A stretch of 36,445 nucleotides of DNA from a virus (IMGVR_UViG_3300025379_000030:1-36445); one strand, 5' to 3'; positions 1 to 36,445 are shown, counted from the stretch's first letter. A program made the numbers and translations. Notes: generated by a model not told the origin, from the letters alone.

Positions 1-134
1 TCTTTAGAACTGTGATGAGTAAAATACTTTTGAACAACTTTAGCTAATGCTGCAAGAGCACCTACGGTAAAGAAAGCATTAGCTATGTAGCCAAACCATA
101 CATTTGAAGAATTGAAGAATGAGGATGCTAACAT
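1..134 (-). CDS. Small membrane protein, 3' end outside window
   Basis: An open frame starts with ATG at 134 and runs off the left edge after 44 codons without a stop. An in-frame TGA lies just upstream, so the start is well bounded, and it begins two bases after the stop of the 62-residue gene before it. Residues about 13-35 form a hydrophobic stretch (FGYIANAFFTVGALAALA) typical of one membrane span, followed by a basic KVVQKYF segment. I do not recognise the family. It could be a holin-like or other small phage membrane protein, but its C-terminus is not visible. Confidence 0.55.
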   Translation of the reverse strand, partial: MLASSFFNSSNVWFGYIANAFFTVGALAALAKVVQKYFTHHSSK

Positions 135-136
135 AC

Positions 137-325
137 TTATTCATCAATTTTTTCGTAAATACTATTAGTAAGATCAAGTTTGTGAGCATTGCGGCACTTA
201 CGGCCTTCGCCTTCTTTAATAATGTCTAGCTTTACTAGTGGACTAACGATCTCAAGAAAACTTTTCTTATCAAAAGCTGTCTTAGGAAGAATGCGTGGTG
301 TTTCATTATTAAAGAGCGTGCTCAT
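137..325 (-). CDS. Hypothetical 62-residue protein
   Basis: A short soluble protein with alternating charged and hydrophobic residues. It has a single Cys and no recognisable motif. A good ribosome binding site (TTGGAG) sits about seven bases before the ATG, which supports translation. It is the first gene after the portal-like gene and is followed two bases later by a small membrane protein. A helix-turn-helix-like spacing in residues 20-45 (SFLEIVSPLVKLDIIKEGEG) is suggestive but too weak to call a DNA-binding domain. Confidence 0.6.
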   Translation of the reverse strand: MSTLFNNETPRILPKTAFDKKSFLEIVSPLVKLDIIKEGEGRKCRNAHKLDLTNSIYEKIDE

Positions 326-338
326 ATATATTCTCCAA

Positions 339-360
339 AATAGATAATATGATATCTATT
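339..360 (-). terminator. AT-rich hairpin after the portal-like gene
   Basis: An 8-base perfect inverted repeat (AATAGATA / TATCTATT) with a 6-base loop lies between the portal-like gene and the next gene. Read on the minus strand, the 3' arm is followed by only two more T residues. The stem is AT-only except for one pair, so it is a weak terminator or an mRNA-processing hairpin at best. Confidence 0.25.
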
Positions 361-394
361 AATTAGTGCGTTATAAGAATGATTATAAATCTTC

Positions 395-2776
395 TTATTG
401 TTCTGATCCTGTTTCTTTTGTTGGATCAGTTTGTATGATAGCTGGATCATCAAATCCACTATCTCCGCCAGCAGAATTCTTACCAGCTGAATCAGCAATA
501 GGATTTCCTGAATGCGCTGGATTGCTTGGTGTTTGTATCATTGAATCATCATCGTTCAATGCATTCGCAAGGTGTTGCTTAAATTCGTCTTCGTTAAACT
601 TTTCGTAGCTACCGTCAGCGATAATTCTCATACCTTTAGCAAGCTTCATACGCTTGCGCTTTTTTTGTTCAAAAGGTACAGCAAATTTCATACGGTCGCC
701 ATAAGTAACCGTCTCGAATGAATCATCATCATATTCATCCCAACCAGCGACTGACGCTGTCTTCTTTTTAGGACCATTCTTTGGACCTTTTTTAGAAGGC
801 TTAGGTTGAGACTTTCTTTGTTCGTATGATTCTTCAGGACGTTGACGTTCTTGTGCTGCCTCTTGGTTGATACTTGGGTAGACTTGTGCTCCTGCAGCAG
901 CATCGCTATTACCAGCAGTATTGCCAGTCATATTAGGTGCGCTTGGGGGTGTAACAAGACCAGCCATAGCACCAGGAGCTAATTGTGCTCCTAGTGATGG
1001 ATCTTCCAACATGGCAAGGTAGGCCTGGTATTCCTGTACATATTCCGGTGGAATAGGTAGTTGTAGCGTATATAGACGATTGAACAGTTCTTTCTTGAAC
1101 TGCTGCTCAGCAACAACCGTCTTAATTTTTTCTTCTTTACGTGATTCAATTTCATCATCAAAGTCAATTGGAATATTGACTGCAAGAGTGCTGAGGGAAA
1201 TTGGGAATCCTGAAGCACTCAACTGCTGTAGGAATCCACGTTCTACTGTCTCGTCACGTAGGTTCATACTACGGAAACGAACTTCTGGAATGGCTAGCTT
1301 TGGACGTTCTTCAACGTATTCAGCACCTGTTTCCTCATCAACCATGAGAACAGTTTCCATAACAGGAACCATTTGACCACCGACATTGCGCATTTCATAG
1401 TGACCTTGTCTTTCTGCTACTGGTTCCATGCGACTACGAATAAATTGTTCAATCTTGTGCTGGTAGGTAGAGAGCATCTGAGTAATTAACTCTCGGTTAA
1501 GTGCACCTGATGCATATGTTCCACCTTGACCACCTTGGATAAGGTCACTACCAATTCCGAATACACCCATAACATTAGTTTGTACACGGAGAAAGTCTTG
1601 GTCAAGTCGAGGCATGCTCTCACGACCAAATGCATTCTGGATCGTTAGTCCATGGTGGTAAGTCATTAAACGGAAGTCTGAGTTGATTGCCATAGACAAG
1701 TCATCACGCAATGATTGAAGTTCTTGAGCGTCTGGGATCCATGGACCATCTTGGTCTACGTCCGGGAGACCAAGAGTAGCAAGAATAAGAGGAGAATAGA
1801 GTCTGTCAGCAATAGCATCCTGAGCAGCGTTGAGGCTCTCTTCCAGCATAAGCATACGAAAAGCACGTAAAAGAATAGGAGTACCATGCTCGCTCCAAGG
1901 GTTAGTCTTAAATTTGATCTGCTTCATAATTACATCTGAAACAGGGATTTCTTTATCTTGGCGAGCCCACGCAACAACATCTGGGTAAAGTTGCATAAGC
2001 ATTGCATACTCCTGAGGGGGATCACGGCGTTCAATAAGACGCTTAATCTCTTCAGGTACTTTAACGTGGTATTGATAAGTTCTTAGAGCTCTGTTCTTTG
2101 CAACAATAACATCGTTTGGGTTGATAATCTCATCTTCTTCCCAAGCACCGATACCATCGTGCCAAGAACCCATAGCAAACACTTCACCAACGGTCCAGTG
2201 TTCACGACCAAGGTCATAAAGAAATTCATTGTAATTAAGACCATCGAAGAAAAGGTCGTTGTAGAAATCGCTAATACGCTTATCTGGGTGAACTAATTCA
2301 ATGTCTAAGAGTGGGAATCTCGTATAGATATCAATAAGTCCAGGAACCAAATGATGAGTCGTGTAGAGAAGTCTGGCCCAGTCTCTGATCTTACGTGTTT
2401 GTTCATCTGGGTCCTCCATATTGAACCACCAGGTGCGTTCACGCCAGTATTCAAATGGGTCATGCAGTTTTGGTAATGCCCATTGAGCATCTGATCCAGT
2501 TGCTGCAGCTAATCTACGATTGGGAGTGTTAGCAATACCTTCTAGATTAATGTGACCACTGCTACCAAGTTTATTTAGTCGATCACGACCTTGCGTAGTG
2601 CCACCCATAGCGGCTGCCATAGGACCGACTTCATTCATCATCGATCCAGGTGTTGCGGCACGCTTTAACATGTCACGTGCGGCTACACGCCCAGCAATAG
2701 GGTTCTTAGGTAGTGTAATACCGGCTGACTTCATACGGTTAAATTCCGCTGAAGCACTCCAGTCTTTTTGCGACAT
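395..2776 (-). CDS. Phage portal-like protein
   Basis: At 793 residues this is one of the largest proteins in the window. The central region (about residues 110-560) looks like a tailed-phage portal: a Trp-rich entry segment (FEYWRERTWWF), a long alpha/beta body, and a stem-like segment GTPILLRAFRMLMLEESLN that leads into AQDAIADRLYSPLILATLG. A portal forms the dodecameric ring through which DNA enters and leaves the capsid. The tail beyond residue 600 is low-complexity, Pro/Gln/Lys-rich (PKPSKKGPKNGPKKK) and ends in an acidic, Gly/Ser-rich extension, which is longer than in many portals. The ATG at 2776 has only a weak upstream ribosome site. Assignment is by overall pattern, not by a catalytic motif. 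A fused head protein is the main alternative. Confidence 0.65.
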   Translation of the reverse strand: MSQKDWSASAEFNRMKSAGITLPKNPIAGRVAARDMLKRAATPGSMMNEVGPMAAAMGGTTQGRDRLNKLGSSGHINLEGIANTPNRRLAAATGSDAQWALPKLHDPFEYWRERTWWFNMEDPDEQTRKIRDWARLLYTTHHLVPGLIDIYTRFPLLDIELVHPDKRISDFYNDLFFDGLNYNEFLYDLGREHWTVGEVFAMGSWHDGIGAWEEDEIINPNDVIVAKNRALRTYQYHVKVPEEIKRLIERRDPPQEYAMLMQLYPDVVAWARQDKEIPVSDVIMKQIKFKTNPWSEHGTPILLRAFRMLMLEESLNAAQDAIADRLYSPLILATLGLPDVDQDGPWIPDAQELQSLRDDLSMAINSDFRLMTYHHGLTIQNAFGRESMPRLDQDFLRVQTNVMGVFGIGSDLIQGGQGGTYASGALNRELITQMLSTYQHKIEQFIRSRMEPVAERQGHYEMRNVGGQMVPVMETVLMVDEETGAEYVEERPKLAIPEVRFRSMNLRDETVERGFLQQLSASGFPISLSTLAVNIPIDFDDEIESRKEEKIKTVVAEQQFKKELFNRLYTLQLPIPPEYVQEYQAYLAMLEDPSLGAQLAPGAMAGLVTPPSAPNMTGNTAGNSDAAAGAQVYPSINQEAAQERQRPEESYEQRKSQPKPSKKGPKNGPKKKTASVAGWDEYDDDSFETVTYGDRMKFAVPFEQKKRKRMKLAKGMRIIADGSYEKFNEDEFKQHLANALNDDDSMIQTPSNPAHSGNPIADSAGKNSAGGDSGFDDPAIIQTDPTKETGSEQ

Positions 2777-2788
2777 TAGTAAGGCTTT

Positions 2789-2977
2789 CTAGTAAGCTTG
2801 GCAGCTACAGACTTCAACACCAGGTATAGACTGGTGCCCACAACTATACATTCCAATATCTCCACTGAATCGAACGATACCGCCTGATTTGTTCTGAGTG
2901 ATTGGGTTGCCGTTGAAATCAAAGTTTGCACCAACTCTACGGATGTTGCTTAATCTTACATTCTGTTGTCGTTCCAT
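2789..2977 (-). CDS. Small Cys-containing protein upstream of portal
   Basis: I chose the ATG at 2977 because AAGGA lies about six bases before it, overlapping the end of the preceding gene. A more upstream ATG would add a His-rich stretch that is simply the shadow of that gene. The 62-residue product has a basic N-terminus (MERQQNVRLSNIRRVG) and ends in a cluster CGHQSIPGVEVCSC, a possible metal site. No known family is recognised. Its position between a beta-rich structural candidate and the portal suggests a virion or head-assembly role, which is inference only. Confidence 0.6.
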   Translation of the reverse strand: MERQQNVRLSNIRRVGANFDFNGNPITQNKSGGIVRFSGDIGMYSCGHQSIPGVEVCSCQAY

Positions 2978-2987
2978 GTCAAGTCCT

Positions 2988-3728
2988 TTATGATGCGATG
3001 TAGTCGGCGTTGTTAGCAGTTGCTGTGTATGGTGGTGTTCCATTTACCGTTGCAGTAACTTGACCACCAGAAATAGCAAGATAACGTGGTCCTTGAGTGC
3101 TCATTTGACCAATATTTCCATTGGCATCAGCTGCATTAATTCCGATAGACATAGCACTAAGGTCAGTAAATAGACCTGGGATAGCCCAATCAATAATTCC
3201 TGTTCCACCACTAGCTGTGACACGATAAGCTACTTTTGGAGTCTCTTGTGTAGCTGAAGTATTGTTCAACGTGAATGTAACGTTACCACTGGTAGAAGTA
3301 AGTGTACCAGTCAAAATAGTAATCCATGCTGGTGAGTTATAATCAGCATTCTGATAACTTCTATTGTTGCTACCTTGCAGTTGTAGGAAACAAGTTCCAC
3401 TAAAACCTGCTTCTGCCCAGAAACCAGCATAAAGCGTTTCAAGGTCAGTTGGAGTAATCGAAGGGTCTGGAGAACAAACAAAACCAACATCGGTTGCTCC
3501 GTTGCCATTAACGTTTAGGTTAAGCCCTGGTACGTTTGATCCAACCATTCCACCATTCCATCTAGATCCACCACTGATAGTGCTATTTGCACCTACAACA
3601 GGTGAATAGGGAGGGTTTGCTATATTAACTGTACCTGGGGTACCATCATTGCCATAAACGGTAGTAAATTGGCCAAGTACATATGGCTTCTTAATTTGCT
3701 TGGGTCCTTTGCCTTCTGCTGCCTGCAT
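2988..3728 (-). CDS. Beta-rich, probable virion structural protein
   Basis: 246 residues rich in Gly, Ser, Thr and Asn, with repeated short beta-strand patterns (VTFTLNN, KVAYRVTASGGTG, GQVTATVNG). The composition is typical of phage decoration, tail or fibre-like proteins. A strong ribosome site (AGGAGATATT) precedes the ATG. There is no signal peptide or enzyme motif. It lies eight bases after the gene before it and ten bases before the small gene that leads to the portal, so it probably belongs to the same structural operon. I cannot tell a head decoration protein from a tail or receptor-binding protein. Confidence 0.6.
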   Translation of the reverse strand: MQAAEGKGPKQIKKPYVLGQFTTVYGNDGTPGTVNIANPPYSPVVGANSTISGGSRWNGGMVGSNVPGLNLNVNGNGATDVGFVCSPDPSITPTDLETLYAGFWAEAGFSGTCFLQLQGSNNRSYQNADYNSPAWITILTGTLTSTSGNVTFTLNNTSATQETPKVAYRVTASGGTGIIDWAIPGLFTDLSAMSIGINAADANGNIGQMSTQGPRYLAISGGQVTATVNGTPPYTATANNADYIAS

Positions 3729-3736
3729 AATATCTC

Positions 3737-4327
3737 CTAGAGGCTCATATAATCTATACCGAGGTCATTCACATTGGAATCTTGCAAATACCTCAAAGCA
3801 TTTACGCTGATATCATCATCAGCGACATTTACTGCTGGTGCATCAACAGGTGCTGACTGAACAGATTGTGGTCTAGACGCTGGCTGAGCTTGTACAGGAG
3901 CTGGCTGGGGAGCCTTTACAGTCAATGCCTTTTCAATCTTGCCCTCTACATTCTTTACAGAAGTAGTTAGAGGAGCCAATACCTTATTTACTGCTTGTTC
4001 GATCTGTGGGCCAATTGGTTCTTCAATTGGCTTCTCAGTTCTGTTGTAGTACTTTTGTAGTACTTGATCACATAACGACCAGGTAAGAAAATCAATTCTT
4101 TCCCCAGTCAACCTAACTATTCTTTTTGACTTAAAATCCCATGAATAAACATAGGCATTCCCATCATAATCAGTTAAACGGCCTTCGGCTGTTTCATCAT
4201 TCTGTGAGATAATCGCTAAGAATTCTATGTTAGCTACTGTTTGTTCGACTAGCGTAGCTGGTACTTCAACCTCAAGGACCTCTTCTACTGGAGTAGAAAC
4301 GATCTTAGTTTTCTGTGATCTAAACAT
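3737..4327 (-). CDS. Hypothetical protein with Pro/Ala/Gln linker
   Basis: 196 residues. An ordered N-terminal half contains a short beta-type unit (residues about 45-75, EGRLTDYDGNAYVYSWDF). A helical segment with a GPQIEQAVNKVLAPL pattern follows, then a Pro/Ala/Gln/Val-rich linker (about 140-170), and last a short tail, SVNALRYLQDSNVNDLGIDY, that could be a docking peptide. No family is recognised. The helix-linker-tail layout resembles scaffold-like or adaptor proteins of phage heads, and its place in the structural block is compatible with this. The ribosome site is weak. Confidence 0.55.
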   Translation of the reverse strand: MFRSQKTKIVSTPVEEVLEVEVPATLVEQTVANIEFLAIISQNDETAEGRLTDYDGNAYVYSWDFKSKRIVRLTGERIDFLTWSLCDQVLQKYYNRTEKPIEEPIGPQIEQAVNKVLAPLTTSVKNVEGKIEKALTVKAPQPAPVQAQPASRPQSVQSAPVDAPAVNVADDDISVNALRYLQDSNVNDLGIDYMSL

Positions 4328-4348
4328 ATTTTTTAGTTAGTCGGATCC

Positions 4349-4888
4349 TTAGTTAGAGAAAACGAGTTCGTAGTCGCCTTTGCGTTCTACTGAAGCAGTC
4401 TTGTCATCCCAGATAACGGCAAACTCAGAGTCACCAACAGCAATAACCGTACCGGCTATTTTAGTAGTAGGTGTTTCAGCAACAACTCGTGAATTAACTA
4501 GCGTTCCTGCTTCTGCCTTAGCAACAATGCCAAGTGTGAAGTCAACACGAGCCTGGTCGTTACGGAATCCATTAGCTTGTGAAGCAAGCTTAGAAGCCTT
4601 AACTGGAGCAAGCTGAAGGTCACCAGTGCCAGCAACTTCTGGCTCCATAACCATCAAAGCACGGTCTTGAGCAGGATTAGCGTCCTGAGCGTGCATGTGT
4701 GATTCGTCAACATAACGTTGGATCTGGTCGCCCAATCCTTGACGCTGTTGCATGTAAGCATCCATATTCTTTTCGAAGTGGTTGCTGTCTTGGTCGATAA
4801 AGTCACCGTTCCATTGCTGGTTTGGGTCCTGGAAATTATTGTCCGGGTTTGCCATGTCTGCAACTCTGATATTAAAACGTGGTTCCAT
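4349..4888 (-). CDS. Hypothetical structural-block protein
   Basis: The start at 4888 is chosen because AGGAG lies five bases upstream. An ATG 24 bases further up has no ribosome site. The 179-residue product has an Asn/Gln/Asp-rich N-terminal half (NPDNNFQDPNQQWNG) and a C-terminal half (about 110-179) that looks like a small beta-barrel of KOW/SH3 type (GTLVNSRVVAETPTTKIAG, then EFAVIWDDKTASVERKGDYELVF). That half could bind nucleic acid or act as a structural clamp. The N-terminus contains FNIRVADMAN, loosely like the basic-aromatic-Ala leader seen elsewhere in the window. Function unknown. Confidence 0.55.
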   Translation of the reverse strand: MEPRFNIRVADMANPDNNFQDPNQQWNGDFIDQDSNHFEKNMDAYMQQRQGLGDQIQRYVDESHMHAQDANPAQDRALMVMEPEVAGTGDLQLAPVKASKLASQANGFRNDQARVDFTLGIVAKAEAGTLVNSRVVAETPTTKIAGTVIAVGDSEFAVIWDDKTASVERKGDYELVFSN

Positions 4889-4934
4889 GATTTCTCCTGT
4901 ACTTGGATACATACACTATGGTATATATCTTGTT

Positions 4935-4951
4935 AAATTACATTGTTTTAG
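4935..4951 (-). promoter_or_regulatory. Intergenic motif shared with 28301-28317
   Basis: On the minus strand this reads CTAAAACAATGTAATTT, overlapping the stop codon of the gene at 4948-5358 and lying about 45 bases before the start at 4888. A 16-of-17 match occurs in the same relative position at 28301-28317. It is followed here by a TATATACCATAG stretch that could serve as a -10 region. It may be a phage promoter element or an mRNA feature. With two copies only, coincidence is possible. Confidence 0.3.
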
Positions 4952-5358
4952 TGTTTTGGCATCACTGGGGCGCCACTGGAATTGTAAGGTTGTGTTGCAT
5001 CTACTGTTGTAGCTGGTACTTCCTTAGTATCTTTCTCTAATTGTGTACTAATTTCGTCCTGTGTCTGATCTATCTTGAATACAGACTTTGTAGCAAATGC
5101 CCAAATATCTTCGGTTTCTTCTTTGTAGCCTGGAATAAGTCCTAGGTTACCTGCAATGGGGGTTGGGAGAGCAGTAGTCTTTTCTTCTGATCCCATCAAA
5201 GAAGAACATCCTGAGTGGCCATAAAGCGGCCTACCATCAGGTGCATGACCTTGAAGGACAACCGGATTGTCCACAGTGTTTGGCATGTCACAACCACGGC
5301 AAGCTTTTCCTGCAGGTGCATCAATTGGCTCTACATAGCTTATTCTCTTATTTTCCAT
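4948..5358 (-). CDS. Small zinc-finger-like protein
   Basis: 136 residues. The N-terminal third has Cys20-x-x-Cys23 and a later His48/Cys51 pair (GHSGCSS), consistent with one zinc-binding knuckle of treble-clef type. The rest is low-complexity and acidic/Thr-rich (about residues 75-130). The ribosome site GAGGAA is followed by ATG two bases after the stop of the preceding 659-residue gene. It is the last member of a run of zinc-binding proteins (4948-12371). No enzymatic motif is seen. DNA, RNA or protein binding are all possible. Confidence 0.55.
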   Translation of the reverse strand: MENKRISYVEPIDAPAGKACRGCDMPNTVDNPVVLQGHAPDGRPLYGHSGCSSLMGSEEKTTALPTPIAGNLGLIPGYKEETEDIWAFATKSVFKIDQTQDEISTQLEKDTKEVPATTVDATQPYNSSGAPVMPKH

Positions 5359-5360
5359 AA

Positions 5361-7340
5361 TTATTCCTCTTCGTCTTCATCAACTTTTTGACCAATTGCT
5401 TTAAGCCCACCATTGATGTGATTATCTTTTCTAATACCCTCAATAGCCTGGTTGCGCTCATGAGGTTGTAGTTTTCTACCTATATGACCTTCAATTACGT
5501 TAAGCATATCATTCTGTTGTTCTGGAGTATGAGTCATTTTAAGTGCACCAGGTATTTCTACTGTTGGTATCTCAAGTTGGCTAAAGGATCCGCTATTAAA
5601 AGACTTCGGTGCAGTATTTTCTTCGATACTCTTTGTAGGTGCTCTATGTTGTTCACTCACCGCTGTGCCAGGTTCTATTGAACTAATGCTAAGCGGGTGC
5701 CCTGGCTTTATACCTAGTCTTTGATCCCATCTTGATGAGAATCTTTTAAATTCTTCAATGGTATCAGGGTCATTAGTCTTCAAAGGTATATTTCGTAATT
5801 CGTCTGTACTACATCCCATTGCTTGACGGTGAATGATGTCCACTCTAGTTTTAGGCTCTGGGGGTGTAACCCCATCGGAATTCTTTTTTCTTTTTGGTAG
5901 CCAAGATCCACCAGGATAAACACCCTTAATCTTGCTTTTAGGAACAACTTCTGTAGTTACTCCTGATGTAGCAGCTAAAGGTGCAGTTATTGGAGATAAT
6001 CTAACTGCTCTAGAAAGAGGAACATTACGCTGAATCCTCCATCTCCCGTAGTTAGTAGATGATAAAGGTGAACGTTCACCAATAAGTGGCATGATTTCAT
6101 TATATGAATTTTTAAGATGATGTTGAAGATCTCTTGTTTCTTTATCATCTTCACCACGTAGATTCATACCATCGTATGCGCTGTGAAATTTGATAGCACG
6201 TTCTGGATGCCCATTCTCTCGTTGATTTACTTCTTCTTGAACAAATTTAATTGGACGATAATATTGAAAGACATCGCCGGTACCATCAGGATTAATATTA
6301 GCTATAATACCGGTGCTTTGCTTATCACGACCACCTTTAACGTAAATATTTTCATCGCTTGGTAATTTTTGTCTTTCAATGTGATTGATATTAAATTTTT
6401 CTTTACCACAATCTTTTACAGCACAAGAACCAGTTGGTTTGCCTTGTTCGTCATATTCTTCTTTAAATCTGTGGAAACCTTCATCCTTCTTTTTAAGAGT
6501 ATTCCCAGGGTTGATAGTATCATGATTAATAAAGTGTACAAAGTCACCCTCTTGCAAGGGGTCATCTTCACGGCCACCGACTGCACGAAGAAATGGAGAA
6601 AAACCTTTATATTCATCGTGTACAACTTTTGGCCTTAAGTTATTAATCAACCATTCATTAGTTGTTCCAGATCGTAGGTGAGTATCCTTTTTCTTAATTT
6701 CATGAAGAGGAATACCGGTACGGCAATGCTTATCAATATCTTCTTTAAATTGGCATCTATTGTGGCAACGCTTACTTGTACAATAAGTATCGTGAAAACT
6801 AAGAGCAGTGTTGTAATTCTCAGCTTGTTGTTTAATATCAAAAATATTTAATTCTGGGTTAGTTAATGTATGACCAGTATTTTTACAAGTTGGGCAAACA
6901 TCTGATGCTTGTTCTTTAATTCTTGATGCTGGTAGTTTTTTTCTACCACCATTTTTTTTACCACCACAAGTTGGACATGCGTATGCTGAATTACGAGCAA
7001 CCATGTCCATATATGCATAATGTGCACCAATATTAAAAATATTTTCTGCATGTTCATGTAAGTAATCTAATTTAGGAGACTTACGATTACGGATAGCATT
7101 AGTTAATTCTTTTAATTTTGGTATAGAAGATTTTTGATCCATGATAACTTCATTGGGTTCTCTTTGAACTCTATTAGGATCTTTTGAATATACGTAAACT
7201 GGCCTTGTTCTACTATCTTCTGTTCCCTCATCGCCACTCTCAATATCTGATAACGCGTCAGGGTCAATAATGTTCATACCCATTTCATTCAAGAAGCTCA
7301 TATCATTAGCATATTTAGCATTAAATTTTTTTCTAAGCAT
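5361..7340 (-). CDS. Large Cys-rich protein with DnaJ-like zinc motifs
   Basis: The ATG at 7340 has AGGA eight bases upstream; two earlier ATGs lie too close to it. The 659-residue product begins MLRKKFNAKYAND, similar to the RYA leader of other proteins here. Cys122/Cys125 (CPTCGGKKNGG) and Cys149/Cys152 (CPTCKNTG) form a DnaJ-type central zinc pair. A second cluster spans about 187-206, and CAVKDCGKEK lies near 310. Near the N-terminus VYSKDPNRVQREPN matches IYSGDPDYHVTRNPN of the next gene upstream, so the two are probably diverged paralogues. The C-terminal 250 residues are polar and probably disordered. No J domain is present. Function is unknown; a virion-internal or assembly-chaperone role is inference. 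Confidence 0.6.
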   Translation of the reverse strand: MLRKKFNAKYANDMSFLNEMGMNIIDPDALSDIESGDEGTEDSRTRPVYVYSKDPNRVQREPNEVIMDQKSSIPKLKELTNAIRNRKSPKLDYLHEHAENIFNIGAHYAYMDMVARNSAYACPTCGGKKNGGRKKLPASRIKEQASDVCPTCKNTGHTLTNPELNIFDIKQQAENYNTALSFHDTYCTSKRCHNRCQFKEDIDKHCRTGIPLHEIKKKDTHLRSGTTNEWLINNLRPKVVHDEYKGFSPFLRAVGGREDDPLQEGDFVHFINHDTINPGNTLKKKDEGFHRFKEEYDEQGKPTGSCAVKDCGKEKFNINHIERQKLPSDENIYVKGGRDKQSTGIIANINPDGTGDVFQYYRPIKFVQEEVNQRENGHPERAIKFHSAYDGMNLRGEDDKETRDLQHHLKNSYNEIMPLIGERSPLSSTNYGRWRIQRNVPLSRAVRLSPITAPLAATSGVTTEVVPKSKIKGVYPGGSWLPKRKKNSDGVTPPEPKTRVDIIHRQAMGCSTDELRNIPLKTNDPDTIEEFKRFSSRWDQRLGIKPGHPLSISSIEPGTAVSEQHRAPTKSIEENTAPKSFNSGSFSQLEIPTVEIPGALKMTHTPEQQNDMLNVIEGHIGRKLQPHERNQAIEGIRKDNHINGGLKAIGQKVDEDEEE

Positions 7341-9813
7341 TAACATTTTCCTCATTGACAGTCTCTAATGGAGGTACAGGTTGGTTTGGCAAACTAGTAA
7401 AAGCTTTTTGTACTTTTTGTGCTTTTTCATCACCGTGGAATCTACTAACAGTAGACAATACTTTTTGTATACTCTTCTGATATTCATCGTAATGTGGGCT
7501 ATCCAATTTACCAGTTACTTCTCTATCGTGTGCAACATGTGAAGCTTTTTGGTAAACATCATCAAGAAGTGGACTAAACTTTTCACGATCACTATCGCCA
7601 AGTTCATCAATAGCACTCTCAACTTTAGAGATAGCTGGTTGAACAGCTGGGTGGAATGACTTAGGATTAGTTCTTCCGCCTGGTAATGCTTCAGTCTTTC
7701 TCATGATACTTTGTTTTCTACCAGTAATATTGATTGGCATTCTTTGTAAATTATCTCTAACAAAGTTAGTAACAAGCTCTAGATCAGCACTAGCCGCAGT
7801 ATATTTAGCATTCTTACTGCTGTGGTGCACTGCACTTTGTTTATTAAGTTCAGCTAACATGTCTGGTGTTACACTAACGCCTGGGTTCCATAGATGAGTA
7901 AATTTATGTGCTTCGTAGTTTTTACCATCAGCAGTCTCATAACGATGACCAGTTGGGTTATTTGGTGAGGTACCAGTTATTGGGTCTGATGTATTGTTAA
8001 GATCCTTAATGCTATGTGGGTTAGTAGCGTGGTCAGGGTAAACAGACGCTAGTGCTTTAAGAAAATGATCTGCAGGCAACTCAATATGATCTGGGAAAAT
8101 ATAACGTGATCCCTTTGGAGCAACAATATGGTCTTCATTGGAAAAGCTACCGATTCTACAATTACAAGGTTTTCCATCTTCTGTTTGGTACTCGTCATTA
8201 CCATGGCATCTAGTGCATGACTTCTTACCATGACCCAAGTATCCATCAACTCCCGTTGATTCTTCGCTCGATTCTTTTGAGAATGGTCGCATGATAATTG
8301 GGTTGCCTTCGAATGGCGTTTTGCTAACATCCAATTTAATATTCTGTGGTATCTTTACTGTTTCTTCTTTAGAATAACCTTTACCATCACAATATTTGCA
8401 TGAGTTTCCAGGGGTTGTATCTATTGATGAATTGTGTGAATTACAATTTGTGCATTGAGTACCAGAACCTTCAACGGTTTCAATTTGCTTACCTGTGCTT
8501 TTGCAAGCTCTGCATGGTATTTCTAAATCACTTGCTGTTTTATCTTTACTAAGTGTGTAACCTTTACCCTTACAATTTTCACAATTGGGGGCATCCTTCT
8601 GGTCTAAATAACGTACTTTTCCTCCACCCATTCCTACAGTGTAAGGTATACCTTTTTCTTTACCGTTTTCGTTTATAGTCTTCATGGTTATTTTACCAGG
8701 CATACAATTTTCACAGTGAACGTTATTAGATCTCTTATAAGGGTCAACTCTACCATTGGTGCAATGTGAACACTTTGTTCTTGAAACATTTGCTTTTTGA
8801 AAGTTATTAATTGTTCCAGGTGGTTCAGAAGTTGTAACACGATTAAATTTAGCTGCTGAAGTGCCAACAAGAACCATAGGCATTGATTCAGCATTCATGC
8901 CTTCATCAACTTTTCTACTCTTTAGAGTACGGTTCCCATCTTTATCTGTTGATGGTAAAGCAGCAAAACGCAAAGGTGATTGTGAAGCTCTAGATTCAGA
9001 ACCTTTTGAATATTCTCCATCGCCAGTGTTTACATATTGTGGAGTAAATTCGTGTGTTTCTAAATGCTCGCCAATCTTACCATGATGCTCACTCGCAGTT
9101 GCTTCATCAGTGTGCTTGCTAGCTTCTCTACCGCAAACACAAATGTTCTCGCCAGGATTTGCTGTAAGGTATGGGACTTGGTCAGTGAACATCTTTTTAA
9201 TTGCAGTTTGGCCACCATGAGTAGCAATAAGGTTAAGAGGATGAGTTGGATCGAACTCAGGAGCATTTATTGATGGCAATTCACCTACCCGCTGGCGCAT
9301 TTTTCCACGTATTTCTGCATTGTTCAGTACTTGATCAAATTCTCTAATAGACGTGTTATCAGAACGTATTGGTTGATTCTCTTTTTTCAACCTATAGCCA
9401 AGCATACCTTTAGGTGCTAACTTAGTCATCTTTTCATCATGAGCGTATTGGTCTGGCGATAGAAAAGTTTTTTCGTATGGTGAATCAATCTTTTCTAATT
9501 CTGATTTAAGATCTCTTGCAATTGAGCGGCCTGTTCTATCGTTCCCAATTTCTGTGTGGTGAACAAAATTCCACTTACCTGGCTCTACATTAGGGTTTCT
9601 AGTTACGTGATAATCTGGGTCGCCACTATAGATAGCATATGGGGCATCAAGATGTTCAATCTTTTGCCTAGACTTTTCTTGACGTTTCTTATCGTATTCA
9701 TTATTGTCTGCTTCTTCTTGTTGAGCAAGAAGCTGTGATAAGTTAAACACCATTGGTTGTCTGGTGTCTTTTGCTACTTTTACTTTATTTTTATTGAAAG
9801 AAAAATTAAACAT
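7333..9813 (-). CDS. Very large multi-zinc-finger protein
   Basis: 826 residues from the ATG at 9813. An upstream start would overlap the previous gene and lacks support. Between residues about 348 and 552 there are eight CxxC or CxC pairs, several in DnaJ form (CENCKGKG, CRACKSTG, CKYCDGKG, CTRCHGND), preceded by ICVCGREASKHTD near 225. This is roughly two DnaJ-type zinc domains in a row without a J domain. The N-terminus (MFNFSFNKNKVKVAKD) is basic and aromatic, and the last 200 residues are helical. It shares a YSxDPxxxVxRxPN segment with its neighbour at 5361-7340. No enzyme motif is visible. Such size and zinc content are unusual for a phage protein of unknown role. Confidence 0.6.
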   Translation of the reverse strand: MFNFSFNKNKVKVAKDTRQPMVFNLSQLLAQQEEADNNEYDKKRQEKSRQKIEHLDAPYAIYSGDPDYHVTRNPNVEPGKWNFVHHTEIGNDRTGRSIARDLKSELEKIDSPYEKTFLSPDQYAHDEKMTKLAPKGMLGYRLKKENQPIRSDNTSIREFDQVLNNAEIRGKMRQRVGELPSINAPEFDPTHPLNLIATHGGQTAIKKMFTDQVPYLTANPGENICVCGREASKHTDEATASEHHGKIGEHLETHEFTPQYVNTGDGEYSKGSESRASQSPLRFAALPSTDKDGNRTLKSRKVDEGMNAESMPMVLVGTSAAKFNRVTTSEPPGTINNFQKANVSRTKCSHCTNGRVDPYKRSNNVHCENCMPGKITMKTINENGKEKGIPYTVGMGGGKVRYLDQKDAPNCENCKGKGYTLSKDKTASDLEIPCRACKSTGKQIETVEGSGTQCTNCNSHNSSIDTTPGNSCKYCDGKGYSKEETVKIPQNIKLDVSKTPFEGNPIIMRPFSKESSEESTGVDGYLGHGKKSCTRCHGNDEYQTEDGKPCNCRIGSFSNEDHIVAPKGSRYIFPDHIELPADHFLKALASVYPDHATNPHSIKDLNNTSDPITGTSPNNPTGHRYETADGKNYEAHKFTHLWNPGVSVTPDMLAELNKQSAVHHSSKNAKYTAASADLELVTNFVRDNLQRMPINITGRKQSIMRKTEALPGGRTNPKSFHPAVQPAISKVESAIDELGDSDREKFSPLLDDVYQKASHVAHDREVTGKLDSPHYDEYQKSIQKVLSTVSRFHGDEKAQKVQKAFTSLPNQPVPPLETVNEENVNA

Positions 9814-9815
9814 AA

Positions 9816-10469
9816 CTAGTCTTCTATGTCGTCTAACCAACCATTGTACTTGTCAGGTGATTTAAGCATACCTTTCAAGTCCACTGGTAAAGCTACTGGA
9901 GTTTCATTCGCAGGTAAAGAAATTGAACTTTTTTCTGTATTTTTAGGTTGTATAACCTGTGGTGTAGGCCCAACGTTCTCAGTACCACTATTAAAGTTAT
10001 TAATTCTTCTTAGTTTAACTAAACTATTCCAATTCTGGTTGGCTCTGCTTAAGAACTTCTTGGAACGCTCTGAAAAGTGCCAACGTGCTTCATTGGACTC
10101 ACCTTCGTTTAGATCTGGTCGAATGTTTTGAAGATCAGCAATGTTTCTTAGTTGAGTATCTCTAAAATGAGATGCGTGCGCGGCACAAGATGGTGTGTAT
10201 TTTTCACCAGCTTCAGTAATCACTGTAATAGCATTCGGCAAATTAGTTCTAGTAAATTTAGCCTGCAATGTTTCTTCTGGGTCACTCTCGTAACCATCGT
10301 CTTGGTAATTTCTATCTTGTGCATCGCAATTACCCATTTGTTCTTTTGTTTTGTTGTAGATGGTTTTAAAACCTTCTTCATCGTACTTATTTTTATCATG
10401 TTGAACTTGGCATATACCAACATGCGGTTGTCTAGGATCTTGTCGTGATGTGTGTTGAAATCTAGGCAT
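9816..10469 (-). CDS. Hypothetical 217-residue protein
   Basis: A mainly polar protein with Cys and His residues in the first half (CQVQH near residue 20; CAAHASHF near 95) that might bind a metal, though they do not form a classic finger. Residues 125-155 are basic and aromatic (ARWHFSERSKKFLSRANQNW). The C-terminus is Pro-rich then acidic (LDDIED). The start overlaps the previous stop as TAATG, so translation is probably coupled. It lies within the zinc-protein block. Function unknown. Confidence 0.55.
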   Translation of the reverse strand: MPRFQHTSRQDPRQPHVGICQVQHDKNKYDEEGFKTIYNKTKEQMGNCDAQDRNYQDDGYESDPEETLQAKFTRTNLPNAITVITEAGEKYTPSCAAHASHFRDTQLRNIADLQNIRPDLNEGESNEARWHFSERSKKFLSRANQNWNSLVKLRRINNFNSGTENVGPTPQVIQPKNTEKSSISLPANETPVALPVDLKGMLKSPDKYNGWLDDIED

Positions 10470-11809
10470 TACATTTCCTTACACTTATATTGATCGAGGA
10501 TAAACTGCTGTTTCCTGTTCGATGCCTCTTCGTCGTTTTTTGCAGTGTTCTTAATATTAGCAATACCATTTTTAAATTCATCGCTAACGTTAATTTTTGC
10601 GATTTCTTCCGGGTTAGAAACAATACCTGAGCCTCCACACTTACACCATGGATTATGCTTTTCTGCTTTGAGAACTGGTACTGGTTGGTTCTTTTCAGTT
10701 ACTTCGTATCTATCTTCTTTAGGAGCATCTTGTTCTTTAGGAGCAATTTCATTAATTCTCATTGATTTTGATAAAGAAACAGGTGAATCAAGTCGGCTAG
10801 ATTCTTCTTGCTTCTCATAACGTGGTTTTTCTACAACAGCACTACTTAGGTCTCTTTTTCTTACAGGAGCACCTTCGCCACCAAAGCCAGATGACATGTC
10901 TTCGTCTTCTTCATGTCTTTCAAAATCATCAAATTCATCATCTTCAGGAACTGTGTGTTGACCTGGGTTAAATATTTCTGAATAAGGTGCCTCAGGCAAG
11001 TGATAATCATTTGGTGCTTTTTGGTCTTTGCAACCATAGCAATGGCCATGTCCTTTTGCCAGTGGGTCTGGGCCTTTACATTTCTTATCGTCACAAGTTA
11101 AGCAGTGCTTATCTCTTTTAGTAATAGTTCCTTCGTTGTGGCATACAGGACATTCAGCGTCTTTATCGCCTTCATAATATGCTCTGTCACGACCCTTACA
11201 ACCATGATTAAGAAGTTCACAACCAGCACAGTGTGGTGATACGTTATTTTGATCGCTTCCACAATTCTTAGTTGGGCATCCCTTACAATGTGGTTCAGTA
11301 TAAATAGCAAATTTATCTTTGTTATGCTTTGAAACGCCATAACAATTAGGGCAATCAATCTGGTTTCTATTCTTTGTTTCGTATTCTTCTGTTTCGTCTT
11401 CTTCTGAAGCACCACTAGTTTCTACCCTTGGTCCACCTTCAATATCTTCACCACCGAATGATACAATTTCGTGGCTTGACTCTTCACCTGGACTAAACTC
11501 GTTAGCCCAATCAGGGTGCATCTGCTCCCAATCTTCTTCATCAAAAGTAGATTCACTAGCTATCTTACCAGAATTAAACTTATTAGCTAGATGCTCGTTT
11601 TTTTCTTTTTTGATCTTAATGGGAAAACTATTAGGTGATTTATGACCTTTTTCAATTAAACCTTTAAGCAATTCGGGTAGGGGCGTGTCTACAAGGCCAG
11701 AGAATACCGTGTCAATATCATCTTGCGAGATAACATCAGGGTTGGATACTTCTTCTGACTCAGCAAGCTTTATAATAAAAGCATCACTATTTTTAGAATT
11801 GTAAGCCAT
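10469..11809 (-). CDS. Cys-rich protein with four HCxxC repeats
   Basis: 446 residues. The core (about 153-260) contains some fifteen cysteines, in four repeats that each start His-Cys-x-x-Cys (HCKGC, HCAGC, HCLTC, HCYGC), interleaved with CPNC and CPVC pairs. A further CKCGGSG lies near residue 397. The spacing suggests several small zinc knuckles. There is no CxxCH, so haem attachment is unlikely. The N-terminal 150 residues and the region 265-380 are acidic and probably disordered (FDDFERHEEDEDM). The stop overlaps the next start as TAATG. Function unknown. It resembles its neighbours only in its zinc content. Confidence 0.6.
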   Translation of the reverse strand: MAYNSKNSDAFIIKLAESEEVSNPDVISQDDIDTVFSGLVDTPLPELLKGLIEKGHKSPNSFPIKIKKEKNEHLANKFNSGKIASESTFDEEDWEQMHPDWANEFSPGEESSHEIVSFGGEDIEGGPRVETSGASEEDETEEYETKNRNQIDCPNCYGVSKHNKDKFAIYTEPHCKGCPTKNCGSDQNNVSPHCAGCELLNHGCKGRDRAYYEGDKDAECPVCHNEGTITKRDKHCLTCDDKKCKGPDPLAKGHGHCYGCKDQKAPNDYHLPEAPYSEIFNPGQHTVPEDDEFDDFERHEEDEDMSSGFGGEGAPVRKRDLSSAVVEKPRYEKQEESSRLDSPVSLSKSMRINEIAPKEQDAPKEDRYEVTEKNQPVPVLKAEKHNPWCKCGGSGIVSNPEEIAKINVSDEFKNGIANIKNTAKNDEEASNRKQQFILDQYKCKEM

Positions 11810-11831
11810 ATTAACCTAATTTAGATTAATA

Positions 11832-12371
11832 TTACTTAGCGCAATTGTCGCAAAGTTCCAAATAACCGCGAACATCCTTGTGGGTAGCAGGCTTACCACA
11901 TTCTGCACAATTCTTTTGGTCACCCTTAGAAGCTTCAATTTGGCCCCAGTGTTTTGGGATTTCATGATTATCAGTCATTTTTACATAACAATCACGACAG
12001 TGGTTAAGCCCTCCACCTGTGATAGCAGTGCCTGTTTTTAGTTTGCGATTGCACTCTACACATTTATCTTCTTCATGTGCAACTTTGCACATATCACAGC
12101 TAGCGTGACGAAGTTCCCATTCGTCAAAAATAGCACGTACTAGTTTGGCCTTGGAATCACTAATGCTTGATAGTTTGCGATAAGCTACCTTCTCAATGTC
12201 TTCTTCTATCATTTGCATACGCTGAGCAAGCTCACGATCTGAGTGAGCGAGGAATAGAAAATCACCAGTTTTGGTGAGCAGTTCGTGCTTAGCAGCAACG
12301 AGGCTCTTACCGGCAATTTTAGCATCAAATGCTAGGTTAATTGAATCATCGTAGTCGAACATCGAGGTCAT
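11832..12371 (-). CDS. Zinc-ribbon protein with five CxxC pairs
   Basis: 179 residues. The N-terminal half is helical (about 10-90). The C-terminal half holds five CxxC pairs: Cys92/95, 104/107, 125/128, 155/158 and 174/177, enough for two or more zinc ribbons, the last one of CAECGKPATH...LCDNC form. A strong ribosome site (AAGGAG, seven to eight bases upstream) supports the ATG at 12371. The gene lies just after two tRNAs and begins the zinc-protein block. The ribbon type suggests nucleic-acid or protein binding rather than catalysis. Confidence 0.65.
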   Translation of the reverse strand: MTSMFDYDDSINLAFDAKIAGKSLVAAKHELLTKTGDFLFLAHSDRELAQRMQMIEEDIEKVAYRKLSSISDSKAKLVRAIFDEWELRHASCDMCKVAHEEDKCVECNRKLKTGTAITGGGLNHCRDCYVKMTDNHEIPKHWGQIEASKGDQKNCAECGKPATHKDVRGYLELCDNCAK

Positions 12372-12443
12372 CGTGTTACTCCTTGGTTATGTTCCCTTAG
12401 GAACGCTGGACACTACCTATTGTGTTTTATTGGTACTTTTAAA

Positions 12444-12519
12444 TGGTAGGACCGGTGGGGATCGAACCCACGACCGAGGGATTATGAGTCCCCTGCTCTT
12501 ACCACTGAGCTACAGTCCT
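12444..12519 (-). tRNA. tRNA with CAU anticodon, probably Ile2
   Basis: A full cloverleaf reads on the minus strand: acceptor AGGACTG pairs with CGGTCCT, the D arm is GCTC...GAGC, the anticodon loop CTCATAA gives anticodon CAU, the T arm is GTGGG/CCCAC with loop TTCGATC, and a 3' CCA is encoded. The anticodon arm and its flank (GACTCATAATC...GGTC) resemble bacterial tRNA-Ile2 more than initiator or elongator Met. If so, the C is changed to lysidine by host TilS and the tRNA reads AUA, a codon favoured by AT-rich phages. Met cannot be excluded without a model score. Confidence 0.85.
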
Positions 12520-12520
12520 T

Positions 12521-12594
12521 TGGCTGAGGGACTAGGACTCGAACCTAGAACAAGGGCTTCAAAGGCCCGTGTGTTGCCATTACACCATCCCTCA
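12521..12594 (-). tRNA. tRNA-Gln (UUG)
   Basis: The acceptor TGAGGGA pairs with TCCCTCA, the discriminator is G and CCA is encoded. The D stem is GTGT/ACAC, and the T arm is CTAGG/CCTAG with loop TTCGAGT. The anticodon loop CTTTGAA gives UUG, reading CAA. The outermost anticodon pair is a mismatch, as in some bacterial Gln tRNAs. Only one base separates it from the next tRNA, and its 5' end is six bases from the stop of the methyltransferase gene. Confidence 0.85.
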
Positions 12595-12599
12595 TTGGA

Positions 12600-13217
12600 T
12601 TATCTTTGTGCTGTGTGGCCGTCTTCTTCCGTAGTCTTGATGGTATTGCCCGGCAGTTCAAAAGCCCAGTCAAAAGTATTAGTTGATTCTATTTTAGTAT
12701 AACCCAAAGACTCAAAGAGTTCCATAACTTTCCATGAATCATTGCCCAGATGCAAGTGTTCTACGTCAACACGTTTAATACGGTAAGAATTCCAATCAAA
12801 GTCTAAAATAAGCTCTGCATCCAACCCCTCAACATCTACGAGCAACCAGTCAAGTTCTTTTAAACCATGCTTATCTAATATTTGTCCAATAGTCAAAGAT
12901 GGGATAGTAAAGCTATCTAACTGAACATTCCCATAATGTTTGTAAATATGTGAAGGGTTGATTGAAGCTACATGGTATGCTGGTCCATCTTCTTTATAAT
13001 AAAAAATAGTTAATTCTTCTTTTTTTATAAAAGTTGGCCTCACTGCTACATTTTCAATAATTGCGCTATCATAATCTTTATAACATGCTTCTAATATATC
13101 TAAATGCAGTTGGAATGGTTCTACTAAAACTAAAAGCTCTATTTCACTCTTATGATCTTCTAAGTATCTGAATAAAGAATCTGAACCTCTATTAGCACCT
13201 AATTGTACAATTTTCAT
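12600..13217 (-). CDS. FkbM-family SAM methyltransferase
   Basis: 205 residues. The N-terminus carries a SAM-binding start (VQLGANRGSDS, residues 4-14), a Glu/Pro turn (LVEPFQ, about 31-36), and the family's typical LVDVEGLDAEL around 126-136. FkbM-type enzymes usually O-methylate sugars or small molecules, often in glycan or lipopolysaccharide gene clusters. An AAGG ribosome site precedes the ATG, which lies eight bases after the previous gene. Its neighbours are a glycosyltransferase-like protein, a 2OG oxygenase and a second methyltransferase, which suits a glycan- or surface-modifying role. The exact substrate is unknown. Confidence 0.75.
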   Translation of the reverse strand: MKIVQLGANRGSDSLFRYLEDHKSEIELLVLVEPFQLHLDILEACYKDYDSAIIENVAVRPTFIKKEELTIFYYKEDGPAYHVASINPSHIYKHYGNVQLDSFTIPSLTIGQILDKHGLKELDWLLVDVEGLDAELILDFDWNSYRIKRVDVEHLHLGNDSWKVMELFESLGYTKIESTNTFDWAFELPGNTIKTTEEDGHTAQR

Positions 13218-13225
13218 TACTTACC

Positions 13226-13924
13226 TTAGAATTCTACTGCTGGAATTAGCTTTTCATTATTTAGAATACCACTAACTCTTTGATCCCACAAATCGCTTTG
13301 CGATAGATTTATAGATCCTTGGAAATAATGCCAAGATGCTGGGTAAGCCGTACCAATGCCAAGAGTAAAAATTTTACCATTTATATCGGTATACCACTGT
13401 GGCATATCGCAACCTTCTGGGTGAAGAATCTTATGATCGAATCCTTGTTCAATTGCATTCAAAGTTAATTGTTGTGCTACATCAACACATACAGCACCAT
13501 CTGATGATCGATGTTGTTGAGCCATATCTGGACTACCAAGCTTTACCCATGCATCTTTATGTACCATCAAAGTACTTGGTGCAGCAAAGATAATATCTTT
13601 GATCTCTGGTATATGTGAGATATTTTGAGCATTACCCGCAAAACTTTTATTTTCTTCTACCCAGTTATAGATTTCTTGCAACTTTTCTATGTCATGAGGT
13701 AAACAATCGAGATCCATAAAACAGATAACGCCTTCTGAGTCTTTAATAACATCAGTGACCATTTTGCCATGGTCATCTCCAGCTTGAGTAAAATTAACGT
13801 AAGGTTTCACTATGTATTCGATCTCTAAACCAAAGTGATCAAATACTGACTTTTGGTCATTGATCATTTTATACCCCCATTGATCATGAGGCATATTATC
13901 TGTATAGAAAACGTGAAATTTCAT
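13226..13924 (-). CDS. Glycosyltransferase-like protein (GT-A type)
   Basis: 232 residues. The first half shows a Rossmann-like pattern with a DLD motif (residues 71-73, in ICFMDLDCLP), the DxD site that binds a metal and a nucleotide sugar in GT-A enzymes. Residues 108-125 (IKDIIFAAPSTLMVHKDAW) fit the acceptor side, and a conserved-looking RSSDGAVCVD follows around 138-147. The start overlaps the previous stop as TAATG. The fold assignment rests on the DxD motif and overall pattern, so related sugar-nucleotide-binding proteins remain possible. Confidence 0.55.
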   Translation of the reverse strand: MKFHVFYTDNMPHDQWGYKMINDQKSVFDHFGLEIEYIVKPYVNFTQAGDDHGKMVTDVIKDSEGVICFMDLDCLPHDIEKLQEIYNWVEENKSFAGNAQNISHIPEIKDIIFAAPSTLMVHKDAWVKLGSPDMAQQHRSSDGAVCVDVAQQLTLNAIEQGFDHKILHPEGCDMPQWYTDINGKIFTLGIGTAYPASWHYFQGSINLSQSDLWDQRVSGILNNEKLIPAVEF

Positions 13925-14727
13925 TATTTATATAACCTTTTAGCAGTATCTGGGTTTGAACGTAATTCAATAAGCTTTTCAATTTCTGGATCACCAATTT
14001 GTTCATCGCTAGGCGCGTACAGAACAGCTTGCTTATTAGAGTGATCTTCCAATGGTTCAGAAGTGTAATAGAATGCTAGTGATAAACGATATTTATCATC
14101 TGGTGGAGTAATTGGATTGGGGAAACCATGCCAACTTTCAATTGTATCAAACAACACCATACGGTTCCATGTGTAATCAACTACTTTTGCAAGATGTTTA
14201 GGTCTATTAGTTTCTGGATTATGCTCATGGAACTCAAGGCCACCACCCCACATTGGGTCCCATTCTTTACCTAAATAAAAGATAACATTTAATCTTCTTT
14301 GTAATCCAAGTTTAGGATGAATGCTGTAGTCTTGGTGAAGATTAAGTTTACCACCATTACGGTGCATGTGAATGCCACCACCATGCAAGCCAGTATCGGG
14401 AACAAGTTCATAAACACCAGTTATATCTTCAATCATCTTGACAACTTTTGTGTCAGCTAAAGCTAGAAGGAAAGTATAAACATTCTTAGGTAACTGGTCC
14501 CAACGACTAAGAGAAAACTTCTTTTCAAGTGGATTGTTGTATTGATTCCAGTTTGTTTCATCTTCTTGAGCCTTTAGTACTTCCTCATACAAAGCATTGG
14601 CTTCATTTTCTTGTAAAAAATTGTTGACAACAATATGACCAAATGGGTTTTTATCCCAATCGTAGTCATGATTAAATTTACTAAGCCTATTTACGATTTG
14701 GCTTACATATTTTTCGTATAAAGTCAT
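13924..14727 (-). CDS. 2OG-Fe(II) oxygenase, prolyl-4-hydroxylase-like
   Basis: 267 residues. The facial triad is visible: His131-x-Asp133 (LHQDYS) and His200 (ESWHGFP), followed by Arg214 (DKYRLSLAFYY), which holds the 2-oxoglutarate carboxylate. The strand RRLNVIFYLGKEW precedes a Gly-rich turn (WGGGLEFHEH). Enzymes of this family use O2 and 2-oxoglutarate to hydroxylate a side chain or sugar. It overlaps the upstream methyltransferase by ATGA and the downstream glycosyltransferase-like gene by TAATG, so the three are probably made together. It is more distant from the eight oxygenases at 28314-35092 and lacks their YLNDxxxGGE signature. Confidence 0.85.
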   Translation of the reverse strand: MTLYEKYVSQIVNRLSKFNHDYDWDKNPFGHIVVNNFLQENEANALYEEVLKAQEDETNWNQYNNPLEKKFSLSRWDQLPKNVYTFLLALADTKVVKMIEDITGVYELVPDTGLHGGGIHMHRNGGKLNLHQDYSIHPKLGLQRRLNVIFYLGKEWDPMWGGGLEFHEHNPETNRPKHLAKVVDYTWNRMVLFDTIESWHGFPNPITPPDDKYRLSLAFYYTSEPLEDHSNKQAVLYAPSDEQIGDPEIEKLIELRSNPDTAKRLYK

Positions 14728-15284
14728 TTTTTGATTATGAACATCAGATCATCGTACCTATTGTAGGTTGCTCTAAGATCTAAGTATTCAATCCTATCCT
14801 TATATTCTTCAGGAACAGCATTCGTCAAATTAGTGAACCAAGACACATCTTGCACGTCTTCAATGACAAAGATACCACCTTCATTTACTTTTGGCAAGTA
14901 AATACGTATGCAATCAAGCATGCTTTCTAATGTATGTGGACCATCATCGATGACAATATCAAAGTTTGGCAAATTTAATTCAGAATAAGCATTATCAAAA
15001 ATATAATTAATGCCAGGAAGATCTACATATGGTTGTTGTCTATTATCAACTACATCAATGCCATAAATATTAGCTTTACTAAAATATTGCCTCCAAAGAG
15101 CCAGTGAAGACCCGTATTGAATACCTATTTCAAGTAAATTTATTTCTTTATCTTTAAATGGTTCAAATGCTTTGTCATAGAAGCCATTGATGTAGTCATG
15201 AGCACCATGCTTATCAGTGCCAGATGACGGGTTATTATTCCAAAGAATACCTGGATTGTTTTCTATTATTTCTATTAATTTCAT
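14724..15284 (-). CDS. Class I SAM methyltransferase
   Basis: 186 residues. Motif I is LEIGIQYGSS (residues 51-60), followed by IYGIDVVDN (about 73-81) and an acidic DDGPHTLE (113-120) that often sits near the active site of this branch (methyltransferases of macrocin or cephalosporin-hydroxylase type). An IEDVQD segment follows near 140. These enzymes commonly methylate sugars. The ATG begins three bases after the 3' end of a tRNA-Asn gene, so the transcript is likely shared. The stop overlaps the next start as ATGA. Confidence 0.75.
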   Translation of the reverse strand: MKLIEIIENNPGILWNNNPSSGTDKHGAHDYINGFYDKAFEPFKDKEINLLEIGIQYGSSLALWRQYFSKANIYGIDVVDNRQQPYVDLPGINYIFDNAYSELNLPNFDIVIDDGPHTLESMLDCIRIYLPKVNEGGIFVIEDVQDVSWFTNLTNAVPEEYKDRIEYLDLRATYNRYDDLMFIIKK

Positions 15285-15287
15285 AAG

Positions 15288-15359
15288 CTCCCCAGATAGG
15301 ATTCGAACCTATAACCTAGCGATTAACAGTCGCTTGCTCTGCCGTTGAGCTACCAGGGA
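15288..15359 (-). tRNA. tRNA-Asn (GUU)
   Basis: The acceptor TCCCTGG pairs with CTGGGGA using two wobble pairs. The D arm is GCTC/GAGC, the anticodon stem AGCGA/TCGCT encloses CTGTTAA giving GUU, and the T arm is ATAGG/CCTAT with loop TTCGAAT. The discriminator is G. No CCA is encoded (CTT follows), unlike the other three tRNAs here, so the host must add it. Confidence 0.88.
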
Positions 15360-15365
15360 ATGTAA

Positions 15366-16250
15366 TCATAATTCTAAATATTTTTTATACATGAATTCTG
15401 CCCAATATGCTTGATAAGCAATACCATCATGATCTCCATCTCTTGCTTTATCAAAATATTTGGCTTCTTCTAAATTTTTGTTATTGTCTTTATATTCTTT
15501 GATAAAACTCTCTATTTCATCTTCATCAAAATTATAGAATGTTTTAAATTGATCAATCCTGGAATCAGATAATGCTCTCTTCATTGCCGATTCTACATTG
15601 TACCCTGTAAATGACAATAATTTTATATTGTTACTTTCACAATATTGGTTTAACATAAAATAATATTGGTATGCCAATAGATCCATAACTGGGTGGCTAC
15701 CATACCAAGCATCTATAACCTTACCTATTTTTTCATCATAAGCATATGATGCATTTAATTTAGCAATATTTAAAAATATATAATCAGGATTGCCAAACTG
15801 TTTAAAATATTTAAATGATGTTACTATCGAATGCAGCATGGATGAAGCAACACATGCTATATTAAAATAACCTGATACTTTTTCATTGTTTGCAATTAAT
15901 TTATATAGTTTTCTTGACCATTGTTCTTCATATAGCAAACCAGTACCCCATGTATTAGAATCACCTACAAACAATACATGTTTACCGTTATGATCACTAA
16001 TAAACTCTTCTGATCTATAATTATAAGAATTTAACTCTTCTTTTTTTAAAGGTGTTGAAGGCAAAGGTTGGATCGTTCCCAATTGTTTAATTGTTTCCAA
16101 TTCTTCAAATTCTTCAAAGTGTTCAAAACTAATAAATTTTGATTTAGGCAAATCACTGTATAATGATGCATCATCATAGTTTATATTTGTAAGGCTATGT
16201 ACAATTTTTAATGGTAGAACATTAGTTGTATCTAATTTTTGTTCCATCAT
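15366..16250 (-). CDS. SGNH-family hydrolase-like protein
   Basis: 294 residues. Block I is GDSNTWG (96-102) with the catalytic Ser, and block V is Asp271-x-x-His274 in RDGDHDGIAY. A Gly- and an Asn-bearing region lie between, as in SGNH/GDSL hydrolases. Family members remove acetyl or other acyl groups from sugars, lipids or cell walls. Residues 1-90 are an extra N-terminal part. Two ATGs occur in tandem; the second (16247) has the better spacing to AGAGA. Its place beside methyltransferases and a glycosyltransferase-like gene suggests polysaccharide O-deacylation or acyl transfer. Confidence 0.7.
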   Translation of the reverse strand: MMEQKLDTTNVLPLKIVHSLTNINYDDASLYSDLPKSKFISFEHFEEFEELETIKQLGTIQPLPSTPLKKEELNSYNYRSEEFISDHNGKHVLFVGDSNTWGTGLLYEEQWSRKLYKLIANNEKVSGYFNIACVASSMLHSIVTSFKYFKQFGNPDYIFLNIAKLNASYAYDEKIGKVIDAWYGSHPVMDLLAYQYYFMLNQYCESNNIKLLSFTGYNVESAMKRALSDSRIDQFKTFYNFDEDEIESFIKEYKDNNKNLEEAKYFDKARDGDHDGIAYQAYWAEFMYKKYLEL

Positions 16251-16277
16251 TGTCTCTTATTAACTACTTAGATGAAG

Positions 16278-16892
16278 TTATGAATTCGAAAGGATCTGAG
16301 CTACGATTGGGTTAGGTATACCTTTTGGTGCTTCTGTCCAAGTGCGAGTTCCAAACTTGATAGGCTTGTTGTTAACATTCTCCATCATAGGACCTTTACA
16401 GATTGCAACTCTAAATGTAGTGCCATCAGTTGCAGTTAATATTCTAGGTTCAACTACACAAGGAAAAGACCATTGGTTGCTACTTCCGCCACCAGGAGTT
16501 TTTGTATTCTTAAAGTTACGGTGTACTGGAGTCATATTAATCCAACTACCATCAGTTTGCTTAATAGGAAAAGTGCTTGGTACTCCAAACAACGACCATA
16601 CTGTTGCAAACGTTCCATCTGGAGTTAGCCTACCGTTAGTTAAGTCCATGTTAGCGAATGAAGCGCCTGTAGTAATAATTGGGCATTCTGATAGACCCAA
16701 ACGATACTTAACACCATTAATAATGATATGTTGGTTGATAGGCTTAGTGCCGCTAGCTGCACAAAGTGCATAAGGCAGATCATTGTATTGATGCAGCTTA
16801 ATACCTACATTTTTTGTATTATTACCAGTGTTAACAATGATAGCTACGGCGGCGGCAATAATTGCAGCAATTGTTAGTACTTTTTTAAACAT
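16278..16892 (-). CDS. Secreted or membrane-anchored hypothetical protein
   Basis: 204 residues. The first 22 residues (MFKKVLTIAAIIAAAVAIIV) are a signal peptide or N-terminal membrane anchor with no clear cleavage site. The rest is a compact extracytoplasmic-type domain with four Cys, which could form disulphides, and many Gly/Pro/Thr residues. No family is recognised. A ribosome site (AGAAAGAAAG) precedes the ATG, and the gene follows a tRNA-Asp. It could act at the host surface, for example in exclusion of other phages, or be a virion protein, but nothing in the sequence decides this. Confidence 0.6.
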   Translation of the reverse strand: MFKKVLTIAAIIAAAVAIIVNTGNNTKNVGIKLHQYNDLPYALCAASGTKPINQHIIINGVKYRLGLSECPIITTGASFANMDLTNGRLTPDGTFATVWSLFGVPSTFPIKQTDGSWINMTPVHRNFKNTKTPGGGSSNQWSFPCVVEPRILTATDGTTFRVAICKGPMMENVNNKPIKFGTRTWTEAPKGIPNPIVAQILSNS

Positions 16893-16911
16893 ATTCTTTC
16901 TTTCTTATAGA

Positions 16912-16988
16912 TGGCGACCTTGATGGGACTTGAACCCACGACAACTGCCGTGACAGGGCAGTGCTCTAACCAACTGAGCTACAAGGCC
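16912..16988 (-). tRNA. tRNA-Asp (GUC)
   Basis: The acceptor GGCCTTG pairs with CAAGGTC with one G-T wobble, the discriminator is G and CCA is encoded. The D arm is GCTC/GAGC, the anticodon stem CTGCC/GGCAG encloses CTGTCAC giving GUC, and the T arm is GTGGG/CCCAT with loop TTCAAGT. It lies eight bases after the stop of the holin-like gene. Confidence 0.9.
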
Positions 16989-16996
16989 TCGAAGAA

Positions 16997-17332
16997 TTAC
17001 TTCTTCGGTGCAGGTTTCTTAGCAGCAGTAGCCTTCTTAGCAGCAGCTTTAACTGGTGTAGGTGTAGGTGTAGGTGTAGGTGTTACAGTCTTCTTTTGAG
17101 GAAGTACACCGAGCAACCAACCAAACTTAGGGTACTTAGCCTGTAGGAAGTGCACAGCAGCAAAGTATGCGGTTGAGAATGCAGGTGTCAAGTAAGAAAG
17201 GTTACTAGTGTTTAGACTAGCCCACTTAGTTGTTCCCCATGCTACAAGTGCACCAACAATGCTTGCTACAGCACCACGAACAGCAGTGCGAACAGCGGTT
17301 GTCTGGAACGGGTTGTTAATACTTGATGTCAT
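16997..17332 (-). CDS. Holin-like membrane protein with basic tail
   Basis: 111 residues. Two hydrophobic segments (about 17-33, RTAVRGAVASIVGALVAWG, and 47-64) are followed by a Thr-Pro repeat (TPTPTPTPTP) and a Lys/Ala/Pro tail (AAAKKATAAKKPAPKK). Holins are short, have one to three spans and often end in a charged tail. The gene lies close to a probable cell-wall hydrolase at 17562-18104, which supports the idea. A strong AAGGAGA ribosome site and a TAATG overlap with the upstream gene are present. The histone-H1-like tail is longer than usual for a holin, so DNA or lipid binding is an alternative. Confidence 0.5.
   Translation of the reverse strand: MTSSINNPFQTTAVRTAVRGAVASIVGALVAWGTTKWASLNTSNLSYLTPAFSTAYFAAVHFLQAKYPKFGWLLGVLPQKKTVTPTPTPTPTPVKAAAKKATAAKKPAPKK
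17055..17084 (-). repeat. Hexanucleotide tandem repeat coding Thr-Pro
   Basis: Four perfect copies of GGTGTA (plus-strand reading) and one variant, inside the holin-like gene. They encode the Thr-Pro run. Slippage here would change the linker length without breaking the frame. Confidence 0.85.
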
Positions 17333-17505
17333 TATTTGGTCTCCTTATTATCTTGGAATTTTACAGATACTTGTGCGTTATTAACTTGAGTCCGCAAACT
17401 ATTCATTAGACCAGCAATGGTCTCATTGATTTCTTGGCTAGCCAATTCATCACTCTGATTGTTCATGGCATCATAGCTAATAACTATGGTCATTTTCTTT
17501 TTCAT
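17332..17505 (-). CDS. 57-residue hypothetical protein
   Basis: A short frame from ATG at 17505 to a TAA that overlaps the holin-like start (TAATG). It reads MKKKMTIVISYDAMNNQSDE and continues into an amphipathic helical stretch (about 22-45, SQEINETIAGLMNSLRTQVN). A second ATG four codons in is possible. The clear coding pattern and the overlap support a real gene, although its ribosome site is weak. Its place between a wall hydrolase and a holin-like gene suggests a lysis-related partner. I do not recognise the family. Confidence 0.6.
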   Translation of the reverse strand: MKKKMTIVISYDAMNNQSDELASQEINETIAGLMNSLRTQVNNAQVSVKFQDNKETK

Positions 17506-17525
17506 AAAATCTACAATAATTGATT

Positions 17526-17548
17526 AAAAGTGATAAATCAACACTTTT
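17526..17548. terminator. Hairpin near the start of the lysis genes
   Basis: A 7-base perfect stem (AAAAGTG / CACTTTT) with a 9-base loop lies in the 56-base gap before the 57-residue gene. On the plus strand it is followed within a few bases by seven T residues. On the minus strand, the direction of transcription, the 3' arm ends in TTTT with no further tract. It may be a weak terminator or stop antisense transcription. Confidence 0.3.
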
Positions 17549-17561
17549 GACGTTTTTTTAA

Positions 17562-18104
17562 TTATTTGCCAGATTGAATGATATTGAATGCTGCGGCAAG
17601 ATCCGCTGGCATCATTTGGTATGGGTTGCGGTCAAATATGACACCACCAGCCCATAGACTTTGTCCTACTACTGCGCTACAGATCATTGAGTTATTCAAT
17701 GAGAATTGTAACTTAATTCCTGTGATAAGTTCAATTGCTATAGAAATAATAGTGAACCATCCATATTTATCCTTAATAAAACTTTTGCATGCAGCAACAG
17801 TTTGATTACGGCTCTGACTGTTTAATTTTGTATTTACTAAATAATACTCTACATTCTTGTATTCATCAATGTGAGCATAACGGACACCACGGCCAACTGC
17901 TTCAATAATCGTTCCTTCTTCATCAACAATCATTGCAGCATGATTCCATGTAGAGAAAGGTTTCATTTTACCATGATAACGTATGAACTGACCAAAACGT
18001 ATGAGTTTAGCTAGAATGCCATCTGTGCTAACTAAGATAAAATCACCTGGGTTAAACTTTTTTGGTTCTAATCCTGCTTCATATACCTTATAGGTAGTTG
18101 TCAT
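17562..18104 (-). CDS. YiiX/NlpC-P60-like cysteine hydrolase
   Basis: 180 residues. The order of catalytic residues is that of the permuted papain-like branch: PGDFILV (19-25), His55 in WNHAAMIV, Glu68 in IIEAVGRGV, and Cys142 in MICSAVVGQSLW. Family members act on amide or lipid-ester bonds, often in peptidoglycan or membrane lipids. Its closeness to a holin-like gene makes an endolysin or wall-remodelling role plausible. A hydrophobic stretch (about 115-130) may help membrane contact. The start lies within the last 17 bases of the preceding gene. Confidence 0.7.
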   Translation of the reverse strand: MTTTYKVYEAGLEPKKFNPGDFILVSTDGILAKLIRFGQFIRYHGKMKPFSTWNHAAMIVDEEGTIIEAVGRGVRYAHIDEYKNVEYYLVNTKLNSQSRNQTVAACKSFIKDKYGWFTIISIAIELITGIKLQFSLNNSMICSAVVGQSLWAGGVIFDRNPYQMMPADLAAAFNIIQSGK

Positions 18105-19155
18105 CTACATCGCCTTCATAATCGTATGTTTCATTAATTCCAAATTCTGCGCTAGCGAACCATCCTTCGACTTGTCCGCCGTCTGGTACAGATTGTGCGC
18201 CACCACGTGCTTGTGGTATGTCAATAGCACTTTCTACATCTTCTATTTCTGGTTCTTTCAATTGCTGAATGCTGCCAGTAATACCAGCAAATGGAGCAGC
18301 GCTAGATTCATCTCCACGTTTTTCTGATTCTACACCAGTCATAGTTCCACGTTCGTTGCCTAGGTTGGTATTGTACCAATTACCTTTTGGCAAAAAACCA
18401 CCGTTACCTCTTGGTGCTTCTGGTGATGGCAAGTCTGCTCCATCAAGGGTATCATTATATTTGTTAACCCACGTTGGTGAAAAACTGTCACCAGTATCGC
18501 TATCAATTGCAATTACTTTAAAGGCATTAAATACACGTGCAGGTTGTCTTTTTCCAGATTCAAGTTCAGTGGTTGGCTCTGATTCCAGGTTAGTAACATC
18601 ACTGGATAGATCTTCTGGAGTTAGACCTTTTACAAAAGATTGTCCTTCAGAAATTGCGTCGGTGGGGTCAGCAATACGGATGCTAGCAAAGTGACCAAGT
18701 GGGTCATCCTGTACGCCATCGATCTCGTACTTTGGTGGTTTAGTAGATCTTGGGTTGTTAAGCTTCTCGTCCACGCCAGTATCTCCTACGATTGGGTCGA
18801 CATTAGGTCCAAAGCCGCCTACGCTGCCTTTTCCATCGATACGACCACCAAAATCCATAAGGCCAGCTTTTGGCAAACGGATGATTTGAATTTTACGGAT
18901 AGCATCTTGTGTAGTAACGCTATCTACGAACTGGTTCCAAAGGATCTTGTCACGTACTGAAGATGCTGAAAGATTATCTCCAATAGTGAGTGTAATGATG
19001 AAACCATCATTAGTAACCGTTACTTCAGGTTCTGCATAATAACCTTCAAATTGAGAAATTATAGAACGAATTATTGCATCCTCGTTCTCTTTTGTCACGT
19101 AATGGTTAAAAACGCAACGAAAGTTCTTCCTTTTTGTATTTTTTGAAGATTCCAT
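18088..19155 (-). CDS. Hypothetical acidic protein, 355 residues
   Basis: Residues 1-100 look ordered (alpha/beta: DAIIRSIISQFEGYY, then EVTVTNDGFIITLTIGDN). The rest is Gly/Pro/Asp/Ser-rich and probably flexible, with an acidic end (YDYEGDVDDNYL). Phrases such as HFASIRIADP and WFASAEFG recall the basic-aromatic-Ala pattern seen elsewhere in the window. No family is recognised. The upstream gap holds a hairpin and only a weak ribosome site. It may be a virion or assembly protein, but that is a guess based on composition. Confidence 0.55.
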   Translation of the reverse strand: MESSKNTKRKNFRCVFNHYVTKENEDAIIRSIISQFEGYYAEPEVTVTNDGFIITLTIGDNLSASSVRDKILWNQFVDSVTTQDAIRKIQIIRLPKAGLMDFGGRIDGKGSVGGFGPNVDPIVGDTGVDEKLNNPRSTKPPKYEIDGVQDDPLGHFASIRIADPTDAISEGQSFVKGLTPEDLSSDVTNLESEPTTELESGKRQPARVFNAFKVIAIDSDTGDSFSPTWVNKYNDTLDGADLPSPEAPRGNGGFLPKGNWYNTNLGNERGTMTGVESEKRGDESSAAPFAGITGSIQQLKEPEIEDVESAIDIPQARGGAQSVPDGGQVEGWFASAEFGINETYDYEGDVDDNYL

Positions 19156-19183
19156 ATAACCACTTAGGCGTATACTTCAAGGG

Positions 19184-19205
19184 TTTAAACCGTTACAGGT
19201 TTAAA
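19184..19205. other. Inverted repeat in intergenic gap
   Basis: An 8-base perfect inverted repeat (TTTAAACC / GGTTTAAA) with a 6-base loop lies between the phosphoesterase gene and the 355-residue gene. It has no T tract, so it is not a classic terminator. Part of it (GGTTTAAACC) is itself a palindrome, so an operator or a processing hairpin is possible. Confidence 0.4.
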
Positions 19206-19214
19206 GAGAGGAAA

Positions 19215-20105
19215 TCATTCACCAATTCTTAATTTTGGATACTTTTTGGTTATAAAGTTACTTAAAGAAGAGTTTTCATATCTACGGCACAAATAATCCA
19301 AAGAAACAAACATTGGATCATAACTTCCATTATTAACCTGGTGCTTTACAATGATACCGCGCCAGTGTGCATTACCTTGAGGACCTTTATAGTTCTCATC
19401 ATGCAGATAGCAAGCTCCTGCTACTAAGCCGTGCTGGGATCGTGCTCCACCATCTCTACCGTCACCATTTACGTATCGCAGGCCATAGAGAAGAGTCTGC
19501 TGGTGTCCCATTGTGAAAGAATGACCAATGCTTTTAAGACGCGCATCGATTGTACCACCATATGGGTTTCCTGTCATTGGATTATAGAAAAAGTGACTAT
19601 AAGCTACTCCATCCAACCACAATATTTCTTTGAATGGTTTTACTTGCCATCCAGTTCGAGCATAGTCAAGATCATCTGTACTAAACAATCCGTCAATTTG
19701 AGCATCATTTTCAGTTGCACGATTGATACGATCTTCGTGATTACCTAGAAGTATGTGACGCTCTGGGTTCCATTTAGCGTGCTTAGTTTTACGTTGTTGC
19801 TCGTTGTAATCATATATTGGCTGATTAAGGACTCGCCATGCTTCATTAGCAGTTTCAATATCTTGTACTACACGACGGCCTTCCATGCTTTTCTTTCCTT
19901 TATCGTAAAGTGAAAGAGCTGGCATGTCTGCATGGTCTCCAAGATGAATAATCTTAATGTTCTTATTGCGGTATTCTTCCACAATAAACATTCCAATCCA
20001 GTTCAGGTGATCTGTTGGTACCCCATCTTTAGCTTGGGTATCCGGGATTACAATGTGTACAACAGGTTCTGTTTCTTTTTTAAGATCAGATTTTTTGTCT
20101 GCCAC
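19215..20105 (-). CDS. Calcineurin-like metallophosphoesterase
   Basis: 296 residues. The metal-site series is visible: IPDTQ (20-24), HLGDHAD (54-60), GNHEDR (121-126), a His at 171 (YSHFF) and GHQQ (200-203). These enzymes use two metals to cleave phosphodiesters or phosphomonoesters; the phage substrate could be DNA, RNA or a nucleotide. The start is GTG with AAGGA five to six bases upstream; there is no ATG nearby that would keep the first motif. It follows a 57-residue gene by eight bases. Confidence 0.85.
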   Translation of the reverse strand: MADKKSDLKKETEPVVHIVIPDTQAKDGVPTDHLNWIGMFIVEEYRNKNIKIIHLGDHADMPALSLYDKGKKSMEGRRVVQDIETANEAWRVLNQPIYDYNEQQRKTKHAKWNPERHILLGNHEDRINRATENDAQIDGLFSTDDLDYARTGWQVKPFKEILWLDGVAYSHFFYNPMTGNPYGGTIDARLKSIGHSFTMGHQQTLLYGLRYVNGDGRDGGARSQHGLVAGACYLHDENYKGPQGNAHWRGIIVKHQVNNGSYDPMFVSLDYLCRRYENSSLSNFITKKYPKLRIGE

Positions 20106-20113
20106 TATATTCC

Positions 20114-20287
20114 TTAATCGTCGTTTTGATCCTGTGCATCAAGATCTTGTAGATTGCTTTTATCTTCTACTTGATCATTGGTGTCATTAAGTCCCATATC
20201 ATCATTTGTTGTTACGATTGCTGAAGTTGGGCTTTCATTCAAAATGACTTTTGCATCTGCGGATGGTTGTGTACTGTATCTAATCAT
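20114..20287 (-). CDS. 57-residue acidic hypothetical protein
   Basis: The ATG at 20287 overlaps the stop of the preceding gene (ATGATTAG). An upstream frame extension would lie wholly within that gene. The N-terminus MIRYSTQPSADAK is followed by an Asp/Asn/Gln-rich tail (DLDAQDQNDD), probably disordered. No known family. It may be an adaptor or a small inhibitor, but there is no evidence for either. Confidence 0.5.
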   Translation of the reverse strand: MIRYSTQPSADAKVILNESPTSAIVTTNDDMGLNDTNDQVEDKSNLQDLDAQDQNDD

Positions 20288-20579
20288 TCTTATGCCTTTC
20301 TTTGTGTGTGTCAAGTTTTAAAATAAGATTTTCGTCTAATAGTTTAATAGACCTTATTCGGTCTTTTGGTAATGCGTTCTTCCATATTACCTTACCGCCG
20401 ACAGCACGTATACAGCCTTCGTGTCTACCATTGTTACTTATTAATATGCTTTCCAAGCATACATCACAAAGTGGGCATTTAGTGCTATTAGTCACTTCTT
20501 CAACTAATTCTAACTCGATAGAATCGTATTGTTGGTTATTGAAGGTAATTCCTTCTGGTAGATCTTTATCTATGTTCAT
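20280..20579 (-). CDS. Small zinc-finger-like protein, 99 residues
   Basis: Cys35-x-x-Cys38-x-x-Cys41 (KCPLCDVC) and His53-x-x-Cys56 (RHEGC) suggest one zinc site. Residues 60-99 are basic and strand-rich. It overlaps the preceding gene by ATGA and the next one by eight bases, so it sits in a tight operon with the Dps-like gene. Nucleic-acid binding is possible. Function unknown. Confidence 0.6.
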   Translation of the reverse strand: MNIDKDLPEGITFNNQQYDSIELELVEEVTNSTKCPLCDVCLESILISNNGRHEGCIRAVGGKVIWKNALPKDRIRSIKLLDENLILKLDTHKERHKND

Positions 20580-20806
20580 TGGGGTTTGAAAGCGAGCATT
20601 CCTAGATCTCTTAGGTAGTCTTCTACCGTTACACCGTTTATTTCTGCTAAACGGTTGAGAGCGCTCAATAATACGCCTGTTAGAGCACTAAATAGCTCAA
20701 TGGGATTGCTTTCTAGAACCATCTCATAAGCTAGGTCTTCCTGCTCGCTGAGTATGGCTGTAAGTAAGGCTACTACGTTTCCGATATTTTCAGAAGTTGA
20801 ATCCAT
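20576..20806 (-). CDS. Small helical protein, 76 residues
   Basis: Mostly helical, with two amphipathic stretches (about 10-30 and 35-60, IELFSALTGVLLSALNRLAE). It has no Cys and no motif. Start and stop both overlap neighbours, which supports it as a real operon gene between the Dps-like and zinc-finger genes. Similar small helical proteins appear in many actinobacteriophage operons without known function. Confidence 0.55.
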   Translation of the reverse strand: MDSTSENIGNVVALLTAILSEQEDLAYEMVLESNPIELFSALTGVLLSALNRLAEINGVTVEDYLRDLGMLAFKPQ

Positions 20807-21303
20807 TATCCCTCAATAGAAGCTTTCAAGAACCAACTCCATTTTTGGTGTTGATCAATCCGCTCTGCAATAAAATTGGCTACGCCTTGTTCATTACTGT
20901 TGTTAGCTATTTTAAAAGTTTCTTTAATGTGTTGAATATATTCTTCATTCATTATATAAAACTTAGCAGTCAATTCTTTTGGGGATCTACTTACTAAACC
21001 AGATTCTTGGATACCACTCATCTTAACGAGTTGACTCATTACAAATGGGGCTACACTACCAAGTTTAACAATGTTTTCGGCAATTGGATCAATGTGTTCG
21101 TAAATATCATCAACTATTTCATCAAATAGTTTATGATATTCATAAAAATCAGATCCTTTGACATTCCAGTGAAAACCGTGAATCGTGTGATAAAGAACGT
21201 ATGCTTCAGCAAGCATATTCTTTAAAGATTGTACTAGGTCGTTTTCTTTTGTGTCATCTTCGACAGCACCAACGACCCTAAAGCCATTCAAGTTCTCATC
21301 CAT
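20806..21303 (-). CDS. Dps-like ferritin
   Basis: 165 residues with all Dps ferroxidase residues at the exact family spacing: His45, His57, Asp61 and Glu76, plus Trp46. The segment GFHWNVKGSDFYEYHKLF is the family signature. Dps proteins form 12-subunit shells that oxidise and store iron and can coat DNA. The N-terminus is acidic and lacks the Lys-rich tail used for DNA binding in Escherichia coli Dps, so DNA binding is less certain. In a phage it might protect DNA from peroxide or control free iron, which the many Fe(II) oxygenases of this genome also need. Confidence 0.9.
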   Translation of the reverse strand: MDENLNGFRVVGAVEDDTKENDLVQSLKNMLAEAYVLYHTIHGFHWNVKGSDFYEYHKLFDEIVDDIYEHIDPIAENIVKLGSVAPFVMSQLVKMSGIQESGLVSRSPKELTAKFYIMNEEYIQHIKETFKIANNSNEQGVANFIAERIDQHQKWSWFLKASIEG

Positions 21304-21306
21304 GGA

Positions 21307-22017
21307 CTATAGCCAGTTGAGGCCTTCTCCAAATGAGTCTTCTACAGCTTCTTGGATGAAAGTAGCAGCAAGCTTATTTGCACTTGCACTCTTAATGCTA
21401 CGGAATGAAGTTGATTCATTCTTGGCACGACGGCAGATCTCTACATTGTCTACAAAGTTATCAATGATAGAAGCACGCTTAACAGTATCTAGGATAGGGA
21501 AGGTTTTCTTCTCTACGTAAAACACTGCAGCTTCACGAGTGTTCAATTGACTCTTCAAAAGGTTGCTGTTTTGGTCTTCTACCCAAACTTCAGCACCAGC
21601 AGTCACAAAGTTAATCCAGTCAGCATCTTCATACTCGTTTTCGATTGAAGAAGCTGTACGGTAAAGTAGGCTACCATCGTCTTCACCAAGATCACTTGTG
21701 CCAGCATTGCTAACACGGTATTCCTTGGCAACAGTTCCACCAGGTAGGCTATTTAGATAGTCCTCAGTGTCAAAATCAACATACTCAGAAGCAAGCTTCT
21801 CAAGTTGTTCCTTTTCAGCACCAAGCTCAGTGATTATGTTGGCATAACGCTCTAGCTCATTAGCATTGACGTTAGGGTTACTAGCTGCCATGCGTGTGCT
21901 GTCCAGGATGTCCTGAAGTCTGTCAAGTCTTGTCAGGATGCTCTCTGAAGTACCGTTAAACCAGCGCGTATCGGCTGCTGCAGTCTTGGCTTCTTTTACA
22001 ATGTTGTCGTAGTGCAT
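21307..22017 (-). CDS. Hypothetical helical protein, 236 residues
   Basis: Starts MHYDNIVKEAKTAAADTRWF. A coiled-coil-like helix (about 25-80, DRLQDILDSTRMAAS and YANIITELGAEKEQLEKL) is followed by a mixed region and a C-terminal helix (NKLAATFIQEAVEDSF). No Cys cluster and no enzyme motif. The composition and helical layout fit a head-associated or scaffold-like protein. Its gene is separated from the Dps-like gene by only three bases. Function unknown. Confidence 0.55.
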   Translation of the reverse strand: MHYDNIVKEAKTAAADTRWFNGTSESILTRLDRLQDILDSTRMAASNPNVNANELERYANIITELGAEKEQLEKLASEYVDFDTEDYLNSLPGGTVAKEYRVSNAGTSDLGEDDGSLLYRTASSIENEYEDADWINFVTAGAEVWVEDQNSNLLKSQLNTREAAVFYVEKKTFPILDTVKRASIIDNFVDNVEICRRAKNESTSFRSIKSASANKLAATFIQEAVEDSFGEGLNWL

Positions 22018-22044
22018 AATGGAATCTTTCTATTTCCTTAGTTC

Positions 22045-22683
22045 CTATTGCAAGTTTCGGTCAGGATTACATCCATCGTAATCCATGTGTTCTGTGCAAA
22101 ATCCTCGGCCCATGTGGTTCTTTACATCATCTTCAATAAGTTCAGCAAGTTTTTTACTGCTAGTTGTTCCGCTATTAAGTGGATTAGATTGGTTAAGATC
22201 TCCCATTTGTTCACCACCAGGTGCAGTTACCTTACCTATATCATTCTGTTGTGTAGTAAATGAAAGGTCTTGTGCATCTTGCGGTGGTGCTGATGATTGT
22301 GACATCGTAGGGTTAGAACCAGTTGTTACTTCTGGTGCACCAGTAAAATATGCCACAGCATTTACAATCCTAGAAGCAGCCTTCTTGTGTTGTGCTGCGT
22401 ATGCAGAATTGCGTGCTTTTTGGTGTGCTTTTGTCTTGGCATCTTCATCGCTTGGATCGTATGTGAAACAACGTGCTTTCTTACCTGGTCCCTTAACCCC
22501 TGGGTTAGGGTTGCCTGGAATTGAACATTCACTAATTCCTTCATCTGACGCAGCCACTTTGAATTCAAAGTTAAAAGCTGCGCTTTTTACAATACGACGG
22601 CAATCAACGCAAAATGTTTCTTCTCCAGCACTGCTAATCTTAGTCAACATACGACCATCTATACAAACAGGGCACTTTTCCAT
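22045..22683 (-). CDS. Zinc-ribbon protein with disordered tail
   Basis: 212 residues. The N-terminus is a zinc ribbon (Cys4/Cys7 and Cys25/Cys28: KCPVC...FCVDC). Next come FNFEFKVAAS, a Lys/Ala-rich middle (AHQKARNSAYAAQHKKAAS, about 85-103), a Ser/Gln/Gly-rich linker, and at the end Cys and His residues (FCTEHMDYDGC) that may form a second site. A GAGGTATAATC ribosome site precedes the ATG. No enzyme motif. It fits the zinc-rich protein set of this genome. Confidence 0.6.
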   Translation of the reverse strand: MEKCPVCIDGRMLTKISSAGEETFCVDCRRIVKSAAFNFEFKVAASDEGISECSIPGNPNPGVKGPGKKARCFTYDPSDEDAKTKAHQKARNSAYAAQHKKAASRIVNAVAYFTGAPEVTTGSNPTMSQSSAPPQDAQDLSFTTQQNDIGKVTAPGGEQMGDLNQSNPLNSGTTSSKKLAELIEDDVKNHMGRGFCTEHMDYDGCNPDRNLQ

Positions 22684-22685
22684 GA

Positions 22686-23624
22686 TTATACCTCGAAAAA
22701 GTTTTGAATTACATCAGTTGGGTAAATTGAAGCAATCTTAGAAGCAGTAGCATGGTTAAAACCATCAGTAAGCTCAAGTGGACCACGATCTTCTTCGCCT
22801 GGAGTAATAACACCAGCACGAGGAGTCTGATTACTATTTGGCTTCATGTCAAACAATGTTTGACTTTGGCTCTGTTGAGGAGACTTATTGTAGAATTTAC
22901 GTTGTTCATACCCATTGTAGTAATCTTTGCTCAAAAGAGCGAGATCTTCGTCAAGTGGCTTGCCATTTTCAGCATCGGTATAACCTTGGTAATAAAGTTC
23001 TGAATCATTGGCAGTCTTGTTAAAAGCAGCAACATAATCTTCTGTGCTAGCTAGGCGAGTACCAATTCTGGCATCTTGCTTAACAATATCTTTGCCAGCA
23101 TCAAGATCCTTAGCAGTAGGCCCTTCAACGTGTGAGAAATTTTCTTCGCCAAGACCATGATCATCAGCTGGTCGGCCACAACCACAGTTAGTACAAGCCA
23201 TACGTGGACTAATAGTAGTTGGGATAAAGTTTTTCTCACAGTGGTTGCAGAATGGTTCACCATTCTCCATAATGTAAGCGATTCTCGCTGCTGTGCTCAT
23301 CTTTTTTCCTTCGTTAACGCCGTTTATAATAGTAGATAAAGATCCTGGGCTTACACTAGCAAGCCCTCCATTATCTACTACTTTTGGTTCACCAGTTACA
23401 TCTAAAGTAGTTATACGCTTTGGTCCAACTAGCTCAGTAGAATTTTCATCTTCATTGCCAATATCTGCAATTTTAAAAAAAGATAGGATTGGTTCTAGTT
23501 CGTCTGCGTTGACTTTATTTCCACCTGGCAAACCAAGACCTGATCCACCTTCCGTGGGAGCATCAATACTTTCAAGAGACGCATCGTCTCCGTAGTTACC
23601 ATTGCCCTGTGTAGCGTATCTCAT
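22686..23624 (-). CDS. Zinc-ribbon protein starting MRYA
   Basis: 312 residues. It starts MRYATQGNGN, a short form of the Trp-x-x-Arg-Tyr-Ala leader. A zinc ribbon lies at Cys126/Cys129 and Cys144/Cys147 (FCNHC...CTNCGCG). Several KIA/RIA segments occur (FFKIADIG, AARIAYIM, ASKIASIY). The rest is polar and flexible. It is followed two bases later by a second zinc-ribbon gene. Function unknown. A virion-internal or assembly role is a guess based on the leader. Confidence 0.6.
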   Translation of the reverse strand: MRYATQGNGNYGDDASLESIDAPTEGGSGLGLPGGNKVNADELEPILSFFKIADIGNEDENSTELVGPKRITTLDVTGEPKVVDNGGLASVSPGSLSTIINGVNEGKKMSTAARIAYIMENGEPFCNHCEKNFIPTTISPRMACTNCGCGRPADDHGLGEENFSHVEGPTAKDLDAGKDIVKQDARIGTRLASTEDYVAAFNKTANDSELYYQGYTDAENGKPLDEDLALLSKDYYNGYEQRKFYNKSPQQSQSQTLFDMKPNSNQTPRAGVITPGEEDRGPLELTDGFNHATASKIASIYPTDVIQNFFEV

Positions 23625-23659
23625 CAGTTACTACTGCACTTTCAAGGTTATTTTAACTC

Positions 23660-24826
23660 TTATTCCCAAGTTGTTGGCGGAAGGGACTTCTTTGGTCCTG
23701 GCATATCATATTCACCATGATGGGTAATTTCTGCCCAATGATCGTGATCTTTTACCTTTTCTTCATCTGTTTCGTCATCTGGTGACCATTCATTTTCGTG
23801 TGCTATTTTTTTGACAATAATTTCATTAATCAAATTAACAAGACGATCAGAATCATTCACGCTACTACTTCTTGGGTTTGCTGCAGTAGGATTATTAACA
23901 ACTGGATGAGCAATATCAATAGCAATATTAGGCATCTTTAAACCGCCACCTGGTTTAGATTGCGTTTCATTGGATTCTTGGGCCTTAGGTGGTTGCTTTG
24001 TTTGAGTTTGAGTTGCTGGTTGTAGCTCGCTGGTATCTACATTTATAGTAGACCCTGGCGCAGTACCATTACTATTAAAAGTAACTGGTTTAGTAACATT
24101 TGGCAACCCTAGAGGGGTTTTAGGCATTGTTTCAGGCCATGCAATAGTTGATGATAGCTTAGAGCTAATGAAATTTGGGTGGGCTGGGCTAGGAGCTTTA
24201 ATTGCTGGATAATTTATATCAAGTCCACCCTGTTGCTGTTCATTTTGTTGTTGATTATCCTGTTGCTGTTCATTTTGTTGCTGTTCATTTTGTTGTTGGC
24301 TGTTATATTGTGTTTTTGAATCTTCAACACCTGAAGCGGCTTCTCCTGCGCCTGCAGCGGCTTCTCCTGCGCCTGCAGCGGCTTCTCCTGCGCCTGCAGC
24401 GGCTTCTCCTGCGCCAATGAGTTCTGGTACAGCAGCAAGAGGCCCTGCAATAACAAGAGTACTAGCAGTCATCATTCTATATTCTTTTTCAGCTAGTTTC
24501 TTACCAGCTTCTGATTGATAAACCTGGTTCTCAGTAGTAATGTATGGTGTCATTTGAACAGTACGTTGTGCTTTACGTAGCATGTCTGTAGCAATGCCAT
24601 TATTTCTGTAGTTTTCTTCTACGAACACACCATCGAGTACATAATTACCATCTTTACGTTTTTCAGCGGTCAAATAACCAATTCGTTCTTCACCAATCTT
24701 TGTTTCAACGAGCAAACCTTGGAATGTACCGCCAGTTTTATATTTCATCTGACCAGTATTTGCTACGATAACAAATTTATTGCTGTGTTCTTCAATTATT
24801 TCATTTATTCTTTTTGGTATACCCAT
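23660..24826 (-). CDS. GNAT-like domain fused to low-complexity repeats
   Basis: 388 residues. Residues 15-100 have the GNAT pattern: IGYLTAEK (49-56), a strand VLDGVFVEENY, then the acetyl-CoA loop RNNGIA (74-79) and helix TDMLRKAQ. GNAT enzymes acetylate amines. Next are four AGEAAAG units (about 137-165), a Gln/Asn-rich run (QQQNEQQQ type), and a long Pro/Thr/Asn-rich tail. The domain lacks some expected length, so activity is uncertain. A structural protein with a degenerate GNAT fold is possible. The start overlaps the preceding stop as TAATG. Confidence 0.5.
   Translation of the reverse strand: MGIPKRINEIIEEHSNKFVIVANTGQMKYKTGGTFQGLLVETKIGEERIGYLTAEKRKDGNYVLDGVFVEENYRNNGIATDMLRKAQRTVQMTPYITTENQVYQSEAGKKLAEKEYRMMTASTLVIAGPLAAVPELIGAGEAAAGAGEAAAGAGEAAAGAGEAASGVEDSKTQYNSQQQNEQQQNEQQQDNQQQNEQQQGGLDINYPAIKAPSPAHPNFISSKLSSTIAWPETMPKTPLGLPNVTKPVTFNSNGTAPGSTINVDTSELQPATQTQTKQPPKAQESNETQSKPGGGLKMPNIAIDIAHPVVNNPTAANPRSSSVNDSDRLVNLINEIIVKKIAHENEWSPDDETDEEKVKDHDHWAEITHHGEYDMPGPKKSLPPTTWE
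24231..24298 (-). repeat. Gln/Asn-coding tandem repeat
   Basis: Imperfect repeats of TGTTGCTGTTCATTTTGT (15-18 bases, plus-strand reading) encode the QQQNE runs of the GNAT-like fusion protein. They are interrupted once by TGATTATCC. Confidence 0.75.
24336..24414 (-). repeat. 21-base tandem repeat coding AGEAAAG
   Basis: Almost four copies of a 21-base unit that begins GCGGCTTCTCCTGCG on the plus strand. The first three are identical, which points to recent expansion. The repeat is GC-rich against an AT-rich gene. It stays in frame, so copy changes alter the linker length only. Confidence 0.85.
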
Positions 24827-25557
24827 TATAGTTTTCCAATATCTGCTAATAGGTCTTCTAGGCGCATGTTGCCGTATTGACCTTTTTCTACGATTTCTGG
24901 GGTGATAATTGCCCAGCTTTCATCCATGTAACTTTGCAACCATGTTTGTTCAATCGCTTGAACTTCACCCCAAGTAATTCCATAGAAACAATTTTCATCA
25001 TATCCAACAAGAATAATGCAGTGTCCACCAATAATGTTATTGTCGGCTGGTGTTCCTGTGAGTGCCCATGGCTGGTGATTCTGAAACTGTTCTTCGCATA
25101 CTGATGGGAGTCTAATTCCAATATATGCTAAACCATAGAATGCTATTACGCTTCTAAGTTCATCAAAATCAGCATGATCAGTTGGTGCATAAGCCGCAAT
25201 TTTACCACCAAATATTTCATTCTGTTGCCAGTGTTTAAGCAAATCTGCTTCTACAGCACCGGCATCCTGGCCATTTGTATAAGCTAAGTAAGCTTGTACA
25301 ACTTCATCAGTTGTTGGTGGTAATTCATTTAGTCCAAGTACTTTTGCTGTAGCCATCTTTGCGTGAGCAATACCAGCAAAAGTGCAGTCACCATACTTAT
25401 CATTGCCAAGCATTTCCCATTCAGCAATATTAGGCGTACCAACGGCAGTAGGAGGAGTTGGCAAAGGGTTGTGCTGATAGAACGACAGCATGTGAAGACC
25501 TCGTGGTCTTTTTGGTGCAAGTTTACCCAGCTTACCAATCTTACGTTCTTCTAGCAT
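24826..25557 (-). CDS. Papain-like cysteine protease
   Basis: 243 residues. Cys58 lies in NDKYGDCTFAGIAHA, a C1-type nucleophile context with Gly-Asp before Cys. His179 lies in GGHCIILVGYDEN, and a Trp-Gly (ITWGEVQ, about 195-200) follows where papain enzymes place the third residue. No signal peptide is seen. The N-terminus is basic (KLGKLAPKRPRG). The family is widespread in actinobacteria and occurs in phages, which I state from memory. Possible roles are processing of virion proteins or attack on host proteins. AAGGG lies just upstream of the start. Confidence 0.75.
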   Translation of the reverse strand: MLEERKIGKLGKLAPKRPRGLHMLSFYQHNPLPTPPTAVGTPNIAEWEMLGNDKYGDCTFAGIAHAKMATAKVLGLNELPPTTDEVVQAYLAYTNGQDAGAVEADLLKHWQQNEIFGGKIAAYAPTDHADFDELRSVIAFYGLAYIGIRLPSVCEEQFQNHQPWALTGTPADNNIIGGHCIILVGYDENCFYGITWGEVQAIEQTWLQSYMDESWAIITPEIVEKGQYGNMRLEDLLADIGKL

Positions 25558-25566
25558 AATAACCCT

Positions 25567-25887
25567 TTACTTATATCTTTCGTTAATATTTTGTGATGAT
25601 GCAAAGGCTCCGTGTTTGCCAGCTAATTCTCTCCACATACGGCTATTAGCAAAATAACGTTGGTGGTTAGTTTCACCCATTACCCTTGCTTGGTCTGCAT
25701 TCGTGTGGCAAATATTTGATAATGATGCATGATCTGAATCATTATTTACTGCATCATTGTAATTCTTAAGCCAAGTATGTGGAGCAGACCGCGCATCTGT
25801 ATACTTATCCGCATTCTTCTGTAATTTAACTCTTAAAGTTTCGATAGTGTCGCCTTGAGCCATGGCATAACGTTCAGACCAGTTCAT
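25567..25887 (-). CDS. Hypothetical protein with MNWxxRYA leader
   Basis: The second of two tandem ATGs is chosen: it has AAGG at better spacing and then the product starts MNWSERYAMAQGD, matching the leader at 35218-36316. The product has 106 residues, mostly helical, rich in Asn, His and Ala, with no Cys cluster (one Cys only). The start overlaps the stop of the HNH-like gene. Function unknown. The leader links it to the group at the right end although the bodies are unrelated. Confidence 0.6.
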   Translation of the reverse strand: MNWSERYAMAQGDTIETLRVKLQKNADKYTDARSAPHTWLKNYNDAVNNDSDHASLSNICHTNADQARVMGETNHQRYFANSRMWRELAGKHGAFASSQNINERYK

Positions 25888-26324
25888 CATTTGCCTTCTT
25901 GTTTGCTAATAAGGTTACGTACATACTTTTCTGCTTCAAAATCACTAGCAGCAGCCGTGTGAATGCCTCCAGGGCCTCTGTGGTGGGCTTCACAGAGCCA
26001 TTCAAGGTTGTTTGCAGACTCAACCCATGCTCCAACGGAATCAGGGTCAGAAATGCCAGGGTAATCGACTTCAAGCCACTTTAACTCAACGCCGTTTTGC
26101 AGAGAAAACTCTACGTGGCTGTGGTGAAGCTCCAAAGGCTTATCTAGAGAGCATTCACTAAAGTCATTACGATGCAAACCAACGCTGCACTGCGCAGTAT
26201 CCTTTGTTCTTTTTCTGTAAGAATTAAAATCCTTGTAGTGTGGATCGGAGGTGCGCTCAGGATGAGCAGGATAGTGAATAGTATAGTGGTGAGTAATATT
26301 TCCATCGTGCTCCTCTATGGTCAT
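25887..26324 (-). CDS. HNH-endonuclease-like protein
   Basis: 145 residues. The metal-finger parts are visible: LHHSHVEF (66-73), Asn105-Asn106 (ANNLEWLC), then Cys111-x-x-His114-His115 and His122 (GGIH). An HNH finger normally binds one catalytic metal and cuts DNA. This version matches, from memory, a small HNH-like protein common in actinobacteriophages. It could nick DNA, for example in packaging or replication, or have only a binding role. It overlaps the upstream gene by ATGA. Confidence 0.7.
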   Translation of the reverse strand: MTIEEHDGNITHHYTIHYPAHPERTSDPHYKDFNSYRKRTKDTAQCSVGLHRNDFSECSLDKPLELHHSHVEFSLQNGVELKWLEVDYPGISDPDSVGAWVESANNLEWLCEAHHRGPGGIHTAAASDFEAEKYVRNLISKQEGK

Positions 26325-26746
26325 TGTTCGTCTCGTTTCTTGTTTTCAAGAAAATCAATAACTTCTTCTAAGCTATTAAAGAACATTATGTCTTCCTGAA
26401 GAGACTTATCATTATCTTCGTCATAGCCTACATAGATATCAATGCCAAAGATATTAGAAAGTATCTCTGCAAACTCAAAAAGAGTGATATCTTTTGAGTA
26501 TTCCATAAAGTATCCATCACTATTACTGGAATCACTGATAGTTACACGGTAATTTTTTACTTTTGGTGAAATTTCATCATTTTTATCAAAAAATGACGTT
26601 TTTTTGAAGTTTTTATAGGAAATTTGACGAATTTTGTCGGTTTTTTCCTTAAATTCAGCAATTTTTAGCTGTTTTTCAGTGTTTTTTGTGTTATTTTTGC
26701 AATTACAAGCATCAAGATTGCAATTTTTTTCACAAGGATTAGACAT
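26321..26746 (-). CDS. Hypothetical protein with Cys-rich N-terminus
   Basis: 141 residues. The first 16 residues contain four Cys (NPCEKNCNLDACNCKNN). A Lys-rich stretch and an ordered C-terminal half (about 65-135) of alpha/beta type (YRVTISDSSNSDGYF, then DITLFEFAEILSNIFG) follow. A promoter-like sequence lies upstream, so this may be the first gene of a transcript running to the Dps-like gene or beyond. No family is recognised. Confidence 0.6.
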   Translation of the reverse strand: MSNPCEKNCNLDACNCKNNTKNTEKQLKIAEFKEKTDKIRQISYKNFKKTSFFDKNDEISPKVKNYRVTISDSSNSDGYFMEYSKDITLFEFAEILSNIFGIDIYVGYDEDNDKSLQEDIMFFNSLEEVIDFLENKKRDEQ

Positions 26747-26762
26747 GTTTTCCTTAAGTTAT

Positions 26763-26793
26763 ACTATAGGAGATTTTAAGATATGCCTGTCAA
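26763..26793 (-). promoter_or_regulatory. Sigma-70-like promoter candidate
   Basis: On the minus strand, TTGACA (26788-26793) is followed after 19 bases by TATAGT (26763-26768), and a TATAAC overlaps just after it. The spacing is two bases longer than ideal. It lies in a 73-base gap between two genes, upstream of the gene at 26321-26746, where a new transcript start would make sense. Confidence 0.4.
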
Positions 26794-26819
26794 GGCTTAT
26801 AACGTAAATTTTTATTAAT

Positions 26820-28250
26820 TTATTTTTCTTTTTCTCTCATTTTGTTTAACAAATCTTCTTTTGCTTGGTTAGCTTCAGCTGCCGACTCAGATCTTGGTCG
26901 TTGTTTTACTTTGTTGGGTTGTCCTGGTGTTATCGGAGTAACATCATCGGATGAATATTCTTTTTCCCAGAATTTTGGATTACGTCCTGAGGTTTCACTC
27001 AGTGCTGAGAGGTCAAGCTTCGGTGTATCCATTGGGATAGCAACATCGTTACCCATAAATAGTTCGTGGTTTTCATCTTGTCTACCATTTTTAACATGGT
27101 GAAGATAGGTTGAACCATGTTCACTGATCCAAAGTTGACGGTGTGGCGTACGCTTGCCAATATCACCTAGCCCAGAAACACGTCCTTCTTTGCCTTCACC
27201 CAAGTGTTTGCTTGCACCCATTGGGAAACTAGTAAAGTATGCATCTCTAAGTGCTTTGTCAGAACTGTTAGCTGCTTTGTTGTGATCTTGCATATCGAAT
27301 ACAGTATTGGAAACGTGAAGAGTTTGGTCCAAAGCACATCGTGGGCAGTGACACATTACCCAGTCAGCAGTTTTGGCTTTTTCATGTAGTGCTTTCAATG
27401 CTGGGTGTTTAGGTTCTGTGTGATCAAGAATATTACCAATAACACCACTCAATTGATGGTGGATATTAATTGGCTTTTGATCTTTAGCAAGATATTTAAA
27501 GTTTTCGTTTTCACCCTTGTCGTAATCTTCAGGTGGCACTGAGATCCCGTGAGCATGTGCATTAAGAACTTTTGCTACTTTAAAATAATCACCAATGTTG
27601 GTAGATCCTTTGTCAATAAGGTTCTTATAAGCTTCTGATCGAGCAGATTCGATCTTACCGAGTTCTTGCATTGGTTCAGCATACTGAGGTCTACGATTGC
27701 CCTGGTGATCTACAGAAAGATATTGACCAACAAGTATTGGCTTACCTTTTCTGTCTTCAGCAATTTGTTGTTTTGGGTTCCAGGCATAACTGCTAACTTT
27801 AAGCCCTCGTAGATTAGGAAAGTTCTTATTTGTGATTTCCATATTTAGAACGTCACCTAGGTTAGCATAATTCTTCAGCTTAGAAAGCTGGTGGTTATAG
27901 TTCCAATTACCACTAGATCCTTTTTCAAGGCCAAGGATGTCTTGTGCTTCTTCACTAGGTTCGTTTAGACCTTGTTGCTTATAACTTCCACCACACTTGT
28001 CTGAGCAACGGCTGCGACAAAGTCGTGAACCTCCACCATTGCATTCGCTGTCAGCACCACAAGAATGGTGACAACCAAGAAGATAGTGATTAGCAGTGGC
28101 TTCTGCACTACGTGGGACGTGATTATTCTCAGGATCTTCAGCGTGGAAGTGATATCCGTTATTAGCAAGATGAGTTAGACTTTTGCGTGGCTCGTCGCCT
28201 TTGGCAGCGAATACGCTATTAAATTTCTTAGTGCTGTTAAAACTTCTCAT
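26820..28250 (-). CDS. Cys-rich hypothetical protein, 476 residues
   Basis: Starts MRSFNSTKKFNSVFAAKGDE, a basic-aromatic-Ala leader loosely like the RYA group. Residues 60-86 hold six Cys and two His (GCHHSCGADSEC, LCRSRCSDKC), a probable multi-metal or disulphide knot. A second cluster MCHCPRC lies near residue 300. In between is a mixed domain with YFKVAKVLNAHAHG and many His. The last 80 residues are polar. An AGAGAT ribosome site is present. No family recognised. It resembles the zinc proteins at 4948-12371 in style. Confidence 0.6.
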   Translation of the reverse strand: MRSFNSTKKFNSVFAAKGDEPRKSLTHLANNGYHFHAEDPENNHVPRSAEATANHYLLGCHHSCGADSECNGGGSRLCRSRCSDKCGGSYKQQGLNEPSEEAQDILGLEKGSSGNWNYNHQLSKLKNYANLGDVLNMEITNKNFPNLRGLKVSSYAWNPKQQIAEDRKGKPILVGQYLSVDHQGNRRPQYAEPMQELGKIESARSEAYKNLIDKGSTNIGDYFKVAKVLNAHAHGISVPPEDYDKGENENFKYLAKDQKPINIHHQLSGVIGNILDHTEPKHPALKALHEKAKTADWVMCHCPRCALDQTLHVSNTVFDMQDHNKAANSSDKALRDAYFTSFPMGASKHLGEGKEGRVSGLGDIGKRTPHRQLWISEHGSTYLHHVKNGRQDENHELFMGNDVAIPMDTPKLDLSALSETSGRNPKFWEKEYSSDDVTPITPGQPNKVKQRPRSESAAEANQAKEDLLNKMREKEK

Positions 28251-28300
28251 GTTATCTCTTTTTTTTAATGGACTACATGAACTATTACAAAATACCTATG

Positions 28301-28317
28301 AAATTACACTGTTTTAG
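28301..28317 (-). promoter_or_regulatory. Second copy of the shared intergenic motif
   Basis: On the minus strand this reads CTAAAACAGTGTAATTT, one base different from 4935-4951. It again overlaps the stop of the previous gene, about 50 bases before the start of the next (28250). The shared position suggests a common promoter or processing signal at two transcript boundaries. Confidence 0.3.
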
Positions 28318-28985
28318 GAGCCAGTCTCCTGATAAAACTCTGGCTTATGGTACTTGTCACTGTAGTCCAACATGGTTACTAAAGAATACTTAACACCTGA
28401 TTTAACTGGCATGGCTCGGTGCGGATAAGCAAACGTAGATGGGAATACAATTAAATCTCCAGCCTTTGGCTTTATGTTTAGTTCCTGGAGTCTAAAGTAG
28501 ATCTCTCCGCCCTCATATTCGTCATTTAGATACGCTACAAGAGATACTGTACAGTTGTACGAGAAACCGTGGTCATGGTGCTCCATGAAATGTTGGCCTT
28601 CGCCATAACGAACAAAGTTAAAAGCTTCCCAATACCTTAGATTGTGGATGTTATTTGTTCTTGAATAATCATCGACTGCTGCTTTCTGTGCATCGTAGCA
28701 TTCTTGCCAGATCTGCTGTAGTTCTTTTGACTCTTGGCTTAGGTCTCCTGCTATATCGCTTTTCTTAAATTTAAAATCGATACAGTCTCTATATTCAGGC
28801 ATTCTTTCTTGGTAACCAACATAAGCTGGTTGCCAATTATAATGGTTATTACCATTCAAAACTTTTTCTAATCTTTTTATAATATCCCACTCTGGTTTTA
28901 TTACATCTCTATAGAGAGTTATGCAATTACCTAAGTCTTCCTTAGAACTCCAAGTTTGCTCGTATGTCATTTCTTGCATGCTCAT
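28314..28985 (-). CDS. 2OG-Fe(II) oxygenase (array member 8)
   Basis: The ATG at 28985 is chosen because AGGAGG lies nine bases upstream and it overlaps the previous stop as ATGA. The 223-residue product has His136-x-Asp138 (HHDHG), His189 (AYPHR), and Lys199 where Arg usually binds 2-oxoglutarate. The array signature YLNDEYEGGEIYF and IKPKAGDLIVFPS are present. It is the last gene of the oxygenase run. Hydroxylation of a protein or glycan is likely. The Lys version occurs in known members of the superfamily and need not mean loss of activity. Confidence 0.88.
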   Translation of the reverse strand: MSMQEMTYEQTWSSKEDLGNCITLYRDVIKPEWDIIKRLEKVLNGNNHYNWQPAYVGYQERMPEYRDCIDFKFKKSDIAGDLSQESKELQQIWQECYDAQKAAVDDYSRTNNIHNLRYWEAFNFVRYGEGQHFMEHHDHGFSYNCTVSLVAYLNDEYEGGEIYFRLQELNIKPKAGDLIVFPSTFAYPHRAMPVKSGVKYSLVTMLDYSDKYHKPEFYQETGS

Positions 28986-29704
28986 TCTATTGGCCCTCCT
29001 GTGGGTCCGTAATTGCTTGGCAGAATTTTTTCTCCCTTGGATTCTGCTTCTTCCCAACCTTTTAATTGTACAGCTTGTTGTGCTCTAACTGCCTTAAGAC
29101 TCTCAGCCCATTCATCTATTTTTTCTTGAGTATATTCTGATTCTTCATAGTCCCAAAATTGACCAATGGTAAATCTTTCTCCAGACGTAATCAATGATAT
29201 ACCATGCTGGTTATTATGTCCACCATCAAATGCTGCTAATAGACCAGTTTTTGGTTTAATTGAAACATTATGATCAGGAAAGAACAATTCTCCACCATCA
29301 AAATTATCATTCAAATATATAAACGTTGCCCACTTGCTTCTTTCGAATTCATTGTACTTACCATCTGTACTATTATCTGAATGAGGATTTGTAAAACCTC
29401 CTGTAGCCCATATTTGTGCATGTGGGAAACCAATTGGCTTTAGACCACTACCACGAGCAAGTTCTGCAGCTTCTTTCATTCTAGAACTCAAAGACTCAAC
29501 AAGATCTTTAGGTAATCCAAAATCAACCATATCATCGCCTACTGGCAAGTTGGCTGCAGATGATCCATAGAATCCAATTCTATTCCATTCAAGTTTGCCA
29601 TTCTTTTCTGAGTGATCCCAATATTTAATGATAGCATCACATTCTTCTTTACTCAAGAAGTTTTCAAAAACAACGATATCATCTTTGTAATTTATTCTGT
29701 TCAT
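28982..29704 (-). CDS. 2OG-Fe(II) oxygenase (array member 7)
   Basis: 240 residues. His108-x-Asp110 (PHSDNS), His167 (NQHGIS) and Arg177 (SGERFTI) form the metal and 2-oxoglutarate sites. The first 13 residues are identical to those of the next oxygenase upstream except for the start of the diverging part, so the two are tandem duplicates. A helical tail of about 55 residues (QEKIDEWAESLKAVRAQQ) is extra compared with its twin. The start lies five bases after the twin's stop. Confidence 0.9.
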   Translation of the reverse strand: MNRINYKDDIVVFENFLSKEECDAIIKYWDHSEKNGKLEWNRIGFYGSSAANLPVGDDMVDFGLPKDLVESLSSRMKEAAELARGSGLKPIGFPHAQIWATGGFTNPHSDNSTDGKYNEFERSKWATFIYLNDNFDGGELFFPDHNVSIKPKTGLLAAFDGGHNNQHGISLITSGERFTIGQFWDYEESEYTQEKIDEWAESLKAVRAQQAVQLKGWEEAESKGEKILPSNYGPTGGPIE

Positions 29705-29709
29705 ATATA

Positions 29710-30264
29710 CTATTCCTCTTTACCCCAAAAACCACTAATTTTGTATCTTGTACCAGATGTAATAATTTTTACTCCATGTAGATTGTTGCCACCATGAAAA
29801 ATGGCAAGCATTCCGGGAGTTGGTTTTATTTCAAGAGGTCTATCATGAAATTGTAGTTCTCCACCTTCAAAATCATTGTTTAGATATAAACCTGTAGCCC
29901 ATTGGACTGATGAATCTTTACCACTGTTATCATAGTGAAAAGAAGCATAGGCTCCTTTCATCCATTTTTGTGGGAACGCACCAATTTTTCTTATTTTATA
30001 ACTACTAACTAATTCTGTTGCTTCAATAATTTTTTTCTCTAAATTAGCAAAATAATCTATCGGTAAACCAAATTTAGTTATTTCAATATCATTGTATATC
30101 ATTGTAGAACCGAATGCATTGTTAAATGAATTGTTTCCCCAAGGCCATTGCATTCTTCCTTTGATAGTAGAATCTTCCCAATATTTAAGAATAGAATTGC
30201 ATTCGTCTTCACTTATAAAATTATTGAATACAACGATATCATCTTTATAATTTATTCTATTCAT
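29710..30264 (-). CDS. 2OG-Fe(II) oxygenase (array member 6)
   Basis: 184 residues, the shortest of the set. His110-x-Asp112 (FHYDNS), His163 (NLHGVK) and Arg173 (SGTRYKI) are in place. The signature is LYLNNDFEGGELQF. It shares MNRINYKDDIVVF and the following ECxxIxKYW with member 7. It lacks that protein's helical tail. The start follows the dehydrogenase stop by one base. Confidence 0.88.
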   Translation of the reverse strand: MNRINYKDDIVVFNNFISEDECNSILKYWEDSTIKGRMQWPWGNNSFNNAFGSTMIYNDIEITKFGLPIDYFANLEKKIIEATELVSSYKIRKIGAFPQKWMKGAYASFHYDNSGKDSSVQWATGLYLNNDFEGGELQFHDRPLEIKPTPGMLAIFHGGNNLHGVKIITSGTRYKISGFWGKEE

Positions 30265-30265
30265 A

Positions 30266-30937
30266 TTACAATACGTATTTGCTACCGTTTATATGAGCTA
30301 TTTCTAAATGGTTTATGTTTACATGGCTTGGTAGTGATCCCACCCATCGTATAGCTTCAGCCATATCTTCTGCAGTTAATGCGTGATCTTTCTTTTCTGT
30401 TTGAGTATCAATAGTTCCTGGACAAATTTCTGTTACTGTAATCCCATATTGTGGAAACTCTAACCTCATGGTATCAACTAGACCCATTTGGCCTCGTTTT
30501 GCATTGGAATAATTGCCTGATCCTCTAAATGGAACTTGTCCACACAACGAAGAAATAAATATAATTGTCGGTGAATCAGATTTCATCATTGAAGGGATAA
30601 GTAATTGAGAAATGTACATTGGGCCACCTACATTTATATCGTAGGCCCTTCTAAAATTTTCCATAGTTTCATATATTAGATACGTTGGACCAGCACCACC
30701 ACCAGCATTGTGAACCAATAGATCTATTGTATCTTCTTCATATTTTTTACAAAACGATTCAATTGATTCTTCATCTGTTACATCTAGTTTATTTACTTCA
30801 ACGTTCTCAGATTCTAAATCTTTCATGGCATCTAAATCTCTGGACGCTGCAATGACTCTATACCCGCTATTTTCCAGAAGCTTGACCGTTGCCCTACCTA
30901 CACCTCTGCTTGCTCCAGTAACTATTGCTGTTTTCAT
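30266..30937 (-). CDS. Short-chain dehydrogenase/reductase
   Basis: 223 residues with the classic SDR series: TGASRGVG (7-14, dinucleotide loop), HNAGG (76-80), Asn102, Ser130 (FISSLCG), Tyr143 and Lys147 (NYSNAK). The Arg at 11 and the ASRD after strand 2 (about 31-34) favour NADPH. SDR enzymes reduce or oxidise carbonyl and hydroxyl groups. Here it is flanked by oxygenase pairs, so it could act on the group they hydroxylate. Few phages carry such genes; it was probably acquired from a host. The start overlaps the previous stop as ATGA. Confidence 0.9.
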   Translation of the reverse strand: MKTAIVTGASRGVGRATVKLLENSGYRVIAASRDLDAMKDLESENVEVNKLDVTDEESIESFCKKYEEDTIDLLVHNAGGGAGPTYLIYETMENFRRAYDINVGGPMYISQLLIPSMMKSDSPTIIFISSLCGQVPFRGSGNYSNAKRGQMGLVDTMRLEFPQYGITVTEICPGTIDTQTEKKDHALTAEDMAEAIRWVGSLPSHVNINHLEIAHINGSKYVL

Positions 30938-31629
30938 TGTGGTTCTTCTCCTTCTGCAAACCCTTGCAACTTCATATCATTATGTATCCAATGCCCTGTA
31001 ATCATATACTTAAATCCAGTTTTGACAAGGTGGGCGGTATGAAAATACGGAGCAGAAGATGGAAAAATAATTAAACTATTTGCTTTCGGTTTAATTCCTA
31101 CATCAAATTGTTTTAATTCTAAAGCTTCATCATAATCTATTTCAATCCAAGGTTTTTTCATAACGTCGTTTTTATAGTCTACCATTTTAAAAGAAATTTC
31201 TCCGCCTTCATATTCATCATTCAAATATAAAACAAAAGAATATCTCAGCGATGTGTCGCCTTGTAGTTGATCAAAATGAGAACCCATGCATGTTCCGGTG
31301 TAATATTTTTTAATATCAAACGATGGGAAGAATCTTGGTTCGTCATAGTCTCCTATAGATTCTGCATAGTCTTTAGCAACATTATAAAAAGTATTTTTAA
31401 TTGCATGAAAGATATATGACATGTATCCCAATGACAAAGGATCTTCTAGTTCTTCAATTCTAAGTATATCAAATGACCTAGTCTCTCCATAAATATGATT
31501 TTTGTCACTAGAAGAATGCCATGTCTCCCAACCAGTATCTACTTTTTTTAAAATTTTATTAAAAGTATCAAAATCTGGTATTACGTTCTCGTAATAATTA
31601 ATTTTGTTGTACAATACAGTTTTATCCAT
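30934..31629 (-). CDS. 2OG-Fe(II) oxygenase (array member 5)
   Basis: 231 residues. His118-x-Asp120 (GSHFDQ), His197 (YFHTAH) and Lys207 in the 2-oxoglutarate position. Signature YLNDEYEGGEISF. An insert of about 25 residues after it (KNDVMKKPWIEIDYDE) is shared with the next oxygenase upstream, showing the two are tandem duplicates (both start MDK and share NYYENVIPDFDxF-type sequence). It overlaps the dehydrogenase start by ATGA. Confidence 0.88.
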   Translation of the reverse strand: MDKTVLYNKINYYENVIPDFDTFNKILKKVDTGWETWHSSSDKNHIYGETRSFDILRIEELEDPLSLGYMSYIFHAIKNTFYNVAKDYAESIGDYDEPRFFPSFDIKKYYTGTCMGSHFDQLQGDTSLRYSFVLYLNDEYEGGEISFKMVDYKNDVMKKPWIEIDYDEALELKQFDVGIKPKANSLIIFPSSAPYFHTAHLVKTGFKYMITGHWIHNDMKLQGFAEGEEPQ

Positions 31630-32282
31630 TACATCATTCCATTGTTATTAGGTTCTATACCTTCATGTAAACAATGGCCTGGAACCATATACTTAAAACT
31701 TTTAAAAACGGTGTGGGCAGTGTGATAGTATGGAGCAGAAGATGGGAAGATGACCATGCTATTTGCCTTTGGTTTAATCCCTACATCAAAATGTTTATCT
31801 ATCCTTGCATAAAGATATTGTGGGTGAACAATTACTCTTTCTTTAGCTTCATCATAATCTACAATCTTAAAAGAAATTTCTCCACCTTTATAATCATCAT
31901 TTAGATACATGACCATAGAGTACTTTAAACTTTTATCACCATATTGTTGATCAAAATGAGCACCCATATATGAATCAGGATGGTATCTCTTTATATGAAG
32001 AAATGGGTGCATCTTTAGTTCGTCATAATCACCTAAGGATTCCGCGTAATCTTTACTGGCCTTGTAAAATGCATCTATCAGTGTATTATAAAGATATGAC
32101 AAATTTTCATTATCACTGTCTAGGAATAACATTTGCTCTTCTCCATAAAAAGTAATTGGTTCAGCGCATGAGTTCCATGCTTCCCAACCATCTGCTTTTT
32201 CTAATGCTTCTTTGAATTTATCAAAATCTGGTATTACATTTTCGTAATAATAAATTTTTTCGTGTAATATTTGCTTATCCAT
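31629..32282 (-). CDS. 2OG-Fe(II) oxygenase (array member 4)
   Basis: 217 residues. His109-x-Asp111 (GAHFDQ), His187 (YYHTAH) and Lys197. Signature YLNDDYKGGEISF, followed by an insert like that of member 5. The C-terminus is shorter. It overlaps member 5 by TAATG. The pair differ mainly in residues 35-65, which in this fold often lie near the substrate entry, so they may act on different targets. Confidence 0.88.
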   Translation of the reverse strand: MDKQILHEKIYYYENVIPDFDKFKEALEKADGWEAWNSCAEPITFYGEEQMLFLDSDNENLSYLYNTLIDAFYKASKDYAESLGDYDELKMHPFLHIKRYHPDSYMGAHFDQQYGDKSLKYSMVMYLNDDYKGGEISFKIVDYDEAKERVIVHPQYLYARIDKHFDVGIKPKANSMVIFPSSAPYYHTAHTVFKSFKYMVPGHCLHEGIEPNNNGMM

Positions 32283-32288
32283 ATAGTC

Positions 32289-32966
32289 CTATTTAGTATT
32301 GTAGTTTTCTATTACTGTCCAAAAAAATGGACAAGTAAATCTAAGTCCAGAAGTTACTGTTGTTACTCCATGAACATAATTCATGTCACCTGGGAAAAAG
32401 TATGCAGATCCTGCTTTTGGTTTAATTTTTACATTTTGGGCTGGGAAGTATAATTCTCCACCCTCGTAATCATCATTGAAATAAAAGATTGATGCTATGT
32501 CATAGTATGGGAAAGCGTTTGGCTTACCAGCATCTGGTCCTTCATGTAATTCTTTATCAGCATGTGGAGTTTGATGAGTACCCACTGGCCATTTAACAAC
32601 TGCAGGGCCCGTTGCTCTAACATTTACATTAAAGAACTTATCTACTTTAACTTTAAGTCTTTGTTGCATGTCTTGAATCAAAGGCAAAATTGTTGGATCT
32701 ACTTTTTGTAAAGAAGCGTGCGTTGCAACTCTATCTGCCCAATAATCTGCATCATAAATTACCGTTCCATTTTCATTCTTTTTGCTTTCGGTAACATCCC
32801 AGACTGTGTTGTTGACGGCAAAGTTTCTAAGTTTTTCTTGTTCTTCTGGCGTAAGAAAGTCTGATACTTCTACAATGTTATCTGATGAATCGCCAAAGTA
32901 TCCAGATGGTATAAGTGATACAAACTCACTTTGATTTTCATTTTTATTTACAATATTTTCTTCCAT
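32289..32966 (-). CDS. 2OG-Fe(II) oxygenase (array member 3)
   Basis: 225 residues from the ATG at 32966, which has AAAGG eight bases upstream. A GTG nine bases before it is less likely. His135-x-Asp137 (PHADKE), His199 (YVHGVT) and Arg209 (SGLRFTC). Signature YFNDDYEGGELYF. A longer N-terminal part (about 30 residues) is polar. The start follows the previous stop by one base. Confidence 0.9.
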   Translation of the reverse strand: MEENIVNKNENQSEFVSLIPSGYFGDSSDNIVEVSDFLTPEEQEKLRNFAVNNTVWDVTESKKNENGTVIYDADYWADRVATHASLQKVDPTILPLIQDMQQRLKVKVDKFFNVNVRATGPAVVKWPVGTHQTPHADKELHEGPDAGKPNAFPYYDIASIFYFNDDYEGGELYFPAQNVKIKPKAGSAYFFPGDMNYVHGVTTVTSGLRFTCPFFWTVIENYNTK

Positions 32967-32967
32967 G

Positions 32968-33675
32968 TTACTCACCTTTAATAACTTTCAGTCTTATTAG
33001 TTTAACTTCGTGTTCACCAACTTTTTTACCTTCATGGTTTACAGCATTTCTATAAAAGTCTGAGAACTTACCAGATTTATTAATGTGACCTATTACTTCA
33101 TGGTAACCTATATAATCTTGATGATATGAGATTGGCACTTCATTATAATTTTTGATATGCAATTCTGTATTCTGTAGATTAGTTAAAGATATTGGGATGA
33201 CTGCCATGACTGGAGTCCCTGCTTTAATAGTTATTTCTTTATTAGCTTCTGTAATTCTCCAAGCGCATGGTAAACTACTATTGTAAAAAGAAGTACTAAT
33301 TAATGTTGTAAATGGAGATACGCCAGCTATGTGTTGATTAGGTACTGGCATAGCCAAAAGACTATAATCCTGTGGTGTTTTAAAAATGATCCCAGTGTTA
33401 AAACTTATTGTTGCATTGCCTCTGTTTGGATTGACATACTTTTCTCCAGTTAAAATCTTAACATGGTCTGGTGTTGTATCAACTATGCCATCCCAAATAA
33501 AAGTAATATCTTCAGGGAAAGAGATACCCCAACCTAAACCATTAGCAAGGCTTATTGGGAAACATCTATAAGCATGTAAGTCAGCTGTTTCATCCATCCA
33601 TTCTCTTTTTACATTTAATGGATCTACACTGGCAAACCCTTTGGTCATTTCATAGGCAACGAAATCATCTATCAT
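32968..33675 (-). CDS. Hypothetical protein, possibly DUF6065-like
   Basis: 235 residues from the ATG at 33675, which overlaps the previous stop as TAATG and has AGGTGG upstream. The pattern CFPISLANGLGWGISFPED (about 38-56) and the beta-rich body recall proteins of the DUF6065 type, which is a memory-based and uncertain match. It has no Fe/2OG triad. Such proteins often sit beside 2OG oxygenase or glycan genes, so it may be a partner or substrate-binding protein of the array. Function unknown. Confidence 0.55.
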   Translation of the reverse strand: MIDDFVAYEMTKGFASVDPLNVKREWMDETADLHAYRCFPISLANGLGWGISFPEDITFIWDGIVDTTPDHVKILTGEKYVNPNRGNATISFNTGIIFKTPQDYSLLAMPVPNQHIAGVSPFTTLISTSFYNSSLPCAWRITEANKEITIKAGTPVMAVIPISLTNLQNTELHIKNYNEVPISYHQDYIGYHEVIGHINKSGKFSDFYRNAVNHEGKKVGEHEVKLIRLKVIKGE

Positions 33676-34292
33676 TATTCGGGCCACCTATCAGTTTTGT
33701 CTTTGTCTTTAGTGTAGTAAGATACGATTGTATACTTAATACCATTATTAACAGTACCAAAGCTATGTGAATAATCATGAGTGCCTGGGTAGGCAACCAT
33801 TGTTCCTGGTTCTGGTTTTATTTCAATATCTTTTTTAGGGAAATATATTTCTCCACCGTCAAAATCATTGTTTAAAAAACAAAGAGATGAATAGATACGA
33901 TGTGGGAATGGGTACTCTTCCCCTGGTGTAACGTATTCACTATCTGGATCATATTCACCATCTGCATGGACAATTTGGTAATCGCCTTCAAACCACCTAA
34001 CGATAAACAATGAATCACCGTATATTGGTTCTGTAAAACCTTGGGTCTCAATAATATGTTTAATAATACGTTTACGTAAATTTACGAGTAATTCTATAAC
34101 TATTTTTTCTTTAGGGTTATCAATGTCTAAATGATTCACATCAATAATACGATTATCCCAGAAACTATCATCAGGTCTTTTATTTTCGTCGTCAGGTATT
34201 GTGTGCCAGCCAAGTGGGGCTTCATTCTCAATATAATTAAGAACTGTACTTATCTCTTCTGTACTTAGAAAGTTTGGTTTTACTGATATCAT
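33675..34292 (-). CDS. 2OG-Fe(II) oxygenase (array member 2)
   Basis: 205 residues. His109-x-Asp111 (VHADGE), His176 (YSHSFG) and Lys186 in place of Arg. Signature FLNNDFDGGEIYF, then IKPEPGTMVAYPG. An acidic insert after the HxD (residues 112-128) is peculiar to this copy and could shape the active-site lid. Its stop overlaps the next start as TAATG. Confidence 0.88.
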   Translation of the reverse strand: MISVKPNFLSTEEISTVLNYIENEAPLGWHTIPDDENKRPDDSFWDNRIIDVNHLDIDNPKEKIVIELLVNLRKRIIKHIIETQGFTEPIYGDSLFIVRWFEGDYQIVHADGEYDPDSEYVTPGEEYPFPHRIYSSLCFLNNDFDGGEIYFPKKDIEIKPEPGTMVAYPGTHDYSHSFGTVNNGIKYTIVSYYTKDKDKTDRWPE

Positions 34293-34294
34293 TG

Positions 34295-35092
34295 TTATTG
34301 TGCTTTACTAGGCATGGCATGACCAAACATACCTATAAACTTACGATCCTTTGAATCAAATCCACCAGTTACTGCATGAGCACACTTATACAGATCAGAG
34401 ACAACAAGGTCACCCTGTTGCCATTCGTGAACGATTCTATTCTTTTCATCTTTTGTAACAAAGCTAAGGATATCATTCATTATTGTAGTGAACTTTGTTT
34501 GCTCCATTTTTGTTGATGGTCTCCCATCATAATTATTAAGTTTATACTTACCCCAGAATGGCATACGCAATACAGGCTCATTAGTTATCCAATGATAATT
34601 GACCAATGCGTAATCGTTGATAGCAGGATCAGACCCACCAGCATCTGCAATGCACTTCTTTAAAAACTCTTTGGTGTCATCGGGAAGCGTCTTATAGAAT
34701 TTGCACATATCATAAAAATACGTCTTACCATTTTTTTTATCAATATTAAAGATCTCATTATTCCAATTACCATATATAATACTATTAGTATAATTAAAAT
34801 GTTCTTGGTGCCACGGTACTCGTATGTCATCACCAGTATCATCGCCAGCACCTTTATTCAAGCGTGCATGATCTTCTATATATTCATCGCGGCCACCCTC
34901 TGTCTTGTTAGGGAAACCATTAAATATTTTTCCAAGGGTACGATGAAGTTCGTATTGTTCGTCTATGTCAAGGTTGGCGTTCCTAAAGACAAATACTATG
35001 TCTTTTAATAGCATATCTAAATATAAATCGGGGTTATCTTCAATGTGTTGTAAGCCCGGCCATTCAATAATTTTTGGTGACTTGGATTCCAT
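34295..35092 (-). CDS. TauD/TfdA-like 2OG oxygenase (array member 1)
   Basis: 265 residues. His95-x-Glu97 (PWHQEHF), His239 (KCAHAVTGG) and Arg250 (SKDRKFIG). This is the TauD-type arrangement with long spacing between the metal ligands; Glu in place of Asp is less common. TauD relatives act on small molecules such as taurine, amino acids or sugars. It is the first gene of the array after a non-coding gap with a GC-rich repeat, so a promoter may lie there, though I see no convincing one. Its ribosome site is weak. Confidence 0.75.
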   Translation of the reverse strand: MESKSPKIIEWPGLQHIEDNPDLYLDMLLKDIVFVFRNANLDIDEQYELHRTLGKIFNGFPNKTEGGRDEYIEDHARLNKGAGDDTGDDIRVPWHQEHFNYTNSIIYGNWNNEIFNIDKKNGKTYFYDMCKFYKTLPDDTKEFLKKCIADAGGSDPAINDYALVNYHWITNEPVLRMPFWGKYKLNNYDGRPSTKMEQTKFTTIMNDILSFVTKDEKNRIVHEWQQGDLVVSDLYKCAHAVTGGFDSKDRKFIGMFGHAMPSKAQ

Positions 35093-35141
35093 ACTTACTT
35101 AGTCAACAATTCATAACTTTTACATATATGACAAAAGCCAT

Positions 35142-35185
35142 AATTCGGGAGGGGCGGCGCGGCTTGCATATATCTATCCCGAATT
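35142..35185. repeat. GC-rich inverted repeat in a gap
   Basis: A 9-base perfect inverted repeat (AATTCGGGA / TCCCGAATT) with a 26-base loop lies between the 42-residue gene and the TauD-like gene. Part of the loop (GGGGCGGCGCGGC) is very GC-rich in an AT-rich genome. No T tract follows. It could be a protein-binding site, a structured leader RNA or a recombination site. Confidence 0.5.
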
Positions 35186-35217
35186 TTTATAATTCTTTAA
35201 TGAGATCGTAATATAGC

Positions 35218-35346
35218 TTATTCGTCTTCATCATCGGGAACGCAGTTGGGTACTTCACGACCATTCTTCTTCTTCATGCCACACTGGTGATAACCCTTCC
35301 AGCATTTGCCATAGTGTTCTGTTGCGTATCTAGTATTCCAGTTCAT
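35218..35346 (-). CDS. 42-residue protein with leader and VPNCVP end
   Basis: It starts MNWNTRYATEHYGK, continues CWKGYHQCGMKKKNGREV and ends PNCVPDDEDE. The second part matches, from memory, a short Cys-Trp-Lys-Gly-Tyr...Lys-Lys...Val-Pro-Asn-Cys-Val-Pro peptide seen in many T4-like and marine phage head proteins, although its function there is not known to me. The ATG overlaps the previous stop (ATGA), with GAGGTGA as ribosome site. The three Cys might bind metal or form a disulphide. Confidence 0.65.
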   Translation of the reverse strand: MNWNTRYATEHYGKCWKGYHQCGMKKKNGREVPNCVPDDEDE

Positions 35347-35996
35347 TGATATTTCACCTCACCTACAGCATTTCCCTTATGTTGTGAATTCTTAGTACTA
35401 CCATCAGCAAATGTTACTCTTCCATGTTGAAATGGTATAGCACCTACGAATGGTGTAGTACTAATATGATTTTTGGGAATATAGTAAGTACCAAATGCTG
35501 CTTCGGGACTTGTAGAGTCACGGCTAATTATATGTTCTTCTGGCATACCTTTTATTAATCCATGTGCTTTATATCTAAAACTACCATCTGATTGTTTTTC
35601 AGCAGCAGGTTGATTGTGTTTTATAAAATGTCCTATCCCACTATGACGTGGGTCAATAAATACTGTATTCTCCCAATTTTCAGTATAGCGTCCTTGTGTG
35701 TCTAGATTTTTATAGCTATCGGGACGAGTAGTCTTATAAGTCTCTTGTGCTTTAGGTGATAAGGTTTTAGTATAACTACCATCACTTCCAAGTGTGTAGT
35801 TACTACCACCAGTTGTACCACCATCAAAGAAGAAGTCGGTATTTATTTCACCAGAAAATCCAGTAACTTTTTTGCCCTGTGGTACAGTAGGGAGTTTGTG
35901 TGAAGACCACTCATTCCAATCAATTGAAGACAGAGGCTCCCATGGTATCCACTTACGGGTATTTTTATCAGTAGCGTATCTAGCTTTCCAGTTCAT
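35343..35996 (-). CDS. Hypothetical protein with MNWxxRYA leader
   Basis: The ATG at 35996 is chosen because it overlaps the previous stop (TAATG) and gives the start MNWKARYATDKNTRK; an upstream start would cut into the previous gene. 217 residues. It has an aromatic N-terminal part (WIPWEPLSSIDWNEW), a Gly/Thr/Ser-rich middle and a beta-type C-terminal half (HGLIKGMPEEHIISRDS; FGTYYIPKNHI). No Cys cluster and no catalytic motif are recognised. The leader is shared with both neighbours. Confidence 0.6.
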   Translation of the reverse strand: MNWKARYATDKNTRKWIPWEPLSSIDWNEWSSHKLPTVPQGKKVTGFSGEINTDFFFDGGTTGGSNYTLGSDGSYTKTLSPKAQETYKTTRPDSYKNLDTQGRYTENWENTVFIDPRHSGIGHFIKHNQPAAEKQSDGSFRYKAHGLIKGMPEEHIISRDSTSPEAAFGTYYIPKNHISTTPFVGAIPFQHGRVTFADGSTKNSQHKGNAVGEVKYQ

Positions 35997-36316
35997 TATT
36001 CGTCCATCAGATCTTTCCAATAGTCATCGTTGGCTTCGCGAGTGCCCTGTTGGTTACATTCTTTACAACCACGTCCTAAGCAATTAACGCAAGGATCAGT
36101 TATTTTACCTGTTCCATTGCAATTAATACAATCACGCCCATGCAGTATTGTTCGAACATATTTACCAGTTCCTTCACAAGAAGGACAATTTGGAAGAGAT
36201 TCATATTGACGCATCTTCTTTACCATTTCAGCAGTGCTTTCAAAACTTTCATCAGGAGTAAAGTCAGCATCAATGCTTAGTTCTTTATCGTTAGCGTATC
36301 TAAGATTCCAGTTCAT
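35996..36316 (-). CDS. Stand-alone DnaJ-type zinc-finger protein
   Basis: 106 residues. It starts MNWNLRYAND. Four CxxC units form a full DnaJ central zinc domain: Cys44/47 (CPSCEGTG), 63/66 (CINCNGTG), 76/79 (CVNCLGRG) and 84/87 (CKECNQQG). There is no J domain or substrate-binding part, so it cannot work as a normal DnaJ with DnaK. Such domains bind unfolded protein or act as thiol or metal modules. Together with the leader this suggests a small head-associated or assembly-helper protein. Confidence 0.8.
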   Translation of the reverse strand: MNWNLRYANDKELSIDADFTPDESFESTAEMVKKMRQYESLPNCPSCEGTGKYVRTILHGRDCINCNGTGKITDPCVNCLGRGCKECNQQGTREANDDYWKDLMDE

Positions 36317-36317
36317 A

Positions 36318-36445
36318 CTATTCCTCGTCGATCATACCAATTATAGAGTAAGCGTGTTGTGTTAAATTATTTGCATGCTTTATTAAACTGTCTTTCATAG
36401 CATCGTTGTATTCTTTGTACTTTTCATTAGGAGTCTCTATGTGGT
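36318..36445 (-). CDS. C-terminal part of a gene, 5' end outside window
   Basis: An open frame enters from the right edge and ends with TAG one base before the next start. The visible 41 residues are polar and helical (NEKYKEYNDAMKDSLIKHAN) and end IIGMIDEE. Nothing identifies the family. It belongs to the same operon as the leader-bearing genes that follow. Confidence 0.55.
   Translation of the reverse strand, partial: HIETPNEKYKEYNDAMKDSLIKHANNLTQHAYSIIGMIDEE

Follow-up and report, generated by a model that had tools for sequence, protein, structure and literature searches.

A freshwater bacterial virus carries a run of ten genes, eight of them encoding 2OG-Fe(II) oxygenases, which we consider fairly likely to be a multi-enzyme prolyl-hydroxylation module acting on a (PPFF)n-type repeat of a virion protein. 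Since rows of such genes co-occur with a repeat-bearing tail-type protein across many viral sequences, they probably hydroxylate its Pro-Phe repeat, with the repeat as the presumed substrate, proline as the presumed residue and the carrier as a putative component of the virion. The run occupies the minus strand from 35092 to 28314 of a virus record of 36,445 bases (the whole stretch of DNA analysed, hereafter 'the window') and consists of seven PF13640 (P4H-type) oxygenases, one TauD-type oxygenase, a short-chain dehydrogenase/reductase (SDR) and a DUF6065 protein, in the order TauD, P4H, DUF6065, P4H, P4H, P4H, SDR, P4H, P4H, P4H. Neighbouring genes are spaced by -4 to +6 bases, so the array looks like one transcription unit; a promoter scan returned sites no more numerous than in shuffled sequence.

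The first gene (34295–35092, 265 aa) encodes a TauD/TfdA-type oxygenase (PF02668, E 7.7e-12, 46.1 bits against a cut-off of 27), in which HxE (HQE) and distal His/Arg (CAH...DRK) motifs were recognized by eye. It is followed by a P4H-type gene (33675–34292, 205 aa, E 6.2e-7) with complete catalytic residues and by the gene that a preliminary description had left unassigned (32968–33675), which encodes DUF6065 (PF19541, E 7.9e-31, 107.8 bits against a curated Pfam cut-off of 26.6) and for which an ATG start at 33675 is preferred to a GTG at 33687. Three P4H-type genes (32289–32966, E 7.6e-9; 31629–32282, E 9.6e-11; 30934–31629, E 4.1e-11) precede the SDR (30266–30937; PF00106, E 2.6e-40; dN/dS 0.13), and three more complete the array (29710–30264, 184 aa, E 1e-8; 28982–29704, E 3.2e-9; 28314–28985, 223 aa, E 1.7e-15). 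The second of these last three also matches the Bacillus P4H 3itq (phmmer E 2.7e-7). All eight oxygenase ORFs are intact, and the earlier account of eight oxygenases, a dehydrogenase and an unassigned gene was confirmed with one correction, namely that the last gene most likely begins at 28985 (an ATG that overlaps the neighbouring gene by 4 bases, as in the orthologue L082:6657-7331) rather than at 29057. The count of eight holds for the run but omits a ninth PF13640 gene in a separate cargo slot outside it (13924–14727, minus strand, E 2.3e-13).

The same gene set recurs well beyond the window. A search of IMG/VR for DUF6065 matched 180 stretches, and among the best 80 loci, window type included, P4H-type genes adjoined DUF6065 in every case (80/80), with 1–10 P4H genes in the stretch examined and usually 4–7. 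Gene order around DUF6065, which P4H genes flank on one side or on both, is conserved in at least 80 viral loci, and the array is therefore more than a chance assemblage. These loci include two unrelated actinophage-like lineages. Lineage 1 contains the window, which is actinophage-like, since its portal (395–2776) is ~40% identical to that of the Mycobacterium cluster C phages (Bixzunavirus). In lineage 2, whose portal is 57% identical to that of Streptomyces phages of the Stanwilliamsviridae, the module is flanked on one side by tail-fibre-type genes and on the other by the genes for portal, prohead protease and capsid. A quick tree recovered five P4H orthogroups common to both lineages (SH-aLRT 88–100), so that the genes travel as a set: the gene at 28314 corresponds to lineage-2 position m1 (support 99), that at 32289 to p1 (98), that at 28982 (99) with its divergent tandem paralogue at 29710 (50% identity) to p3, and the paralogous pair at 31629 and 30934 (54% identity) to p4, while position p2 is represented by L082:9804, a gene with no counterpart in the window. 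The remaining P4H, at 33675, belongs to a lineage-1 orthogroup (tree place W_m1). The SDR, TauD and extra P4H genes vary between lineages: the SDR is a conserved member of lineage-1 arrays (17 loci among the best 80), the TauD gene is a lineage-1 accessory (family 19; 8 loci among the best 80), and both TauD and the 29710 copy are missing from L082.

Within its own lineage the array is, as judged by comparison of relatives, an acquisition. The window portal has 76 relatives in IMG/VR, and PF13640 is absent from 31 of the 37 long ones; the slot of the array is empty or holds other genes, as in L084, L085, L088 and L089. Records G001, G003, G004 and G026 match the portal at 100%, the window sharing 24.9 kb with G004 at 99.98-100%, and a further record, G002, has 20 kb in common with the window at 99.99%, part of the array included. 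The more distant G005 (92% portal identity) keeps the array order of the window with some differences, in that it lacks TauD and the 29710 copy and has three additional oxygenase-like genes. A slot so variable, together with the lineage-specific SDR, TauD and extra P4H genes, is what would be expected of unrelated cargo with no common function, yet the conserved order, the orthogroups common to unrelated phages and the purifying selection described below contradict that reading and leave it extremely improbable. The proposal in the preliminary description of a dedicated modification system is, by the same token, upheld by a set of genes that moves in conserved order across two unrelated lineages with its active sites complete.

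All seven PF13640 genes of the array pass the curated Pfam cut-off (30.7–58.2 bits against 27) and possess the HxD...H metal triad and the R/K that binds 2-oxoglutarate, as a residue check confirmed for 7/7; the TauD HxE, His and Arg were verified by eye. Across loci, all four catalytic residues are present in 323 of 338 PF13640 domains and most of the others are truncated ORFs, and we accordingly rejected the notion that some copies are dead; the suggestion that some serve a structural role only is not supported. Neither of the two contrary outcomes that had been named beforehand, a triad missing from most copies and genes that never travel together, came true when both were tested. The array genes are, on the evidence of dN/dS values of 0.04–0.31 between window and L082 orthologues (0.04 for the gene at 28314), under purifying selection. 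Because paralogues within an array are far more diverged than orthologues between lineages, the P4H copies seem to have separate roles. It counts against a protein target that members of the PF13640 family are also active on substrates other than proteins.

One P4H of the array (32289–32966) was modelled (AF2 pLDDT 90.6), and the model has the double-stranded beta-helix fold of prolyl hydroxylases, with Z scores of 14.8–16.5 to P3H1, PHD2, the vCPH of Paramecium bursaria chlorella virus 1 (PBCV-1), P. putida P4H and LH3, nearly all of them protein hydroxylases; PiuC-type PKHD hydroxylases were also among the matches. The best PDB match, collagen prolyl 3-hydroxylase 1 (P3H1; Z 16.5 over 180 residues), was likewise among the best sequence matches, but it is an animal ER enzyme complexed with CRTAP and PPIB and is only 18% identical. 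PBCV-1 vCPH (PDB 5c5t; VIA Z 15.8) resembles the phage enzymes in its P4H-type fold, catalytic residues and viral coding and acts on proline-rich peptides (Eriksson 1999, as cited in PMC9301287), whereas it is a solitary enzyme from a virus of eukaryotic algae, in which there is neither an array nor DUF6065 nor a PPFF protein linked to it. Another structural match, P. putida P4H bound to EF-Tu, raises the alternative that the enzymes alter host metabolism or host proteins, through 2-oxoglutarate consumption, DNA repair or hydroxylation of EF-Tu or another host protein. Such a role has been proposed for the 2OG-Fe(II) oxygenases of cyanomyoviruses, which number up to five per genome (PMC3037559 Table 3) and were explained by 2OG/nitrogen metabolism or DNA repair (PMC3037559); the view that most phages carry one or two thus understates the background. 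The marine cyanomyovirus enzymes (phrog_61) belong to the same protein family and occur in several copies per genome, but no array with DUF6065 has been described for them, and a host-directed role, which we consider quite improbable, would leave unexplained the many distinct conserved paralogues, the linkage to tail genes and the tight association with PPFF.

That association was first seen in lineage 2, where the gene for an FN3 protein that contains repeats of the type PPFFPPFFPPFF or PPGFFAPPSFFAPP lies upstream of the array, at most a few genes away. The family has 49 members. When FN3 homologues were fetched with the non-repeat part alone as query and the comparison was limited to loci whose downstream sequence extended for 5 kb or more, three or more P4H genes were found in 28/28 loci with the repeat compared to 0/19 without it, and the FN3 tree indicates that the repeat was gained or lost at least three times. 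In a second approach, IMG/VR was scanned, independently of any oxygenase, for a DNA pattern of three PPFF units, which matched at least 120 stretches. Among the matches listed, 48 records were 15 kb or longer; PF13640 was present in 44 of these (three or more copies in 35, six or more in 33) and DUF6065 in 37, and the four records without PF13640 are fragments. As controls, PF13640 occurred in 0/31 lineage-1 records without PPFF, and among FN3 records without the repeat 7/23 had one or more PF13640 genes and 4/23 three or more, these genes being scattered over records above 110 kb. The corresponding P-values (1e-13 for the FN3 comparison; 6e-12 and 1e-5 for the PPFF scan) overstate independence, as the loci are related and the records are fragments. 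What can safely be said from these sequences is that there were several independent co-occurrences, comprising the three or more changes on the FN3 tree, lineage 1 and further carrier families. Near P4H genes the PPFF repeat is joined to several N-terminal families that are unrelated to one another, so it is the repeat and not its carrier that follows the enzymes. One PPFF family (L253, 8 members) showed no P4H in its stretches or in two searched records (fragments of 36.8 and 19 kb), and tblastn with the FN3 part gave no match in cultured phages.

In lineage 1, PPFF is confined to the four records that match the window portal at 100%, and the 31 others have neither PPFF nor the array. The PPFF protein of the window's species has 375 aa (L094:6299-7426), and its gene is followed by genes for two phrog_7084 proteins, a sulfotransferase, an Asp/Asn hydroxylase, a methyltransferase-like protein, a P4H and an APS kinase. 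G004 carries the PPFF gene; array and PPFF gene lie on no single record but are joined through the 24.9 kb overlap, with ~43 kb between them. In G009, which lacks the array, the flanking tail genes are kept and the PPFF block is missing. We also considered the (PT)n tail of a membrane protein (16997–17332) as a target and set it aside, since a comparison at the level of gene presence showed that array-less relatives have the gene as well.

The sulfotransferase near the PPFF gene (phrog_3347) resembles galactose-3-O-sulfotransferase, and there are FkbM-type and Methyltransf_24 genes and a GDSL-like protein at 12600–16250, in addition to the SDR inside the run. These genes would fit an array that decorates a glycan, either a virion or a host surface sugar, in which the SDR and the second slot's methyltransferases would perform further steps. 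We regard this as unlikely: no glycosyltransferase is found in the array or beside lineage-2 arrays, the array tracks the proline repeat and not the glycan genes, and the nearest solved structures of the modelled enzyme are mostly peptidyl hydroxylases. Of the two targets suggested in the preliminary description, virion proteins are clearly preferred to surface sugars, given that the array tracks the (PPFF)n repeat on tail-type proteins, and that description as a whole is borne out in part. A main target within the virion other than the PPFF repeat, whether the collagen-like tail fibre or a set of virion proteins, likewise has a small probability, and the fibre could also be a target in addition to the repeat. 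Collagen is the classical P4H substrate, an S74-type collagen-like tail fibre adjoins the array in 22 lineage-2 loci among the best 80, and a collagen-like run is present in 16/24 PPFF loci as opposed to 4/23 loci without PPFF. However, collagen-like neighbours are missing from many lineage-2 arrays and were not seen in the pieces of G001 examined, and many of the GXY runs there are poor in prolines.

The DUF6065 protein is predicted to have a dUTPase-like fold (AF2 pLDDT 75; Foldseek E 2e-4; VIA Z 10-11 to dUTPases over 114–141 residues). The stretch aligned by eye to dUTPase motif 3 (G-x-I-D-x-x-Y) reads ISTSF and has no Asp, whereas the distantly related phrog_7084 proteins (hhalign E 1e-4) have an invariant GIIDxD that resembles this motif. 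We infer that DUF6065 may be a catalytically altered, dUTPase-like partner of the P4H-type enzymes. Haloarchaeal tailed viruses have a phrog_7084/DUF6065-like gene beside tail-fibre and adhesin genes, but these proteins are 24–31% identical and no oxygenase is annotated nearby. In bacterial and archaeal genomes the single match (L367) provides no cellular context, as it is itself a piece of phage DNA that had been binned into a Chitinophagaceae MAG. Cultured phages gave no match to DUF6065 and one P4H by tblastn, or to window positions 25000–36445 by DNA search, and no paper on DUF6065 was found among open-licence papers.

According to the prolyl-hydroxylation reading, the array would be expressed as one unit, and several non-redundant P4H-type enzymes would add hydroxyl groups to the repeat ahead of assembly, each at specific residues that are most probably prolines, with DUF6065 acting as a partner and the SDR and TauD as lineage-specific helpers that may add or change further groups. 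The target repeat would belong to a tail or fibre protein whose gene lies in another part of the phage genome, and hydroxylation would set its conformation, stiffness or chemistry. In the window's species, sulfotransferase and APS kinase genes adjoin the PPFF gene, which points to a possible later sulfation of some hydroxyls. The modification probably has a mechanical role, as in a stiff, extended rod, or a protective or receptor-related one. As a working analogy only, plant and algal hydroxyproline-rich glycoproteins (extensins, mastigonemes; PMC11015965) are proline-rich rods that are hydroxylated and then decorated, although they are eukaryotic and glycosylated and share no sequence relationship with the PPFF unit or the phage enzymes. 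In its fullest form, which we put forward tentatively and at somewhat less than even chances, the proposal is that of a phage post-translational assembly line, in which at least five regiospecific P4H-type hydroxylases, DUF6065 and sulfation enzymes would build a hydroxyproline-rich, possibly sulfated (PPFF)n virion rod, a bacterial-virus counterpart of the plant and algal hydroxyproline-rich proteins that is exchanged as a unit between unrelated phages.

Overall, the analysis provides a named candidate substrate and a defined gene set for phage prolyl hydroxylases. If the proposal is true, the purpose of these enzymes would be answered, DUF6065 would gain a context, new regiospecific prolyl hydroxylases would be on offer, and the array would be one of few examples in which several enzymes heavily hydroxylate the prolines of a bacterial-virus protein.

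The main exception to the association between the proline-rich (PPFF)n repeat and the array of P4H-type oxygenases is the L253 family: in L253 and seven related PPFF proteins the repeats lie on a tail-type protein of an unrelated kind, and no P4H was found within the records examined. The module of P4H genes and DUF6065 also occurs on L367, a phage fragment that binning has placed with a Chitinophagaceae MAG (JAFMJX010000128.1). Genes for a sulfotransferase (PF03567) and an APS kinase (PF01583), at L094:9905-12902, adjoin the PPFF gene of the species to which the window belongs, and a sulfotransferase-like gene likewise precedes the array in 22 loci of the second phage lineage. Some FN3 proteins of that lineage carry, after the PPFF repeat, a stretch resembling a Hint/intein-type domain (CIDQDTLISV...; L158:1321-2613), which received no name from Pfam.

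Because the portal match spans 3.0-3.5 kb rather than 2.4 kb in about 20 relatives of the window (L043, L058-L064, L066-L078), their portal gene appears to hold an insertion, whether an intein, an intron or similar.

A second variable cargo slot, flanked by tRNA genes, lies at 12600-16250 of the window and encodes an FkbM methyltransferase, an unknown protein, a 2OG oxygenase (13924-14727), a Methyltransf_24 protein and a GDSL-like protein. A 'MNWNxRYA' or 'WSxRYA' motif, either at the N terminus or further inside the protein, is common to many of the small proteins in this group of phages; it is borne by ORFs at 35343-36020, 35996-36316 and 25567-25890 of the window and by small ORFs of L082 and L088, relatives with and without the array, respectively. 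The phage-encoded ferritin/Dps-like protein (PF00210; 20806-21303) is kept in the window's relatives.
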